A DNA stretch of 64,000 bases from contig CANNFQ010000014.1 of assembly GCA_947503925.1 (NCBI GenBank), positions 50,130-114,129 on the forward strand. Reading direction: 5' to 3'. Below, piece after piece: positions 1 to 64,000 of this stretch. Each line of letters opens with the position of its first letter. Position 1 is the first letter of the stretch. Below the pieces are notes generated by a model. That model was not told the origin of the DNA and searched no databases. It worked only from the letters and a program-made list of their open reading frames with translations. Origin of the DNA: an uncultured Paracoccaceae bacterium (GTDB taxonomy: Bacteria > Pseudomonadota > Alphaproteobacteria > Rhodobacterales > Rhodobacteraceae). The position numbers and the translations under genes are program-made.

Positions 1-3000
1 CCCATGCCATTGGCCGGAACGGTGCCGCTGGCATCCGCGCCAAAGGCCCGGCAGCGCCCGTCATGGGCATAGATGCGGCCCGGGCGATAGGTGTAGCCCT
101 CGATCAGTCGCGGATCGGCGGAAACACCCCCTGCCAGCGCCACCTTGCATTCACCCGCGCGCAACTGCTGGCAGGCCACATGCAGCGCGGCCAGCGAACT
201 GGAACAGGCCGATTGCACGGTCATGGCCGGGCCGGTCAGGTTCAGATGATAGGCGATCCGCGTGGACACGAAATCCTTTTCGTTCAGAAGTGACATCTGG
301 AACAGATCGTTCTCGGCCATACCAGCCCGCAGCAGCGCCTGCTGATACTGGTTCTCGCTGGAACTGACATAGACACCCACCGGCAGCCCGGCCTGATGCC
401 CCGGCGCCAGCCCGGCATTTTCCAGCGCATGCACCGCCCCCATCAGGATCAGCCGTTGCTGAGGATCCATCAGTTCGGCATCGGCGGCACTCAGCCCGAA
501 ATACTCCGGGTCGAAATCGAAAAGCCCGTCCATCGTCGCCGCAACACCAACCTGACCCGGTGCGCCATCCGTCGCCGTGGTCGCACCGACAGTGGTGAAG
601 TTCTTTTTCCCTTGCATGATGCTGTCCCGGAACGTCGCAAGGTCGGGCGCGTCCGGCAGGTTGACGGCCATCCCGATTATCGCGATTTCATCCCCACCGA
701 TCCCGCCCTGTTGCGACGCGCGGGGCGTGGTTTCGGCCACCTGCCCTGACAGATGCGTCGCCAGTGTCCGCGGGGTTGTGTAGGTAAAGAAATCGACCAG
801 CTCCAACGCTAGGCCCTGCTTTCTGACCAGGGTACTGTGAAGCTTCATCAACAACAGGGAATTAAGCCCAGCCTCGAAGAAATTTGTATCAGCATCAACG
901 GGATAACCGACAAGTTCTGCAATCTGGGCAGACAGGGATACCAGCAGATCCTGATCGACATCGTCGCGACAGTCGCGAACTTCGGGGGTGGTGGTCGCGA
1001 GATGCGGTAATGCCGCCCGGTCCAACTTGCCGTTCGCAGTAAATGGCAGGCTCTCGATCTGGACCAACATATCCGGCACCAGATGGCCGGGCAATTGGCG
1101 TGCGATCTGCAATGTCATTGCAGCGGGGTCGAACGCACCGTCACGGCAGACCAGATAGCCTGCAAAAACCGGCGATCCGTCTGGGGCGGTGCTGACCGCA
1201 ACCGCCGCCTGAACCACACCCGGCAAACGGCGCAGTGTGGTCTCCACCTCTGCAGGTTCGATCCGGTAGCCGCGCAGCTTGATCTGTTCGTCCTTGCGCC
1301 CAAGGTAATGGAGCACCCCATCACGATCCCAGAGTGCAAGATCGCCGCTGACATAGTAGCGGTGCCCATCGGCAAGCGTGACAAACCGGTCAGCAGTGAG
1401 CGCGGACCGGTCATGATAGCCGATCCCAACACCAGCACCGCCGATCATGATTTCACCGGCCACGTCGGGTGGACAATCAACCCGCAGGCTGTCCAGCAGT
1501 CGGATCCGCGCCCCGGCAATGGGCCGCCCGATCGGCACGTCACCCGCTTCCTGATCAGAATCATATTCGTGATAAGTACATCCCACCACGGCCTCGGTCG
1601 GGCCGTATTCATTGATCAGGCGCGCTTTGGGAAACAGTGCGCGGAACCGGGCGGCAACCGTCTGATCCAGCGCCTCGCCCCCAATGACCAGACAATGCGG
1701 CTGTGCACTGACCCGGTCGGGCAAATAATTCTGCAAAGCCCAGAGGTGGCTTGGCGTCAGCTTCAGCAGCAACGGCGCTGTGGCCTCCTGCAATATTTGG
1801 GCCAGCGCAGGTACCTCGGCCCCGTCCTGCGCCAGTAGGCGAATGCATTGTCCTGCAACCAGCGGGGCCAGCAAAGTGGTCAGCGTGGCATCGAAGGTGA
1901 AGGCAGAACTGACCAGCGCATTGTCGACCCCTGTGCAATACGTGTCGACCGCATGTGCCAGATAATGCGCCAACGCACCGTGCGAGATTGCCACCCCTTT
2001 GGGTTGCCCTGTCGAACCTGACGTGTACATGACATAGGCCCGATCATGCTGTTCTGGGCGCGTAAAATCCACACCAACACCATCTTCCGCGATCAGCGTA
2101 TCGATCCCTATATCGACACAACCGGCGGGCAGAACATCAGTCGCAACTGGCGCGTCGGTCACCACGACCCCCACACCGCTGTCACCTAGCAGATAGGCCA
2201 GCCGCTCGTCCGGATGCGACGGATCCAGCGGAACATAGGCTGCCCCGGCCTTCCAAACGGCCAGCACGGTTGCCAACAGGTCCACGCACCGTGTCATGCA
2301 GATACCAACCAGCGTGTTGTGGCCGACCCCGCGCCGCATCAACCCGGCGGCGATAAGAGAGGTCCGCTGATCAAGTGCGGCATAGCTTAGCGCCTGCCCG
2401 GCATCCGCGACGGCAGTCATATCCGGCATCGTAGCCGCATGGTCAGCCAGAGCTGCCAGCGGATCGTTATGCCGCAGGGCATTGTCGGCACCATCTGCCC
2501 ATTCCTTCACATGCTGACGGTCAGACCGGTCCATGACGGGAAGCGCCAGCAGCGTATCGGCCCCATGATCGGGTAGCGCCGCAATCGCTTGCCCGAAGGC
2601 CACGATGATAAAGGACGCGTCGCGGGCCGTCACCTCTTCGTCGCAGAATTCCAGCAGCAACTCCGCACCGTCCGCGGTCCCGGTCACGAACAGAGTCAGT
2701 GGGAATTTAGCCTCACTGCCCAGGTGATGCCGCGGTACGATTTCCAATCCGGGAATCGTCAGCCGATCTGCATGGGTGTTTTCCAGCACCAGCATTACGT
2801 CAAACAGCGGACCATCGCGCCCTGTCTCGACCGCCAGTTCAGCGATCTCGTCAAAATCAACATCTTGCCGTGCAAAGCATTGCTTGATTTGGCGGTCAAT
2901 CGCCGTCACCGCCTGCCGCGCTTCCTCAGCCGGTTCAAGATCGACGAAGATCGGCACTGTATTCACACACATGCCCACCAGGTCGTCAAACGCCCCAAGA

Positions 3001-5558
3001 CCGCGATTGGCGACAGGCGTGCCGATGGCGATGTCGGTCCGGCCGGTGCGGTGGGCCAGGACTTTTGCAAAGATCGTGGTCAGGGCCGAAAACACGGTCA
3101 CGCCGTTGGCAGCGGCCCAGGTTTTCAACTTCCCCCAATCCGCCTTGTCCAAGGCGCAATGCTGATAGCGCGCCGTCCGGCGTCCAATCGCTGGTTGCGC
3201 AAAAAGTGGAGCAAACCGGTCGCCCCGGTGTTGCGTCAGTTCCACCCGCCAAGCAGCAATCTGATCCTGATGCGCCTGTGATCCAGCAAAGGCCTGCCGC
3301 GTCGCGGCAAAGGTCGGATATCTCGCTGGCGCACCGGTTAAGGCGTCACCCGCCATCAACGTCGATAAATCCTTCATCAGTTGCGTTATGCTGTGGCCGT
3401 CAATCGCGACATGATGAAAGCCAAGATAAAGACGGTGCCGCGCCGCATCCAGCTGGACCAATGCGGCACGTATCATCCGACCCTGCGACAGATCATAAGG
3501 CGTAGCACAGCACGCCTGCGCGGCTTCCTCGGAACAAGGCGACAGGTCGATATCCCAGGGCGAGACCGGTGTCGCGATGACCTGCCCATCCTCTAGCACA
3601 AACGCTGTGCGTAAGCTGGCATGCCGCGCCAGCAGGGACGTCAGCGCAGATTGCAGTGTCGCAGTATTCAAGAGGCCGGCGAGTTCGAAACAGAAAGTTT
3701 CGTTATAAGCGACCGATTCCGGATCAAGCCGCTGCAGAAAGACAAGGCGCGCCTGTTCCTTGGCGGCGGGATAGGGCAGGTCCGGATCGACTGCCACGGT
3801 CTGCGGCGCGTCGACCGGCACCAGCTTTGCTGTAAATGCTGCCAGGCTGGGCGCGTCCAGCAAGTCGCCCACCGCGCCGCGCAATCCATGATCCGCGGCC
3901 AGCCGCCCAACAACACGCATCGCATCCAGCGATTCACCACCTAATTCCAGAAAGCTGGCATCGGGCGGAGGTGTGATTTGCAGCGCCTCACCAACGATCT
4001 GCTGTACCGCCGTCAGACCCGGTGCCTCGGGCGTTGCATCGACTGATCCTGTTGGCAGGTCTGGCCAACCACCAGCCAAAAGCGCGGTGCGATCGATCTT
4101 GCCATTGGCCGTGCGGGGCAGCACAGGTGCTGACGCAAATCGCTGAGGGATCATATAAGGCGGCAAGATACGACCCAGAAATGTCCGCAATGCCGCAACG
4201 GACAGGACATCATCACCCGTGCAGACGATTACGGCCCGCAACTGGTTGCTGTCAGTCGTTTCCGCAACTGCAACAGCGGCATCGGCCACCAGCGGATGCG
4301 ACGATAGCCGGCTTTCCACCTCTGCCAGTTCCACCCGGTGACCACGGATCTTAACCTGCCCATCGGCGCGCCCGACATACTCGATCAGACCATTCGCATC
4401 GCTGCGTACCATGTCACCTGTATCGTATAGGCGTGATGCAGAGATTTCCGGCAACGTTACGAATTTTTCGGCTGTCAGGTCAGGCGCAGCGACATAGCCA
4501 CGCGCCACCCCGGCACCACCCAGAAACAGACGGCCGACCTCGCCGGGGTCGGCCCGGTTGCCATCGGTGCGCAGCACATGCGCCTCGGTTTGATCAACTG
4601 GGCGGCCAATCGGTACGCGGCCCAGTGCGGCAAAGTGTTCGGCACGGTCCGGTTCTACCAGATAGCTTAGCGCAAAGGTCGTGCATTCCGTCGGGCCATA
4701 GCCGTTGACGATCCGTGCGCGGCATCCGACATTGGCCGCGTAAAAACGGGCAACACTGGCAGGGCGCAGGGGTTCCCCACCCACCAGCACATGCCCCGCA
4801 TCAGCCAAGCATTCAGGGTCGGTTTCGACCAGAAGGTTGAACAGCGACGACGTCAGAAACAACGCATCCGGGCGGTCCTGCCGGAACCGGGCGCAGAGCG
4901 CTTCTATGTCGTGCAACTCCTCGTGTGCCACCATGCACAGCGTGGCGCCATTCAGCAACGCGCCAAACACCTCGAAGGTCAGCGCGTCAAAGGCTGGATT
5001 GGCAAGGCAGGACACGCGGTAACCACCCTTCAGAGGCAGATAGGTCGGATCGTGGGCCACCCTCAGGATCCCTGCCTCTGTGATCTCGGACCCCTTTGGC
5101 GCGCCCGTGGAGCCGGAGGTGAAGATGATTGTCGCCAATGGCGGCCTGACCGGGGGCGGACAGTCATCTGGTGACCCAGCCGTCAGCGAATGAACGGAAA
5201 GTTGTTCTGCTGCGATCCCGTCCTCCGGCGCCACGCAGACCACATGGCTGACGGCGGCCTGCGCTATGATGCCGTTGCGCCTTTGGACCGGTGCGGCAGG
5301 ATCCAGCGGTACATAAGTGCATCCCAGCCGCAGGACGGCCAGTATCGCGGCGGGCAAGGAGCGCGTCCGCGGCAATGATAACCCGATGCAATCCCCTGCA
5401 GTAACGCCCGCATCGTTGAGCGTTGCCGCCATGGCCGCAACCGTTTCTGACAGCGCGGCAAAGCTGACCGCCCCAGCTGAGTCCTCAATCGCGATGCGAT
5501 CCGGGTGGCGTTTACAAACCTCGGCAAATACCGAAAACAATGCGGGTGTGTCGCGCAT
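1..5558 (-). CDS. Hybrid NRPS-PKS, A-PCP-C-A-PCP-KS..., 3' end outside window
   Basis: This gene is absent from the ORF track because it has no stop inside the window. It starts ATG (MRDTPALFSVFAEV) one base after the stop of the upstream TE-containing NRPS gene and stays open to base 1. Approximate domains are A1 (residues 1-490; TSGSTGAPKGS, NGYGPTECTT), PCP1 (LGGESLDAMRV near 541), C (HHVAIDG near 714), A2 (1020-1510; YTSGSTGQPKGVA, NEYGPTE), PCP2 (EAGLNSLLLMKL near 1560) and a ketosynthase from about 1600 (DEIAIIGMAVNLPDAP) with catalytic Cys in VQSACSSSLAAL. There is no N-terminal C or docking domain, so it looks like the start of an assembly line. By-eye specificity codes are DAFFLGGTFK (Val/Ile-like) for A1 and DATKVGEVGK (close to Asn codes) for A2. 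The product is probably a dipeptide extended by a polyketide step, which is inference. Confidence 0.93.
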   Translation of the reverse strand, partial: MRDTPALFSVFAEVCKRHPDRIAIEDSAGAVSFAALSETVAAMAATLNDAGVTAGDCIGLSLPRTRSLPAAILAVLRLGCTYVPLDPAAPVQRRNGIIAQAAVSHVVCVAPEDGIAAEQLSVHSLTAGSPDDCPPPVRPPLATIIFTSGSTGAPKGSEITEAGILRVAHDPTYLPLKGGYRVSCLANPAFDALTFEVFGALLNGATLCMVAHEELHDIEALCARFRQDRPDALFLTSSLFNLLVETDPECLADAGHVLVGGEPLRPASVARFYAANVGCRARIVNGYGPTECTTFALSYLVEPDRAEHFAALGRVPIGRPVDQTEAHVLRTDGNRADPGEVGRLFLGGAGVARGYVAAPDLTAEKFVTLPEISASRLYDTGDMVRSDANGLIEYVGRADGQVKIRGHRVELAEVESRLSSHPLVADAAVAVAETTDSNQLRAVIVCTGDDVLSVAALRTFLGRILPPYMIPQRFASAPVLPRTANGKIDRTALLAGGWPDLPTGSVDATPEAPGLTAVQQIVGEALQITPPPDASFLELGGESLDAMRVVGRLAADHGLRGAVGDLLDAPSLAAFTAKLVPVDAPQTVAVDPDLPYPAAKEQARLVFLQRLDPESVAYNETFCFELAGLLNTATLQSALTSLLARHASLRTAFVLEDGQVIATPVSPWDIDLSPCSEEAAQACCATPYDLSQGRMIRAALVQLDAARHRLYLGFHHVAIDGHSITQLMKDLSTLMAGDALTGAPARYPTFAATRQAFAGSQAHQDQIAAWRVELTQHRGDRFAPLFAQPAIGRRTARYQHCALDKADWGKLKTWAAANGVTVFSALTTIFAKVLAHRTGRTDIAIGTPVANRGLGAFDDLVGMCVNTVPIFVDLEPAEEARQAVTAIDRQIKQCFARQDVDFDEIAELAVETGRDGPLFDVMLVLENTHADRLTIPGLEIVPRHHLGSEAKFPLTLFVTGTADGAELLLEFCDEEVTARDASFIIVAFGQAIAALPDHGADTLLALPVMDRSDRQHVKEWADGADNALRHNDPLAALADHAATMPDMTAVADAGQALSYAALDQRTSLIAAGLMRRGVGHNTLVGICMTRCVDLLATVLAVWKAGAAYVPLDPSHPDERLAYLLGDSGVGVVVTDAPVATDVLPAGCVDIGIDTLIAEDGVGVDFTRPEQHDRAYVMYTSGSTGQPKGVAISHGALAHYLAHAVDTYCTGVDNALVSSAFTFDATLTTLLAPLVAGQCIRLLAQDGAEVPALAQILQEATAPLLLKLTPSHLWALQNYLPDRVSAQPHCLVIGGEALDQTVAARFRALFPKARLINEYGPTEAVVGCTYHEYDSDQEAGDVPIGRPIAGARIRLLDSLRVDCPPDVAGEIMIGGAGVGIGYHDRSALTADRFVTLADGHRYYVSGDLALWDRDGVLHYLGRKDEQIKLRGYRIEPAEVETTLRRLPGVVQAAVAVSTAPDGSPVFAGYLVCRDGAFDPAAMTLQIARQLPGHLVPDMLVQIESLPFTANGKLDRAALPHLATTTPEVRDCRDDVDQDLLVSLSAQIAELVGYPVDADTNFFEAGLNSLLLMKLHSTLVRKQGLALELVDFFTYTTPRTLATHLSGQVAETTPRASQQGGIGGDEIAIIGMAVNLPDAPDLATFRDSIMQGKKNFTTVGATTATDGAPGQVGVAATMDGLFDFDPEYFGLSAADAELMDPQQRLILMGAVHALENAGLAPGHQAGLPVGVYVSSSENQYQQALLRAGMAENDLFQMSLLNEKDFVSTRIAYHLNLTGPAMTVQSACSSSLAALHVACQQLRAGECKVALAGGVSADPRLIEGYTYRPGRIYAHDGRCRAFGADASGTVPANGM

Positions 5559-5559
5559 G

Positions 5560-8500
5560 TCAGAGCGCCTCCAACTCTTCAGTGACAATCTGTGCCACGA
5601 AGTTGACCGCAGGGGCCTCCAACATGGTGGCATGGTTGCCGGGGCTGTCATGAAACAGCAGTTCCCCGGTACAGTGGCTTTTCCAGTAATCCTGCCCGTG
5701 CAGACGTTCCGCTGGCGTGGTATCGTCGCAAGCCTGCAACAGCACGCAGCGCCCGGCATTCGGTGCGGGGGCATAATCGCGCTGCAGCATCAGGTGGTGA
5801 TTGTAGATCTGGTGATATCGGGCGATCTGCGGTTCATCGATACCCGGATACATGCCGTTATAGCGCACCAGCTTTTCGCGGAATACCTCAGGCGTCACCG
5901 GCTGAATGCGTTTCAGGATGTCAGGGTCATCAATCCCTTCGGTATCGAGCATGACAACACTGCACCGGTCATGCCCGGCCTCTGCCAACAGCCGCACCAT
6001 CTCGAACCCCAACGTGCCACCGAACGACGCCCCGGTCAGAACCAGCGGCCGATCCAATAGGTGCGTGATCAGCCCGACATTTCGCTTTGCCATCGCGGTC
6101 AAGTCAGGCAGCGTCGGTTCGCCCGCGTTCAGACCCGGCGCCTGAATTCCGAAAACACCGGTATCCGCGCCCAACAGCTTGGACAGCGACAGGTAACAAA
6201 AGGCGGTGCCGCCTGCAGGATGGACGCAAACCACGTTGCGGTCATGCTCCCCGGCTTTCAGGTCGATCAGCTCGGGTCGGGTCAGCCCGCCGGCGGCGGC
6301 CTGTCGCACCAACGCGGCCAGCGACTCGATTGTCGCATTCTGGAACAGGTCGGTGACCACTAGACCCGCGCGAAGCTGGGTGTTGATCGCGGCAATCACC
6401 TTGATCGCCGAAATCGACGTGCCGCCCACATCAAAGAAATTGTCGCCGATCCCTACCGCCTCGTTCAGCAGCGTTTCGCGCCAGATCTTGTAGATCGCCA
6501 GCTCGATCTGGTCGCGGGGGCTGGCGGTATTGACCTGATCAGTCTGGCGCAGTTCGGCCAAAATCTCGATCAGTGCTGGACGGTCAATCTTGCCATTGGG
6601 CGTCAGCGGCAGGTCTTCCAGCAGAATGAACGCCCCGGGCACCATATAAGCGGGCAGGCTGGCCACCAGCGCCCTGCGCAGATTGTCCGTCAGGCTCGTT
6701 GATGCGTCAGCATGTGGTACGACAAAGGCGACCAGCCGGCGTTCGGCGCCACGCTCATCGACATACACAAACGCGCCAGCCACACCCTCAAGGGCCATGA
6801 TCGCCGAGGCGATCTCGGCCGGTTCAACACGAAAACCTCGGATCTTGACCTGCATGTCGATCCGGCCAAGGCAATCAATGGTGCCATCTTCGCGCCATTT
6901 CCCCAGATCGCCGGACCGGTACATGTGGCGGCAACCGCTCACATGATCCGCCACATCCAGAAACGCCTTTTCGGTCAGGTCAGGGCGACCCAGATAGCCC
7001 AAGCCAACGCCATCACCTGCGATGACGATCTCGCCCACCGCGCCACGCGGCAACAGGCGGCCATTGTCGTCCAGAATGAAGATCGCCGTATTACACAAAG
7101 GGCGCCCGATTGGCGCCGGTTCGGGCCCGTTGGGTAGCACGTCATGGCATGAGGCCCAGACCGAACATTCTGTCGGCCCGTAGATATTGACCAGCCCTGC
7201 CGCCACGCCGGTGGGCAGGCAATTCCGCAGCAACCGGTCACCCCCGGTAAAGACCATCCCGATACTGTCGGGCCATTCCATGTCGAGCGAACAGAACAGC
7301 TCCAGCATGCCCGTGGGCAGCCAGAAATGGGTCGGGCGATGTGCGCAGATATGGCGCGACAACAGCGCTGGATCCGCCAGCGCGGCGTCGGGGGTCATCA
7401 CCAGACAGCCACCGCTGACAAGCGTCGGCCAGATCTCCCACAGGATGGAATCAAAGGCCACATTGGCCGATACTGTCATCACGCTGTCTGGCGTCATCGC
7501 ATAGCGGTTCACCTGCGGCAGGGTCATGTTGCGAAGGCCGCGATGCGGCACGATCGCCCCTTTGGGCCGCCCGGTGGAACCCGAGGTGAACACGATATAA
7601 GCTGCGTCGTCCGGTTGCCTGACGGGCAATGTCACAGGTCCAGCGACATCCGGTAGCGGGCGCGAGATATTCAGCACCTGCACCCCGTCGGGCATAACCG
7701 GCAGGGCAACACCATCCCCGGTAAGCACCAGTGCGATGCCGGCATCTTCCAATATTCCGGCAAGCCGCTCTGCCGGGCAATCTGGTGCAATCGGCACAAA
7801 AACGTGCCCTGCCTTCAGAATGCCAAGTTGAGCGATGACAAATGCCCGCGATCGGTCGCTGATTATTGCAATGGCGGCACCCGGCTTTGGCATTTGCTTG
7901 GCCAAGTAATGCGCTAACCGCGTCGCCTGCCCGTCCATGTCGCCATAGCTGATTGTCCCGCAGCGATCGCGGATCGCCTCGGCGGCGGGGCTTGTTGCGG
8001 CCAACTGGCTAAATAAGTCATGGCACAATTCCGCCGGGTCATAGGGGCATATGTCGCCCCGACCCAGTGCCAGAAGCTCGGCCAATTCCGCAGATGATGG
8101 CTGGGCCAGATCGGCTGCAACCGCTGTGGGCGACTGGACAAGTGCGGCAAGCAGCGCGGCAAACTGGTTGCTCAACCGGGTCATCGTCTCACGCGAAAAC
8201 AGCGCCGAAGCCCAACTCCAGTGCAGGCCAATCCGGTCTTCCTGCATCCGCACCGACAATTGCAGATCAACCTTGGCGGTTGCATCGGCCAGTGGTCCAA
8301 GGCTGGCGATTACATCATGCATCATGAAACTGTCTGCCACGAAGTCATCCATCGCGATCATGATCTGGCTCAACGGTGTGTGGCTGATGTTCCGTATCGG
8401 ATTCACCACCTCGACGATACGCTCAAACGCCACATCCTGATGGTCGAAAGCTGTGAAAAGCTGCTGTTGCACCCCTTGTAGCAAGGCATCAAATGGCTGT

Positions 8501-9606
8501 TCAGGATCCAATTGTAATCGCAGTGGCAACACATTGGCCAAAAAACCGACCGTGTTCTCAAATTCGGGCCGGTTACGATTGGCGACCGGTGTCGACAACA
8601 CCAGGTCGGTTTCACCGGAATAGCGCGCTAGCAGCAGGCCGAAGGCCGCGAGCATTAGCGCAAACGGTGTCGTACCCTGCGCACGCGCAAGACCGAGCAG
8701 CGCAGCGGATAGATCCGCATCCAGCGTCATGTCCAACCGCGCCCCGTCATAACTTTGACGGGACGGGCGCGGATAATCCAACGGCATATTATGGGTGATC
8801 GGCGCATTCGACAGGGTGTCTTTCCAATATTGCCGCTGCGCCGCATGGCGGTCGGTCGCTTCCATCCGGTTGTGCCAATCGATATAATCGAGGAACTGCA
8901 CCGGCTTGCCGGGCAGGTCGGGCGCATCACCGGTCACCTCGGCCCGGTAGAGCGCAGCGAGCTCGTGCAGCAAGATCCCGACGGAGGCGCCGTCCAGCAC
9001 CATGTGATGCCCCGCCAGTAACAGGATATGCCGGGTGGCCGAAAGCCTGACCAGATGACCCCGGAAAAGCGGGCCCTTTGCCAAGTCAAATGGCGCAGCG
9101 CAAACCCCGCCAATCAGATACTGCAAGGCCGCGTCATCGTTGTCATACCCGGAGATTTCCAAGGCAATGTTCACGTTGCTGACCTGCTGCATCAGGTTGC
9201 CGTTTGCGACGCGGAAGGTCGTGCGCAGCGCCTCATGGCGACGCACCAGTGTGACAAATGCACGCTGTAGTGCCGTCTGATCCAATGACCCTTCCAGATC
9301 TACCCGCAGTGGGATGGCGTAATGATCACCCCCCGCGCCCAGTTCACTGACCGCCCAGAGCGCCTGCTGCGAAATTGACGCCGCAGCAGAGGTCGGGCGG
9401 GTGGCTTCGCCCCTAACGATAGGGGTCGCAGCGCTAGGTGATCTTAACCGCAGCCATTCAGTTAGCGCCGTCCTATGCATGCGCAACTGTGCCAGTACAT
9501 CATCACTCAGCGGGCCGTTTCGCGGGCGAACGGCGAGCTTGTCATCCTTCAGATAGACATCGATCTGATGTTCGCGCAGCAAACGCTGAATATCTGGTGA
9601 AATCAT
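5560..9606 (-). CDS. NRPS termination module, docking-C-A-PCP-TE
   Basis: The protein is about 1348 aa. The track starts it at 9672, inside the preceding gene. ATG 9606 (MISPDIQRLL) is preferred because GGGAG lies about 7 bases upstream. Approximate domains are a TubC-type N-terminal docking domain (1-50), C (70-500, HHMVLDG), A (530-1020; FTSGSTGRPKGAI, NIYGPTECSV), PCP (DVGGTSISAIKV) and a type I thioesterase (1125-1345) with Ser in GASFGG and a candidate His in GNHATML. The A-domain code read by eye is DSWWFGIVWK. The crowded pocket suggests a small substrate, with low confidence. No epimerase or methyltransferase domain is visible. As the only TE-bearing protein here it should release the peptide of the upstream modules by hydrolysis or cyclisation. 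Confidence 0.93.
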   Translation of the reverse strand: MISPDIQRLLREHQIDVYLKDDKLAVRPRNGPLSDDVLAQLRMHRTALTEWLRLRSPSAATPIVRGEATRPTSAAASISQQALWAVSELGAGGDHYAIPLRVDLEGSLDQTALQRAFVTLVRRHEALRTTFRVANGNLMQQVSNVNIALEISGYDNDDAALQYLIGGVCAAPFDLAKGPLFRGHLVRLSATRHILLLAGHHMVLDGASVGILLHELAALYRAEVTGDAPDLPGKPVQFLDYIDWHNRMEATDRHAAQRQYWKDTLSNAPITHNMPLDYPRPSRQSYDGARLDMTLDADLSAALLGLARAQGTTPFALMLAAFGLLLARYSGETDLVLSTPVANRNRPEFENTVGFLANVLPLRLQLDPEQPFDALLQGVQQQLFTAFDHQDVAFERIVEVVNPIRNISHTPLSQIMIAMDDFVADSFMMHDVIASLGPLADATAKVDLQLSVRMQEDRIGLHWSWASALFSRETMTRLSNQFAALLAALVQSPTAVAADLAQPSSAELAELLALGRGDICPYDPAELCHDLFSQLAATSPAAEAIRDRCGTISYGDMDGQATRLAHYLAKQMPKPGAAIAIISDRSRAFVIAQLGILKAGHVFVPIAPDCPAERLAGILEDAGIALVLTGDGVALPVMPDGVQVLNISRPLPDVAGPVTLPVRQPDDAAYIVFTSGSTGRPKGAIVPHRGLRNMTLPQVNRYAMTPDSVMTVSANVAFDSILWEIWPTLVSGGCLVMTPDAALADPALLSRHICAHRPTHFWLPTGMLELFCSLDMEWPDSIGMVFTGGDRLLRNCLPTGVAAGLVNIYGPTECSVWASCHDVLPNGPEPAPIGRPLCNTAIFILDDNGRLLPRGAVGEIVIAGDGVGLGYLGRPDLTEKAFLDVADHVSGCRHMYRSGDLGKWREDGTIDCLGRIDMQVKIRGFRVEPAEIASAIMALEGVAGAFVYVDERGAERRLVAFVVPHADASTSLTDNLRRALVASLPAYMVPGAFILLEDLPLTPNGKIDRPALIEILAELRQTDQVNTASPRDQIELAIYKIWRETLLNEAVGIGDNFFDVGGTSISAIKVIAAINTQLRAGLVVTDLFQNATIESLAALVRQAAAGGLTRPELIDLKAGEHDRNVVCVHPAGGTAFCYLSLSKLLGADTGVFGIQAPGLNAGEPTLPDLTAMAKRNVGLITHLLDRPLVLTGASFGGTLGFEMVRLLAEAGHDRCSVVMLDTEGIDDPDILKRIQPVTPEVFREKLVRYNGMYPGIDEPQIARYHQIYNHHLMLQRDYAPAPNAGRCVLLQACDDTTPAERLHGQDYWKSHCTGELLFHDSPGNHATMLEAPAVNFVAQIVTEELEAL

Positions 9607-9626
9607 GCCTGTTCTCCCATTCATGC

Positions 9627-12600
9627 TCACAGCAGAATCTCGTCTGAGTCGTCGTCCTGTGGGTCTGGGCACGCGCCCGCCAGCAGTTGCGCAACCCCAG
9701 CAATGGTCGGGGCCATCAAAAGGTTGCGCAGCGGTATAATCGTACCTGTTCGGGCCTCCACCCGACCCAGCATCCGGATCGCCAGCAACGAATGGCCGCC
9801 AAGTTCAAAGAAGCTGGTGAACACATCGATCTGTTCGAGATCAAGCAGATCGGCCCAGATCGCTTCGATCAGTTTTTCTTCGGTGCTTTCAGCGGCGACA
9901 GTGACCTGCGGCGGTTTGGTGGACATCTGCGACAATGCGACCCTGTCTATCTTGCATGCGGGTGTCTTCGGCATCGTTTCCAACCCCGTGATCCGAGCTG
10001 GGACCATGTAGGCGGGTAGATCGGCCGCCAGATCAGCCCGCATCTCGGCGATTTGCTCCGCTTTTGGTACGGGCCGTACAAAGGCGTTCAGTGTGGTGCC
10101 ATCAGTGCTGGCAACCGCCACCGCCTCGGTCACCTCTGGGCGGGCCGCTAGCCGCATTTCGATCTCGCCCAGTTCCACCCGGTGCCCGCGGATCTTGACC
10201 TGAAAATCGGCGCGTCCAAGGATCTGCAACTGCCCGTTATGGGTCCAGCGCGCCAGATCACCGGTATCGTAAAGGCGCTGTCCCGATAGCGGATCGACAG
10301 GAAACCGCGCCGTGGTCAGATCGGGTTGGCCAAGATAGCCCACGGCTAGGTTCTCACCCGATAGAAAAAGGCGGCCTACCACCCCTGGCGGGATCGGGGT
10401 CAAAGACGCATCCAGCACATGAAAACCGTTGCCTGGAAACGCCCTGCCCACCGTAACAGGGGACCCATGCGCCATTTCCGTCGCGCTGACATAGACGGTC
10501 GCCTCCGTAGGGCCATAGTAGTTCCACAGGCGCAGCCCTGGTCCCGCCGACAATAGCCGATCTTTCAAATCCTCTGGCAAAGCATCGCCGCCGCTGTAAA
10601 GCCGTGCCGTCGCCGGGGCCTGCCATCCCGCATCGACCAGCATCTGCCATGTCGCGGGCGTGGCGTGAATGTCGGTCACCTCCAATGCCGCGAGGCTTGC
10701 TATCAGCCGTGGCGGATCGGTAACCGCAGCCTCGCCCGGCAGCGCCACGGTGGCCCCGTTTGCCAGCGCGTGCTGGATGTCGATCACATGAACATCAAAT
10801 GAAATCGCCGTCAGCAACGGGATTACTGATCCAACCTGCAACGGGGTAAGGCGAGCGGCACCGGACAGAAAACTCGACAGGTTGCGATGGGTGATCACCA
10901 CGCCTTTCGGTCGGCCAGTGGTACCTGATGTAAAGATTGCATATGCGGGCAGGTCCGGCGAAAGATCAGGCAGCGCGGCGGTGGTTACAGCGGATCGCGG
11001 CGCCTCCAGATCGATGAAATCGCCGCTCTTCAGTGATGTAGGCGTTGCGGCGTCGCCCAGCACCATCCGGGGAGTGCAATCTTCCATTATCTGGGTCAGC
11101 CGTGACTGCGGCAGCCGTGCATCCAGCGGCACGTAGGCAGCCCCGGCTTTCAGAATGGCGACGATCCCTAGCACCATGGTGAAATCGCGTCCTACCGACA
11201 GGCCGACAAAATCGCCCCGGCCAACACCGGCGGCGATAAGCTCTGCGGCGATAGCGCCGCTAGCATCATCCAGCGTGCGATAGGTCCAGCTCTGGTCCGC
11301 GTTGCGGCAGGCAATGGCATCCGGTGTCGCGGCAACCTGCCGGGCGAACCGCGTTGGAAAGCTGTCATAAGGCGCGATATCCCGCGCCGCCGCGTTCCAC
11401 TCATTCAGCCGTGTCATCATATCGCCCGACGCGACCGGCAAGCAGCCCACCAGCGTGTCCGGGTCCTGCAAAGCCGCCTCCAGAAGCGTTACATAGCTGT
11501 CCGAAAAACCGGCTATAGTTTCGGCATCAAACAGGTTGGCGGCGTAACCGAAGTCCAGCGTCAGGCCCGCCGCATCCGGTTGCGCATGGACTTCCAGTTC
11601 GAAATTTACGGTGTTGCGTTGCACCAGGTGTGGGCGCGCCACGCATCCAGGAATGGTGAGCCGGTCCGCCTCGGGTTCGCCAAGGGTAAACAGGATCTGC
11701 AACAGTGGCGGGAAGGCCTGGTCACGCTGCGCTGACACCGTGTTGATGATCCGGTCGAGTGGCACATCCTGATGCGCCAGATCATTCTTCAGCCCGGCAT
11801 CTGCTTGTTTGACAAAGCGATCAAATCCCAGCTTTGGGTCGATATCCGTCTTCACCGGCAGCGTATTGACAAAAAGGCCGATGATCCTGTCAAAGGCCGG
11901 CTTGTCACGCCCGGATACCGGCGTGCCGATCACAGCGTGATCGCGCCCACTCCAGCGGGCGACAACGACGGCCAGAACCGCATGCAACAAAGAAAACCGG
12001 GTCACGCCCTGCTGACGGCTAAAATCATCCAACCGGGCCAGCGTGGCAGCGTTGATGCGCGCGGTCATGCTCTGCGCGTGATATGGGTCGTTGGGACGAC
12101 GGGGCCGGTCAGCAGGCAGCGCATTTAGCATCTCCACACCTGACAGTCGTTCTTGCCAATAGGCGGACCCGATCGCGTCTTTATCATGCTGCCAACGGGC
12201 GATATCGGCTATCTGGTAAGGCGGCTGCGCCACATCCTTGCCCGCCATCGCTGCCGATAACTCATCTAGGAACAGGTGGTAGGACCAGCCGTCGAACGCG
12301 ATGTGATGAAATACCAGCGACAGGCGCGCACGGTCAGCGCCCCGGGTGATCAGGGTCGCCCGCAGCGGTAACTCCGCTGCCAGATCAAACGGCGCCGCAG
12401 ACAGATCCGCCACATCAGCATCGGCAGCAGCGTCATCATCGGCCGCGATCCGACTGAGGCAGAACGCATCAGCCGCACCCGGCACCTGGACGATATCCTC
12501 GCCTGCGCGCCGGTAGGTGGATCGCAATACTGCATGACGTTGCACAATCGCCCGCAACGCATGTTCCAGCTGGTCCGGGTCAATTGATCCCTCAAGATCA

Positions 12601-12896
12601 AAGCTAAAGGCCATGTTGTAGTGGCTCGCCCCTCTGTCAGCCGCCTGCAGGAAGTACATGCGCTGTTGGCCGGGGGTCAGCGGCGCGGGGCAATCATCCA
12701 GTGTTGGATCACGATCCGGCAAAGTTTGCTGCCGGCCCGCCAGAAATGCGATTAACTCTGCTTTGTTGGCCTTCAGTTGCGCTTTCAGCTCATTCGATAG
12801 CGGCACGCCACGAGCCTGAAACTTCAACGCGTCACCCTCCAGATACAGTGTGACGCCCTGTGCACGGGCTTCCTCGATCAAGGAAATGACGCTCAC
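9627..12896 (-). CDS. NRPS elongation module, docking-C-A-PCP
   Basis: The protein is 1089 aa. The GTG start overlaps the stop of the upstream NRPS gene (GTGA), so translation is probably coupled. Residues 1-55 (LIEEARAQGVTLYLEG...) form a TubC-type docking domain. Then follow a condensation domain (70-480, HHIAFDG), an adenylation domain (505-985; FTSGTTGRPKGVV, NYYGPTEATV) and a PCP (ELGGHSLLAIRML). The C terminus ends in a short acidic tail, DDDSDEILL, of the kind that partners TubC-type docking domains. The specificity code read by eye is DVIHYGYVYK, which matches no code I know, so no substrate is called. It adds the third residue if the line is collinear. Confidence 0.93.
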   Translation of the reverse strand: MSVISLIEEARAQGVTLYLEGDALKFQARGVPLSNELKAQLKANKAELIAFLAGRQQTLPDRDPTLDDCPAPLTPGQQRMYFLQAADRGASHYNMAFSFDLEGSIDPDQLEHALRAIVQRHAVLRSTYRRAGEDIVQVPGAADAFCLSRIAADDDAAADADVADLSAAPFDLAAELPLRATLITRGADRARLSLVFHHIAFDGWSYHLFLDELSAAMAGKDVAQPPYQIADIARWQHDKDAIGSAYWQERLSGVEMLNALPADRPRRPNDPYHAQSMTARINAATLARLDDFSRQQGVTRFSLLHAVLAVVVARWSGRDHAVIGTPVSGRDKPAFDRIIGLFVNTLPVKTDIDPKLGFDRFVKQADAGLKNDLAHQDVPLDRIINTVSAQRDQAFPPLLQILFTLGEPEADRLTIPGCVARPHLVQRNTVNFELEVHAQPDAAGLTLDFGYAANLFDAETIAGFSDSYVTLLEAALQDPDTLVGCLPVASGDMMTRLNEWNAAARDIAPYDSFPTRFARQVAATPDAIACRNADQSWTYRTLDDASGAIAAELIAAGVGRGDFVGLSVGRDFTMVLGIVAILKAGAAYVPLDARLPQSRLTQIMEDCTPRMVLGDAATPTSLKSGDFIDLEAPRSAVTTAALPDLSPDLPAYAIFTSGTTGRPKGVVITHRNLSSFLSGAARLTPLQVGSVIPLLTAISFDVHVIDIQHALANGATVALPGEAAVTDPPRLIASLAALEVTDIHATPATWQMLVDAGWQAPATARLYSGGDALPEDLKDRLLSAGPGLRLWNYYGPTEATVYVSATEMAHGSPVTVGRAFPGNGFHVLDASLTPIPPGVVGRLFLSGENLAVGYLGQPDLTTARFPVDPLSGQRLYDTGDLARWTHNGQLQILGRADFQVKIRGHRVELGEIEMRLAARPEVTEAVAVASTDGTTLNAFVRPVPKAEQIAEMRADLAADLPAYMVPARITGLETMPKTPACKIDRVALSQMSTKPPQVTVAAESTEEKLIEAIWADLLDLEQIDVFTSFFELGGHSLLAIRMLGRVEARTGTIIPLRNLLMAPTIAGVAQLLAGACPDPQDDDSDEILL

Positions 12897-15800
12897 AACT
12901 CGCCCTCTTCCACCACATTCGTCGAAACCGGTTGCGGCGCGGCAAGCCTGACCAGCGTATCGATTAGACGCGCCAGATCCCGCACCGTGTAATTGTCAAA
13001 GAAATCCTCAAGCTTCAGCGCCACACCATATTCCGCCGACAACCGGCTGAGGATCTTGATCGCCAGCAGCGAATGCCCGCCAATAGAAAAGAAACTGTCG
13101 GTGGCTGAAATGTCGCCCCGTTCCAGAAAGGTCGACCAAATCGCGGCCACCTGTATTTCTGTTGCACTTTCGGGGGCAGTTTGACCTGCTGATACCGCCA
13201 CAAGCCCCGGTAAGTCGACCCGATCGACCTTGCCCTGCGCGGTGAGGGAGAACGCATCGCGCACCAGAACCGCATTCGGGCGCATGAAAGGCGGCAGGGC
13301 CTTGCGCAGAGCGCCAGTCAATTGCCGCCCCAACCGCTGCGGCTTCAGCTCACCCGCCGCGATCAGCGCCTGCATCTCGCCCGTGGGAACGACATAGCCC
13401 AGCAACTGCCCGCCCTTCACGGCGGCAGCGGCCTGCGACACGCGCGCGTCAGCCATCAGCAGACGGGTGAGTTCGTTGAGGTTCACTCGGAAGCCCCGGA
13501 TCTTCACCTCGTCATCGCGCCGACCCAAAAACAGCAACTGACCATCCAATGACCAGCGCGCGAAATCGCCCGTCCAGTAATAGCGTTCTGTCGGATCCAA
13601 CCCAAAATGGACGCCCGAGACGAACCGCTCTGCCGTCAGTTCCGTTTGGCCAAGATACCCTTTGGCAACCCCCGCACCACCGATCACCAACTCGCCTTCG
13701 ACCCCGGCAGGGCATAGCCTGCCGACAGCGTCGACGACCAGTGCGGTGACATTCGGAACCGGACGCCCGATGGGTGGCGCGTCCGGATGATCTTCGGTCA
13801 GTTCAAAACAGACCGCATCCACGGTCGTTTCAGTCGGCCCGTACATGTTGAACAGGCGCAAGCCGGGCACCTTTGGCCGGGCGACAGGGCCCAGCCGATC
13901 ACCGCCGGTCAGCAGGGTCCGCAGGCTACCGGGCCAGTTCACAGGATGTCCCTGTGCGGCCTCGAACAGGCCTGTGGACAGGCAGGCATGGGTGATTCCG
14001 TGATCCCGCAGCGTGCTTTCCAATTGGCCCAGATCATTGCGCCGATCATCATCGATGCTGACAACACGGCCGCCGGCCAGCAGCACGGGCCAGACCTCTG
14101 CGATATGCGCGTCAAAAGCGGGATGGGCGATGCTGGCACCAACTGTCATGGGCGACAGGTCGAACAGTGACCGGTGTATGTGGCACAGATTCAGCAGGCT
14201 TGCATGGGTCACTTCCACGCCTTTTGGCAGCCCGGTCGACCCGGAAGTGAACACAATATAAGCGCGGTCAGGGTCGCAGGCAGCGTCTGCATTCCCCGGC
14301 ACCGGTTGCAGATCCAGATCAGATCTGAGGATCAGCACCGGGCATGCCACCTCCAGCAGATAGGCCCGTCGCTCCGCCGGCAATTCGCGGTCAAGCACAA
14401 GCGCCGTGCCACCCGCCATCCAGATCGCCAGATAACCGACGTTCAGCGCATTACCGCGCGGCAAATCCAGCGCGACGCAAGCCCCGGCCTGCAAACCGGC
14501 ATCCGACATGTTTTGCGCCAGCGCGCTGGCCTGCTCGACCAGCGTCTCGTAGGTCAAATCGCCGGTGCCATCGGACAGGGCGATGGCGTCTGGCTGGATT
14601 TCGGCATGAGTTGCAATCTTGGAAACAAGCGGTGCTTCATCTATTTCGAGCCTTGGGCCACAGGCCCACTCCCGCAGAGTCGCGATCTGTTCGGCCGCCA
14701 GAACCGGAGCCTCCGCCACTGGGCGATCAAGGTTGGCGAAACCACCCAGAAACAACTGCCGGAAATTCTCAAGAAACAACTGAATCTCGGCTGCATCATA
14801 GATGTCGGATCGGTATTCCCATAAAAAATGCACTTCATCACCGCCACGGAACCGATCCCGGCGTGGAATGACCAGACAATCGAGGTCGAATTTTGACGTG
14901 GCCGACTCCACCGTCTCATCCTTGGTCCAGGTCAGCCCCTGTGGCGTGTCAGCGGTCAATGGTGTGTCGTGAAAACCCAGCAGCACATTGAAAAACGGGT
15001 TGCTGCCGCTGCGGGTAGGGTTCAACTCTTCCACAAGTTTAGCGAAGGGATAACGCTCGTTAGATTGCGCGTCCTGAACTGACTGCTGCACGGCGGTCAG
15101 ATAGTCGCGCATTGCCTGACCGCCGTCCAATTTCTGACGCAGGACAACGGTGTTGACCATCATTCCCAGCACATCCTGACCGTTGGGCCAGCCGCGGTTG
15201 GCAAAGGCCGATCCGATGGTCAGATCGTCCTGACCGGAATGGCGCGACAGGCACAGAAAGAGGATGGCCGAAGTATATGCAAATGTCGTAATTCCCAGAC
15301 TACGACAGCCCCCCACGATGTTTTCCCATTCGGCGGCAGAAAAGACCTGCCGCTCGGCGGCGCCCTCAAACCCGATCCGGGTGGACTTTTTGCCGAATAA
15401 TGTCACTCCGTCAGGGCAATCCGCCAGTTGGTCGCACCAATAGGCCAGTTGGCGGTCGGCCTCTGACGAGGTCAGAAAATCTGCCTGCCGTTCCGCGAAA
15501 TTCAGATATTGCGGTACGTTCCTTGGGTCATGGGCAAAATCATCATCGACCCGCGCCCGGTAGGACCGCACCAGATCATCGGTAAAGACATTGCCACCCC
15601 AGCCGTCATGAATGATGTGATGTTCCTGATGCAGCAGGACATGCAGATCGTCGGCAAAAGTGACCAGCGCAAACCGGGCCGGCGGACGTTTTGCCAAATC
15701 GGCAATATCGGGCAGTTGCTGTCGAAACGTGGCGGAAAGGACCTCATCGCGCTGCTCTGGCGCGACTGACCGGCGATCCAGCACCGGTAGGGTGAACTGC

Positions 15801-17731
15801 ACCTCGGCCAGAACGCACTGATAGGGTCGACCATCGGTCTCGCCGAAGACTGTTCGATAGATCTCGTGACGGGCGAACACATCATTCAGCGCAGCCTCCA
15901 TCAGAGTGGGGTCAAAGTCGCCGTGAAACCAGATCGAGGCCTCCGCCAGATAGGCCTTACTGGCGGGGTGGCTTTGATGGAGGAACCAGATGGCCTCTTG
16001 CTGCGGGGTTAGCGGATATTGCTGACCCGGCGTTGCGGCGGTGGCGGTGATCGGCGCTTCGCCTTCCACAGCAGCGGCAATCAGAGTACGAAGATGGCCC
16101 AGCGTCGGCTGCGCCTGAAATGCGGCCAGCGGGATCGTGACATGAAATTCCTCAGCCACTGCATGCAACAGGCGCAGCACTGCAATCGAATTGCCACCAC
16201 TGGCAAAAAAGTTATTTGCCTCCTGTGGCGCACGCCCATCCGTCTGCTCTGAAAAGAGCGTTGCCAGACGATCACTGGCAACTTCGTCCTGCGTCAGCAA
16301 GGCCAGCAGTGCCTTCCGGTCGATCTTGTCATTGGCATTGATCGGCAGCATCGGCAACACTATGACATGGGCAGGTACATAGTAGTCAGGCAGGCCAGTC
16401 TTCACGTTGTGAAGAATGACAGTTGCCATCTGACCCGGGTCTGCATCGCTTGCTGCAAAAAGGTAAAGTCGCTTGTCCCCGTTACTGGCTTGTCGCACGA
16501 GTGAACAAACCTGAGTCACCTCCGGCGTCGCGGCGGCAACCCTGTCCAGCTGCGAAAGGTCAACGCGATTGCCCCGCACTTTCAGCTGCGCATCCTTGCG
16601 TCCGGCAAAAATAAGATGGCCACCCGAATCCCGTTGCGCCCAGTCGCCGGTTCGGAACCACCGCACCCCGTCCGTGTCAGTGTGAAAGGCGGCATTGCTG
16701 CGCACCGGATCGTCGTGGTAGCCCGGCGACACCTGATCGCCACCTACCCAGATTTCACCGTAATCGGCATCATGGTCGTTCTCGTCACAGACCCTTAGGG
16801 CGAGGCAATCCAGCACATCGCCAATCGACACTGGCGCATCCGGCGTGATCCTGGTCAGACTGGTGCAGACCGTGCATTCCGAAGGGCCGTATCCATTGAA
16901 TGTGGGATAGCGGCCCGCCCAGTCGCGCAACACCTCTTCCGGACAAACATCGCCCGCGACAACAACCGCCTCCAGCGCATAATCATCGCGCAGCGGCAAG
17001 AGCGACATCAGGGCTGATGGCAGCACCACATGCGTGATCCCGTTGGCTGCGATATACTCGCCAAGTAACCTCGGGTCCTCTCGGTCGTGGTCGGGAACCA
17101 CAAACAGCGTTGCGCCATTGGCCAAAGCAGCGATCCACTCGAATGTGGCGGAATCAAATGCGGGCGCGGCGAAATGCAGGACACGCGACCCTGCCGTTAT
17201 GCCCAGACGCTTTGACACCGCATCGACCACACGCAGCATTGCATTGCGGGCGATCTGTACGCCTTTCGGGTGGCCGGTGGACCCGGACGTATAAAGTTGA
17301 AACTCGATGTCACCCTGGGCGGCGGCAGGTTGGCCCGCATCGGCATCCTGCGACATCGTTTCGAAGACCAGCGTTGCGGCAGCATTGTCGGCCAACGCGG
17401 CACATTTTGTCGCCGAGCCGATCAGCAGACCCCGCCCACCATCGCGCAGCAATGCCGTGTTATGTAATGTCGGATGCGCTGGGTCGAGCGGGATGCAGCA
17501 TCGCCCTGCCATCAGTACCGCACAGAATGCCACCACCATCTGGGTAGAGCGGTTCAGGCAGACATAGACCGGCAAGTCCGGATCATCTGTCGCCGCGTCG
17601 ATGCGTGCCTGCAATGCCGCCGCGGCGTTCCAGAAATCATCATAGCACAGTGCGGTCTGGCCATCGTCGACCGCCAGTGTTTGCATCTTGTCGGATACCT
17701 GTGCCGCGACACGTGCAACTGTCTCAAACAT
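12893..17731 (-). CDS. NRPS loading and first extension modules, A-PCP-C-A-PCP
   Basis: The protein is 1612 aa. The ATG is preceded by GGGAG at good spacing. Approximate domains are A1 (1-495; LYTSGSTGHPKGV near 146, NGYGPSECTV), PCP1 (SGGNSIAVLRLL), C (590-1010, HHIIHDG), A2 (1040-1510; FTSGSTGLPKGVE, NMYGPTETTV) and PCP2 (SIGGHSLLAIKIL). The absence of an N-terminal C domain marks a loading module. The A10 motif of A1 is NANDKIDR rather than NGK, but the catalytic Lys is kept. Codes read by eye are DSFVVAGVCK (vaguely aromatic-like) for A1 and DAACLGMVDK (perhaps polar or charged) for A2, both low confidence. The C terminus ends VVEEGEL, an acidic docking tail for the next protein. Confidence 0.93.
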   Translation of the reverse strand: MFETVARVAAQVSDKMQTLAVDDGQTALCYDDFWNAAAALQARIDAATDDPDLPVYVCLNRSTQMVVAFCAVLMAGRCCIPLDPAHPTLHNTALLRDGGRGLLIGSATKCAALADNAAATLVFETMSQDADAGQPAAAQGDIEFQLYTSGSTGHPKGVQIARNAMLRVVDAVSKRLGITAGSRVLHFAAPAFDSATFEWIAALANGATLFVVPDHDREDPRLLGEYIAANGITHVVLPSALMSLLPLRDDYALEAVVVAGDVCPEEVLRDWAGRYPTFNGYGPSECTVCTSLTRITPDAPVSIGDVLDCLALRVCDENDHDADYGEIWVGGDQVSPGYHDDPVRSNAAFHTDTDGVRWFRTGDWAQRDSGGHLIFAGRKDAQLKVRGNRVDLSQLDRVAAATPEVTQVCSLVRQASNGDKRLYLFAASDADPGQMATVILHNVKTGLPDYYVPAHVIVLPMLPINANDKIDRKALLALLTQDEVASDRLATLFSEQTDGRAPQEANNFFASGGNSIAVLRLLHAVAEEFHVTIPLAAFQAQPTLGHLRTLIAAAVEGEAPITATAATPGQQYPLTPQQEAIWFLHQSHPASKAYLAEASIWFHGDFDPTLMEAALNDVFARHEIYRTVFGETDGRPYQCVLAEVQFTLPVLDRRSVAPEQRDEVLSATFRQQLPDIADLAKRPPARFALVTFADDLHVLLHQEHHIIHDGWGGNVFTDDLVRSYRARVDDDFAHDPRNVPQYLNFAERQADFLTSSEADRQLAYWCDQLADCPDGVTLFGKKSTRIGFEGAAERQVFSAAEWENIVGGCRSLGITTFAYTSAILFLCLSRHSGQDDLTIGSAFANRGWPNGQDVLGMMVNTVVLRQKLDGGQAMRDYLTAVQQSVQDAQSNERYPFAKLVEELNPTRSGSNPFFNVLLGFHDTPLTADTPQGLTWTKDETVESATSKFDLDCLVIPRRDRFRGGDEVHFLWEYRSDIYDAAEIQLFLENFRQLFLGGFANLDRPVAEAPVLAAEQIATLREWACGPRLEIDEAPLVSKIATHAEIQPDAIALSDGTGDLTYETLVEQASALAQNMSDAGLQAGACVALDLPRGNALNVGYLAIWMAGGTALVLDRELPAERRAYLLEVACPVLILRSDLDLQPVPGNADAACDPDRAYIVFTSGSTGLPKGVEVTHASLLNLCHIHRSLFDLSPMTVGASIAHPAFDAHIAEVWPVLLAGGRVVSIDDDRRNDLGQLESTLRDHGITHACLSTGLFEAAQGHPVNWPGSLRTLLTGGDRLGPVARPKVPGLRLFNMYGPTETTVDAVCFELTEDHPDAPPIGRPVPNVTALVVDAVGRLCPAGVEGELVIGGAGVAKGYLGQTELTAERFVSGVHFGLDPTERYYWTGDFARWSLDGQLLFLGRRDDEVKIRGFRVNLNELTRLLMADARVSQAAAAVKGGQLLGYVVPTGEMQALIAAGELKPQRLGRQLTGALRKALPPFMRPNAVLVRDAFSLTAQGKVDRVDLPGLVAVSAGQTAPESATEIQVAAIWSTFLERGDISATDSFFSIGGHSLLAIKILSRLSAEYGVALKLEDFFDNYTVRDLARLIDTLVRLAAPQPVSTNVVEEGEL

Positions 17732-17809
17732 TTTCGTTCTCCCTACGTCCTGGCTTTATTTTTGTTGCCTGTGGCAATCGCCAGTTTGTTTCATGCTCCG
17801 GGTTCAGGC

Positions 17810-17827
17810 CGTGCAGGATCCTGCACG
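17810..17827. promoter_or_regulatory. 18-bp perfect palindrome upstream of first NRPS gene
   Basis: CGTGCAGGATCCTGCACG is a perfect inverted repeat about 80 bases upstream of the first NRPS start codon, between it and the ATP-grasp gene. No U-run follows on the minus strand, so it does not look like an intrinsic terminator. The size and symmetry fit a dimeric regulator such as a LuxR-type protein, but the regulator is not in the window and the role is inferred. Confidence 0.5.
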
Positions 17828-17890
17828 TCGCATTGCACGGCAGGTCATCGTTCTGCATCTGATATGGCAGGGCGGGGCAGAAGAATGAGG

Positions 17891-19264
17891 CTATTCCCCA
17901 TCAATCCGGATGACGCCAACCGCCGCGCCGTTATGTGCATTGACCACCGCATCGTCAGTCATTGACGCTCGGGCAAACCCGCCTCCATATTGATCGCCGT
18001 TGCAAAAGATGCCCAGTACCGGTGCTGTATCAAACGCCACGAATTCACCCTGCGGCGACATCGCCACCAGTGTCACGGGCACGCCCGTGACACGTTGCTG
18101 AGCGACGTAGGCGGTTTCGCCCGATATTGCGGCATTCAGCAGGTCTGTCCAGGCCGCATCGGACATGGACCAGCCGCAATGCACATCCTGCCCACCATAG
18201 CCGTTTGCGGCCTTGAGTACGGTTTGCTGGCGCTGGCGCCGCGCCACTGCGTCACGTGTTTGGGACGAGACAGGCATGGTCCAGGGCAAAAGGCCATCGA
18301 CAATTGCCGCGTCGGAGGTAGGTAACGCACCTTCGGCGCTGGCCTGTGACGCGAGGGCGAGCGTCGCCTTGTTCATCAGCAAATCGATCTGCACCGGGTT
18401 GACCGAGACGAAATCACCAGCAGACACGGCATCAAGATAGGCGACATAGCGGGATGGGTGCCGCAGGCACTCGCGCAGTGTGAACAGCTCGAAAACAGCA
18501 GACGGGGTGCTGTCACCGGTCAGTAAGGCGCTTGCCGGGACAATCGGCACATCCAGACCCGTCAGATGGCGCAGCGACCGGGCCGCGATCTGTGCGGAGA
18601 TCGGGCTGCGGGCCAGTTCGTCGTCATCGTCGCAGACAACCAAGCCGGACCCCAGTTTGGGGGGCAGGCGTCGGGCCAGCGTTTCGAATGGTGCAGGATG
18701 CGGTGGTACAGTCAGGCCATCGGGCGCCGCGCGGTCATAAACTTGCTGCATCTGGCGGTCATCCTGCCCAGCGGTCGCCCCACCAACGTTCAGCTCAAGC
18801 ACCCTCCAGCCCTGCGGCGTTGCAATGACGTCCCAGCGAGCAAACGGGTTTGTCGCTGGCAGTCCAGTCCGTTCCAGCACATCCGCTGCCGCGGCATGAT
18901 AACCCAACTGACGCAATAGGCCGGTGCTGTCCCGGTCCCAGTATCTGCCAAGGACATCAATCATAATCTGCCCCAGCCGGTCCAGCCTTGCAGTCTGCTT
19001 GGCCATGACGGTCTGTGGCACCGTCACCGGTGACAACAACACATGCTCATCGGGGCCGATCAGATTATCTTTCAGACCGGCGTTGCGCAGGTCTTCGGCG
19101 ACTTCATCCGCCTCCGCTTCTTCCATGAAGTAATCGGTCCAGCGAGTTTGCAGTTTATCCAGCACGACGATTTGGTCATCCAGTTCGGGAGGTGAGTTGA
19201 CAGGATTTATGACTAATGAACTTCCGGTTGTGCAAGTGGCTTTTTCGAATGAATTCGGCGGCAA
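17891..19264 (-). CDS. Circularly permuted ATP-grasp-like protein next to NRPS
   Basis: The protein is 457 aa with the track's TTG start. The segment VLKAANGYGGQDV resembles the nucleotide-binding VLKPxDxYGGxGV motif of circularly permuted ATP-grasp proteins (glutathionylspermidine-synthase-like fold), and LELNVGGATAGQ and NGDQYGGGFAR fit metal/ATP-site regions. Such enzymes usually join a carboxylate to an amine through an acyl phosphate. It reads in the same direction as the NRPS genes, 159 bases ahead of them, so a peptide-bond or tailoring role is plausible but unproven. The start is uncertain: no good ribosome site precedes the TTG, and the first 30 or so residues look unlike protein-coding neighbours. 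Later GTG or ATG codons (before MEEAEADEV) are alternatives. Confidence 0.72.
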   Translation of the reverse strand: MPPNSFEKATCTTGSSLVINPVNSPPELDDQIVVLDKLQTRWTDYFMEEAEADEVAEDLRNAGLKDNLIGPDEHVLLSPVTVPQTVMAKQTARLDRLGQIMIDVLGRYWDRDSTGLLRQLGYHAAAADVLERTGLPATNPFARWDVIATPQGWRVLELNVGGATAGQDDRQMQQVYDRAAPDGLTVPPHPAPFETLARRLPPKLGSGLVVCDDDDELARSPISAQIAARSLRHLTGLDVPIVPASALLTGDSTPSAVFELFTLRECLRHPSRYVAYLDAVSAGDFVSVNPVQIDLLMNKATLALASQASAEGALPTSDAAIVDGLLPWTMPVSSQTRDAVARRQRQQTVLKAANGYGGQDVHCGWSMSDAAWTDLLNAAISGETAYVAQQRVTGVPVTLVAMSPQGEFVAFDTAPVLGIFCNGDQYGGGFARASMTDDAVVNAHNGAAVGVIRIDGE

Positions 19265-19491
19265 GCGTGGAGGCGACCTAACAATCGCTGACCGGATCGG
19301 GATGGGATAGATGTGTCACCTGTCTTCGAATGAAAAGAGGTTGCGTCAAGACGACACTGTGAATGCTGATGTCACACTGATTGTTGAAGGCTGTTTTCTT
19401 GACCCAAAATGGTGCCATGTCGGCGCGTCCCGAGATGAATGCTTTTGTCAGACCTATGATGTGTATGCGCCTTCGCCTGTTCCGCCTGCGG
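19265..19491. other. 227-base gap upstream of the ATP-grasp gene
   Basis: No convincing gene is visible. The 80-aa minus ORF here overlaps the end of the PIG-L gene and has no recognisable motif. A minus-strand TTGACG (19344-19349, read as cgtcaa on plus) could be a -35 box for the ATP-grasp/NRPS unit, but no clear -10 follows. The gap suggests that the biosynthetic genes have their own promoter, separate from the ROK/PIG-L unit. Confidence 0.35.
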
Positions 19492-21831
19492 TCAACTGCG
19501 TTTGGCCAGCATATTGGCAATCAGCCTGAATGCGCCGGGCGTCAACTTCTCCATTTGATGATGCAGGATCAAGGATGTGTGTATGTGGCGGCCTTGGCCA
19601 ATATCGGCGCATAGCAATGCGCCCCGTTGTGCTGTTTCATCCGGGTCGCTCATTTCAAGCAGCGGTGTGTAGGCGGCATCCCAGTCCCTCGCGAAATAGA
19701 GCCCGCGTTCCTTGTGCCAGCCATCCCAGTCTGCCGGCCCGATCTGATTGGGATGGTTCAGTATCGGATGATCGGGGGCAATATGTGTCACATGGGCGGT
19801 TTCATCTGTGATCCGCCAGCGCAGCGATGGCTGTCCGATTTCAAGCCTGTGTGGCGGTATCGTATCCGGATTCCAGTTATCCCATGGCCGGTGATACAGC
19901 GTCACCAGCGTGCCACCCTCGCGAATCCAAGCGTGAAGGCAGGGCATGGCCTCTGCCAGTCCGGGGCGGGATTTCATTGCGAAGATCCCGATTACTATCG
20001 TGTCCATTGCGGCCAGCGCGGCGTCGGTGAGTGTTGTGTCCGAAAAATCAGTGAGATTGACCCCAAGGCGCGCAAGCCAATGGCCCACCCGATCATTGCC
20101 GCCGCCGACATAACCCACTGCCACATCCGGCAATTGGGCATTCACGATACATATCCGCGTCACAGCCGGGCTGGCGAGGACCCGTGGCGCGATGTGATCC
20201 CGTCTGAGATGACGTACGCTATGCGCCGGTTTGTCTTGCAGGGTCAGCGTGGCGTTATAAATCCCCTCGACAGCATCGTCCGGCACGGTGACGACAAATC
20301 CGCTGTCAGCCTCCGACACCGTCCACCTATCGGGCACTTGCAAGGCGGGTTTTGCCGCAGCCGGTGATATAGCGTCGACCGCGATCATTACCTCACGGCG
20401 GCTGTCAGCGAGATTGATAACCTCGGCCATTGGCGACAGCGATGCAGATCGCGGTGCACTTACGACAGGCGGGACCTCAAATGGCTTGGCGACGATGCAA
20501 TCAATGCCATGCACTGACAATTCGAGGTCAATGCAGGGCGCCTGTGGTTGTCCCGGCAGATAGATTGCGGGGTAGGGATCGCTTGTGGCGGCATCCGCGT
20601 CCAAAGTGATGGTGTCCCCATCCAGCACCCACCCTGATGGCAGATTTGGTGTCAGGCGCAGATCGCCGATATCTGTTGCCGCTTCCGATTGCCACCGTGT
20701 TTGATTGCCGGGATGCAACATGTCTTGTGACAGTACCGCCCGAGCATCGACCCCTGCAGCCAGATGGATGACCTGCGACAACTGCTGTTCCTTGCGGGAG
20801 AGCTTGTGTCCAATCACCGCCATACTGTCCGCCGGGCAGTTGGCCATGGCGTTTCGAAGCGCCTTCAAGGCGATGCAGGCTTGTCGTAAAACCTGCGATG
20901 CATCAGGAAATGCGGCTATGGCGGCGTCACATGCATCCTGCGCTGCCCCGACACCTGGGAGGTCCAGATCGCGCAGGTTTTGCGCCAAGCCGGATGTCAG
21001 CGCCAGATCCGGGCCGGGCAGATGGGACGTTACAAGATGAAGTGGGAAATCCCGCTCTTGCCCCATGGGCACCCAGCGCCCCATGCCTTGGGTGGCGTGC
21101 ATGACGCGGCTTTGTTGTGCGATATGTTCATAGGTCCAGCCCGTCACCGGGTCGCGACCGGCTGCAGGGAATGTCAGCGTGGCAGGCGGCGGGGGCAGAT
21201 CATCATCATAGGATTGCCCGGCCCCCGACCACGCTGGCAGATACATCTTTTTGACCTGCCAGGCCGGCAAAGTGCTGCCGTCAAAAGCGACATCCGCTGC
21301 GAACGTCATGACGTCATGCGCTGCCTCTGTCATTGCCCGGTGGTGACCATGTTGGCCGGGTACATCCAGAAAGGTGGGGCAAATGATATCGGGTTTTTCG
21401 GTGCGAATGATGTCGACGAACCGTGCCAATGTGCGGTTGCGCCCCCATTTCGCCAGCGTCTCTTTCCCCGATTTGGAGAAACCAAAATCGAATATCGTGT
21501 CATCGGGGCTGACCGATAACCAATACATCCGCAAATCCAGCCGGTCGCAGGCGGCTTCCATCTCGGCGGTGCGCAGCACGCCGAGCGCTTCGGTGGTTTC
21601 TGTGCCGATGTCGTTTTGTCCGCCTTCACCCCTTGTGGAACAGGCGTAAGAGACGTCGATCCCGTCGCGAAACCGCATGGCGGCAAGCATGGCTGATATC
21701 TCGTCATCCGGGTGTGCGCCTGTATTCATGAAGGATACGGTGGATTTGAGGGCCGTCAGCGCCTGCCAGAGCGCTGTGATCCGGGGCCGGTCGCGTTCGG
21801 CAGCAATACGGGCTTGGTCAGTGATGGGCAT
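19492..21831 (-). CDS. Large PIG-L/LmbE-family deacetylase
   Basis: The protein is 779 aa. AAAGGA lies about 8 bases before the ATG, and the gene starts 12 bases after the ROK gene stop, so the two form one unit. The N-terminal 250 or so residues carry the PIG-L metal signature NTGAHPDDE and a histidine-rich VPGQHGHHRA segment. Family members remove the N-acetyl group of GlcNAc-containing glycoconjugates. Known family enzymes are typically 220-300 aa, so about 500 residues are extra: a middle beta-rich part and a C-terminal part with a Rossmann or ThuA/GATase-like feel (DTIVIGIFAMKSRPG, VTLYHRPWDNWNP). No signal peptide is evident, so it is probably cytoplasmic and acts on an imported substrate of the adjacent ABC system. 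Confidence 0.85.
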   Translation of the reverse strand: MPITDQARIAAERDRPRITALWQALTALKSTVSFMNTGAHPDDEISAMLAAMRFRDGIDVSYACSTRGEGGQNDIGTETTEALGVLRTAEMEAACDRLDLRMYWLSVSPDDTIFDFGFSKSGKETLAKWGRNRTLARFVDIIRTEKPDIICPTFLDVPGQHGHHRAMTEAAHDVMTFAADVAFDGSTLPAWQVKKMYLPAWSGAGQSYDDDLPPPPATLTFPAAGRDPVTGWTYEHIAQQSRVMHATQGMGRWVPMGQERDFPLHLVTSHLPGPDLALTSGLAQNLRDLDLPGVGAAQDACDAAIAAFPDASQVLRQACIALKALRNAMANCPADSMAVIGHKLSRKEQQLSQVIHLAAGVDARAVLSQDMLHPGNQTRWQSEAATDIGDLRLTPNLPSGWVLDGDTITLDADAATSDPYPAIYLPGQPQAPCIDLELSVHGIDCIVAKPFEVPPVVSAPRSASLSPMAEVINLADSRREVMIAVDAISPAAAKPALQVPDRWTVSEADSGFVVTVPDDAVEGIYNATLTLQDKPAHSVRHLRRDHIAPRVLASPAVTRICIVNAQLPDVAVGYVGGGNDRVGHWLARLGVNLTDFSDTTLTDAALAAMDTIVIGIFAMKSRPGLAEAMPCLHAWIREGGTLVTLYHRPWDNWNPDTIPPHRLEIGQPSLRWRITDETAHVTHIAPDHPILNHPNQIGPADWDGWHKERGLYFARDWDAAYTPLLEMSDPDETAQRGALLCADIGQGRHIHTSLILHHQMEKLTPGAFRLIANMLAKRS

Positions 21832-21843
21832 GTATCATGTCCT

Positions 21844-23010
21844 TTAATGCACATGCGACAGCGGTGCGGTCAGCGCGCGGTTGAGGATAAGGGCAGCAGC
21901 GCCCAGCGTCGCTGTCATCCGCCCGGACGCACCCAATATCAGGCGCGGATGCGGTGCGTGTGGCCGGTTTGACACCGACAGGTCCGGCAGGGGCGTGTGG
22001 GCGACGAAATGTTTCAATATGGCGTTGGGCATTGCCCCGCCCAAGACAACGGTTTGCGGATCAAACAGGTTTTCGACAATCGCAACTGCGTGTCCCAGTG
22101 CATCACATGCCGTGTCCAGCCATGCCATGAGTGCAGCATTTTTTTGTGCAAAAAGCCGGTCAAGCGCGTCGATGTCATGAACATCTAGCCCCGCATTCAT
22201 CAAATGCCGCTGCACGGACAGCCGGCTAACCACATCTTCCAGTTTGGCATGTGGGCCGGGTACGGGAATGTGTCCGATCTCGCCCGCATTGCCATAAGCG
22301 CCCTGCACCAGCTGTCCATCATGGATCAGGCCAAGTCCCAGACCAGTCCCGAAATAGAGATAGGCGTATGACCGCATCTCTTGTGCTGTGCCGGTGATCC
22401 GTTCCGCCATTGCGGCGGCGTTGGCGTCATTGCTGAGCACAATCGGCAGATCCATGGCTTTCGAAAACAGGGCCGTGGCGTCAACCTCTTGCCAGCCTGT
22501 AAGATCGGTGCCCATTCCGGCGATGCCTGTCAGCCCAAAAGGGCCGGGCATGACGATACCCGCCCCCAACATGCGCCCGCGTGCCATTGGCACCTGATCC
22601 AGGGCGCGGGCATAGACGGCGGTAACTTGATCGAGGACGATTTCAGGGGCGGTGCCCGTGAGCGCGACCCGTTCTTTTGTGACAGCCTGACCAGTCAGAT
22701 CAAGGAGTGCCGCGAAAACCGCGTCCGGACGCACCTCTACCCCCAAGGCGTAACCGCCTGTTGGATTAAGCGCATATTGGATCGCCGGCTGGCCGCGTCC
22801 GACGCTAAGCCGCCCCTTTTCAATGAGCATCCCGTCATCTGACAGTTCTGCAATGATATTGCTGACTGTTTGCGTGGTCAGTGCCAGGGTCCGCGCTATT
22901 TCTGCACGCCCGATGGTGCCTGCCAAATGGACCTGTCCCAATACTGCCTGCCGGTTGCGATGCCGGGACCGTTCGGCATTGCTGCCTTGTTGAAGCGGAA
23001 TGGAAATCAT
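21844..23010 (-). CDS. ROK-family transcriptional regulator
   Basis: The protein is 388 aa. An N-terminal winged helix-turn-helix (residues 20-75; IGRAEIARTLALTTQTVSNI) is followed by a ROK sugar-kinase-like domain (LSNDANAAAMAER, YLYFGTGLGLGLI, GNAGEIGHIPV). The usual CxCGxxGC zinc cluster after GEIGH is missing; the sequence there has no cysteine. It is probably a repressor responding to a sugar or phospho-sugar. It is divergent from the ABC operon and co-transcribed with the PIG-L gene, and the 103 bases in front of it contain two inverted repeats that are candidate operators. Confidence 0.9.
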   Translation of the reverse strand: MISIPLQQGSNAERSRHRNRQAVLGQVHLAGTIGRAEIARTLALTTQTVSNIIAELSDDGMLIEKGRLSVGRGQPAIQYALNPTGGYALGVEVRPDAVFAALLDLTGQAVTKERVALTGTAPEIVLDQVTAVYARALDQVPMARGRMLGAGIVMPGPFGLTGIAGMGTDLTGWQEVDATALFSKAMDLPIVLSNDANAAAMAERITGTAQEMRSYAYLYFGTGLGLGLIHDGQLVQGAYGNAGEIGHIPVPGPHAKLEDVVSRLSVQRHLMNAGLDVHDIDALDRLFAQKNAALMAWLDTACDALGHAVAIVENLFDPQTVVLGGAMPNAILKHFVAHTPLPDLSVSNRPHAPHPRLILGASGRMTATLGAAALILNRALTAPLSHVH

Positions 23011-23021
23011 AAAAACGGATT

Positions 23022-23052
23022 AACTCAATTGAATTGAATTATCAATCGAGTT
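23022..23052. promoter_or_regulatory. Inverted repeat, candidate ROK operator
   Basis: AACTCAATTG and CAATCGAGTT, separated by 11 bases, form a 9/10 inverted repeat in the divergent promoter between the ROK gene and the solute-binding-protein gene. The AT-rich centre contains TTGAATTGAATTATCAA. NagC/XylR-type regulators bind such AT-rich symmetric sites. The assignment rests on position and symmetry only. Confidence 0.5.
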
Positions 23053-23069
23053 GCGTTAACCCTTAACGC
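23053..23069. promoter_or_regulatory. 17-bp perfect palindrome in ABC operon promoter
   Basis: GCGTTAA-CCC-TTAACGC is a perfect inverted repeat 45 bases before the start codon of the solute-binding protein and directly next to the other repeat. It may be a second operator, possibly for another regulator type (LacI-like symmetry). No regulator other than the ROK protein is encoded nearby. Confidence 0.5.
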
Positions 23070-23113
23070 ATAAGCCCGAAAACGGGCCACCACGCCACCA
23101 TGGGAGAATGACG

Positions 23114-24373
23114 ATGAAAGCACATTTGAAAGGTCTGGTCCTTGCCGGACTGACATCCTCTGCCGCACTTCTTGCAAGTGCCGCCAACGCAGTCGAGATT
23201 GAGTATTGGCAGTATTTTTTTGATGCCCGGGTTGAGGCGATGGAGACGCTGATCGAGAATTTTGAGGCGGCAAACCCCGACATCACCGTCACCATGACAC
23301 ATTTTCCCTATGCAGATTATCGCACCAAGGTTGCTGCGGCGATTCCGGCTGGCGAGGGGCCGGATGTGGTGCAGCTGTTTTACGGCTGGCTGAACGATTA
23401 TGTTGAGGCTGAGTTGATCCAGCCGCTGCCTGCCGACACGTTCCCAGCAGTCCAGATTGACTCAGACTTCTTCCCAATGGTGCAGGCCATGAAGGATGGC
23501 GACAACTATTGGGCCCTGCCAACGGCTGTCCGGTCGCTTGCCTTGTTTTACAATGAACGGCTGTTTGAAGAGGCTGGGATAGATGGCCCGCCGGAAACGC
23601 TGGATGAATTGATGGAAACCGCCGCCGCCCTGACAAAGCTGGATGGTGCAGGCAACATTACGCAGGTTGGCATTACCGCAGGTATGACCGCGCAGGACCA
23701 CCATTGGTGGCGTGAAGGTTTGGTGCGCCAGTTTGGTGGTGATCCCTATGCAGATGATTATCAGACAGTGAACTACAACACAGATGCTGGTGCTGCGGCT
23801 TTGGGTTTCTACACCGATATGTTCCTTGGCGATCCGCCCGTCACCGCCATTGGCTTTATGGATGAACCGCAAGCCGCGTTTAAGGCCGGTCGTGCGGGCA
23901 TGCATATTGATGGGTCATTCCGCATTGGGTCGCTGAACGGGACGCGCGGCCTGAAATGGGGTGTCACGGAATTGCCCGCGAATGCTGATGGCACGCGGTC
24001 GAACTATTCCTCTTACTGGGTTAACGCGATTACCACGAAGGCCGAGGGCGAAAAATACGACGCATCCGTGAAGTTCATGCAATATATCACCTCTGACGAG
24101 GCGATGCAGATCTGGCTGGATACGGTTGGTGAATTGCCCGCAAAACCATCTGTCGGCCTGACCGAAGCGAACGCCAATGATGAAACATTCGGCCCGTTCA
24201 TCCGCGGCCTTGCCTATGCCAACACAACGAAATTCGCCAATGAATCCGGTCAGCGTCAGCTGATGGTTGAAATGGTTGAGCGAATCCAGCTGGAAGGGAT
24301 GGACCCTGCTGAAAGCTTGGCCATCGCGGCGGAGGCGGAGCAAAAGCTGCTCGACGAGTACTACGCCGAATAA
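23114..24373 (+). CDS. ABC transporter sugar-binding protein (family 1)
   Basis: The protein is about 419 aa. The track starts at 23108, but GGGAG ends one base before that ATG and sits 7 bases before ATG 23114 (MKAHLKGL), which is therefore chosen. The signal peptide is about 26 residues ending ASAANA, and the mature part starts VEIEYWQYFF. The overall pattern (IENFEAANPDITV, GPDVVQLFYGW, KAGRAGMHIDGSF) is that of extracellular family 1 solute-binding proteins for oligosaccharides or glycosides. It is the first gene of the rightward operon and presumably delivers the ligand to the two permeases. Confidence 0.93.
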   Translation: MKAHLKGLVLAGLTSSAALLASAANAVEIEYWQYFFDARVEAMETLIENFEAANPDITVTMTHFPYADYRTKVAAAIPAGEGPDVVQLFYGWLNDYVEAELIQPLPADTFPAVQIDSDFFPMVQAMKDGDNYWALPTAVRSLALFYNERLFEEAGIDGPPETLDELMETAAALTKLDGAGNITQVGITAGMTAQDHHWWREGLVRQFGGDPYADDYQTVNYNTDAGAAALGFYTDMFLGDPPVTAIGFMDEPQAAFKAGRAGMHIDGSFRIGSLNGTRGLKWGVTELPANADGTRSNYSSYWVNAITTKAEGEKYDASVKFMQYITSDEAMQIWLDTVGELPAKPSVGLTEANANDETFGPFIRGLAYANTTKFANESGQRQLMVEMVERIQLEGMDPAESLAIAAEAEQKLLDEYYAE

Positions 24374-24380
24374 ATCACGA

Positions 24381-24417
24381 CCCGCCGTCCCGGATCTCCC
24401 GCCGGGGCGGCTTTTTC
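24381..24417 (+). terminator. Hairpin with T-run between binding protein and permeases
   Basis: CCGCC-gt-c-CCGG, loop, CCGG-GGCGG followed by CTTTTTCTTC lies right after the binding-protein stop and before the first permease. Such intra-operon hairpins commonly terminate part of the transcripts, so that the binding protein is made in excess over the membrane subunits. Confidence 0.75.
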
Positions 24418-24434
24418 TTCGTCAAGGGCGTGTG

Positions 24435-25322
24435 ATGTACCGCAATCTGACAATCCGCCAGAAACAGATCGTCTGGGCCTGGGCCTTTCTGGCCATTCCG
24501 GTGCTGTTTTACACCATCATCCGGTTCTATCCGACCGGCAACGCTGTCCTGATCAGTTTCCAGAACTGGAATCTGCTGGGTGATCGGACTTGGGCGGGCA
24601 TGGAGAATTACCAGAAGCTCTGGAACGATCCGGTATTCTGGAAAGTGTTCAAGAACACCTTTGTTTATCTGTTGCTGGGCACACCGATCAGCCTCGTGCT
24701 GTCGTTCGTCATCGCCTATCATCTGGACAAGCTGCGCTTCATGCATGGGTTCCTGCGCATGCTATATTTCCTGCCTTTCATGACATCAGCCGTGGCGATG
24801 GCCTGGGTCTGGCGCTGGTTTTATCAGGATGTGCCAATCGGGTTGTTCAACAACATCCTCGCCGGTTTCGGTATCCCGCAAGTCGCCTTCCTGCAATCCA
24901 CCACCAACGCATTGCCTGCTGTGTTGGCCCCGGCGGTCTGGGCCGGTCTGGGGTTTCAGGTCATTATCTTCATGGCGGGTCTGCGGGCCATCCCGACAAG
25001 CTATTACGAGGCCGCCAAGATTGATGGTGTCGGCTGGTTTACCGTGTTGACGCAGATCACGATTCCGCTGCTGCGGCCCACCATTGTGTTTATCGTCGTC
25101 TTTTCGTCTATCGGATTTCTGCGCATTTTTGATCACGTGTTCAACATGACGACGAACAATCCCGGTGGTCCGCTGAATGCGACCAAGCCGTTGGTTTTGA
25201 TGATCTATGACACGGCCTTTAACGGGTTTGACATGGGGTATGCTGCCGCACAAACGGTGGTGCTGTTCACCATCCTGCTGATTGTGTCGCTGATCCAGCT
25301 ACGCCTGCTGCGGAGCACATGA
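24435..25322 (+). CDS. ABC sugar permease, MalF-type
   Basis: The protein is about 295 aa. The ORF track extends it 56 codons upstream through the binding-protein end and the terminator. ATG 24435 (MYRNLTIRQKQ) gives the usual length and first membrane helix (IVWAWAFLAIPVLFYTII). Six transmembrane helices are apparent. The EAA loop reads YYEAAKIDGVGWFTVLTQITIP, the contact for the ATPase subunit. It starts after the terminator hairpin, and its TGA is one base from the next start. Confidence 0.92.
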   Translation: MYRNLTIRQKQIVWAWAFLAIPVLFYTIIRFYPTGNAVLISFQNWNLLGDRTWAGMENYQKLWNDPVFWKVFKNTFVYLLLGTPISLVLSFVIAYHLDKLRFMHGFLRMLYFLPFMTSAVAMAWVWRWFYQDVPIGLFNNILAGFGIPQVAFLQSTTNALPAVLAPAVWAGLGFQVIIFMAGLRAIPTSYYEAAKIDGVGWFTVLTQITIPLLRPTIVFIVVFSSIGFLRIFDHVFNMTTNNPGGPLNATKPLVLMIYDTAFNGFDMGYAAAQTVVLFTILLIVSLIQLRLLRST

Positions 25323-25323
25323 G

Positions 25324-26193
25324 ATGAGCGATATTGCCCCATCCGCCGATACCCTTTTGATGGCCAAGCCCGCGCCACGATCCCGTAACATGGGGCAGAT
25401 TCTTCGCTGGCTCATCCTGTTCATCGGCGGCATCGCGATGATCATGCCAATCGCCTACATGATCTCGACCTCCTTGAAATGGCCGCATGAGGTTTACAAC
25501 GTCAACCTCATCCCGGAAGAGCCGACGATTGAGAACTACACCTATGTGCTAGAGGACGGGCGGTTTTATTGGTGGTTCGTCAATTCCATCATCATCGCCA
25601 CGATCACGACGATCTGTAACCTGCTATTTGACAGCCTTGTTGGCTACACATTGTGCAAGTTCCGGTTTCCGGGCCGTACCATCGTATTCATCGCGATCTT
25701 GTCCACGCTGATGATCCCGACCGAAATGCTGGTGATCCCGTGGTATTTGATGTCGCAAGCCTTTGGCTGGCTGGACACTTATTGGGGCATCATGTTCCCG
25801 GGGCTGATGACGGCATTTGGCACGTTCCTGATGAAACAGTTTTTTGAATCCGTGCCCGATGATTTCATTGAAGCCGCCCGTATCGACGGGCTGAATGAGT
25901 TGCAGATTTGGTGGACGGTGGCCATGCCGCTGGTGAAACCGGCGCTCGCCGCGCTTGCGATTTTCGTGTTCTTGGGAAACTGGACCGCGTTTCTGTGGCC
26001 ACTGATCGTCACCAATTCCGTCGACATGTATACCATCCCCGTTGGCCTTTCGGGCTTTGGGGATGAGGCCGACGTGGCGTGGGAACTGATCATGACTGGG
26101 GCCGCCATAAGCACGATCCCGACCTTGATCGTGTTCTTGATCTTTCAACGCTTCATCATTCGCGGTGTGGTCATGGCGGGGTTGAAAGGATGA
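25324..26193 (+). CDS. ABC sugar permease, MalG-type
   Basis: The protein is 289 aa with six predicted membrane helices. The EAA motif is FIEAARIDGLNELQIWWTVAMP, and the C terminus (IIRGVVMAGLKG) is typical of MalG/UgpE-type permeases. The ATG lies one base after the stop of the other permease, and its stop overlaps the start of the lyase gene (ATGA), which implies tight translational coupling. Confidence 0.93.
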   Translation: MSDIAPSADTLLMAKPAPRSRNMGQILRWLILFIGGIAMIMPIAYMISTSLKWPHEVYNVNLIPEEPTIENYTYVLEDGRFYWWFVNSIIIATITTICNLLFDSLVGYTLCKFRFPGRTIVFIAILSTLMIPTEMLVIPWYLMSQAFGWLDTYWGIMFPGLMTAFGTFLMKQFFESVPDDFIEAARIDGLNELQIWWTVAMPLVKPALAALAIFVFLGNWTAFLWPLIVTNSVDMYTIPVGLSGFGDEADVAWELIMTGAAISTIPTLIVFLIFQRFIIRGVVMAGLKG

Positions 26194-27668
26194 CGGATAA
26201 CAGTGTTTTTCCGGATCCGACCTATAAAGACACCGTGCTGGCGCCGCTTTTTGAAGGGGTCAAAACCCACTACGCGGCCCATATGGCCGCGATCAATCAG
26301 GCCCATCTGGTGATGTTGGTTGAAACTGGCATCCTGTCCCTTGCCGATGGCCAGAAGATCGCCCGCGCACTGGCGGATATTGATGCCGAAACCGACATCG
26401 CCGCCCTAACGTATACCGGCGAATACGAGGATTATTTTTTCTACGTCGAAGCTGAGCTGCGCCGCCGTTTGGGTGATCTGGGTGGTGCCTTGCATACCGC
26501 CCGGTCGCGTAACGATATGGACCATACCCTGTTCAAGATGGCGTTGCGCAGCCGTGCGGGGGCGATGCTGGCCCAGATTAATGCGCTAAGTATGGCCTTG
26601 ATCGAAAAGGCCCGCGCGGAGCGGGATACATTGATTGTGGCCTATACTCATGGTCAACCCGCGCAGCCAACCACCTTCGGCCACTACCTTGGTGCGATGA
26701 TCGAGGTTTTGGGCCGTGATGCTCTGCGTTTGTCGGCTGCTATCGACGACCTTGGCCATTGCCCGATGGGTGCAGCGGCAATCACGACAACCGGGTTTCC
26801 AATTGACCGCAGCCGCATTGCGGCATTACTCGGCTTCGACGGGCCCTTGGTCAATTCCTATGGCTGCATTGCCTCTGTTGATTATGTCACCGGGCTTTAT
26901 TCTGCGATCAAGCTGGTGTTTCTGCATCTGGGCCGGGTGGTGCAGGATCTTGCCTTCTGGTCCAGCTTTGAGGTGGGTCAGCTTTATGTGCCCAACGCGC
27001 TTGTTCAGATCAGTTCGATCATGCCGCAAAAGCGTAATCCGGTGCCGATTGAGCATATGCGCCACCTCGCGTCTGTCACCTGCGGACGGTGTGACATGAC
27101 TATCAATACAATGCACAACACACCGTTTACCGACATGAATGACAGTGAAGGCGAGGTGCAGCAGGCTGGCTATGCCGCGTTCGACAGTGGCGGGCGTGTG
27201 CTGGAGCTGTTGACCGCATTTTTGCCTGCCTGTTCCATCAATGCAGCCAATGTGCGGCGCAATACAGATACGGCCAGTATCACGATTACCGAACTGGCTG
27301 ATTCGCTTGTCCGCGATGAAGGGCTCACATTTCGCCAAGCTCATGAAATCGCAGCTGCGGTCGCGCGGGACTTGAATGGCGCGCCGCTTTCAGACGGGTT
27401 TCAGGCATTTCAATCTGCATTCCGCACGGCCACAGACCGGGACACGGTGATGGATGAAGTGGCGTTTCGAACGGCAACAAGCCCGGAAACCTTCATCGGC
27501 CGTCGCGACCGTATCGGGGGCCCTGCACCGGCGGCGTTGGATGCGGCATTGGCCAGCTACCGACGCGATCTGGATGATCTTCGTGCCCGGGCGGACGGTC
27601 GTGTCACCCGCATTGTCACAGCGGGCGAAACACGCAGCACCGCATTTACCAAGTTACTGGAGACCTGA
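26190..27668 (+). CDS. Argininosuccinate-lyase-like protein of ABC operon
   Basis: The protein is about 492 aa. ATG 26190 (MTDNSVFPDP) overlaps the permease stop, and the track's 26079 start lies inside the permease. It belongs to the fumarase/aspartase/argininosuccinate lyase superfamily: the signature SSIMPQKRNPVPIEHMR carries the catalytic loop, with TARSRNDMDHT and YTHGQPAQPTTFGHYL also conserved. The family eliminates fumarate from N- or O-succinyl/malyl-type compounds. Its place inside a sugar ABC operon, with no arginine genes near, suggests a catabolic substrate other than argininosuccinate. EDDS-lyase-like or glycoconjugate-cleaving activity is possible; the exact reaction is unknown. 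Confidence 0.85.
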   Translation: MTDNSVFPDPTYKDTVLAPLFEGVKTHYAAHMAAINQAHLVMLVETGILSLADGQKIARALADIDAETDIAALTYTGEYEDYFFYVEAELRRRLGDLGGALHTARSRNDMDHTLFKMALRSRAGAMLAQINALSMALIEKARAERDTLIVAYTHGQPAQPTTFGHYLGAMIEVLGRDALRLSAAIDDLGHCPMGAAAITTTGFPIDRSRIAALLGFDGPLVNSYGCIASVDYVTGLYSAIKLVFLHLGRVVQDLAFWSSFEVGQLYVPNALVQISSIMPQKRNPVPIEHMRHLASVTCGRCDMTINTMHNTPFTDMNDSEGEVQQAGYAAFDSGGRVLELLTAFLPACSINAANVRRNTDTASITITELADSLVRDEGLTFRQAHEIAAAVARDLNGAPLSDGFQAFQSAFRTATDRDTVMDEVAFRTATSPETFIGRRDRIGGPAPAALDAALASYRRDLDDLRARADGRVTRIVTAGETRSTAFTKLLET

Positions 27669-27670
27669 TC

Positions 27671-28729
27671 TTGGCCAATCTCGCATTGCGATCCCTTACT
27701 AAATCATATGGCGCGACAGAGGTGCTGCACGGTATCTCGCTTGATGTCGCCGATGGGGAGTTTGTGGTTCTGGTCGGCCCATCGGGATGCGGGAAATCCA
27801 CGACCTTGCGTATGATCGCAGGGCTGGAAGAAACGACGTCCGGGATCATCGAAATTGGCGGGCGCGAGGTGAATAACCTTGAACCCAAGGAACGCGATAT
27901 CGCCATGGTGTTTCAGAATTACGCCATCTATCCGCATATGTCGGTGAAAAAGAATATCGCCTTTGGCTTGCGGTCATCCAAAATGCCCAAGGCAGACAAG
28001 GAAAAGCGCATTCAGGAGGTTGCGGGTATTCTGGATATGGTTGATCTGCTGGATCGCAAACCAAGTCAGTTGTCAGGGGGGCAACGCCAGCGGGTCGCGA
28101 TTGGCCGCGCGATGGTGCGTGATCCTGCGGTGTTTTTATTCGACGAACCGCTGTCGAACCTAGATGCGCAGCTGCGCACCCAGATGCGGTTGGAAATCAA
28201 GAAGCTGCACCAGCGCGTCGGCAATACGATCATCTTTGTGACCCATGATCAGGTTGAAGCTATGACAATGGCAGACCGTATCGTCATCATGAAAGATGGC
28301 CATATTCAGCAGGTCGGCACACCGGAGGAGGTGTTTCACAGCCCCGCGAACACGTTTGTGGCGCGGTTTATCGGGGCGCCGTCGATGAACTTGCTTGACG
28401 GGCGTTTGAACGGTACGCAGGTCACCCTTGATGCGGGCAATACAGTCGATGTGCCGGAAGTGCCGGGTAGTGGCGATCAGGCAGTGTTACTGGGTGTGCG
28501 CCCCGATGATTTGCACCCGGACAGCACCAATCCAATTATCACCGGAACGGTCACGTTGCGTGAACCCCTGGGGGCGGAGACACTGATTTATGTTGAGACA
28601 CCATCGGGTGAAATCATCGCGAAGGCCGATGGCCGCACCCCCCCACAGGTAGGCGCCACTGTCCAGTTGGGTGCTGATCCCGAAAACCTGCATATCTTTG
28701 ATTCTGTCAACGGGGACGCGTTGTCGTGA
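27671..28729 (+). CDS. ABC transporter ATPase, MalK/UgpC type
   Basis: The protein is 352 aa. TTG 27671 is the start, preceded by GGAGA. Walker A is GPSGCGKST (near 38), the Q-loop is VFQNYAIYPHMSV, the signature is LSGGQRQRVAIGRAMVRDP, and Walker B is VFLFDEPLSNLD. The H-loop is FVTHDQVEAMTMADR, and the C-terminal TOBE/OB regulatory part starts near 240 (FIGAPSMNLLDG). It energises the two permeases. The last four bases overlap the kinase start (GTGA). Confidence 0.94.
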   Translation: MANLALRSLTKSYGATEVLHGISLDVADGEFVVLVGPSGCGKSTTLRMIAGLEETTSGIIEIGGREVNNLEPKERDIAMVFQNYAIYPHMSVKKNIAFGLRSSKMPKADKEKRIQEVAGILDMVDLLDRKPSQLSGGQRQRVAIGRAMVRDPAVFLFDEPLSNLDAQLRTQMRLEIKKLHQRVGNTIIFVTHDQVEAMTMADRIVIMKDGHIQQVGTPEEVFHSPANTFVARFIGAPSMNLLDGRLNGTQVTLDAGNTVDVPEVPGSGDQAVLLGVRPDDLHPDSTNPIITGTVTLREPLGAETLIYVETPSGEIIAKADGRTPPQVGATVQLGADPENLHIFDSVNGDALS

Positions 28730-29583
28730 AGAAACCCGTTCTCTGTGCCGGTCGGCTGTATTGCGATCTGGTTTTTACAGATGTACCGCGTATGCCCACG
28801 CTGGGCACTGAAGTCTTTGCGCCCGGTGTATCGCTGCATGCGGGTGGAGGTGCCTTTATCACCGGCGCAACGCTGGCATCGCTGGGCCATGAGGTGTCAC
28901 AGTTTTCAACCCTGCCCGCACCGCCATTTGAAACAATCGTTTTGGCCGATATGGCAACGCATGGTGTTGGTGCTACGCAGTGCAAACCATCAGAAAGCGG
29001 CGTTGATCCGCAAATCACCGTTGCCATGTCCAACAATGGCGACCGCGCATTCCTGACCCGCACCGATGGCTCCGCCATACCCGATTTGCAATCCGTCAGC
29101 TTTTCCGACTACGCGCATTTGCATATTGGTGAAATGCGTACGTTACAGGATATGCCCGAGCTGCTGACCGCTGCGCGTAGTGCCGGGCTGACGATATCGC
29201 TCGATTGTGGCTGGCAGGATGCGTATGACCCGGATCTGGCAGCACTGATTGCCGCTGTTGACGTCTTTCTGCCGAATGAGGCGGAGGCGACGGCGTTGTT
29301 GCGTAGCGGGACGCCAGAAATTTGCGCGCCCCTGACTGTCGTCAAACATGGGAAAACGGGTGCACGGGCACGGGCTGCCACCGATGCAAACTGGACCAAT
29401 GGCAAAACCTTCCCTGTTAACGCAATCGATGCGACGGGCGCGGGCGATGCGTTTAACGCAGGCTTTCTGTCGTCATGGCTGGATGGCGCCCCGCTGGATC
29501 AGTGCCTGGCGGAGGGAAATGCCTGCGGATCGGCGTCAGTTCTCGCGGTTGGCGGGACTGGCTTTCTTAAGGCCCGCCCATAG
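28726..29583 (+). CDS. PfkB-family carbohydrate kinase
   Basis: The protein is 285 aa with a GTG start overlapping the ATPase stop. It carries the PfkB glycine-rich region HAGGGAFITGATLASLG near the N terminus and the C-terminal signature DATGAGDAFNAGFL, whose Asp is the catalytic base. It ATP-phosphorylates a hydroxyl of a sugar or nucleoside. As last gene of the operon it probably phosphorylates the sugar released by the lyase and/or deacetylase. Confidence 0.92.
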   Translation: MKKPVLCAGRLYCDLVFTDVPRMPTLGTEVFAPGVSLHAGGGAFITGATLASLGHEVSQFSTLPAPPFETIVLADMATHGVGATQCKPSESGVDPQITVAMSNNGDRAFLTRTDGSAIPDLQSVSFSDYAHLHIGEMRTLQDMPELLTAARSAGLTISLDCGWQDAYDPDLAALIAAVDVFLPNEAEATALLRSGTPEICAPLTVVKHGKTGARARAATDANWTNGKTFPVNAIDATGAGDAFNAGFLSSWLDGAPLDQCLAEGNACGSASVLAVGGTGFLKARP

Positions 29584-29588
29584 CCAGA

Positions 29589-29882
29589 TCAGCCGTGTGA
29601 TTTCTTGAACGCTTCCTGCGCGTCGGCGCTGGCATCGACCTGGTATTTGGCCTTCCATTCGGAAAACGGCATGCCGTAAAAGGCTTCGCGCCCTTCGTCC
29701 TTGCTCATTTCTATGCCGCGTTCATTGGCGGCTTCCTGATACCAGCGTGACAGGCAATTGCGGCAGAACCCGGCGAGGTTCATCATGTCGATATTCTGCG
29801 CATCCGTGCGATCTTCCATCAGGTGTTTTTGCAGACGCCGAAACGCGGCGGCTTCGACTTCGATACGTGTTTGGTCGTCCAT
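29589..29882 (-). CDS. DUF1244 family protein
   Basis: The protein is 97 aa. AAGGAG lies about 7 bases before the ATG. The sequence (AFRRLQKHLMEDRTDAQNIDMMNLAGFCRNC..., then GMPFSEWKAKYQ) matches the small alphaproteobacterial DUF1244 family; the pair of Cys in FCRNCLSRW is typical. Function is unknown to me. It is downstream of and probably co-transcribed with the amidohydrolase gene 10 bases away, and convergent with the PfkB kinase gene. Confidence 0.88.
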   Translation of the reverse strand: MDDQTRIEVEAAAFRRLQKHLMEDRTDAQNIDMMNLAGFCRNCLSRWYQEAANERGIEMSKDEGREAFYGMPFSEWKAKYQVDASADAQEAFKKSHG

Positions 29883-29892
29883 CTTGTTCTCC

Positions 29893-30630
29893 TTACAGGC
29901 CTGTCGCGGCCAGTGTTTCTTTCAATATAGGTGCCAGACGCGTCGCCCAAAGGGTTTGGCCTGCTTCATCAGCGATCAAATCCTGTCGCAGTTCCAGTAA
30001 CAGATTGGGTCGCCCATGCTGAAGCGCGTGGCGGTCAACGGCATCGCCGGGCAGGTGGCCTGCATAGGGTTGATTGTCACCCACGCACCAACCTTGCGCC
30101 CGGCATGCCGCCAGAAAGGGCAGCGCGAGCCTGTCATCATCCGCATAAAGGATGCCAACTTCCCAAGGTCTGGGTGTCCGTCCCAGCAGCCGTGGTGTGA
30201 AGCTGTGCACGGCACAGATGACCGGCCTCTTGATGTTATTGGCCAGTGCGGCATAGGCAGCGTGATAGGGGCGATAAAGCTTGGCGAGTCGGGTTTCGAT
30301 CTCGGCCGCATCGGCGTTTTTGTTCCCCGGTATGATCGTTCCATCATAAAGCCGCATCATAATGGTTGGGTCGTCTTCCCCTCTGTTTGGGTCAACCACC
30401 AACCGAGAAAAACCTGACAAGATTGCGGGACTGTCCAGTAGTGCCGCAAGTTTTCGGGTGACGCTGGCAGCACCAATATCATAGGCGATATGACGTTCCA
30501 TATCGCCCGAGCTGAGCCCTAGATCGCCCCCATGCACCCAAGGAGGGACATAGTTTGTTGCATGGTCGCAGGCCACCAGCCAGCGGCCGGGTCGATCCTG
30601 GCCTTCGATCATAAACACCTTATCAGTCAT
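29893..30630 (-). CDS. N-formylglutamate amidohydrolase-like protein
   Basis: The protein is about 245 aa. ATG 30630 (MTDKVF) is favoured, because AGAGGA abuts the upstream ATG 30642 directly, leaving no spacing there. Conserved parts are LVACDHATNYVPP, HIAYDIGAA, RLVVDPNRGEDDPT and the VICAVHSFTP stretch, matching the FGase family, which hydrolyses N-formyl-L-glutamate or related N-acyl amino acids. No other histidine-utilisation genes are near, so the substrate is uncertain. Confidence 0.87.
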   Translation of the reverse strand: MTDKVFMIEGQDRPGRWLVACDHATNYVPPWVHGGDLGLSSGDMERHIAYDIGAASVTRKLAALLDSPAILSGFSRLVVDPNRGEDDPTIMMRLYDGTIIPGNKNADAAEIETRLAKLYRPYHAAYAALANNIKRPVICAVHSFTPRLLGRTPRPWEVGILYADDDRLALPFLAACRAQGWCVGDNQPYAGHLPGDAVDRHALQHGRPNLLLELRQDLIADEAGQTLWATRLAPILKETLAATGL

Positions 30631-30642
30631 CTTGCCTGCCAT

Positions 30643-31018
30643 TCCTCTGACACAGCATCTTGGTTAGGGTCTGCCTGCATTCACCACACCGGTTTCAGTC
30701 AAAATTGTTCAGTTTCAGGAAAGAGAGCGCAGGACTAATGGGTTAATTCAAGCTCTTTTGACGCGGAACTCGGCAATTTTGGTGAAATCCCTGCTGGCCG
30801 CGGCAGATTTTACCACTGCCTGCGCCAATTTACCCGTCCGATGAACAACATCGCTGTGGTCAAGTCGGTTTGTCAGCGGCAAAAACTTTCTTAGGCCGGT
30901 CGGGGGTCGGGGGTCGGGAATACAAACAGACCCTAGTTGTTCCCGGAATGGAATTGCGCAATAAGGGCGCAGAGCCCGCCGTTACCGCTAACGGTGCTAC
31001 CGCATGAAGGACAGATGC
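30643..31018. promoter_or_regulatory. Divergent intergenic region before pyk
   Basis: This gap of about 375 bases between the divergent amidohydrolase and pyruvate kinase genes contains no supported gene. It holds a G-rich direct repeat (GGTCGGGGGTCGGGGGTCGGG, 30898-30918 region). In the pyk leader there is a short hairpin, CCGTTA-ccgc-TAACGG (30979-30994), about 25 bases before the start. No clear promoter hexamers are called. Confidence 0.45.
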
Positions 31019-32464
31019 ATGAGACGCCACCGCAATGTGAAAATTGTCGCAACACTTGGCCCAGCTTCAAATGATTACGAGATGATCCGTGCCCTGCACG
31101 AGGCCGGGGCCGACGTTTTTCGCCTGAACATGTCGCATGGCGATCACGCCGAGATTAAAGCGCGACACGAGATTATCCGTCGGGTTGAGAAAGACCTCGA
31201 TAGTCCAATTGCGATTTTGGCTGACCTGCAAGGTCCCAAGCTGCGCGTCGGCGTTTTTGCAAATGGCGAGGAAGAACTGGTCGAAGGGGCGGCATTCCGG
31301 CTGGACCTGGATGATGCCGAAGGTGATCAGCATCGGGTGAAACTGCCGCATAAGGAAATCTTTGACGCGTTGGAGCCAGGCGCACATCTGCTGGTCAATG
31401 ACGGAAAGATCAAACTGAAGGTCAAGGAGTGCGGTGCCGATTTCGCCGATTGCGAGGTTATCGTTGGCGGCACAATTTCAAACCGCAAAGGTGTGAATGT
31501 CCCTGACGTCACGCTGCCGCTGGCTGCATTGTCACCCAAGGATCGCAAGGATTTGGAATTTGTCTGCGAGCTGGGGGTCGATTGGCTCGCGCTTTCCTTC
31601 GTGCAGCGCGCCGCCGATGTTGAAGATGCCCGCAAATTGGCCAAAGGGCGCGCCGCCATTCTTTCAAAGATCGAAAAACCCAACGCGGTGAAATCATTCG
31701 ATAGTATTCTGGCCGCCAGCGACGGGATCATGGTGGCCCGCGGTGATCTGGGCGTTGAATTGCCTGTGCAGAACGTGCCGCCGATCCAGAAACAGCTGGT
31801 GCGCAAGTGCCGGGCAGCCGCCAAGCCGGTGATTGTGGCCACGCAGATGCTGGAATCGATGATTGAATCCCCGATGCCGACCCGTGCCGAGGTGTCTGAC
31901 GTTGCCACTGCGATCTATGAAGGTGCTGACGCCATCATGTTGTCAGCGGAGTCGGCAGCTGGGTCTTATCCGATTGAGGCCGTCACGACGATGAGCAATG
32001 TCGCGGGCGAGGTCGAGGCCGACCCCAATTATACCGAGATTATCGAAGCCTCCCGGAAAGCCGAGGGGATCACAGTTGCCGACGGTATCGTTTCGGCCGC
32101 ACGCGAGATTGCTGAGACCACGGATGTGAAGGCGATCTGCTGTTTCTCGCAATCAGGAACAACCGCGTTACTGGTGTCGCGCGAACGGCCTCGGGTGCCG
32201 ATCATCGCGCTGACAAGTTATATCGGGACCGCGCGCCGCTTGTGCCTTTCATGGGGGACCAACTGCGTTGTGACGGGCGAGGTGAACCGGTTTAAGGAAG
32301 CCGTCATTGCCGCCGTGCGTGCCGCGATTTCACAGGAGCTGGCGACCGAAAGAGATATGGTCGTGGTGACGGCAGGCGTGCCGTTCAACACGCCTGGGTC
32401 AACCAATATTCTGCGTGTCGCGCCTTGCGCGGAACGTTTGATCTACGCCTCTGATCCGGAGTAG
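31019..32464 (+). CDS. pyk: Pyruvate kinase
   Basis: The protein is about 481 aa. GAAGGA 7 bases before ATG 31019 (MRRHRNVKIVATLGP) favours this start over 31004. It converts PEP and ADP to pyruvate and ATP, the last step of lower glycolysis / Entner-Doudoroff. Visible motifs are RLNMSHGDH, the active-site segment AILSKIEKPNAVKSFD with the catalytic Lys, MVARGDLGVE and ATQMLESMIESPMPTRAEVSD. The C-terminal domain starts near 350. It is a single full-length copy with no truncation. Confidence 0.96.
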   Translation: MRRHRNVKIVATLGPASNDYEMIRALHEAGADVFRLNMSHGDHAEIKARHEIIRRVEKDLDSPIAILADLQGPKLRVGVFANGEEELVEGAAFRLDLDDAEGDQHRVKLPHKEIFDALEPGAHLLVNDGKIKLKVKECGADFADCEVIVGGTISNRKGVNVPDVTLPLAALSPKDRKDLEFVCELGVDWLALSFVQRAADVEDARKLAKGRAAILSKIEKPNAVKSFDSILAASDGIMVARGDLGVELPVQNVPPIQKQLVRKCRAAAKPVIVATQMLESMIESPMPTRAEVSDVATAIYEGADAIMLSAESAAGSYPIEAVTTMSNVAGEVEADPNYTEIIEASRKAEGITVADGIVSAAREIAETTDVKAICCFSQSGTTALLVSRERPRVPIIALTSYIGTARRLCLSWGTNCVVTGEVNRFKEAVIAAVRAAISQELATERDMVVVTAGVPFNTPGSTNILRVAPCAERLIYASDPE

Positions 32465-32497
32465 CGTGCGATCAAGCAGCAGGAAAGGCGCCGCCTC

Positions 32498-32722
32498 ATG
32501 GATCTTGATCTGGTCTTTGTCATTGGGCTGATACTTGCGGCCTTTTCGATCCCAGCCTTGGTCAACGCGTTTTCGGACCGTCGTTGGCCAAGAGGGTCGG
32601 CGGTTGCGTTGATCATCGGGCTTGGTGCGGTGATCTATGTCGCCCGACAAGAACCGGAGCTTTACACGCTGGATCGGGTGGATGACGTGTTCGTCAGCGT
32701 GGTGGCGCGCTACATCAATTAA
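32498..32722 (+). CDS. Small membrane protein, unknown function
   Basis: The protein is 74 aa with AGGAAAG upstream of the ATG. Two hydrophobic helices ([18 protein letters not shown] and [15 protein letters not shown]) flank a short basic loop (SDRRWPRG), followed by an acidic C-terminal tail. It sits 33 bases after pyk and before rpmI. Small proteins of this type are common in this position in Rhodobacteraceae as I recall them; no function is known to me. Confidence 0.72.
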
Positions 32723-32834
32723 TGCCTTGCACGTATGGGGGATGCGGCCTATACGGCGCACTTCAAGCTGCGCGTCCGGCCGATATGGCATGCCGAGTCG
32801 CGTATTTCGACCGAACCAAAAGATGGAGACGGAA

Positions 32835-33035
32835 ATGCCGAAGATGAAGACCAAATCGAGCTGCAAGAAGCGGTTCAAAGTGACGGCCTCTGGCCGTGTT
32901 GTGGCGGCCCAGGCGGGCAAACGCCACGGCATGATCAAGCGCACCAACAAATTCTTGCGGAATGCACGTGGTACGACAACCCTGTCCAAGGCTGATGAAG
33001 GTATCATCAAGCCAATGATGCCATACGCGCGCTAA
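32835..33035 (+). CDS. rpmI: 50S ribosomal protein L35
   Basis: The protein is 66 aa. ATG 32835 ([16 protein letters not shown]) follows GGAGACGGA; the track extends it wrongly upstream. The basic, short L35 sequence is complete ([20 protein letters not shown]). It is a structural protein of the large ribosomal subunit and lies 12 bases before rplT, the usual rpmI-rplT pair, here without infC. Confidence 0.96.
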
Positions 33036-33047
33036 GGAGAATTTGAT

Positions 33048-33410
33048 ATGCGAGTTAAAGGTGGAACCGTCACGCATCGTCGTCACAAGAAAGTTCTCGA
33101 CGCTGCCAAAGGATATTACGATCGCCGCTCCAAGACCTTCAAGGTCGCCAAGCAGGCCGTCGACAAAGCCAACCAATATGCGACACGCGACCGTCATAAC
33201 CGCAAGCGCAACTTTCGTGCGCTGTGGATTCAGCGGATCAACGCAGGTGTCCGTTCGGTTGATGAAACACTGAACTATTCAAAGTTCATCAACGGCCTGA
33301 ACTTGGCCGGGATCGAAGTGGACCGCAAGGTTCTGGCTGATCTGGCCGTGAACGAGCCTGATGCGTTCGCCACAATCGTGGGCAAGGCAAAGGATGCGCT
33401 GGCCGCTTAA
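33048..33410 (+). CDS. rplT: 50S ribosomal protein L20
   Basis: The protein is 120 aa, preceded by AAGGAGAA. The start [17 protein letters not shown] and [16 protein letters not shown] / [16 protein letters not shown] are typical of L20, which binds 23S rRNA early in 50S assembly and can autoregulate the operon in other bacteria. A strong terminator follows 23 bases after the stop. Confidence 0.97.
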
Positions 33411-33433
33411 GTCAGCTGCATGCACGAATACGG

Positions 33434-33465
33434 AAAGCCGCCCAGAAATGAGGCGGCTTTTTTTC
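33434..33465 (+). terminator. Rho-independent terminator after rplT
   Basis: A perfect 9-bp stem, AAAGCCGCC / GGCGGCTTT, with a 9-base loop is followed directly by TTTTTC. It ends the rpmI-rplT transcript. With its A-run on the other side it could also serve the convergent GGDEF gene. Confidence 0.9.
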
Positions 33466-33513
33466 TTGGCCTTTGCGGCCGGTGTGGTGTGGATGAACCT
33501 GCGATGCTGTATA

Positions 33514-34584
33514 TCAAGCGGCCAGTTCTTCGTCTGATATTGATATAACCTGATCCCGCCCCGACTTCTTGGCGTCGTAAAGCGCGATATCCGCCCGCTT
33601 CAAAACATCATCAAATGAATGATCCGACGGCATGACCTGCGTGACCCCGAAACTGGCAGTAATGACCAGTTCCATCCCATGCACGGCAAAAGGCCGGTCA
33701 CCAATGACGTCACACAAGCGCTGTGCGCGTTCAATCGCAGACGTGGGTGTCGGGTCGGGCATCAATAGCCCAAACTCCTCCCCACCCGTGCGGACAATCT
33801 TGTCGGTGGCACGCAACTGACCCTTGAGACGTTGCACAAAGGCACACAGGACCGCGTCGCCAACGTCATGTCCGTATGTGTCGTTTATCTGCTTGAAATA
33901 GTCGATATCCGTCGACATGAAGGAAAACGGGTGCGCGTTTGTGGTCCAGTTGGTCCATGCTTCCTCTGCCTGTTCGTATAGTTCATAGCGATTGCCCGCC
34001 CCGGTCAGCGGGTCAGTCCGCGCCATCGTGCTCAGGCTTTGCATCTGTTCGATCACCCGAAGTTGCATGGCAAGGCAGCGCGCCATAGCCTGTATCAACG
34101 CCAGCTCTGCAGCAGGTTCAGACATGGTTTCTTTGTAGCTTGCGGCAAGCGTGCCAAAACAATGCGCGCCGCTGATGATGGGAGCGAGAACGGCGGATCG
34201 CAAACCCAATTCGGCGACCACCTTGGCGTCGGGCAGATCAATCGATGTGACGTCATGCAAAAACAATGGTTCACCACGTTCGTAAACGGCGCCAACCGTG
34301 CTGTTTTGCAAGGGGTGGCTGGTGCTTTGGGGAGGATTCTTGGCGCCATCCATAGTGGTCACCATAAGCCATTCGTCATCAATGCGGAGCGTCACTGAAC
34401 AGCGATCTGCATGGGTCAATCGCCCTGCCCAGACGGAGTAAACCTCAAACACGTCGCTGCGTGTCTTGCATCTGGTCAGTGCATCCAAAAACATGAGAGG
34501 CACAGTCAATGCGTCGCCCGCCCCCGATATTTCGAGCGTGCGCGTGTCTTCAAAGCATTGGGCAAGATGCGCGTCCTGAACCAT
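33514..34584 (-). CDS. GAF-GGDEF diguanylate cyclase
   Basis: The protein is about 356 aa. The track starts with a GTG at 34599; ATG 34584 (MVQDAHLAQC) is an alternative start, and neither has a clear ribosome site. The N-terminal half (20-175) resembles a GAF sensor (VGAVYERGEPLFLHDV, LRSAVLAPII). The C-terminal GGDEF domain carries DPLTGAGNRYEL, STDIDYFKQINDTYGHDVGD and the active-site RTGGEEFGLLMPD, so it should make cyclic di-GMP from GTP. An RxxD inhibitory site is not obvious upstream of GGEEF. No membrane segment is visible, so it is a soluble signalling enzyme. Confidence 0.9.
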   Translation of the reverse strand: MVQDAHLAQCFEDTRTLEISGAGDALTVPLMFLDALTRCKTRSDVFEVYSVWAGRLTHADRCSVTLRIDDEWLMVTTMDGAKNPPQSTSHPLQNSTVGAVYERGEPLFLHDVTSIDLPDAKVVAELGLRSAVLAPIISGAHCFGTLAASYKETMSEPAAELALIQAMARCLAMQLRVIEQMQSLSTMARTDPLTGAGNRYELYEQAEEAWTNWTTNAHPFSFMSTDIDYFKQINDTYGHDVGDAVLCAFVQRLKGQLRATDKIVRTGGEEFGLLMPDPTPTSAIERAQRLCDVIGDRPFAVHGMELVITASFGVTQVMPSDHSFDDVLKRADIALYDAKKSGRDQVISISDEELAA

Positions 34585-34697
34585 ATGACGCCATACCACG
34601 CAGTGTGATAATGCGAGCTTAACGGCATATGATCGCGTTTACTTGCATGGCTGTGCTGACCGGGTTAGCAGGACAACAGATGACAAAGGGCTGAACC

Positions 34698-35771
34698 ATG
34701 GACGACCTGAAACAGAAATACCTTGCTCTGATCGCCGATGCCGCTGATGAGGTGGCCATCGAGGACCTGCGCGTGCAAGCCGTTGGTAAAAAAGGCGAGG
34801 TCAGCCTGAAGATGCGCGAGTTGGGCAAAATGACACCCGATGAACGGCAGGTTGCGGGCCCCGCGCTGAATGCGCTGAAGGACGAGATTAATTCTGCGTT
34901 GTTGGCCAAGAAATCAGCGCTTGCTGATGCTGCTTTGGATGCCCGTTTGCGGGAAGAATGGCTGGATGTGACATTGCCGTCGCGTGGCCGCAGGCAGGGC
35001 ACGATCCACCCGATTTCCCAGGTCACCGAAGAGGTGACGGCGATTTTTGCCGATATGGGGTTTAGTGTGGCCGAAGGCCCGCAGATCGAAAGCGATTGGT
35101 ACAATTTTGACGCGCTGAACATCCCCGGTCACCACCCTGCGCGGGCCGAGATGGACACGTTCTATACCCATCGGCGCGAAGGCGATAATCGTCCGCCGCA
35201 TGTGCTGCGCACCCATACCAGCCCGGTGCAAATCCGGTCGATGGAGGCAATGGGCGCGCCGATCCGTATCATCTGCCCAGGCCGCGTCTATCGTGCCGAT
35301 TACGACCAGACCCACACCCCGATGTTTCATCAGGTCGAGGGGCTGGCAATCGACAAGGATATCTCCATGGCGAACCTGAAATGGGTGCTGGAAGAGTTCG
35401 TGAAAAGCTACTTCGAAGTGGACAATGTCGATATCCGCTTCCGCGCATCCCACTTCCCGTTCACGGAACCATCTGCAGAGGTTGATATCCGCTGTTCATG
35501 GGAGGGCGGTACGCTGAAAGTGGGCGAAGGTGATGATTGGTTGGAAATCCTCGGTTCTGGCATGGTCCATCCCAAGGTGCTTAAAGCCGCAGGGGTTGAT
35601 TCCGCCGCATGGCAAGGCTTTGCCTTTGGTATGGGGATTGACCGAATTGCCATGCTGAAATACGGCATCCCGGATTTGCGGGCGTTCTTTGATTCAGATT
35701 TGCGGTGGCTGCGGCATTACGGGTTTAGCGCGCTGGATCAGCCGACGCTGCATGGTGGGTTGAGTAGATAG
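34698..35771 (+). CDS. pheS: Phenylalanyl-tRNA synthetase alpha subunit
   Basis: The protein is 357 aa with ATG start [15 protein letters not shown]. It has an N-terminal coiled-coil tRNA-binding part, then the class II core: [45 protein letters not shown] (motif 2) and [16 protein letters not shown] (motif 3). It pairs with PheT to charge tRNA-Phe. pheT lies about 3.1 kb downstream, separated by three unrelated genes. Confidence 0.96.
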
Positions 35772-35775
35772 AATT

Positions 35776-36564
35776 CTATCTGCGTTGGCTCACCAACTCC
35801 GGTTCATCTGCCACTTTCGTTGCCTCGCCGCTTAATATGCTGGAGAGGTCATCGGTATCAAAGCGCCGGTCAATGCGGAAAGAGTAGCTGCCGTCGTTCA
35901 GGAATGCCTGTATGACATGGTATCTGACCAACACGGGAACCTCCTTGCCCTTCCATTTTTCTTCGCTCAGACCTGATATCTCGACATTCAGGTTGCCCCT
36001 GCCTCTTATCGGAACGTTGAGGCTGCCTTCGGATGAAACGGCATTGCGGTAACCGATGACGGCCTCGTCCGCGCGGATTGTTGAGTAGATCAGCAGGTAT
36101 CGTAACCCTGATCCAGCCTCTACTGCTTCGTCGAGGAACCATGAGAAGCCAAGATCTTCGCCATCTGCTTCACGCCGGTTAATCTCTTTCGACAGGTCGT
36201 TGAACGTGCGTGTGTAGCTTTCGTCAAACGCGTTCACGAGCTTGATGTAGCTGTGGGTCGAAATTTCATTCTCAATCCGTGCTTGCGCACCCACATCGAT
36301 ATCCGCGCCGACAACGATGCCGCGTACGCCTCTAGCGGTTTGTTCTTCGAAAATGGCACCCCTTGTGCGGTTACTCAGTTCTACTGAGCCGAGTTCCGAA
36401 ATCTTCCCATCAGACGTGTCCAACAGGTACAAGGCCCCTAAGTTCCGTAACCCAGAATTTAGGTAACCTTTGTCGGTTGATGCATGGCTGACATCAATTG
36501 GAATTGTTCGGCAACCAGCCAAAACAAGGGTGAGAATGAATTGCAGGCAAAATAGTCTAAACAT
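35776..36564 (-). CDS. Putative lipoprotein, unknown function
   Basis: The protein is about 262 aa. GGAG about 8 bases before ATG 36564 (MFRLFCLQF) overrides the track's TTG at 36579. The lipobox LVLAGC after a hydrophobic stretch predicts an N-terminally lipidated protein. The rest is hydrophilic with no motif I recognise. Its somewhat lower GC and lone opposite orientation between pheS and pheT suggest an inserted gene. It ends 4 bases from the pheS stop. Confidence 0.75.
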   Translation of the reverse strand: MFRLFCLQFILTLVLAGCRTIPIDVSHASTDKGYLNSGLRNLGALYLLDTSDGKISELGSVELSNRTRGAIFEEQTARGVRGIVVGADIDVGAQARIENEISTHSYIKLVNAFDESYTRTFNDLSKEINRREADGEDLGFSWFLDEAVEAGSGLRYLLIYSTIRADEAVIGYRNAVSSEGSLNVPIRGRGNLNVEISGLSEEKWKGKEVPVLVRYHVIQAFLNDGSYSFRIDRRFDTDDLSSILSGEATKVADEPELVSQRR

Positions 36565-36731
36565 GGAATCAAGCTCCAAATAAAAATAGGGTGCTGGAAA
36601 GAGGTTGAAAAATCAAGTCGTGGCACATGCTCCGGGTTAGTCGCGGGCGTTGGCGGGCACATGATCTTGCCTTTGATCCGCTAACGCAAATGTCACGTGA
36701 CTTGGCGCGATTGGCGGGTAGTAATCGCGAC

Positions 36732-37559
36732 ATGATCCGTTTTGTCTTTGCCCTTATGGCTTTTTATGCCGCGCCTGCCCTTGCTCAGGAAACCAACCCC
36801 GACTCTATCCTTCCCGGCAGTCCATGCCATGGGCAAATGCCCTGCGAATTGGGTGACCGGACCTATCATGTGAAAGAGCCAGATGGCTGGGATGGGGTCA
36901 CCCCATTGCCCGTCATGCTGCATTTCCATGGCTGGGCGCGGACCGGGGCGGTGCCGGTTTATCATGGGCGTATTTCGGGTGCGACCCGCCGTCGCGGTGT
37001 TTTGCTTCTTGCTCCGACAGGTATCAGAAAAACCTGGGATTTCTGGTCCGGCGACCTGCGGGATGTGGAATTCGGGCAGGCAGTGTTGGAGGATGCGGCC
37101 AAACGCTACCCCATTGATCGCAGTCGGATTTACGTGTCTGGCTATTCCTTTGGGTCGGCCATGGCGTGGCGTTATGTCTGCGCCAATGGCGATGATGTCG
37201 CCGCACTGATCGCCGTGGCGGGCACGCTGGACCAGAATGAAAGCTGCGACCAAGGCCCGGCAGAAGTGCGTCATGTTCACGGGCTGCGCGATAATGTCAT
37301 GGATTTTCCTATAGGGCCGGGCGGGGATGTCTTGTTTCCAGTGGCGCTGTGGCGTCGGCAGTTTCGCTGTGATGACCATGACAGATTCGGCGACTGGTCA
37401 GTCACCAATAATGATCTGTTCACGCGCCATGTCTGGCAAGATTGCGCGACAGGAAGAAAGGTGATGCTTGATCTACATGCACGCGGCCATTTCATTCCAA
37501 GAGGCTGGATCGGCCGACAACTGGACGAACTTTTGGGGTTGGCACCGCATTATCCTTGA
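36732..37559 (+). CDS. Secreted PHB-depolymerase/LpqC-like esterase
   Basis: The protein is about 275 aa. The track start 36627 adds 35 unlikely residues; ATG 36732 (MIRFVFALMAFYAAPALAQ) gives a clear signal peptide. It is an alpha/beta hydrolase with LHFHGWARTG (oxyanion region), nucleophile Ser in GYSFGSAMAW and a likely His in ARGHFIPRGW. Family members are esterases related to poly(3-hydroxybutyrate) depolymerases and feruloyl esterases. The expected location is periplasmic or extracellular and the substrate is unknown. Confidence 0.83.
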   Translation: MIRFVFALMAFYAAPALAQETNPDSILPGSPCHGQMPCELGDRTYHVKEPDGWDGVTPLPVMLHFHGWARTGAVPVYHGRISGATRRRGVLLLAPTGIRKTWDFWSGDLRDVEFGQAVLEDAAKRYPIDRSRIYVSGYSFGSAMAWRYVCANGDDVAALIAVAGTLDQNESCDQGPAEVRHVHGLRDNVMDFPIGPGGDVLFPVALWRRQFRCDDHDRFGDWSVTNNDLFTRHVWQDCATGRKVMLDLHARGHFIPRGWIGRQLDELLGLAPHYP

Positions 37560-37703
37560 CCTGCCGAAAATTTCGGTTGGCGATCCCGAAAATGACGAGG
37601 GAAACGCAGCGTTTCGTCTAAATTGTGCTGGAGTGTTTGTTACAATCTTGCCGGAATGCTATAGTGCCCCATATTTAGCCATATTTCGTGCGTGGTGGAG
37701 CAG

Positions 37704-38804
37704 ATGTCATTTTTCCGATCAGCCCTAATGGGCCTTTGTTTTACGTGTTGTGCGGCAGCCTCTGCATTGGCATGCAATCCGACCTATGTCGTCAAACCGG
37801 GCGACACTCTATCGGGCATCGCAAGGGCCGAACTGGGGTCATATTTTCAATTTCAGAACATATTCGAGATCAATCGTGCCGTAATTGGCCCTGATCCGAA
37901 CCGCATCCACGTTGGTATGGAATTTGTGTTGCCCTGCGGCGTGTCAGCCGCAAACCCTGTCAACTGGGCCGTGCTGCCCTCTGCACAGGCCATCGCGACG
38001 TTGCAGAATGTGACCGACATCCAGATCCTTGATATACGAAGCGAAAAGGCCATCGCGGAAGGCGTGATCCCAGGCACGATTTCAGTTCCGTATTCGATCT
38101 GGCGAGGCCCGCGCGGCAATCGCAGCGCAGTTCCGTCTGATGAAGAATTATCGCAGATTATCGGTGACGCCGGGCTGCACCGCGACAAGCCGTTGGTCAT
38201 TATTCACACCAAGTCGACGGTGATGGATAAAGGGCGTGCCGCCCTGGTCTATTGGATGCTGAAATCAACCGGTTTTGACACACTTGCCATCCTGCAGGAC
38301 GGGTATGACGGGTGGACCGTGGCCGGTTTACCTGTCGCAGCGGTGCCGGATGTCCCTGAACCCTACGAGGCTGAGCTGCTGTTTTCCCCGGCCTGGCGTG
38401 CGGATAAGGTTGATGTTTACGGTGTTGCCACGTCACAGATCGCGGGTTTCCTGCTGGATGCGCGCCCCGCCAGGATGTTTTCCAAGATCGATAATGCTGG
38501 CAATCCTGTCCCGACCACTTTGCCCCGCGCCCAAAGCGCTCCGGTCCTGTCATTGATGGATAGTTTTGGCCCCGATGTGCCGATTGAGACGGGGGTTGCA
38601 GCGGTGACCGCACATCTGGAAAGCCATAATGCCGATTGGCGCAGCGGCGATGTTGTTATGTTTTGTCAGACGGGCGAGCTGAGCGCGTTGAGCTGGTTTT
38701 ACGCTTCTGAATTGGCGGGGATGGAGAACATCTTGCTCTATCCCGAATCGGTGGCAGGCTGGGCCAATGATGGTGGCAAACTCTTCGCAGGCGAGGTGGA
38801 GTAG
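37704..38804 (+). CDS. Exported LysM plus tandem rhodanese protein
   Basis: The protein is about 366 aa. ATG 37704 is preferred (GGTGGAG close upstream); the track's GTG 37692 is possible. A signal peptide ends near SALAC. Then come a LysM domain (YVVKPGDTLSGIAR...IHVGMEFVLP, about 30-80) and two rhodanese-like domains (about 100-215 and 225-360). The first has no active-site Cys (HTKSTVMDKG). The second has one in FCQTGELSALSW. LysM implies peptidoglycan binding, so this would be a wall-anchored periplasmic sulfurtransferase-like protein with one catalytic and one structural half. Confidence 0.85.
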   Translation: MSFFRSALMGLCFTCCAAASALACNPTYVVKPGDTLSGIARAELGSYFQFQNIFEINRAVIGPDPNRIHVGMEFVLPCGVSAANPVNWAVLPSAQAIATLQNVTDIQILDIRSEKAIAEGVIPGTISVPYSIWRGPRGNRSAVPSDEELSQIIGDAGLHRDKPLVIIHTKSTVMDKGRAALVYWMLKSTGFDTLAILQDGYDGWTVAGLPVAAVPDVPEPYEAELLFSPAWRADKVDVYGVATSQIAGFLLDARPARMFSKIDNAGNPVPTTLPRAQSAPVLSLMDSFGPDVPIETGVAAVTAHLESHNADWRSGDVVMFCQTGELSALSWFYASELAGMENILLYPESVAGWANDGGKLFAGEVE

Positions 38805-38869
38805 CGTCTTTCACCTGTCGGTCTGATGCGCTATGAACGCGCGAACCTCAGACCGACGGAACCAGACGC

Positions 38870-41266
38870 ATGAAATTCACCCTTTCCTGGCTGAAACACC
38901 ATCTTGAAACGGATGCTTCCGTTGCGGAGATTGCCGAAACTCTGACCGACCTTGGGCTTGAGGTCGAAGGTATCGAAAACCCCTTGGATCGCCTGTCCGA
39001 TTTTATGATCGGTAAGGTTGTTTCGGCGGAAAAGCACCCCGATGCCGACAAGCTGAAGGTTTGCCAGGTCGACACTGTGGATGGTCCGACCCAGATCATT
39101 TGTGGTGCGCCAAATGCGCGCGAAGGGATCACCGTGGTGATCGCGTCGCCGGGCACATATGTCCCTGGCATTGATACGACAATCGGTATCGGCAAAATCC
39201 GTGGCATCGAAAGCTATGGCATGATGTGTTCAGAGCGCGAGATGGAGCTGTCAGACGAACATGATGGGATCATCGAGTTGCCCTCGGGCGAGGTGGGTGA
39301 CCGATTTGTCGATTGGCTGGCGGTCAACGACCCATCCAAGGTTGATCCGGTGATTGAGATTGCGATTACCCCGAACCGGCCTGATGCGCTGGGCGTGCGC
39401 GGCATCGCGCGCGACCTTGCCGCCCGTGGCCTTGGCACGCTGAAAGCGGTTGACGTCACCCCGGTGCCTGCAAGCTTTACCGCTGATATGAATGTGTCCA
39501 TTGATGATGATACAAGGGATGGATGCCCGGTTTTCTGTGGCCGTTTGATCAGGGGCGTCAAGAACGGCCCAAGTCCTGATTGGCTACAGGCGCAGCTGCG
39601 GGCCATTGGGTTGCGTCCGATCAGCTTTCTTGTCGATGTAACCAATTGGTTCACCTACGACCTGAACCGTCCTTTGCACGTCTTTGATGCCGACAAGGTG
39701 ACAGGTAATCTGCGTGTGCATCGCGCCGTGGGGGGGGAAACCCTGATGGCGCTTGATGACAAGGAATATGCATTTCAGCCGGGGCAGATGGTGATTTCCG
39801 ACGATCAGGGGCCGGAAAGCATTGCGGGCATCATGGGCGGGGCCGAAACGGGCTGTACTGACGAGACGGTGAATGTCTTTGTCGAAAGCGCCTATTGGGA
39901 CCCGATCCAGATCGCCTATGCTGGACGCGCGCTCAAGATCAATTCTGACGCCCGCTATCGGTTTGAACGGGGCGTTGATCCGGCCTTTACCCCGGAAGGT
40001 CTGGAACATGCCGTGCGCATGATCGTCGATCATGCTGGTGGAGAAGCGTCCGAGCTGATCGTTGCGGGGGCCGTGCCTGACACATCCCGCGCTTACCGGC
40101 TGGATACGGATCGCTGTTCATCGCTGGTTGGTATGGATATTCCGGCCGCGACCCAGCATGCGTCACTGACAGCGCTTGGGTTCACCATGGAAGGTGACAT
40201 GGCCCATGTCCCGTCATGGCGCCCCGATGTGCAGGGTGAGGCCGATCTGGTGGAAGAGGTGGCGCGCATCGCTTCCCTGACCAAACTGGAAGGCAAGCCA
40301 TTGCCCAGCATCCAGCCCGGCGTGCCCAAGCCCATCCTGACTGTCAGCCAGATCAGGCAGCAAGCCGCGCGGCGGACAGCGGCGGCGCTGGGATATAATG
40401 AATGTGTCACCTACAGTTTTGTTGATGACACAGCAGCAAAACTGTTCGGCGGCGGCGATGATACGACCATGCTGGAGAACCCGATCTCCAGCGAGATGTC
40501 GCATATGCGGCCAAACCTTTTGCCCGGGTTGCTGCGTGCGGCAGCTCGCAATCAGGCGCGCGGTTTCATGGATATGGCCCTGTTCGAGGTGGGCGCAGGT
40601 TTCCATGGTGGCGAGCCGGGCGAGCAGCATAACCTGATCACAGGTGTTCTGATTGGTCGTACCGGGCCAAAGGATGTGCATGGCACGTCGCGGCCCGTCG
40701 ACATTTTCGATGCCAAGGCTGATGCAGAGGCTGTTCTGGCCGCAATTGGTGCCCCGGCAAAGGTGCAGATCCTGCACGGTGCCTCTGATTGGTGGCACCC
40801 CGGTCGCCATGGCAAGATCTGCCTTGGCCCTAAGAAAGTGCTCAGTGTGTTTGGTGAGTTGCATCCCCGGGTGCTGGCCGCGCTTGATGTGAAGGGGCCT
40901 GCTGTTGGTTTCACGATTTGGCCGGATGAGGTGCCGCAGCGCAAGAACAAGTCAGCAGCCCGTGCCGCATTGGCGGCGACTGATTTGCAAGCCGTTGAAC
41001 GGGACTTTGCCTTTGTCGTTGATGCGCAGGTTGAGGCGCTGACATTGGTGAACGCTGCTGCGGGGGCCGATAAGGCGCTGATCACCGATGTCCGTGTTTT
41101 TGACGAATTCATCGGCGGCAGTCTGGGTGAAGGCAAGAAATCCCTTGCTGTGACCGTCCGTTTGCAACCGACCGACAAGACGCTGAAAGACGCGGATATC
41201 GAAGCGGTCAGCGCCAAGATCGTTGAAAAGGTCACCAAAGCGACAGGCGGCAGCCTACGCGGCTAG
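38870..41266 (+). CDS. pheT: Phenylalanyl-tRNA synthetase beta subunit
   Basis: The protein is 798 aa with MKFTLSWLKHHLETDAS at the N terminus. It has a tRNA-binding OB domain (MIGKVVSAEKHPDADKLKVC...IICGAPNAREG), B3/B4 and B5 regions (NRPDALGVRGIARDLA, RYRFERGVDPA), a catalytic-like core, and an FDX-ACB anticodon domain at the C terminus (LVNAAAGADKALITDVRVFDEF). Length is normal. Its 3' end overlaps the LysR gene end by 12 bases, tail to tail. Confidence 0.96.
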   Translation: MKFTLSWLKHHLETDASVAEIAETLTDLGLEVEGIENPLDRLSDFMIGKVVSAEKHPDADKLKVCQVDTVDGPTQIICGAPNAREGITVVIASPGTYVPGIDTTIGIGKIRGIESYGMMCSEREMELSDEHDGIIELPSGEVGDRFVDWLAVNDPSKVDPVIEIAITPNRPDALGVRGIARDLAARGLGTLKAVDVTPVPASFTADMNVSIDDDTRDGCPVFCGRLIRGVKNGPSPDWLQAQLRAIGLRPISFLVDVTNWFTYDLNRPLHVFDADKVTGNLRVHRAVGGETLMALDDKEYAFQPGQMVISDDQGPESIAGIMGGAETGCTDETVNVFVESAYWDPIQIAYAGRALKINSDARYRFERGVDPAFTPEGLEHAVRMIVDHAGGEASELIVAGAVPDTSRAYRLDTDRCSSLVGMDIPAATQHASLTALGFTMEGDMAHVPSWRPDVQGEADLVEEVARIASLTKLEGKPLPSIQPGVPKPILTVSQIRQQAARRTAAALGYNECVTYSFVDDTAAKLFGGGDDTTMLENPISSEMSHMRPNLLPGLLRAAARNQARGFMDMALFEVGAGFHGGEPGEQHNLITGVLIGRTGPKDVHGTSRPVDIFDAKADAEAVLAAIGAPAKVQILHGASDWWHPGRHGKICLGPKKVLSVFGELHPRVLAALDVKGPAVGFTIWPDEVPQRKNKSAARAALAATDLQAVERDFAFVVDAQVEALTLVNAAAGADKALITDVRVFDEFIGGSLGEGKKSLAVTVRLQPTDKTLKDADIEAVSAKIVEKVTKATGGSLRG

Positions 41267-42133
41267 CGCATCTGCCAGGATATCGAACACCAGCCTGATC
41301 TTCGGGCTGGTGTGAATCTCGCGATGTGTGGTGAGCCAGATTGGAAAGGTGATAGGTGCCAGTTGCGGCAGTATCCGCGTCACGCGCTTGTCGCTATCGG
41401 CAAAGCCCGCATACATCGGACAGACCCCAAGCCCGGCACATACCATTTCCCAGGCTACCAACCCGTTCTCGGATCTGACAGGGAAATTCTGCGCAGTGAC
41501 CGGAATTTCAATCGCGTTCAAATAGGTAACGGTCTGGGTGACATCGCCGAAACTGACAAAGTCATGATCAGCCAGATCAGCTTTGGTGTGTGGTGCGCCC
41601 TTTTTGGCAATATATGATTGCGCGCCATAGAAATGCGCTTCGGCCTGATTGATCAGGCGGGTGACCAGATCGGGTTGTTCAGGCCGGACATGCCTGATGG
41701 CGATGTCCGCCTCGCGGCGCGTGAGGTCGCGAATATCATTTGCGGCCACGACGTCCACATGCAGACCCGGCGCGCGCATACGTAGTTGTTTTACAACGGC
41801 AGGCAGGACAGAGGCCGACAGGATATCGCTTGCGGTGATCCGCACCTCGCCTTCGATGGATTGCGATTGCCCGATGGCGGAAAGTGCGACCCGATCCGCC
41901 GCGTCGCCCATTTTGCGCACATGACGCAGCATTTCGCGACCGGCCTCAGTCAGTTCCAAACCGCGCCCAACCCGTTCGAAGAGCAAAAGGTCGAGCTCTA
42001 CCTCCAGCGCGTTGATCTGACGCCCCAATGTCGGTTGCGTCAGGCCCAGATGACGCGCGGCGGCGGATAGCGACCCGTGTTCGGCGGTCGCTAGAAAGGA
42101 GCGCATACGATTCCAGTCAAATGGTGTATTCAT
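41255..42133 (-). CDS. LysR-family transcriptional regulator
   Basis: The protein is about 292 aa from ATG 42133 (MNTPFDWNRMRSFLAT); the track adds 76 upstream codons that read through the promoter region. The N-terminal HTH is typical (GSLSAAARHLGLTQPTLGRQINALE, residues 18-42), followed by a LysR substrate-binding domain (VRITASDILSASVLP...). It is divergent from the methyltransferase gene with a 102-base gap, which makes that gene a likely target. Confidence 0.92.
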   Translation of the reverse strand: MNTPFDWNRMRSFLATAEHGSLSAAARHLGLTQPTLGRQINALEVELDLLLFERVGRGLELTEAGREMLRHVRKMGDAADRVALSAIGQSQSIEGEVRITASDILSASVLPAVVKQLRMRAPGLHVDVVAANDIRDLTRREADIAIRHVRPEQPDLVTRLINQAEAHFYGAQSYIAKKGAPHTKADLADHDFVSFGDVTQTVTYLNAIEIPVTAQNFPVRSENGLVAWEMVCAGLGVCPMYAGFADSDKRVTRILPQLAPITFPIWLTTHREIHTSPKIRLVFDILADALAA

Positions 42134-42235
42134 GCAAATTAGCATATAAGCTGTACTAATTTCGTCAATTCCATGCGGTGGTGTATGGATGTATATCCGC
42201 AAGAAAGGATGACCCTTACGAAAAAGGATAACCCA

Positions 42236-42886
42236 ATGACTGATCTTGCCGCTTTTTGGAACGATGCAGCGCCGAAATATGCCAAATCGCCTATCGCTGA
42301 TCCTGCGGCTTATGAATACACGCTGGAACGGACCCGCAGTTACCTCAAGCAGGATGATCACGTGCTGGAACTTGGCTGCGGCACGGGCTCAACCGCGCTG
42401 CGCTTGGCACCGCACGTCAAACAGATCACCGCGATGGACCTGTCATCGGGCATGTTGACCATCGCGCAGGAAAAGACTGACAAGGCGGGCGTCAAGAACC
42501 TGCAGTTTGTTGAAAGCGGATCAGTGCCCGATACCGGCCATTATGACGTTGTTATGGGGTATAGTCTGTTTCATCTGGTCCCGGACATGGAGGCGCGATT
42601 TGCCCAGATCAACGCCCTGCTGCCAGAGGGCGGGTATTTCATTTCAAAAACGGTCTGTTTGGCAGATGCGGGGGACAGCATCGGGGGGCGTTTCAAATCC
42701 CTGATGATCCGGGTGATGATCCCGTTGATGCAATTAATCCGCAAAGCCCCTTATGTGCGCCGCTTTGCAGCGCGTGAGCTGGAAGCAGCAGTGATGCAGG
42801 CCGGGTTTGAGATTGTGGAAAGTGGCAACCATCCCAAGGGGCCACCACCCGCCCATTACATCGTCGCCCGCAAACGAAGAGCCTGA
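42236..42886 (+). CDS. Class I SAM-dependent methyltransferase
   Basis: The protein is about 216 aa. ATG 42236 has AAGGA 7 bases upstream; the track's 42173 start lies in the LysR promoter region. The SAM-binding motif I is VLELGCGTGSTAL, followed by ITAMDLSSGML and VVMGYSLFHLVPD. It is similar to UbiE/Methyltransf_11 proteins; the substrate cannot be told. It is divergent from the LysR gene, which may regulate it. Confidence 0.87.
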   Translation: MTDLAAFWNDAAPKYAKSPIADPAAYEYTLERTRSYLKQDDHVLELGCGTGSTALRLAPHVKQITAMDLSSGMLTIAQEKTDKAGVKNLQFVESGSVPDTGHYDVVMGYSLFHLVPDMEARFAQINALLPEGGYFISKTVCLADAGDSIGGRFKSLMIRVMIPLMQLIRKAPYVRRFAARELEAAVMQAGFEIVESGNHPKGPPPAHYIVARKRRA

Positions 42887-42917
42887 TATTCTCCACCTGT
42901 AACGGGGGAATGATGAC

Positions 42918-43352
42918 ATGACGGAACAGACGATCCGGCCCGCCATTCAGGATGATGCAAGCGGTCTGACCGCTTGCATTGATGCGGCCTATGCGCCGTT
43001 TTTTGCGCGAGGGCTTGCGTTGCCGCCGGTTAGTGAGGGGATCGCTGGGGATATCGCCAACAACCACGTCTGGGTTGCAGAAAGCGATGGGCGGATTGTT
43101 GGCGGTGTTGTGCTGGTGCTGAACGACAGCGCGCATTTGGCAAATCTAGCGGTTCACCCGGATGCGGGTGGGCAGGGGGTCGGCCGCCGCTTGATCGATC
43201 AGGCCCATGAAGCTGCGTCAAACGCGGGCCATGATCGCCTGCAACTGGCAACGCATATCGATATGACCACAACGCAGGCATTTTATCGCAGGTTGGGGTG
43301 GCAAGAGACTGGGCAAGACGGCAATAAGGTTTACTTTGCCAAGGAACTGTAA
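42918..43352 (+). CDS. GNAT-family N-acetyltransferase
   Basis: The protein is 144 aa. It has a complete GNAT fold with the acetyl-CoA signature VHPDAGGQGVGRRLIDQA and the C-terminal FYRRLGWQETG. The acceptor is unknown. It lies 31 bases after the methyltransferase stop, in the same direction, probably in the same transcript with the YtoQ gene behind it. Confidence 0.87.
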   Translation: MTEQTIRPAIQDDASGLTACIDAAYAPFFARGLALPPVSEGIAGDIANNHVWVAESDGRIVGGVVLVLNDSAHLANLAVHPDAGGQGVGRRLIDQAHEAASNAGHDRLQLATHIDMTTTQAFYRRLGWQETGQDGNKVYFAKEL

Positions 43353-43365
43353 AAGGAGCCGCATC

Positions 43366-43818
43366 ATGACCCTGAAGATCTATCTTTCTGGCGAAATTCA
43401 TACCGACTGGCGTGACCAGATCATTCAAGGGGCCGCAGGGATGGATGTGGCGTTCTCTGCCCCGGTCACTGATCATGATGCGTCCGATGATTGCGGTGTT
43501 GCAATCATGGGGGCAGAGCCGGACAAGTTCTGGCACGATAACAAGGGCGCGAACCTGAACGCCATCCGGACCCGGCACGGTATTCAGAATGCAGATGTTG
43601 TCGTTGTGCGCTTTGGCGAGAAGTACAAACAGTGGAATGCGGCCTTTGATGCCGGCTATGCAGCTGCCCTTGGCAAGTCATTGATTGTCATACACGGGCC
43701 TGAGCATCAGCACCCGTTGAAAGAGGTGGATGCTGCGGCCCTTGCGGTGGTGCAAGAGCCGCAGCAAGTGATTGATATCCTGTCCTATGTGCTAAACGGG
43801 ACGTTGCCTGGGCGTTAG
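43366..43818 (+). CDS. YtoQ family protein
   Basis: The protein is 150 aa. AAAAGGAG before ATG 43366 (MTLKIYLSGEIHTDW) sets the start. The sequence (FSAPVTDHDASDDCG, NADVVVVRFGEKYKQWNAAFDAGYA) matches the YtoQ family, which resembles nucleoside 2-deoxyribosyltransferase-like folds. Its biochemical role is unknown to me. It is the last gene of the short methyltransferase-GNAT-YtoQ run. Confidence 0.85.
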   Translation: MTLKIYLSGEIHTDWRDQIIQGAAGMDVAFSAPVTDHDASDDCGVAIMGAEPDKFWHDNKGANLNAIRTRHGIQNADVVVVRFGEKYKQWNAAFDAGYAAALGKSLIVIHGPEHQHPLKEVDAAALAVVQEPQQVIDILSYVLNGTLPGR

Positions 43819-43828
43819 GGTTCCGGTC

Positions 43829-44524
43829 CTAGGACGGATCGGGAATGCGTTTCGCCTTTTCAACGGCGGGACGGGCAAAAAACCGCTCAACGTAAGCCGG
43901 CGCATTTTTCAGGTCGTTATACCCGACCGCATCCTTTGTGCCGTAGAATTCCAACGCATTCAACCAGGGTGCGATTGCCATGTCGGCGATTGAATAATCG
44001 CCTGCAATCCAGTCGCGTCCGGCAAGTTGTTTGTCGACAACCGCCAGCAATCTGATCGCTTCGTCGCGATATCTTTCTCTCGGGCGCGGGTCATCGATGT
44101 CTTTCCCGGCAAATTTGTAAAAGAACCCCATTTGCCCCAGCATGGGACCAAGCCCCCCCATTTGGAACATCAGCCATTGGGTGACATGGGCCTTATCTGC
44201 TGCATTTGCGCCAAAGAATTTCCCTGATTTTTCAGCAAGATAAAGTAGAATCGCACCGCTTTCGAAGATACCCAGCGGCCCGCCTGGCCCGTTCGGGTCA
44301 ATGATCGCGGGGATCTTGTTATTGGGGTTCAGCGATAGAAATTCGGGGCTTTTGACGTCGCTGTCGGACAGGGTCACCAGATGGGGCTCATAGGGTAATC
44401 CCATTTCCTCCAGCGCGATGGAGACCTTTACCCCGTTGGGTGTTGGATAAGAATATAGCTGGATCACATCGGGGTCATTTGCAGGCCAACGCTGGGTGAT
44501 CGGAAATGCGGAAAGATCAGTCAT
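43829..44524 (-). CDS. Glutathione S-transferase, YghU/YfcG-like
   Basis: The protein is 231 aa. The thioredoxin-like N domain begins [22 protein letters not shown], with the Nu-class TPNG pattern, the cis-Pro region NNKIPAI and [14 protein letters not shown]. The all-helical C domain follows ([18 protein letters not shown]). Nu-class enzymes reduce organic peroxides and disulfides with glutathione. It is convergent with the YtoQ gene and divergent from mscL. Confidence 0.92.
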
Positions 44525-44679
44525 TTAGGCGGTCCTTATTATTCGCTGCGGTGCCGACAGACGTAAGGGGAAAATTGGTAAATAAAACCCGTGTTTCTGT
44601 GAATATGTTTCGGTATGTATATGCGCAGTTGCGCAGCGGGCCAAAGACCTGCGCGCTGGTTACAGTTTGTGGGGAAAAA

Positions 44680-45078
44680 ATGATCCAAGAATTCAAAGAC
44701 TTCATCGCCAAGGGCAATGTCATGGACATGGCTGTTGGTATTATTATCGGTGCAGCATTTACCGCGATTGTTACATCGCTGGTCGATGATCTGATCAATC
44801 CGATCATCGGCCTGTTTATGGGCGGTGTCGACTTCTCGGCCATGGGGATTGCGTTGGGCGAAGGCGAAGGGGCCGGCGTTTTTGCTTATGGTAACTTTAT
44901 TATGGCGCTGATCAATTTCCTCATCATTGCTTGGGTCGTGTTCTTGCTGGTTAAGGCGGTGAATCGGGTGAAGGATGCCGCCGCCGAGGAAGAAGAACCC
45001 GCACCCGAAGAGCCCAAAGGCCCAACAGCAGAGGAGTTGCTGGCCGAAATTCGCGACTCGCTCAAGGCCCAGTCCTGA
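44680..45078 (+). CDS. mscL: Large-conductance mechanosensitive channel
   Basis: The protein is about 132 aa from ATG 44680 ([20 protein letters not shown]); the track starts 58 codons too early. It has the N-terminal amphipathic helix, TM1 ([18 protein letters not shown]), a glycine-rich periplasmic loop, TM2 ([20 protein letters not shown]) and an acidic C-terminal helix (EEEEPAPEE...[10 protein letters not shown]). It forms a homopentameric inner-membrane valve that opens on hypo-osmotic shock. A terminator follows. Confidence 0.96.
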
Positions 45079-45104
45079 TTTTCCGGTACCGGAATAAGCT
45101 CAAG

Positions 45105-45133
45105 AAAGCCCGCGCATCATGCGGGCTTTTTTC
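45105..45133 (+). terminator. Rho-independent terminator after mscL
   Basis: A perfect 9-bp stem, AAAGCCCGC / GCGGGCTTT, with a 7-base loop is followed by TTTTCTTT, 27 bases after the mscL stop. Confidence 0.9.
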
Positions 45134-45151
45134 TTTCAGAAGGAGAAAACC

Positions 45152-45463
45152 ATGAGGTATCTTGCTGCGTTTGGTGCTGTGTCGATAGTTGGGCTGCAAG
45201 CCTGCACCATGCCGACACCCGAGCCGGCCTATTCCCCGCCAGAGGCGTCTGGACTGGTCGCCGTTCGTCCCTATCCGATGGAAGGCGACGTTTGTCAGGT
45301 CATCGGTGAAAATGATTTGACGGTGGAGTATTTGGACGATGCGGCAGTATTGATCGGCTGCCCGGAAACCGAAATGGGTGCCATCGCGGATCGCGAGGCT
45401 GAGGGCGCTCAGAGGGTTGGACAGGTTGGCTCTTGGATCCTTTTGTCGCAACCTCTGCGGTAG
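45152..45463 (+). CDS. Small putative lipoprotein, end formed by inserted element
   Basis: The protein is 103 aa. AGGAGAA lies 4-5 bases before ATG 45152 (MRYLAAFGAV). A signal and lipobox-like LQAC at about residue 18 suggest lipidation, followed by a Pro-rich linker and a compact domain with two further Cys (GDVCQVI, VLIGCPE). I do not recognise the family. Its TAG stop is the first three bases of the inverted repeat of the MITE-like element that follows, so the native C terminus may have been lost or altered. Confidence 0.7.
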   Translation: MRYLAAFGAVSIVGLQACTMPTPEPAYSPPEASGLVAVRPYPMEGDVCQVIGENDLTVEYLDDAAVLIGCPETEMGAIADREAEGAQRVGQVGSWILLSQPLR

Positions 45464-45768
45464 GGTCAGAACCCATTAATTCCACATCGCTGGTTTGACA
45501 GATTTTTCGTGTGACCACTTGCCCGACGGGCGATTTGCACCGCAAATCTGCCGAGAGGGGGTATCCGCGCAGGAACTCTGGTTGAATTTCAAGCAGGTGC
45601 AATGCAGCTCATGCGGAAAACCCGCAAAAGCCGTTGGACGCCAAAACCACGTCATCTCAGCGGCGTGAGCCGTTTGCGCATAACCCGTCAAACGCGGCAT
45701 GTTTCAAGCCCCTGTGATATTTCGCGGTTTTGGCGCCAGCGATGTGGTGTAAACCGGTCCTGACCCTA
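45461..45768. mobile_element. 308-bp MITE-like element with terminal inverted repeats
   Basis: The ends are imperfect inverted repeats of about 33 bp. The left end begins TAGGGTCAGAACC and contains CCACATCGCTGG; the right end, on the other strand, begins TAGGGTCAGGACC and also contains CCACATCGCTGG. About 27 of 33 positions match. Both ends start with TA, which could be a TA target duplication as made by IS630/mariner or some IS5-group transposases. The interior of about 240 bp has no transposase, only short ORFs without motifs. It fills the gap between the lipoprotein gene and ald, so it is probably a non-autonomous or decayed element. Confidence 0.7.
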
Positions 45769-45780
45769 GCCTAACGGGTG

Positions 45781-46899
45781 TTATGCTTTCAGCGCCAGAT
45801 TAGGTGACAATACGTCAATGCCCAAAGCTTTGCCCACAGCGTAGTAGGTCAACTGGCCTGCGTGAACGTTAAGCCCGTTCAGCAAGTGCGGGTCATCTTC
45901 ACAAGCCTGTCGCCAGCCCTTGTCCGCTAGCGATAACATGAAGGGCATGGTGGCGTTGCCCAATGCGATGGTTGATGTCCGGGCGACAGCGCCGGGCATG
46001 TTGGCTACACAGTAATGCATGATCCCGTCCACATTATAAATCGGGTCCTGATGGGTTGTGGCCTTGGATGTTTCGAAGCAACCACCCTGATCAATCGCCA
46101 CGTCGACAAGTGCCGCACCGGGTTTCAGTTCTGTCAGCTGCGCGCGCGAGATCAGTTTGGGCGCGGCGGCACCCGGGATCAGGACGGCGCCAATGATCAT
46201 GTCGGCCTGCTGTGCCAATTCGATTGTATTGCCCGCAGAGGCGTAGCTGCTTTTGAACACATTGCCAAAGACATCATCGAGGTAGCGCAGGCGCGGCAGC
46301 GACCGGTCGAGCACGGTGACATCGGCCCCCATGCCGGCGGCAATTCTGGCCGCATGTGTGCCGACGACACCGCCGCCGATCACAACAACTCTTGCCGGGC
46401 CGACGCCTGGCACACCGCCCATCAGCACGCCGCGGCCGCCATTGGCCTTTTGCAGGGTCCAGGCCCCGACCTGTGGCGCAAGGCGCCCAGCCACTTCTGA
46501 CATCGGTGCCAGCAAAGGAAGACCGCCGCGATCATCGGTCACGGTTTCATAGGCGATGCAAGTCGCGCCCGATGCCATCAGGTCCTTGGTTTGTTCAGGA
46601 TCAGGGGCGAGGTGCAGATAGGTGAACAAAATCTGACCTTCGCGCAGCATTTTCCGTTCGACCGCCTGTGGTTCTTTCACTTTTACAACCATTTCGGCGG
46701 CCTCGAATACCTCGGCCGCAGTGCCGACGATGCTTGCGCCAGCGGCAATGTAGTCATCATCGGGAAAGCCTGCGCCGATACCTGCGCCAGTTTCCATTGT
46801 CACCTGATGACCGTGATTTATGGCCTCCTGAGCGGCATTGGGCGTCAGGCCGACGCGATATTCCTGCGGTTTGATTTCCTTGGGGCATCCGATGTGCAT
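45781..46899 (-). CDS. ald: Alanine dehydrogenase
   Basis: The protein is 372 aa. It catalyses NAD-dependent reversible deamination of L-alanine to pyruvate and ammonia. Visible features are the N-terminal MHIGCPKEIKPQEYRVGLTP, Lys in VVKVKEPQ, His in FTYLHLAPD and the NAD-binding VVVIGGGVVGTHAARIA. Length is as usual. It is divergent from an Lrp/AsnC gene 138 bases away, the classic arrangement of an alanine-responsive AldR-type activator and its target. Confidence 0.95.
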   Translation of the reverse strand: MHIGCPKEIKPQEYRVGLTPNAAQEAINHGHQVTMETGAGIGAGFPDDDYIAAGASIVGTAAEVFEAAEMVVKVKEPQAVERKMLREGQILFTYLHLAPDPEQTKDLMASGATCIAYETVTDDRGGLPLLAPMSEVAGRLAPQVGAWTLQKANGGRGVLMGGVPGVGPARVVVIGGGVVGTHAARIAAGMGADVTVLDRSLPRLRYLDDVFGNVFKSSYASAGNTIELAQQADMIIGAVLIPGAAAPKLISRAQLTELKPGAALVDVAIDQGGCFETSKATTHQDPIYNVDGIMHYCVANMPGAVARTSTIALGNATMPFMLSLADKGWRQACEDDPHLLNGLNVHAGQLTYYAVGKALGIDVLSPNLALKA

Positions 46900-47037
46900 G
46901 ATTGATCTCCTCCATCTCTTGTAGGGATCATCATGAGGAGCGCACGCAATGTCTTGGGCAATCCCCTTGGCTGATAGCGTTATCTATCGTAGGAATAAGC
47001 GTAGAATATGTGTTTTGCCGAAGGATCCTGCGCAGAG

Positions 47038-47496
47038 ATGGAACTTGATAGTATTGACCGTCGAATCCTCGATGTTCTGCAAAAGAAAGGACGCATCTCA
47101 AATGCGGAGCTGTCCGAGATCGCCAACTTGTCTGCATCGGCCTGTCACAGGCGCGTTCAACGGTTGGAGAAAGAAGGCTTCATCCGCGATTATGTCGCCC
47201 TGCTGGACCCCCGAAAAATGGATCTGCCAACCACGGTATTTGTCGAAATCACGTTAAGCGGGCAAGCCGACGAAGTTCTGGATGCCTTTGAAAAGGCGGT
47301 GGCTCGGGTGCCGGATGTTCTGGAATGCCATTTGATGGCGGGAACGGCTGACTATCTGCTGAAAGTTGTTGCTGGCGATACCGAGGATTTTGCCCGCATC
47401 CATCGCCGTTATCTGGCGACCTTGCCGGGGGTTGCGCAGATGCAATCTTCCTTTGCCCTGCGGACGGTGCGGCAAACAACAGCGCTGCCAGTATAG
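47038..47496 (+). CDS. Lrp/AsnC regulator, probable activator of ald
   Basis: The protein is about 152 aa. ATG 47038 (MELDSIDRRILDVLQKKGR) is the typical family start. It has an N-terminal HTH (SNAELSEIANLSASACHRRVQRLE) and a C-terminal RAM/AsnC ligand domain (HLMAGTADYLLKVVAGD). It is divergent from ald, so regulation of alanine catabolism, probably with alanine as effector, is the simplest reading. It is convergent with the FrhB-like gene. Confidence 0.92.
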   Translation: MELDSIDRRILDVLQKKGRISNAELSEIANLSASACHRRVQRLEKEGFIRDYVALLDPRKMDLPTTVFVEITLSGQADEVLDAFEKAVARVPDVLECHLMAGTADYLLKVVAGDTEDFARIHRRYLATLPGVAQMQSSFALRTVRQTTALPV

Positions 47497-47524
47497 AAGC
47501 CGTTGCGACCGATAGCTGCGCTGT

Positions 47525-48724
47525 CTAGGTCTGCTCGTTATCATCTGGGTGCAGGTCGTAAGGCTCAGCCAGGTTCCACACATGGCGTGGGATCATATTT
47601 TTCATCTTTGCCGGGTCCGCCCGACGCAGATGTAGGATCGTTTCAGTTGCTTTCATCTCGACCCGCGCGCGCGCAAATTCCAGGCCGCGGGGTCCGATCC
47701 TGGGCATCAGCCACCCCATGACCCCCCGCAGCCAATTGGGCATCCGGCGCAGCGGCAAACCGCCAGCTGCCAGCCGCGTATTTTCGACGAACCCTTTCAC
47801 CGATCCTTGCCGTTTTCCGCGTGATCCGGGGCTGGCCAAAGCGACCTCGGCCCCCAGCCCGTCCAGGATCTCCTGACCGCGTGCGTTTCGGATGATCAAC
47901 CATTGCTCACCCTCGCCAGCCATATAGCCGACGGTGATATCAGCCAGTCGATTGGTGTAATCCACGCATGTCCGACAGGTTAAAGGAAAGAAGTCCCGAT
48001 CAAGGTCGCTGATCGGGAGTTTCAGAAAGGGGATCAAGCGTTTGCGTCCGTCCTCGAAGCGCAGTTCGACGTAATAGTCGGCCCGAAATTCCAGATATGT
48101 CACCGTGTCAGGCGCATCCGTCAGCAGAGCCAGAAATTCGTGGAAATTTTCGGTGGTGGTGTTGTCTGAGCAAGGGGTACCAATCACATAAATCCGTTCA
48201 AACCCCAGTTTGGTTTCCAGCGCGCGTAGAGCATATATCTGGCAAGGAATGCCGATGACCGCGATCCGGCGGTGCCCTGCCGCGCGGGCCGGTTCCAGCA
48301 AAGCAAGCAAGGGCGCGTATCCCATCCGCATGCCCTGCGCTTCGGCCATGTCGGCAGGGTTGGTGATAATCGCTGGTTGGGGTCGCCACCGGTCGCGACC
48401 GTCAGGCACCATGGTCAGTACGGCATCAATCGCTTTCGTATCAAGCAGGTTTTCAGCCAGCCTGGTTGTTAGCCCGGTCCATTGCGCGCCGGGGCGTGCG
48501 GGCTGCAATGCCGCCCGATGCATGGATTGCATGACGCCAAAGAACCGTTCGTCCCCTTGATCGTTGGCGTCGCGGCCATGCACTTGCGCCTCTAAAGTCG
48601 GATAGTCCGGCTTAATGAATTGGCAGGCCTTTCCGCAGGCACCCGGTTCCTTCATGCGTGACACACCACAATCGGTGCAAAGCCCGCGCGGTGCCGGATC
48701 AGCGAAAGAGGGGGTTTCGATCAT
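47525..48724 (-). CDS. FrhB-like Fe-S flavoprotein
   Basis: The protein is 399 aa. It matches the coenzyme F420 hydrogenase/dehydrogenase beta-subunit family (FrhB N and C domains), to which BciB and plant 7-hydroxymethyl-chlorophyll reductase also belong. Cys clusters are CTDCGVSRM...CGKAC at the N terminus and LTCRTCVDYTNRLAD near 245, fitting [4Fe-4S] centres. VIGIPCQIYALRAL is typical of the C domain. F420 synthesis genes are not visible, so a ferredoxin- or flavin-linked reductase is likelier. The substrate is unknown and no chlorophyll genes are in the window. Confidence 0.82.
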   Translation of the reverse strand: MIETPSFADPAPRGLCTDCGVSRMKEPGACGKACQFIKPDYPTLEAQVHGRDANDQGDERFFGVMQSMHRAALQPARPGAQWTGLTTRLAENLLDTKAIDAVLTMVPDGRDRWRPQPAIITNPADMAEAQGMRMGYAPLLALLEPARAAGHRRIAVIGIPCQIYALRALETKLGFERIYVIGTPCSDNTTTENFHEFLALLTDAPDTVTYLEFRADYYVELRFEDGRKRLIPFLKLPISDLDRDFFPLTCRTCVDYTNRLADITVGYMAGEGEQWLIIRNARGQEILDGLGAEVALASPGSRGKRQGSVKGFVENTRLAAGGLPLRRMPNWLRGVMGWLMPRIGPRGLEFARARVEMKATETILHLRRADPAKMKNMIPRHVWNLAEPYDLHPDDNEQT

Positions 48725-48779
48725 GCCAGCACGTTAGCGGGTCATGTCCGAGAACCCAATCAGCATTTACTTGCGCCGG

Positions 48780-49730
48780 TCAGTCGCGTGGGGCAGCGGC
48801 GCGTTGTAACCGATCATTGATCGCAGCACCCAGCCCGTGATTGGGGATTGGTGACACAGCGATCCGGGCGGCCCCCATGGCATCAAGCTGGTGCAGGTAA
48901 TCGAAAAGTCTGGCCGCCGCTTCTGTCAGATCGCCAGAGGGGGACAGATTCAACCGCGCGTCAACTGCCCCGAAACCCAGCATCACCTCATCCGGTTCAG
49001 CGATTTGGGCATTCAGGCGGATCGTTGCACTGGGTGCATAATGCGATGCCAGTTGGCCGGGGGCGACCGGCGTTGCAGGGTCGGCGGAGATCGCAAGTGG
49101 TTGGCTCAGGCATGCCGCAATCGCTTCTGCCGGGATGCCACCGGCGCGCAGCAAGGCAGGCGCGTCAACGCAGCTGATGATTGTTGATTCCAGGCCGACA
49201 CCGCAAGGCCCCGCATCAACCAACCCTTCGATCCTATCTCCAAGCCCGGCCATAACATGGGCAGCGGTTGTCGGGCTGACCCGCCCCGACGGGTTGGCAG
49301 AGGGGGCTGCGATGGGGCCTCCAAATGCTGTCAGTAGCGCCTCGGCAACCGGATGATCAGGGACGCGGATCGCTAGCGTATCTAGCCCGGCTGTGACCAG
49401 TTTCGAAATGCCGACCCGGGGTTTCAGTGGCAGGACCAGGGTCAATGCCCCGGGCCAAAACGCACTGGCCAAGCGCAGGGCATCATCGTTGAAATCACAA
49501 AGTGTTCTGGCCATTTCCAGATCGGGCAGATGCACAATCAGCGGGTTGAAACTGGGCCGCCCTTTTGCCGCATAGATCCCGGCAACGGCAGTGTCATTGC
49601 TTGCATCAGCCCCCAGCCCGTAGACCGTTTCGGTCGGAAACGCGACACGCTTGCCGGCCCGCAGCAGATCGACAGCTGCCGCAATACCGGCAGCGTCCGC
49701 GTGCAATATAGACAAGGTTCCGTTGGTCAT
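48780..49730 (-). CDS. tsaC: Threonylcarbamoyl-AMP synthase (Sua5/TsaC)
   Basis: The protein is about 316 aa from ATG 49730 (MTNGTLSILHADAA); the track's start adds 21 residues. It has a YrdC domain (GKRVAFPTETVYGLGADA, IYAAKGRPSFNPLIVHL, SANPSGRVSPTTA) followed by the C-terminal Sua5 domain (LASHYAPSATIRL). It makes threonylcarbamoyl-AMP from threonine, bicarbonate and ATP for the t6A37 modification of ANN-decoding tRNAs. The two-domain length marks the Sua5 rather than the short TsaC form. Confidence 0.93.
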   Translation of the reverse strand: MTNGTLSILHADAAGIAAAVDLLRAGKRVAFPTETVYGLGADASNDTAVAGIYAAKGRPSFNPLIVHLPDLEMARTLCDFNDDALRLASAFWPGALTLVLPLKPRVGISKLVTAGLDTLAIRVPDHPVAEALLTAFGGPIAAPSANPSGRVSPTTAAHVMAGLGDRIEGLVDAGPCGVGLESTIISCVDAPALLRAGGIPAEAIAACLSQPLAISADPATPVAPGQLASHYAPSATIRLNAQIAEPDEVMLGFGAVDARLNLSPSGDLTEAAARLFDYLHQLDAMGAARIAVSPIPNHGLGAAINDRLQRAAAPRD

Positions 49731-49845
49731 GACGTGGCGTTTTGGTTGATGAAGGGCGAGGGTCAGGTAGTTTGGGCAAGTCCCGTGATGCATAGCGCTG
49801 CGGCATCAAATTGCCAAGAAGCGACATGAATTTGGAGAAATAACA

Positions 49846-51549
49846 ATGCCTTATCGTGCTCCAGTAAATGATTTCCGGTTTCTGATGGACCATGTCACAG
49901 GTTTTGCTGATGTGGCGGCTACAGATCGGTTTGCCGAAGCGACCCCTGATATGGTCGAGGCGATCCTGACAGAGGCCGCCAAAATGTCCGAAGAGGTACT
50001 GGCCCCATTAAACCGCAACGGTGATCTGCACCCCGCGTATCTGGAGAATGGCGTTGTTCGAACATCGCCGGGCTTTGCTGATGGCTATGCGGCCATTGCC
50101 GAAGGGGGTTGGATCGGGATGTCAGCCGCGCCAGAAAATGGCGGTATGGGCCTGCCGATGACCCTGACGACTGCCGTCAACGAAATGCTGGCGAGCGCTT
50201 GCCTTGCCCTGCAATTGAATCCGTTGATGACCCAAGGCCAGATCGAAGCGTTAGAGCATCACGCCACCGACGCGATTAAGGAACTTTACATCCCGAAACT
50301 GATTTCGGGTGAATGGTGCGGCACGATGAACCTGACCGAGCCACAGGCCGGTTCCGATGTTGGTGCCCTGCGCAGCAAGGCAGAACCCAATGGCGACGGG
50401 TCCTATGCGATCAGTGGTCAGAAAATCTATATCAGCTGGGCAGACAATGATTTTTCCGAAAACGTCTGTCACCTTGTGCTGGCCCGTTTGCCGGACGGCG
50501 TACCGGGAACAAAGGGGATCAGCCTGTTCATGGTGCCGAAATTCATCCCTGACGAGGCCGGAAACCCCGGCAAACAGAACGACCTGCGCGTTGTCAGTCT
50601 GGAACATAAGATGGGCCTTCATGGATCGCCTACCGCCGTGATGGAATATTCCGGTGCAACGGGTTGGCTGGTTGGCCCGGAACATGGGGGCATGGCTGCG
50701 ATGTTCACGATGATGAACAACGCCCGCCTTGGCGTTGGAGTGCAGGGCATTGGTGTGGCTGAAGGGGCGACACAACATGCGATGGCCTATGCCCAGGAAC
50801 GCAAGCAAGGTCGCGCCGCCGGGACGGGTACGATCATCGAACATGCCGATGTCCGGCGCATGCTGACTACCATGCGGGCAGATACCTATGCCGCACGGGC
50901 CATCGCCCTGATGAACGCGGTGGCGATTGATATGGCCACGGCGACCGACGATGCAGGCTGGACGGCGCGCGCGGCATTCCTGACCCCAATTGGCAAGGCG
51001 TTCGGGACAGATGTCGGCATGGAAGTGGCCGCCACCGGCGTACAGGTCCATGGCGGCATGGGCTTTATCGAGGAAACAGGCGCTGCTCAATATACCCGCG
51101 ATGTGCGCGTAACAGCGATTTATGAAGGTACGAATGGCATTCAGGCCATGGACCTTGTTGCCCGCAAGCTGACGGATGGTGGCGAAGCCGCGTTCCGTCT
51201 GCTGGAAGAGATAGAGCAAGGGGCAGAGCAGGCCAAAGCCCGTTTTCCCGCCTTGGCAGAGGCCGTGTGGCAAGCCGCCGAAAGTCTGCGTGAGGCGACA
51301 GAATGGTTGATAGCGCAAGAGGATCTGAATGACCGCTTTGCTGGTGCTGTCCCTTATCTGCGGGCGTTCGCGCGTGTCTTGGGTGGTCATGTACATCTGG
51401 CATCAGCCATGGCGGGTGATGCATCGCGCGAAAAGCTGGCGACATTCTATATCCGGCGATTGCTGCCTGAACATGTCGGCCTTCTGGCGCATGTCCGCGA
51501 AGGGGCCGATGATCTAATGGCAATCACCGCCGAAGATCTGGTCGCCTGA
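49846..51549 (+). CDS. Acyl-CoA dehydrogenase, DmdC-like
   Basis: The protein is 567 aa, longer than standard acyl-CoA dehydrogenases (about 380-400). It has the N-terminal extension MPYRAPVNDFRFLMDHV and a C-terminal extra domain seen in the DmdC/3-methylmercaptopropionyl-CoA dehydrogenase group. Core motifs are MNLTEPQAGSDVGAL (flavin/substrate loop), GVQGIGVAEGATQHA, QVHGGMGFIEE and a probable catalytic Glu in AIYEGTNGIQAMDL. It uses FAD and passes electrons to ETF. Paralogues act on other acyl-CoAs, so a DMSP role is only possible. The MBL hydrolase follows in the same direction. Confidence 0.9.
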   Translation: MPYRAPVNDFRFLMDHVTGFADVAATDRFAEATPDMVEAILTEAAKMSEEVLAPLNRNGDLHPAYLENGVVRTSPGFADGYAAIAEGGWIGMSAAPENGGMGLPMTLTTAVNEMLASACLALQLNPLMTQGQIEALEHHATDAIKELYIPKLISGEWCGTMNLTEPQAGSDVGALRSKAEPNGDGSYAISGQKIYISWADNDFSENVCHLVLARLPDGVPGTKGISLFMVPKFIPDEAGNPGKQNDLRVVSLEHKMGLHGSPTAVMEYSGATGWLVGPEHGGMAAMFTMMNNARLGVGVQGIGVAEGATQHAMAYAQERKQGRAAGTGTIIEHADVRRMLTTMRADTYAARAIALMNAVAIDMATATDDAGWTARAAFLTPIGKAFGTDVGMEVAATGVQVHGGMGFIEETGAAQYTRDVRVTAIYEGTNGIQAMDLVARKLTDGGEAAFRLLEEIEQGAEQAKARFPALAEAVWQAAESLREATEWLIAQEDLNDRFAGAVPYLRAFARVLGGHVHLASAMAGDASREKLATFYIRRLLPEHVGLLAHVREGADDLMAITAEDLVA

Positions 51550-51665
51550 TCGGCGGGCCGTTTTTTAACGCTCTGAACTATGCCTTGTTCAGTACAGTAT
51601 ACGCAATCGCATGATTGCGTCTGTCTGCTGCGCACCATAAGTCTGTCCCGATAGCAGGAGCCCTT

Positions 51666-52697
51666 ATGACCGCGCATGGCATCAGATACCCGTTTGCAGA
51701 CCCACCCGCCGAAGGCGAGGCGACAGTGCTTGCCGATGGCGCGTTATGGATGCGCCTGCCTTTGCCGATGGCGCTGGACCATGTGAATGTCTATGCGCTG
51801 GATGATGGTGACGGCTGGACGATTATTGATACAGGTTTCGCGTCGAAACGCAGTCGCGCGATTTGGAATGCCTTGCTGGATGGACCATTGGCGGGGAAAC
51901 CCGTGCAGCGGGTCATTGTCACCCATCATCATCCGGATCATGTCGGTCTGGCGGGGTGGTTCATCACCAATGGGGCGCAACTGCATATGCCACGCACCGG
52001 CTGGTTGATGGCCCGCATGCTGACGCTGGACGTGCAGCCGACTTATCCACCCGAGACGATGGCATTCTATCGACGTGCCGGTATGGACAGCACAGTGGTC
52101 AAGAGCCGGCAGGCGGAACGCCCCTTCAACTTTGCAGATTGCGTTGTGCCATTGCCGCTGGGCTACACACGTCTGGTGGATGGTGGAACAATTACCATGG
52201 GTGGTCGTGTCTGGGACGTTCGCATGGGCAATGGGCATGCTCCCGAGCACGCCACATTCTGGAGCAGGGACGACAACCTGGTCATTGGTGGTGATCAGCT
52301 GTTGCCGTCGATCAGCCCGAACCTGGGCGTTTACCCGACAGAGCCGGAAGCGGACCCGGTTGCCGATTGGCTGGCCGCTTGCGAAACCCTGCGCCCCTTT
52401 GCGCGCAATGATCAATTGGTGCTGGGCGGGCACAAACTGCCCTTTACCGGTCTGCCATTGCGCCTGACCCAGATGATCGAAAACCATCACAGCGCGCTTG
52501 CGCGGCTGATTGCATTTCTGGCCACGCCTCACACTGCGGGTCAATGTTTTCCGCCGCTTTTCAAGCGCAGTATTGGCCCCGGCGAATATGGGCTAGCCTT
52601 GGTCGAGGCCGTGGCCCATGTGAACCATCTTTATCAGGCGGGGCAGGTGAGCCGTCACCTGAACGATGACGGCGCGTGGGTTTATCAGGCGACCTGA
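51666..52697 (+). CDS. MBL-fold metallo-hydrolase
   Basis: The protein is about 343 aa. AGGAG about 5 bases before ATG 51666 (MTAHGIRYPF) sets the start. The metallo-beta-lactamase metal site is VIVTHHHPDHVGLAG. Further ligands are likely in NGHAPEHATF, VIGGDQLLPS and VLGGHKLPFTG. A hydrolase of thioesters or related substrates is plausible given the acyl-CoA dehydrogenase upstream. It overlaps the glutamine amidotransferase gene end by 13 bases, tail to tail. Confidence 0.88.
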   Translation: MTAHGIRYPFADPPAEGEATVLADGALWMRLPLPMALDHVNVYALDDGDGWTIIDTGFASKRSRAIWNALLDGPLAGKPVQRVIVTHHHPDHVGLAGWFITNGAQLHMPRTGWLMARMLTLDVQPTYPPETMAFYRRAGMDSTVVKSRQAERPFNFADCVVPLPLGYTRLVDGGTITMGGRVWDVRMGNGHAPEHATFWSRDDNLVIGGDQLLPSISPNLGVYPTEPEADPVADWLAACETLRPFARNDQLVLGGHKLPFTGLPLRLTQMIENHHSALARLIAFLATPHTAGQCFPPLFKRSIGPGEYGLALVEAVAHVNHLYQAGQVSRHLNDDGAWVYQAT

Positions 52698-53479
52698 GCG
52701 TCGATCGTATCCACCGATGACGGGTAGATCGGCGTCGTTTCAAGGCCATTGGTGGTGAGTGTGCATAGCTGGTTTTGCGGCAGAGCCGCCCATCGCGTCC
52801 CATCGCCGCAAAGCGGCTCTGACGCCAGTGCCCGCCCGCCATTATCCAGAATGCCGGATGCATAAAGCGTCGGCGCGACGGCGTTGGAGGCGTGCCGGAA
52901 AGCATAGAGTTTTTCGCCATCCGTAAATGTGCAAGTGATCTTGACCGGGCCATCGTCTTGCGCGGGGCCGATATCGTGGAGCGTACGGCGAATGGCGGCT
53001 ACCGGATCAGTATCCAACCCATGTGACAGAAGTGTCAGAAAGATCATCTCGCTGTCGGTGGTGCCGCGCCGCGCGTCAAACAAATCATCCGGCAGTGCGG
53101 CTGACATCCTGCGACGGATCGCCTTGAAATGCGGGATCTGTCCGTTGTGGCAGAAAGACCAACGCCCATGGCTGAAAGGATGGCAATTCGTTCGACTTGT
53201 CTCACCGACGGTAGAGGCCCGGATATGCGCGATGAAATGATGCGACCGGACCATCCGGCACAGATTGGTCAGGTTATCGTCGGCCCAGGCGGGCAGAACA
53301 TCGCGGTAAAGACCGGCTGTTGGTCCCTCACCATACCAGGCAATACCGAACCCGTCGCCATTCACGGCAAGCTTCGCTTCGCTTGCGTGCTGGCTTTGGG
53401 TCAATAGCGAATGCTGCGGTCGGACCACGATGTTCTCAAGCGGAATGGCGGGTCCGGTGTAGGCGGCGATGCGGCACAT
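52685..53479 (-). CDS. Class II glutamine amidotransferase
   Basis: The protein is about 264 aa from ATG 53479 (MCRIAAYTGPAIP), which leaves Cys2 as the N-terminal nucleophile after Met removal; the track adds 39 residues. Further family features are GDGFGIAWYG, HIRASTVGETSRTNCHPF, FCHNGQIP and TTDSEMIF. It resembles YafJ/EgtC-type stand-alone GATase II proteins that hydrolyse gamma-glutamyl amides; the substrate is unknown. The start codon overlaps the stop of the DUF6356 gene (TAATG). Confidence 0.9.
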   Translation of the reverse strand: MCRIAAYTGPAIPLENIVVRPQHSLLTQSQHASEAKLAVNGDGFGIAWYGEGPTAGLYRDVLPAWADDNLTNLCRMVRSHHFIAHIRASTVGETSRTNCHPFSHGRWSFCHNGQIPHFKAIRRRMSAALPDDLFDARRGTTDSEMIFLTLLSHGLDTDPVAAIRRTLHDIGPAQDDGPVKITCTFTDGEKLYAFRHASNAVAPTLYASGILDNGGRALASEPLCGDGTRWAALPQNQLCTLTTNGLETTPIYPSSVDTIDAQVA

Positions 53480-53718
53480 TAGTGGCGGTTCTCGATCCTG
53501 GCATGCAAACGCTTGAGGACGCGGCTGGCAGTGGTTTCGCACAGCGCTGGGATCAGTGCGTGGATCAGCGCCGCAACTGCCGCGACACCTAACCAAAAAG
53601 CAAAACCAAGGGCAAAGCGCATGTGACCAAAATAGGTTTCGTTCACCGTTGCGGGATGATCAAGGAAGATCGTCGCAAATGTGGAGCTGCGGGCGGGAGC
53701 GTTGGTGGAGTCGGACAT
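53479..53718 (-). CDS. DUF6356-like small membrane protein
   Basis: The protein is 79 aa. It has FLDHPATVNETYFGHMRFALGFAFW followed by a hydrophobic helix (WLGVAAVAALIHALIPALC) and a basic C-terminal tail. The HPxxVNETYxxH start is characteristic of this small alphaproteobacterial family as I recall it. It is co-translated with the downstream amidotransferase through a TAATG overlap and divergent from the Lrp gene. Function is unknown. Confidence 0.78.
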   Translation of the reverse strand: MSDSTNAPARSSTFATIFLDHPATVNETYFGHMRFALGFAFWLGVAAVAALIHALIPALCETTASRVLKRLHARIENRH

Positions 53719-53824
53719 TTGAGTGGCCTTTCTGGATGATTTTCAGCAGAATATACGAAGAAGCATTGCCCATGGTCCCAAATTTGCTTGTGTTTCGGTA
53801 CAATGTTGAGACATTGTCCCAATA

Positions 53825-54286
53825 ATGAACCAAAATATAGATTCAAATGATCGCGCAATCCTGCGTTTGCTGCAAAATGACGCCACCATGTCGGTTGACG
53901 ATATCAGCAGCCAGGTTCATCTGTCGCGCAATGCCTGCTGGCGGCGGATTAAGGTGATGGAAAAGGCGCGGATCATCACCGGACGGGTCGCGATTGTGGA
54001 TCCCCGGAAGGTCGGCGTCCCGCTGACGGCGATGGTGTTGATCCGCACGAATGCGCATGATGCAAAATGGATGGAACAGTTTCAGACCGCCTTACGCAGT
54101 CTACCAGAGGTGGTTGGGGCCTATCGGATGACCGGTGACCTTGATTATGTGCTGCGGGTGCGGGTGGCTGATGTGCCTGCCTATGACGAATTTTATAAAA
54201 GGCTGACATCACGGATTTCTGTCTCGGATATCTCGGCCAGTTTCGTTATGGAAGAAATCAAGGAAACAACGGCGGTGCCTTTATGA
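53825..54286 (+). CDS. Lrp/AsnC family regulator
   Basis: The protein is 153 aa. The HTH is DDISSQVHLSRNACWRRIKVME and the ligand domain includes GAYRMTGDLDYVLRVRV. It is divergent from the DUF6356/amidotransferase pair (106-base gap), which suggests control of those genes by an amino acid. Its last bases overlap the start of the DUF6173 gene (ATGA). Confidence 0.92.
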   Translation: MNQNIDSNDRAILRLLQNDATMSVDDISSQVHLSRNACWRRIKVMEKARIITGRVAIVDPRKVGVPLTAMVLIRTNAHDAKWMEQFQTALRSLPEVVGAYRMTGDLDYVLRVRVADVPAYDEFYKRLTSRISVSDISASFVMEEIKETTAVPL

Positions 54287-54762
54287 CCAAAACCACGATG
54301 AGCATTGATACCTCGGCTGAGCTGATGGAGAACGACATCCTGCCCAAGATCAAGGAGGTCCATACCGATCCCGATGTGCCATGCCCATCGCAGGCGGCTT
54401 TGCCAAAGGCCATGGCCGAACCGGTGCAAAAGAAAAGCCCGGCGCAATGGGCTTATGAACGGATCATCATGTATATCCAGAACTTCGAAAAGCAGCTGGA
54501 CAATGACCATGAGGTCGGCATGGGCCTTACGGGCGGCAATGCAGGTGTAATCCGCATCGAAGGTCTCGGCTATTTTGACCCAGATATCGTCACCTATTAC
54601 GGCCAGAATGAAGCTGGTGCAAAGACGCAGCTGATCCAGCATGTCAGCCAGTTGAACGTGACCCTGATTGCCAGCCCCAAACATATCGATCAGCCAGAAC
54701 CCAAGCGGATTGGCTTTCGTCTGGCCGAAGCGTTGGAACGCGGCGAAGACGTGACCACCTGA
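54283..54762 (+). CDS. DUF6173 family protein
   Basis: The protein is 159 aa. The start overlaps the Lrp gene stop, so the two are translated together. The sequence has an N-terminal hydrophilic part, then KSPAQWAYERIIMYIQNFEKQL, GLTGGNAGVIRIEGLGYFDPDIVTYYG and HVSQLNVTLIASPK, which I associate with the DUF6173 family. It is soluble with no catalytic motif visible. Function is unknown. Confidence 0.78.
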   Translation: MTKTTMSIDTSAELMENDILPKIKEVHTDPDVPCPSQAALPKAMAEPVQKKSPAQWAYERIIMYIQNFEKQLDNDHEVGMGLTGGNAGVIRIEGLGYFDPDIVTYYGQNEAGAKTQLIQHVSQLNVTLIASPKHIDQPEPKRIGFRLAEALERGEDVTT

Positions 54763-54828
54763 CCGGGTGACAGGGCCGGTTTTATGGTCTATGCGGTTGC
54801 AAAATGAGATTCACGAAAGGGCCACGTT

Positions 54829-54963
54829 ATGGCTGATCACAAGCACGGCGAAATGGATATTTCTGTTCAGGAAAAAACCTTTTCCGGTTTTATGAGCATG
54901 GTCACGAAAGGTGCAATCATCTGCATCCTTGTACTGATCTTTATCGGCCTGGTGAACGGCTAG
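54829..54963 (+). CDS. aa3-type cytochrome c oxidase subunit IV (44 aa)
   Basis: This gene is too short for the ORF track. It runs ATG to TAG, with GAAAGG 9 bases upstream. The protein has a soluble N-terminal half containing HGEMDISVQEKTFSGFM, the hallmark of the small bacterial aa3 subunit IV family, and one C-terminal membrane helix (GAIICILVLIFIGLVNG). In Rhodobacter and Paracoccus this subunit sits in the cytochrome c oxidase complex beside the large subunits. The other cox genes are not in the window, as is usual. Confidence 0.88.
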   Translation: MADHKHGEMDISVQEKTFSGFMSMVTKGAIICILVLIFIGLVNG

Positions 54964-54969
54964 CGCACT

Positions 54970-55584
54970 GTGCAGCGACGTCAGTTTCTGATTGGCTTGC
55001 CGCTGGCCTTGTCGGCTTGTTCGGCACAAGAGGTCTGGGCGCCTGATAATGTAGTGGCCCGCGCGATCTATCGTGGCACGGGCCCGAAATCGCTGACGCT
55101 TTACACGATGAAAAACACGGGCTCGGACAACGGCGCGCACTCGGCGTTAATGATTGATGCCAGTCAGCGGGTCATGTGGGATCCCGCAGGATCGTGGCGG
55201 CAGGATGTTATGCCGGAACGCAATGATGTGCTTTTCGGTGTGACCCCCCGGTTGGAACAATACTATGTCAGTTTTCATGCCCGCGTGACCTTTTATGTTG
55301 TTGGCCAACGGATCGAGGTGACCCCTGAGGTGGCAGAGCGTGCTTTTCAACTGGCATTGCGCGCTGGTCCTGTCGCACAGGCCAATTGCACTCGGGCGAC
55401 ATCGCGCATCCTGCGACAACTGCCGGGCTTTGAAAGCCTGCCGCAAACGTGGTTTCCCAACAAGCTGGCGGATGCCTTTGGTACCTTACCCGGCGTGACA
55501 ACGCAGGAGTATCGGGAAACCGATGCGGATGACAAATCCGTCGCCGCGCGCGAGATCGCCGCCGCACTTAGAGAAGGGCAGTAA
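54970..55584 (+). CDS. Conserved hypothetical lipoprotein
   Basis: The protein is 204 aa with a GTG start. The N terminus MQRRQFLIGLPLALSAC has two arginines, a hydrophobic core and a lipobox (LSAC), so it is exported and lipidated, possibly by the Tat route. The body includes NNGAHSALMID-like text (NGAHSALMIDASQRVMWDP) and CTRATSRILRQLPGF, resembling bacterial proteins of unknown function with a His/Cys pair. It starts 6 bases after the oxidase subunit IV gene and ends convergent with azlD. Confidence 0.78.
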   Translation: MQRRQFLIGLPLALSACSAQEVWAPDNVVARAIYRGTGPKSLTLYTMKNTGSDNGAHSALMIDASQRVMWDPAGSWRQDVMPERNDVLFGVTPRLEQYYVSFHARVTFYVVGQRIEVTPEVAERAFQLALRAGPVAQANCTRATSRILRQLPGFESLPQTWFPNKLADAFGTLPGVTTQEYRETDADDKSVAAREIAAALREGQ

Positions 55585-55903
55585 GCCCCAGCCCTGCATA
55601 TAGCGCGGTTGCCCCGCCAACGATTCCCCACACCACATTGCGTGTCCAGAACCCGGCTGCAAGCGCTGCAAATGCTGCGATCAACCGAACCGGGTCGGGT
55701 TCCCCGCCGGTTGCTGCGGGCCACAATACCAATGGCGCAACCATACCCGGCAAGACGGCCACCGGTGTGAACCGCAAGAGGCGCAGCACGATGGGTGGCA
55801 TGGGGCGATCACCGATGAGACCCAGGAACGAAAACCGGATCAGAAAGGTCCCGATGGCAAGACATCCGATAATGCCCCAGATGGTTGCATCAGAATAACT
55901 CAT
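55568..55903 (-). CDS. azlD: AzlD-like branched-chain amino acid transport subunit
   Basis: The protein is 111 aa with three to four hydrophobic helices (WGIIGCLAIGTFLIRFSFLGL, LRFTPVAVLPGMVAPLV, LIAAFAALAAGFWTRNVVWGIV). This is the small AzlD/YgaH partner of AzlC. The start codon overlaps the azlC stop (ATGA). Its end overlaps the convergent lipoprotein gene by 17 bases. Confidence 0.88.
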   Translation of the reverse strand: MSYSDATIWGIIGCLAIGTFLIRFSFLGLIGDRPMPPIVLRLLRFTPVAVLPGMVAPLVLWPAATGGEPDPVRLIAAFAALAAGFWTRNVVWGIVGGATALYAGLGLTALL

Positions 55904-56619
55904 TGGCGTCGCTCCATCAGGGTTTCAACGACTGCCCCCGTACTCATCGCGCAAAACGCCGCGACGAGAAGGCCCGCGCCGGATGGCAGCCAGTGCAGTG
56001 AAAGGGCAACGGCGATCGAGACGACAGCAGCTGCAACATGGGCCAGCGATTTCAGCATCGGTGCCACCATCGCCAAAAAGGTGATCGGCAGCACAAAATC
56101 CAGCGCCCATGCATCGGGGATCGCAGCCCCTGCATAGGCTCCGACCAGCGTCATGGCGTACCAGACGGGCGCGATTGGCGTAGCTACCCCCATAAAGTAA
56201 AGGAACCGCTGCTGAACCGACATCTCTGGCCGGTCTTCATAGCGGGTGACGCTGGCCATATATGTCTGATCGAAATTCAGATAGGCCACCAGCGCCCGTT
56301 GCCATAAGGGGGCGGCACCCAGATAAGGCACCAATGAGGCGGAATACATCGCCATCCGTAGGTTCACCGCCAGTGCGGCGAGCAAAACCAACGGCACTGC
56401 CGCATTTTCGACCATCAGCTGCAAGGCGGCAAATTGCGCGGCACCCGCGATGACCAGCACCGTGAACCCTATCGTCTGGGCCAGCGATAGCCCGGCATCG
56501 ATGGCCACGACCCCAAACAGAATCGAAAATGGAACCACCATAAAGATGTAAGGCCAGCCATCCCGCATACCTGCAAGATAGGCATTTCTTGCCGGTGCTT
56601 TGGCGGTGGAAACTGTCAT
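55900..56619 (-). CDS. azlC: AzlC-like branched-chain amino acid exporter
   Basis: The protein is 239 aa and highly hydrophobic. It carries the AzlC/YgaZ pattern: GWPYIFMVVPFSILFGVVA, AQFAALQLM, YLNFDQTYMASVTRYEDRPE. With AzlD it forms an inner-membrane exporter of branched-chain amino acids or analogues. It is divergent from fdhD. Confidence 0.91.
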   Translation of the reverse strand: MTVSTAKAPARNAYLAGMRDGWPYIFMVVPFSILFGVVAIDAGLSLAQTIGFTVLVIAGAAQFAALQLMVENAAVPLVLLAALAVNLRMAMYSASLVPYLGAAPLWQRALVAYLNFDQTYMASVTRYEDRPEMSVQQRFLYFMGVATPIAPVWYAMTLVGAYAGAAIPDAWALDFVLPITFLAMVAPMLKSLAHVAAAVVSIAVALSLHWLPSGAGLLVAAFCAMSTGAVVETLMERRQ

Positions 56620-56679
56620 GCGATTGCCCTAGCTTGAGCGCGATATGACAGGCTTAGCCCTGCAAAAGAGGAAAGACAA

Positions 56680-57561
56680 TTGGCGCGCATTGATGATGTT
56701 TCGGATTACCTGATCGCCCCCGACCCGCAGGCGGTGCGGCTGACCCGTGGGGTGCAGGGAACGGATCAGAATGGCGAGCCAATTGATTTACGCGTGGTCG
56801 AAGAACGGCCGCTGACCATTTTCCTTAACCGGCAGGAAATTGTCACGGCAATGACAATCGGTGATTATCCTGAGTATCTGGCGCTTGGGTTCCTGCGCAA
56901 TCAGGGAATGCTACGCGATAATGAGGTGATCAAGGGCGTTGACTACGACGAAGAACTTGAAACCGTTGTCGTCCGCACCGCAAGCACAACCACCTACGAA
57001 GACAAGTTACAAAAGAAAACCCGGACCAGCGGCTGCGCCGTCGGCACGGTGTTTGGCGATATGATGGAAGGACTGGAAGGCGTCGTGCTGCCCGATATGC
57101 AGGTGCGCACATCGGCGCTTTATGCGTTGGCGGCTCGGATCAACCGTACCCCATCGCTTTATCTGGAGGCCGGAGCGATCCACGGCACGATCCTGTGCCA
57201 GGGCGCCCGCCCTTTGGTTTATATGGAGGACGTGGGCCGCCACAACGCCGTGGACAAAATCGCGGGCTGGATGCTGTCCGAAAAAGTGGGCGCGGAGGAT
57301 AAGCTTCTTTATACGACCGGCCGATTGACATCTGAGATGGTGATCAAAACGGCCTTGATGGGCATTCCCGTGCTGGCCTCCCGTTCAGGCTTCACCGCAT
57401 GGGGTGTTGAAATTGCACAGCAGGTTGGCCTCACCTTGATCGGACGGATGAAGGGACAGCGGTTCGTCTGTCTTGCAGGGGAGGAACGGTTGCTGCGCGA
57501 TGCGGACCCGACGCAAGTGGCTGACGAGCCGCGAAAGATGGGGCGGAAGGGCGCAGAATGA
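56680..57561 (+). CDS. fdhD: Formate dehydrogenase accessory sulfurtransferase FdhD
   Basis: The protein is 293 aa. TTG start MARIDDVSDYL follows AGAGGAAAG. FdhD moves sulfur from IscS to the molybdenum cofactor of formate dehydrogenase. Visible features are LNRQEIVTAMTIGDYPEYLALGFL, LVYMEDVGRHNAVDKIAGW and RLTSEMVIKTALMGIPVLASRSGFT. The active-site region reads RTSGCAVGTVFG, with one Cys where E. coli has a CxxC pair. It opens a tightly overlapping cofactor operon with mobA, mobB and moeA; its stop overlaps the next start. Confidence 0.94.
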   Translation: MARIDDVSDYLIAPDPQAVRLTRGVQGTDQNGEPIDLRVVEERPLTIFLNRQEIVTAMTIGDYPEYLALGFLRNQGMLRDNEVIKGVDYDEELETVVVRTASTTTYEDKLQKKTRTSGCAVGTVFGDMMEGLEGVVLPDMQVRTSALYALAARINRTPSLYLEAGAIHGTILCQGARPLVYMEDVGRHNAVDKIAGWMLSEKVGAEDKLLYTTGRLTSEMVIKTALMGIPVLASRSGFTAWGVEIAQQVGLTLIGRMKGQRFVCLAGEERLLRDADPTQVADEPRKMGRKGAE

Positions 57562-58082
57562 ACAAAGACGACCTTGTGAAAATCAAGTATGATAATGCGG
57601 TCCAAGCCATACGCGCCTTGGCCCGCATGCGTCGCTATGGGCTTGGATCACCCGTTGATCATGCTTTTGTCGAACTCGGACGGTTGGCTTTTTTTTGTGT
57701 TCCAGTATTCCTGCTCTTTACCGAGGTCATTTTGCCGCGTGAGATGCTTGCGTTCTTTGCTGGCTACTTCTTTCTGCGCTGGTTTGATCGGTATCTGAAA
57801 CCCAGAATATTGGCTGCTACCGGTCCAGCTGCATTCAGAGGCAGAACGGAAAGTCCGATTACCGTCCAACTCGATGCGTATGGTGTCAGGTCAGAGTCTA
57901 ACTACGGCAGTTTGACGCTTGGGTGGAATGATGTTCCGCCCCCCCGTGTTTTCCGGTCTGGTGTCCTGATCCGGGTTTATGAGGAACAATCGATTGCCAT
58001 TGATGCCAACCTATTGCCTGACGGGCTAACACCCGACGCATTGGGACAGAAGATCCGGTATTGGCAGGAGGCCTCGGCATGA
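57558..58082 (+). CDS. Membrane protein, YcxB-like C terminus
   Basis: The protein is 174 aa. The ATG overlaps the fdhD stop and its own stop overlaps mobA. A helical hairpin (FFCVPVFLLFTEVILPREMLAFFAGYFFLRW) lies between a basic N terminus and a soluble beta-rich C-terminal part (ITVQLDAYGVRSESNYGSLTLGWNDV...), which resembles YcxB-type membrane-anchored domains. It has no known cofactor role; overlap with its neighbours suggests co-expression. Confidence 0.72.
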   Translation: MNKDDLVKIKYDNAVQAIRALARMRRYGLGSPVDHAFVELGRLAFFCVPVFLLFTEVILPREMLAFFAGYFFLRWFDRYLKPRILAATGPAAFRGRTESPITVQLDAYGVRSESNYGSLTLGWNDVPPPRVFRSGVLIRVYEEQSIAIDANLLPDGLTPDALGQKIRYWQEASA

Positions 58083-58666
58083 CCCAACCCTTGGGCGTCA
58101 TACTGGCCGGTGGGCAGGCAACCCGCATGGGCGGCGGTGACAAGGGGCTGTTGCCGCTTGGCGGAAGCACGATTCTGTCGCGTGTTATTGACCGGTTGGA
58201 ACCGCAGGTGGCGGGCCTTGCGCTCAATGCCAATGGTGATCCCGCGCGGTTCGCGGATTTGGATATGCCGATGGTTGCCGACAGTATCGGAGGGTTTGCG
58301 GGGCCTTTGTCTGGCGTCCTCGCCGGGATGGACTGGGCCGCGGGGCAGGGGGCTAGCCATATCGTCACGGCCGCCGCCGATACGCCGTTCTTTCCCTGTG
58401 ATCTTGTCCCGCAGTTGATGCTTGCGGCAGAACGGGCAGGTGCCGACATGGCGCTGGCCGCGACCCCCGGCGGACGGCATCCCACATTCGGACTTTGGCC
58501 CGTTGCGCTGCGGGATGATCTGCGCCGGGCATTGGAAGATGGTTTGCGCAAAGTGGTTCTGTGGACCGATAAGCATGGCTGCGGTATGGCCGAGTTCCCC
58601 AATGATGACGCATTTTTCAACGTGAACACGCCGGATGATCTGGCCAGAGCCGAGGCGATGTTATGA
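58079..58666 (+). CDS. mobA: Molybdenum cofactor guanylyltransferase
   Basis: The protein is about 195 aa. ATG 58079 (MTQPLGVILAGGQATRMGGGDKG) overlaps the upstream stop. The nucleotidyltransferase signature LAGGxxxRMGGGDK is intact, with metal-binding VTAAADTPFFP. It joins GMP to Mo-molybdopterin to form the bis-MGD cofactor used by DMSO-reductase-family enzymes such as formate dehydrogenase. Its stop overlaps mobB. Confidence 0.95.
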   Translation: MTQPLGVILAGGQATRMGGGDKGLLPLGGSTILSRVIDRLEPQVAGLALNANGDPARFADLDMPMVADSIGGFAGPLSGVLAGMDWAAGQGASHIVTAAADTPFFPCDLVPQLMLAAERAGADMALAATPGGRHPTFGLWPVALRDDLRRALEDGLRKVVLWTDKHGCGMAEFPNDDAFFNVNTPDDLARAEAML

Positions 58667-59154
58667 GGATTTTTGGCGTGGTCGGCTACAAGAATGCCGG
58701 AAAAACCGGGCTGATGGAGCGGCTAGTGATCGAGATCACCGGACGCGGTTTCACTGTCTCAACCCTCAAACATGCGCATCACACATTCGATGTGGATCAG
58801 CCCGGCAAGGACAGTTATCGGCATCGCGATGCGGGAGCGCATCAGGTGCTGCTTGCGTCCCGTGCGCGCTGGGCATTGATGACTGAAATCCGTGATCAGG
58901 ATGAACCCGCGCTGGCCGATCTTCTGCCGCGTCTTGATCCGGTCGATCTGGTATTGGTCGAGGGATATAAACGCGACAGCCACCCCAAGATTGAGGCCTA
59001 TCGTGTTGAAACAGGCCATCCGTTGATCGCCCCGGATGACCCGACGGTGCGGGCTGTGGCCAGTGACACGCCCTTGAAAGTGGATCAGCCTGTGTTTGAT
59101 CTGAATGATACGGTCGCGATCGCTGATTTCGTCGTCAAAGAGGTGGGGCTTTGA
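58663..59154 (+). CDS. mobB: Molybdopterin-guanine dinucleotide adapter MobB
   Basis: The protein is 163 aa. The P-loop is VVGYKNAGKTGLMERLV, followed by TLKHAHHTFDVDQPGKDSYRH and LVEGYKRDSHPKIE, the usual MobB pattern. It is a GTP-binding partner that assists MobA. Start and stop overlap mobA and the MoeA fusion gene, respectively. Confidence 0.94.
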   Translation: MRIFGVVGYKNAGKTGLMERLVIEITGRGFTVSTLKHAHHTFDVDQPGKDSYRHRDAGAHQVLLASRARWALMTEIRDQDEPALADLLPRLDPVDLVLVEGYKRDSHPKIEAYRVETGHPLIAPDDPTVRAVASDTPLKVDQPVFDLNDTVAIADFVVKEVGL

Positions 59155-61247
59155 CCTTTGACACCGTCCTGATGGTGGATTGGTCCGGCGGCAATGACCG
59201 GGGGCCAACCCCTAAAAAGGATGCGATCTGGGTCTGTGCCGCGCGCGGGGGCGTCGTGGAAGAGCCAGTTTATCTGCGGAACCGTGCCGTGGCAGAGGAC
59301 TGGATTGCTAAATTTCTGGAAACTGAGCGTATCGCAGGTCACCGCATCTTGGCCGGTTTCGATTTTGCCTTTGGTTATCCTGCGGGATTCGGACAGGTCT
59401 TGACTGGCTCTGATGACCCATTTGCGATCTGGGATTGGTTCGCCACACGGGTGGAAGATACACCGCAAAGCAACAACCGTTTTGATCTGGCGGGGCAGAT
59501 TAACGCGATGTTTCCGGGTGTAGGGCCATTCTGGGGCAATGGGCTTAAACGGGATATCGTCGGTTTGCCGCGCAAGGGCAGTGACCGCAAGGGGCATCAG
59601 ATGCCCGAAAGGCGCAGGGCAGAAGAACAGGCAAGTGGGGCTTTCCCGGTCTGGCAGCTTTCTGGTGCCGGTGCTGTGGGTGGTCAGGTGATCATGGGGT
59701 TGCCAATGCTGGCGCGGTTGCGCGAACGCTTCGGCGCGTCTGTCTGGCCTTTTGAGCCGCTGACCGCGGATGTTGCCATTGTGGAAATATGGCCGTCCTT
59801 GATCAGAAAGGCGGTTGCAGCAACACAGCCCCAAGGGTGCGTCAAAGACGCCCATCAGGTCTGGCTCTTGGCGCAGACAATTTCGGGCCTGAATGCGCAG
59901 GATTTGCAGGCCCTGCTTGATAGCCCACCAAATGCGGAAGGGTCGATCCTGGGACTTGGGCACGAAAAGATGCTGACGCAAGCAGCACTCGGCACGCTTG
60001 CTCCTCCCCCCCTGCGCAATGATTGTTTCGCTATGCCGCAAGGGGCGTATTGGACACCCGTGGACACGGCGCTTGCGCATCTGAAGGCTCATTTGCGCCC
60101 GGTGACTGGGACCGAGGAGATGCCGATTTCCGATGCGGCTGGCCGGTTCTTAGCGCAGGATGTCAAGGCGAAGCGTGCGCATCCACCCGCACCGAATGCT
60201 GCCGTTGATGGATATGGGTTTGCAGGGCCCGTAGATGAGGGTGCGCAGGTTTTCCGGCTGCTGGACGGCCGATCTGCCGCCGGACAACCTTTTCCCGGGA
60301 CCGTCCCGAAAGGGCAAGCGATCCGCATTCTGACCGGGGCAAATCTGCCGGATGGGGTCGATACCGTTGTCCTCCAAGAAGATGTCACAGCCGACAACCG
60401 GCAAGTCGCGTTTCACGGACCGCTCAAGCGCGGCGCAAATGCGCGGGATGCGGGCGAAGACATGCAGGCCGGTGCCGTGATCATGCCCGCCGGGCGACGG
60501 CTGACACCAGCCGACCTGGCCACGATCGCGGCCACCGGTGTGGGGCGGATCAACCTGCGCAAAAGGCTACGGGTGGGGGTGCTGTCGACGGGGGATGAAC
60601 TGCGCGATGCCGGGGCAGATGCCGGCCCAAGCTATATATATGACGCCAATCGGCCAATGCTATGCGCGACAGTGCGAGACTGGGGTTATGAGGCCATTGA
60701 TCTTGGGCGCGCGCCTGATGTCCGGCCCATCTTGCGAGGGATGCTTGATGACGCGGCGGGACATTGCGATGTGATCCTGACATCTGGCGGGGCCTCTGCC
60801 GGGGACGAAGACCATATGTCGGCCTTGCTGGAAGGTACTGGAACACTGGCGCTGTGGCGCATGGCGATCAAACCGGGGCGCCCGCTGGCACTGGGGCTTT
60901 GGCAAGAGACGCCCGTCTTCGGACTGCCCGGCAACCCCGTCGCTGCTATGGTCTGCACATTGATTTTCGCCAGCCCTGCCTTGCAGGTTCTTGCGGGCGG
61001 GGATTGGTGCGACCCGCAGGGCTTTATGGTGCCCGCTGGGTTCAGCAAGTCAAAGAAAGAGGGGCGCCGCGAATATCTGCGCGCGCGGATCAGTGATGGG
61101 CGGGCCGCGATTTTCGCGTCCGAAGGGTCGGGGCGGGTATCGGGGCTCAGCTGGGCCACAGGGCTTGTCGAACTGGGTGATCAGGCGCAGCAGATCGCAC
61201 CGGGGGACCTTGTCAAATTCCTGCCATTCGGGAGTTTCGGAAAGTGA
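59151..61247 (+). CDS. moeA: Fused protein: DUF429-like N domain plus MoeA
   Basis: The protein is 698 aa. The TTG start overlaps the mobB stop (TTGA). Residues 1-290 are an extra domain beginning VLMVDWSGGNDRGP, with GHRILAGFDFAFGYPAG and VAIVEIWPSL, resembling DUF429/RNase H-like proteins. Residues 300-698 are a complete MoeA: ISDAAGRFLAQDVKAKRAHPP, NAAVDGYGFAG, ILTGANLPDGVDTVVLQED, VLSTGDEL and TSGGASAGDEDH. MoeA inserts molybdate into adenylylated molybdopterin. The stand-alone enzyme is about 400 aa, so the extension is a real fusion. Its role is unknown to me. Confidence 0.9.
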   Translation: MTFDTVLMVDWSGGNDRGPTPKKDAIWVCAARGGVVEEPVYLRNRAVAEDWIAKFLETERIAGHRILAGFDFAFGYPAGFGQVLTGSDDPFAIWDWFATRVEDTPQSNNRFDLAGQINAMFPGVGPFWGNGLKRDIVGLPRKGSDRKGHQMPERRRAEEQASGAFPVWQLSGAGAVGGQVIMGLPMLARLRERFGASVWPFEPLTADVAIVEIWPSLIRKAVAATQPQGCVKDAHQVWLLAQTISGLNAQDLQALLDSPPNAEGSILGLGHEKMLTQAALGTLAPPPLRNDCFAMPQGAYWTPVDTALAHLKAHLRPVTGTEEMPISDAAGRFLAQDVKAKRAHPPAPNAAVDGYGFAGPVDEGAQVFRLLDGRSAAGQPFPGTVPKGQAIRILTGANLPDGVDTVVLQEDVTADNRQVAFHGPLKRGANARDAGEDMQAGAVIMPAGRRLTPADLATIAATGVGRINLRKRLRVGVLSTGDELRDAGADAGPSYIYDANRPMLCATVRDWGYEAIDLGRAPDVRPILRGMLDDAAGHCDVILTSGGASAGDEDHMSALLEGTGTLALWRMAIKPGRPLALGLWQETPVFGLPGNPVAAMVCTLIFASPALQVLAGGDWCDPQGFMVPAGFSKSKKEGRREYLRARISDGRAAIFASEGSGRVSGLSWATGLVELGDQAQQIAPGDLVKFLPFGSFGK

Positions 61248-61822
61248 AGGTTGAAACTGGCATCCCAGACGCGAATCGAGCTGAAGCAGCGGCATTGTAC
61301 TGGGACGCGTTCGGCGAAAAACTGGGCTTTGTCATGGGGCCAAAATATCAGGCACTACGATTCATCACGCATGTAATGCGATCCGACCATGGCATCTGTG
61401 CCTTTGACGATGATGGTCGATTGCTGGGCGTGGCCGGTTACAAGACGACCGACGGGGCGCTGGTTGGCGGTCAGTTCCGCGATATTCGCAAGGTCTATGG
61501 CTGGGTTGGCGGAGCGATCCGGGTTTTGCTGCTATCGGTTTTGGAACGCGATACTGAAAATGACCGTTTTCTGATGGATGGGATTTTTGTGGCTGAAGAG
61601 GCGCGGGGCCAAGGCGTTGGCACGGCGCTTCTAAAAGCAGTTTATGCAGAGGCGCGGGTGCGCGGCTACCATCAGGTGCGTCTTGACGTCATCGATACCA
61701 ACCCGCGCGCACGGGCACTTTATCTGCATGAGGGGTTCAAAGAGCTTGAAACCCGTCCGATCGGCATCATGCGCCATATCTTTGGATTTAACGCGGCCAC
61801 CACAATGGTCCGCGACGTCTAG
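61244..61822 (+). CDS. GNAT-family N-acetyltransferase
   Basis: The protein is 192 aa. The GTG start overlaps the moeA stop (GTGA). The acetyl-CoA site is VAEEARGQGVGTALLKAVYAEA, then DVIDTNPRARALYLHEGFKELE. The acceptor is unknown; it is the last gene of the molybdenum-cofactor operon by overlap. Its stop overlaps the convergent mbfA gene end by 4 bases. Confidence 0.88.
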   Translation: MKVETGIPDANRAEAAALYWDAFGEKLGFVMGPKYQALRFITHVMRSDHGICAFDDDGRLLGVAGYKTTDGALVGGQFRDIRKVYGWVGGAIRVLLLSVLERDTENDRFLMDGIFVAEEARGQGVGTALLKAVYAEARVRGYHQVRLDVIDTNPRARALYLHEGFKELETRPIGIMRHIFGFNAATTMVRDV

Positions 61823-62796
61823 CCAGAGCCAATCAACGCACCGGCGGCAAAGACCAATGCGCCCCCCAGCACAACTTGAAACGTGGCCCGCAGAAACGGT
61901 GTGTCCATGTAACGATTTTGGATCCAGACGATGGCCCAGAGCTCCACAAACACCACCAGAATCGCGATTGTCGTGGCGGTCCAGAAATCAGCGATTAAGT
62001 AGGGTAGGGCGTGCCCCAGCCCACCGATTGTTGTCATGATTCCCGATGCAAAACCACGTTTATAGGGTGAACCGCGCCCTGAAATCTGACCATCGTCAGA
62101 TGCGGCCTCGGTAAAGCCCATGGAAATGCCCGCCCCGACGGATGCGGCCAGGCCAACCAGGAATGTCGTCCATGTGTCCTGGGTGGCAAAGGCGACAGCA
62201 AAGATCGGAGCAAGTGTCGATACCGAACCATCCATCAACCCAGCTAACCCCGGCTGGACCCAGGTCAGGACAAATTGACGATGTGCTGTGTTGTCTTCGC
62301 GCGATTTGGCATCGTCCTGCAGGTGCTCTTTCGCCAAAGCAGCGGCCATATCGCCATGCCCGGCCTCTGCCGCAGCGAGGTCACCCAGCAACTTACGCGT
62401 GCGCGCATCAGCGGTATGGGTGGCGGCGACCTCGTAAAACTGTTGTGCGTCATGTTCCATCTGTGCGGCTTCTTCGCGGATACGCTGCAACCCCAAATTT
62501 TCGATCAGCCAGACGGGGCGACGGACGTAATAGCCCGAAACATGTTCGCGGCGGATCAATGGGATGACATCACCGAAACGTTCGGTATGCAGATCGATCA
62601 GGCGGCGGCGATGGTCGTCCTCTTCCGCTGCCATGCCATCGAATATGGCTGCGGAGGCGGGGAATTCATCTCGTAACACTTCAGCGTAGCTGCGGTATAT
62701 ACGCGCATCATCTTCCTCGCTCGATATGGCAAGGGCCAGAACCTCCTGTTCTGACAGGTCTTTGAAACGACGGCGGGTGGCGATTCCAGGGATCAT
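61819..62796 (-). CDS. mbfA: MbfA-like iron exporter, erythrin plus VIT1 domain
   Basis: The protein is 325 aa. The N-terminal ferritin-like (erythrin) domain has paired Glu/His motifs (ISSEEDDARIYR, MAAEEDDHRRRL, AAEAGHGDMA). It is followed by a CCC1/VIT1-type transporter domain (VQPGLAGLMDGSVSTLAPI, GLAASVGAGISMGF, five helices). In Bradyrhizobium and Agrobacterium the membrane-bound ferritin MbfA exports iron and protects against iron and peroxide stress under Irr control. An Irr-type box lies 16 bases upstream of this start, supporting that reading. Confidence 0.92.
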   Translation of the reverse strand: MIPGIATRRRFKDLSEQEVLALAISSEEDDARIYRSYAEVLRDEFPASAAIFDGMAAEEDDHRRRLIDLHTERFGDVIPLIRREHVSGYYVRRPVWLIENLGLQRIREEAAQMEHDAQQFYEVAATHTADARTRKLLGDLAAAEAGHGDMAAALAKEHLQDDAKSREDNTAHRQFVLTWVQPGLAGLMDGSVSTLAPIFAVAFATQDTWTTFLVGLAASVGAGISMGFTEAASDDGQISGRGSPYKRGFASGIMTTIGGLGHALPYLIADFWTATTIAILVVFVELWAIVWIQNRYMDTPFLRATFQVVLGGALVFAAGALIGSG

Positions 62797-62811
62797 CTGC
62801 GGGACTCTCGT

Positions 62812-62828
62812 TTTAGAATGATTCTAAG
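62812..62828. promoter_or_regulatory. Iron control element (Irr box) of mbfA
   Basis: TTTAGAA-TGA-TTCTAAG is a 6-of-7 symmetric inverted repeat matching the iron control element that Irr binds in alphaproteobacteria (TTTAGAA-N3-TTCTAAA type). It lies 16 bases before the mbfA start codon, where Irr binding would block transcription when iron is low. This rests on sequence match plus established Irr knowledge. Confidence 0.8.
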
Positions 62829-62850
62829 TTAGTGATTGCATTCCGAGGCG

Positions 62851-62891
62851 CAAGTAAAAAAAATGAACCGCTTGGTTCACTTTTTTACTTG
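62851..62891. promoter_or_regulatory. 41-bp inverted repeat centred on TGAACC-GCTT-GGTTCA
   Basis: Left arm CAAGTAAAAAAAATGAACC and right arm GGTTCACTTTTTTACTTG are complementary except for two A against one C in the A/T stretch; the centre is GCTT. It lies in the divergent promoter region between mbfA and the small exported protein. TGAACC-N4-GGTTCA resembles operators of TetR-family proteins, and a TetR gene lies 360 bases downstream. A terminator reading is less likely, since no gene ends here. Confidence 0.6.
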
Positions 62892-62898
62892 ATAACTA

Positions 62899-62915
62899 AA
62901 CTAAACTGTTTAGTT
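62899..62915. promoter_or_regulatory. 17-bp palindrome, second candidate TetR operator
   Basis: AACTAAAC-T-GTTTAGTT is a perfect odd-length inverted repeat 35 bases before the start codon of the small exported protein, overlapping where its promoter should be. It fits a repressor site, perhaps for the TetR protein encoded behind that gene. It differs in sequence from the larger palindrome just upstream. Confidence 0.55.
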
Positions 62916-62949
62916 ATTGCTTTGTGAAAACGAACTAAAGGAAACGATC

Positions 62950-63144
62950 ATGAAACGTATCGTTCTTGCCGCGCTGACAAGCCTGACAGTTGTTGCAGCG
63001 CTTCCAGTTACCGCCTCGACCGGGATCGCGGATTTCCCACTATTGACCTTCCCGCCGAAACCAGACCCAGAGCCAGAAACGACTCAGGGTTGTTCGGATC
63101 TGACCACTCTCAACGGCGAAACTTGCACGCTTCCCTCAGAGTGA
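62950..63144 (+). CDS. Small exported Pro-rich protein
   Basis: The protein is 64 aa from ATG 62950 with AAAGGAAA upstream; the track start 62917 lies in the palindromic promoter. It has a clear signal peptide (MKRIVLAALTSLTVVAALPVTAS). The mature part of about 40 residues contains PPKPDPEPE and two Cys (GCSDL, TCTLP) that could form a disulfide. I recognise no family. It lies between the palindromes and the TetR gene, so the two may form one autoregulated unit. Confidence 0.68.
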   Translation: MKRIVLAALTSLTVVAALPVTASTGIADFPLLTFPPKPDPEPETTQGCSDLTTLNGETCTLPSE

Positions 63145-63250
63145 CGTCAGAATGCGGTGGGGCACCTCGTCCCGGTTGGTCCCACCGCTGCAATCTTCTT
63201 GCCGGAACTGAACTGGTCCGTCTATATTGATAGACAAGAGGGAGGACCGC

Positions 63251-63868
63251 ATGCCTGACGGCTCAACTGAACCAAAGAAAGGGCGCAAGTTCGACCAAGT
63301 GCTCGAAGGTGCGCGACAAGTGTTCCTGACTGACGGTTTCGAAGGTGCCAGCGTTGATGATATCGCGCGGGCTGCGGGCGTGTCCAAGGCAACCCTTTAC
63401 AGTTACTTCCCCGATAAGCGTTTTTTGTTCATGCAGGTGGCAAAAATCGAATGCCGGTCACAGGCCGATCATGCAATCGAAACCATCGATATGGACGCGC
63501 CAGTTGGCAATGTCCTGCACGATATCGCGCTTGAGATGGTCAATTTTGTGACCTCAGAATTTGGCAAACGCATCTTTCGGATTTGCGTCGGTGAAAGCGA
63601 CCGTTTTCCCGAACTTGGGCGTGAATTCTATGAAAGCGGCCCAATGCTGATCCGCGATCGGCTTGTTGAATTTTTCGCCAAGGCCGTCGCGCGTGGCGAT
63701 TTGCAGATTGATGATCTGACCCTGGCCGCTGACCAATTTCACGAATTGTGCAAGGCGGATCTGTTTCCACGGATGGTCTTCAACATGACCGATGGGTTCA
63801 CTGAAGCTGAAAAAGAACGCGTCGTGACGGGCGCCGTTGATATGTTCATGGCCCGCTACGGGGTGTGA
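63251..63868 (+). CDS. TetR/AcrR family regulator
   Basis: The protein is about 205 aa. GGAGGA 4 bases before ATG 63251 (MPDGSTEPKKGRKFD) overrides the track's 63227 start. The N-terminal HTH is ASVDDIARAAGVSKATLYSYFPDKRFLF. The C-terminal ligand domain resembles the AcrR-type (TetR_C) group. No efflux gene is adjacent on the right, where the neighbour is an alcohol dehydrogenase on the other strand. Targets may be the palindromes at 62.85-62.92 kb. Confidence 0.9.
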   Translation: MPDGSTEPKKGRKFDQVLEGARQVFLTDGFEGASVDDIARAAGVSKATLYSYFPDKRFLFMQVAKIECRSQADHAIETIDMDAPVGNVLHDIALEMVNFVTSEFGKRIFRICVGESDRFPELGREFYESGPMLIRDRLVEFFAKAVARGDLQIDDLTLAADQFHELCKADLFPRMVFNMTDGFTEAEKERVVTGAVDMFMARYGV

Positions 63869-63886
63869 CACTGCGCGTATTGAAAA

Positions 63887-63912
63887 AAGGCCCGATCAAT
63901 GATCGAGCTTTT
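63887..63912. terminator. Probable bidirectional terminator
   Basis: GCCCGATC-AAT-GATCGAGC, a stem with one mismatch, is flanked by an A-run on the left and CTTTTTG on the right. It lies between the convergent TetR and alcohol dehydrogenase genes and could end both transcripts. Confidence 0.55.
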
Positions 63913-63919
63913 TGCGTTT

Positions 63920-64000
63920 TCAAAACTCGACGACGGCTCTGATTGATTTGCCTTGATGCATGAGGTCGAAGCCGTGGTTGATGTCTTCTAGCTTGAGCTT
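63920..64000 (-). CDS. Class III alcohol dehydrogenase, C-terminal 26 codons only
   Basis: The reading frame enters from the right edge and ends with TGA at 63922-63920. The translated end KLKLEDINHGFDLMHQGKSI, then RAVVEF, matches the C terminus of S-(hydroxymethyl)glutathione dehydrogenase / class III alcohol dehydrogenase, which oxidises the formaldehyde-glutathione adduct with NAD. It is partial, with the rest outside the window, and absent from the ORF track. Confidence 0.85.
   Translation of the reverse strand, partial: KLKLEDINHGFDLMHQGKSIRAVVEF

What the first reader, a model, noticed from the sequence alone, without database searches (positions are those of the whole stretch)
5560..17731. 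Complete four-module tetrapeptide NRPS line with unassigned product
The three genes read A-PCP / C-A-PCP / C-A-PCP / C-A-PCP-TE in transcription order, with a start module lacking C and a terminal TE, which should give a tetrapeptide. No epimerase or methyltransferase domain is seen, and a loading module without acyl-starter C domain argues against a lipopeptide. I cannot match the architecture to a known roseobacter product.
Basis: partly seen in the sequence, partly recalled or inferred. Interest (0 to 1): 0.7.

Follow-up and report, generated by a model that had tools for sequence, protein, structure and literature searches.

The report
Detoxin-like depsipeptide cluster with altered core
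The four-module peptide synthetase is only half of a two-part assembly line that runs off the window edge; by gene order and phylogeny it belongs with the bacterial 'antibiotic antidote' compounds (detoxins, pseudovibriamides), but its core reads asparagine where all relatives checked read proline, and the enzymes that modify that proline are missing.

Summary
The three NRPS genes and their domain order are real, intact and conserved in one congener, but the line is not complete. A fourth, immediately adjacent gene (nrpD, from 5558 across the window's left edge) encodes A-PCP-C-A-PCP-KS-KR-PCP-TE without an AT, followed by methyltransferase, MFS exporter and PPTase genes; an ATP-grasp-like ligase gene lies upstream of nrpA. 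The same eight genes in the same order occur in 1 of 56 congeners, with unrelated flanks. This is the layout of detoxin/rimosamide-like (DRL) clusters, including pseudovibriamide, chitinimide and pseudotetraivprolide: nrpABC ends in the esterifying TE and nrpD is the signature AT-less hybrid. KS and TE trees group it with other DRL-type loci. It is a clear variant: nrpD's second A domain reads Asn (DATKVGEVGK) where all five other DRL-type loci outside the genus read Pro, and the TauD dioxygenase reported in all DRL clusters is not detected in either genome. Predicted product: a (probably ureido-linked) tetrapeptide esterified to a Val/Ile-Asn-(beta-hydroxy acid). Chemistry is inferred from relatives; activity unknown. 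New variant of a known kind.

The parts
17891..19264 (-). orf1: probable ATP-grasp amide ligase, first gene of the cassette (ORF from a TTG; true start probably about 19213)
   Evidence: Conserved in cassette at 65%; weak circularly permuted ATP-grasp hits in homologues; six-sequence model matches ligase Cp1B 9cjn and glutathione synthetases.
12893..17731 (-). nrpA: A-PCP-C-A-PCP, C-less start module; A codes DSFVVAGVCK (aromatic-like) and DAACLGMVDK (unassigned)
15602..15625 (-). EHHIIHDG motif of the nrpA C domain, probable ureido-forming (Cu) C domain
   Evidence: Same EHHxxHDG pattern at the same place only in G1202 and G1245; Cu domain named for the ppp line; motif-function link recalled.
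9627..12896 (-). nrpB: TubC-C-A-PCP; A code DVIHYGYVYK (unassigned)
5560..9672 (-). nrpC: TubC-C-A-PCP-TE; A code DSWWFGIVWK (unassigned)
5611..6237 (-). TE of nrpC, probable esterifying thioesterase (HPAGGTAFCY, GASFG)
   Evidence: Groups with line-1 TEs of all DRL-type loci.
1..5558 (-). nrpD, in-window part of a 2917-aa A-PCP-C-A-PCP-KS-KR-PCP-TE hybrid without AT; continues to C14:46934, 3195 bases left of the window
   Evidence: homologues of the same layout.
1020..2438 (-). Second A domain of nrpD, Asn-type code DATKVGEVGK in place of the Pro code of relatives

Best explanation
An eight-gene biosynthetic cassette of the detoxin/rimosamide-like (DRL) type, closest in layout to the pseudovibriamide and chitinimide clusters but with a four-module first line. 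nrpABC assemble four residues; the first two are probably joined through a urea by the EHHxxHDG C domain. nrpD makes Val/Ile-Asn, its KS adds a malonyl unit loaded in trans, most likely by FabD, and its KR reduces the ketone to a hydroxyl. The nrpC TE then passes the tetrapeptidyl chain onto that hydroxyl to give a depsipeptide, and the nrpD TE releases the acid. The methyltransferase and the ATP-grasp ligase decorate the product (for example amide formation on a free carboxylate), and the MFS protein exports it. Shown here: gene content, order, domains, intact motifs, conservation, phylogeny, Asn-type code, no AT in nrpD, no match to the DRL TauD in the genome. Inferred: every chemical step, from characterised relatives.
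For: Eight genes in conserved order with unrelated flanks in a second species. nrpD has the DRL signature layout without AT, the same in two distant alphaproteobacteria and in Streptomyces and Serratia loci. In 367 Alphaproteobacteria the best KS-linker-KR matches outside the genus are G1202 and G1245, both two-line clusters. KSs of all seven DRL-type loci form one clade, 100/100, and line-1 and line-2 TEs form two separate groups with one member of each per locus. The first A code of nrpD is DAFFLGxTFK in all DRL-type loci. The only ATs found in the genome are FabD and the cis-AT of another PKS; FabD loads PipC-ACP in vitro (PMC12828459). TE-catalysed ester formation is demonstrated for chitinimide and supported for pseudotetraivprolide and pseudovibriamide.
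Against: The TauD dioxygenase said to occur in all DRL clusters (PMC12828459) is not detected in either genome, and no GSCFA/PipDFG-like gene was seen in the cassette. The second A domain of nrpD is Asn-type, not Pro. The nrpD KR has Ser for the usual Asn and, in this genome only, Arg for the catalytic Lys, so the hydroxyl that the ester needs is not assured. No line-1 A code was found in the papers held.
Confidence: 0.78

Rival explanations
1. Two independent products from one operon: nrpABC releases a free ureido-tetrapeptide and nrpD a separate Val/Ile-Asn-C2 acid, each by hydrolysis at its own TE.
For: Each line has its own C-less start and its own TE; Pseudovibrio accumulates both free halves beside the ester.
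Against: The two lines stay together across distant loci and the line-1 TE groups with those of clusters whose TE makes the ester.
Confidence: 0.12
2. One longer linear chain: the nrpC TE hands the tetrapeptide to the amine of the first nrpD residue, giving a hexapeptide extended by a ketide.
For: nrpD begins with A-PCP carrying a free amine and lies directly downstream.
Against: No C domain joins nrpC to nrpD, and relatives form an ester with the hydroxyl of the second product.
Confidence: 0.05
3. One reading: a stand-alone, complete tetrapeptide line, with nrpD an unrelated neighbour.
For: The three genes do form a start-to-TE line.
Against: One-base gap to nrpD, conserved eight-gene cassette with unrelated flanks, and the same nrpC-nrpD pair in five other DRL-type loci.
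Confidence: 0.03
4. A nonfunctional or degenerating cluster, with the KR substitutions and missing tailoring genes as signs of decay.
For: KR Asn-to-Ser and Lys-to-Arg; no TauD or GSCFA.
Against: Seven or more kb-long open frames without a break, all other active-site motifs intact in two species at 59-83% identity.
Confidence: 0.02

Closest known systems
Pseudovibriamide (ppp) cluster, Pseudovibrio brasiliensis Ab134
   Same: pppABC ending in a TE plus hybrid pppD with its own TE, a ureido-forming C domain, a PPTase gene and transporter genes; alphaproteobacterial (PMC11796379, PMC12911931).
   Different: Seven modules in line 1 with heterocyclisation and oxidation, Pro in PppD, PppK hydroxylase and PppHIJ; here four modules, Asn, none of those seen, and methyltransferase plus ATP-grasp instead.
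Pseudotetraivprolide (pip) cluster, Pseudomonas entomophila
   Same: Tetrapeptide line plus AT-less NRPS/PKS hybrid PipC; TE ester formation; FabD as trans-AT (PMC12828459).
   Different: Two NRPS genes rather than three, proline core, PipE dioxygenase and PipDFG acetylation complex; none found here.
Detoxin / rimosamide / chitinimide clusters
   Same: Hybrid NRPS/PKS gene as signature (DetG/RmoI/ChmD); chitinimides also have a urea (PMC8302735).
   Different: Described with a tauD-like gene and a proline-derived core; line 1 ranges from short peptides to eight modules.
Thalassospiramide and didemnin lines; barnesin A
   Same: NRPS-PKS hybrids that appear to use an acyltransferase from primary metabolism (PMC5577590, PMC13096860).
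   Different: Not two-line, two-TE ester systems; N-terminus acylated.

Membership tests
Detoxin/rimosamide-like (DRL) clusters | Signature NRPS/PKS hybrid A-PCP-C-A-PCP-KS-KR-PCP-TE lacking an AT | tested here: met
   Pfam; linker without AT; KS in the DRL clade 100/100.
Detoxin/rimosamide-like (DRL) clusters | Upstream NRPS line ending in C-A-PCP-TE, of the TE group that makes the ester | tested here: met
   Layout and TE grouping met; the ester chemistry itself was not testable.
Detoxin/rimosamide-like (DRL) clusters | First hybrid A domain for Val/Ile/Leu | tested here: met
   DAFFLGGTFK, the same pattern as in all other DRL-type loci.
Detoxin/rimosamide-like (DRL) clusters | Proline-activating second A domain in the hybrid | tested here: not met
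   DATKVGEVGK (Asn) here and in the congener; Pro-type DVQ codes in G1202, G1245, Serratia and two Streptomyces loci.
Detoxin/rimosamide-like (DRL) clusters | TauD-like dioxygenase (PipE/PppK/ChmJ), stated to be in all DRL clusters | tested here: not met
   No match at E 1e-8 in G000 or G049 with the G1202 TauD as query, which matches at 64% a gene near the G1245 cluster.
Detoxin/rimosamide-like (DRL) clusters | Antidote activity against blasticidin S | not testable with these tools
   Needs the compound.
Pseudovibriamide (ppp) type | C-less start module followed by a ureido-forming C domain | tested here: inconclusive
   EHHxxHDG present in the right position, as in G1202 and G1245; the motif-function link is recalled from memory, not read here.
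trans-AT PKS module | No cis AT in the module or its homologues, and a stand-alone AT available | tested here: met
   No AT found in nrpD or in its G1202 and G1245 homologues; FabD is the only stand-alone AT found in G000.
ATP-grasp ligase (orf1) | ATP-grasp fold and nucleotide-site residues | tested here: inconclusive
   Fold match to Cp1B and glutathione synthetases with a medium-confidence model; sequence hits below cut-off; invariant E140, N142, K334 and a mostly conserved glycine-rich loop.

The most novel reading that the evidence does not exclude
A DRL lineage that has replaced the proline-derived core with an asparagine-derived one, lacks the hydroxylation/acylation machinery that acts on the proline, and has recruited a methyltransferase and an ATP-grasp amide ligase, giving a core chemotype and possibly a target (an antibiotic other than blasticidin S) not seen in this class.
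Probability: 0.5. Interest if true: 0.66.

Novelty: new variant of a known kind. Interest (0 to 1): 0.55.

Why it matters
DRL compounds are natural antibiotic antidotes. In the sources read, all known clusters are said to carry the dioxygenase gene, and the characterised products have a proline-derived core. A conserved, intact member with an asparagine-type core and no dioxygenase is a natural experiment on which part of the molecule carries the antidote effect and which antibiotic is countered. It also extends this class into the roseobacter family, with an ATP-grasp ligase beside an NRPS, and gives concrete, testable predictions of product composition.

Tried and rejected
Siderophore or lipopeptide readings: no receptor gene in the cassette and no starter C domain. 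AF2 of orf1 from two sequences was useless (pLDDT 33); it needed four distant homologues. orf1 as a general DRL joining enzyme: rejected, because no homologue was found in G1202 or G1245. KS similarity to colibactin-type and AT-less PKS structures is general to hybrid KSs and was superseded by the tree. An orf1 homologue inside another NRPS cluster (G966) is co-occurrence only; that cluster has a different, C-first layout. Line-1 specificity codes searched in papers: no match. Pfam search of the KS-KR linker found no AT and no docking-domain model. Two searches with full-length nrpD failed on the server and were replaced by the KS-KR part. The bulbiferamide and first pseudovibriamide papers are not held.

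Full report
Observation. The three minus-strand NRPS genes are present as described and are intact. Gene 1 (17731-12893) is A-PCP-C-A-PCP, gene 2 (12896-9627) is TubC-C-A-PCP and gene 3 (9672-5560) is TubC-C-A-PCP-TE; the TubC domain of gene 3 scores just under the Pfam cut-off. All core motifs are present. The TubC docking domains at the starts of genes 2 and 3 support the order A to B to C.

The line is not the whole system. The window is C14:50130-114129 of a 36-contig, 4.75 Mb genome. One base after the stop codon of gene 3 a fourth gene, nrpD, starts at 5558 and runs off the window to C14:46934. It encodes A-PCP-C-A-PCP-KS-KR-PCP-TE with no AT between KS and KR. Downstream follow a SAM methyltransferase, an MFS transporter and an Sfp-type PPTase, then what look like serC and serA.

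Cluster limits. In a congener (G049, matching contig CANMQO010000008.1, 'uncultured Rhodobacteraceae bacterium') the genes orf1, nrpA, nrpB, nrpC, nrpD, MT, MFS and PPTase occur in the same order at 65, 75, 70, 77, 68, 83, 79 and 59% identity, while the flanks on both sides are unrelated. The cassette is therefore about C14:43763-69393, window -6366 to 19264. It is rare: 1 of 56 other congeneric genomes, none at E 1e-200 in a sample of 396 other genomes of the family; in a pattern-seeded scan of 85,462 species the next match to nrpB is 36% identical. That scan is not exhaustive.

Finding the family. A class-wide search with nrpC gave two full-length matches, G1202 and G1245 (38 and 36%). Both have the same two-line organisation: a C-less start module, further NRPS genes, a TubC-C-A-PCP-TE gene, then an nrpD-type hybrid, and a related MFS gene. 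Their first lines have seven modules, in G1202 with a C-terminal nitroreductase-type oxidase domain. Independently, the best class-wide KS-linker-KR matches outside the genus are these same two. The literature on FabD-dependent hybrids led to the detoxin/rimosamide-like (DRL) family, whose members pseudotetraivprolide, pseudovibriamide and chitinimide have this layout. A plasmid search then added DRL-type loci: Streptomyces NBC_01455, with GSCFA and TauD genes next to it, S. mirabilis and Serratia proteamaculans. They are called DRL-type here from layout and neighbours, not from products.

Trees. KS domains of this genome, the congener, G1202, G1245, Serratia and two Streptomyces loci form one clade (100/100) apart from ten other KSs, including this genome's second PKS. 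The line-1 TEs (HPAGGTAFCY signature) and the line-2 TEs form two separate groups with one member of each per locus. The program warns of long branches, so branching inside the clade should not be relied on.

How it probably works. In studied relatives the line-1 TE accepts the hydroxyl of the hybrid's product and makes an ester (PMC12828459, PMC12911931), and FabD supplies the malonyl unit (PMC12828459). Here the only AT domains detected in the genome are FabD and the cis-AT of an unrelated PKS on C18. The first C domain of nrpA has EHHIIHDG; G1202 and G1245 have EHHLVHDG and EHHFVHDG in the same place, and no other C domain compared has this pattern. The ppp line has a ureido-forming C domain; the link between that motif and urea formation is recalled, not read. 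Predicted product: a ureido-tetrapeptide esterified to a Val/Ile-Asn-derived beta-hydroxy acid, with a methyl group and perhaps an added amide.

What differs. The second A domain of nrpD reads DATKVGEVGK in both species, a code predicted as Asn in the zeamine synthetase (PMC3547906), while G1202, G1245, Serratia and both Streptomyces loci carry Pro-type DVQ codes (the Pro reading of DVQ codes is from general knowledge and fits the reported Pro code of PppD). The TauD dioxygenase present beside G1202 and near the G1245 cluster has no match in G000 or G049. Hydroxylation and acylation in relatives act on the proline, so loss of the proline and absence of these genes fit together. The Serratia locus keeps a Pro-type code but shows no annotated TauD or GSCFA gene within the 15 kb flanks read, so absence of the dioxygenase alone is not unique. 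This cassette instead has a methyltransferase and orf1. orf1 has no Pfam hit above cut-off, but a six-sequence model (pLDDT 61) matches the ATP-grasp ligase Cp1B, which makes pseudodipeptides in E-64 biosynthesis, and glutathione synthetases. A distant orf1 homologue lies between NRPS genes in an unrelated cluster of G966.

Weak points. The nrpD KR has Ser for the usual Asn in both species and Arg for Lys in this genome; if it is inactive the ester model fails. Line-1 substrates are unassigned except for an aromatic-like first code. No MIBiG or antiSMASH comparison was possible. The antidote activity of relatives cannot be assumed, since the core differs.

Verdict.

Noticed in passing
L011:3237-15989 (C18 of the same genome): A second, unrelated NRPS-PKS cluster: a cis-AT KS-AT-KR PKS with TE, a glycosyltransferase, a formyltransferase/A-domain protein with a luciferase-like monooxygenase inserted in the A domain, and its own PPTase. 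Its KS is 98% identical in congener G050, and related KSs occur in two other family genomes.
   Followed up: partly
L055:8158-9579 (G966:C1): A distant orf1 (ATP-grasp-like) homologue sits between large NRPS genes, some with TubC-like starts, in a different proteobacterium, so this ligase family may be a recurring NRPS tailoring partner.
   Followed up: partly
L090:10802-23925 (Serratia proteamaculans conjugative plasmid NZ_MT039190.1): A two-gene DRL-type NRPS plus NRPS-PKS pair with oxidoreductase genes upstream but no annotated TauD or GSCFA gene within 15 kb: another reduced variant, on a conjugative plasmid.
   Followed up: partly
window 19492-29583: Next to the cassette: a 779-aa protein with a PIG-L deacetylase domain and a long C-terminal region, a ROK regulator, a sugar ABC transporter, a lyase of the argininosuccinate-lyase type and a PfkB kinase; looks like a catabolic island, not found beside the congener's cluster.
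   Followed up: no
window 1-22000 versus the rest: G+C is 59-62% over the cassette side and mostly 54-59% over the rest of the window, in keeping with a separately acquired cassette, but not tested further.
   Followed up: no
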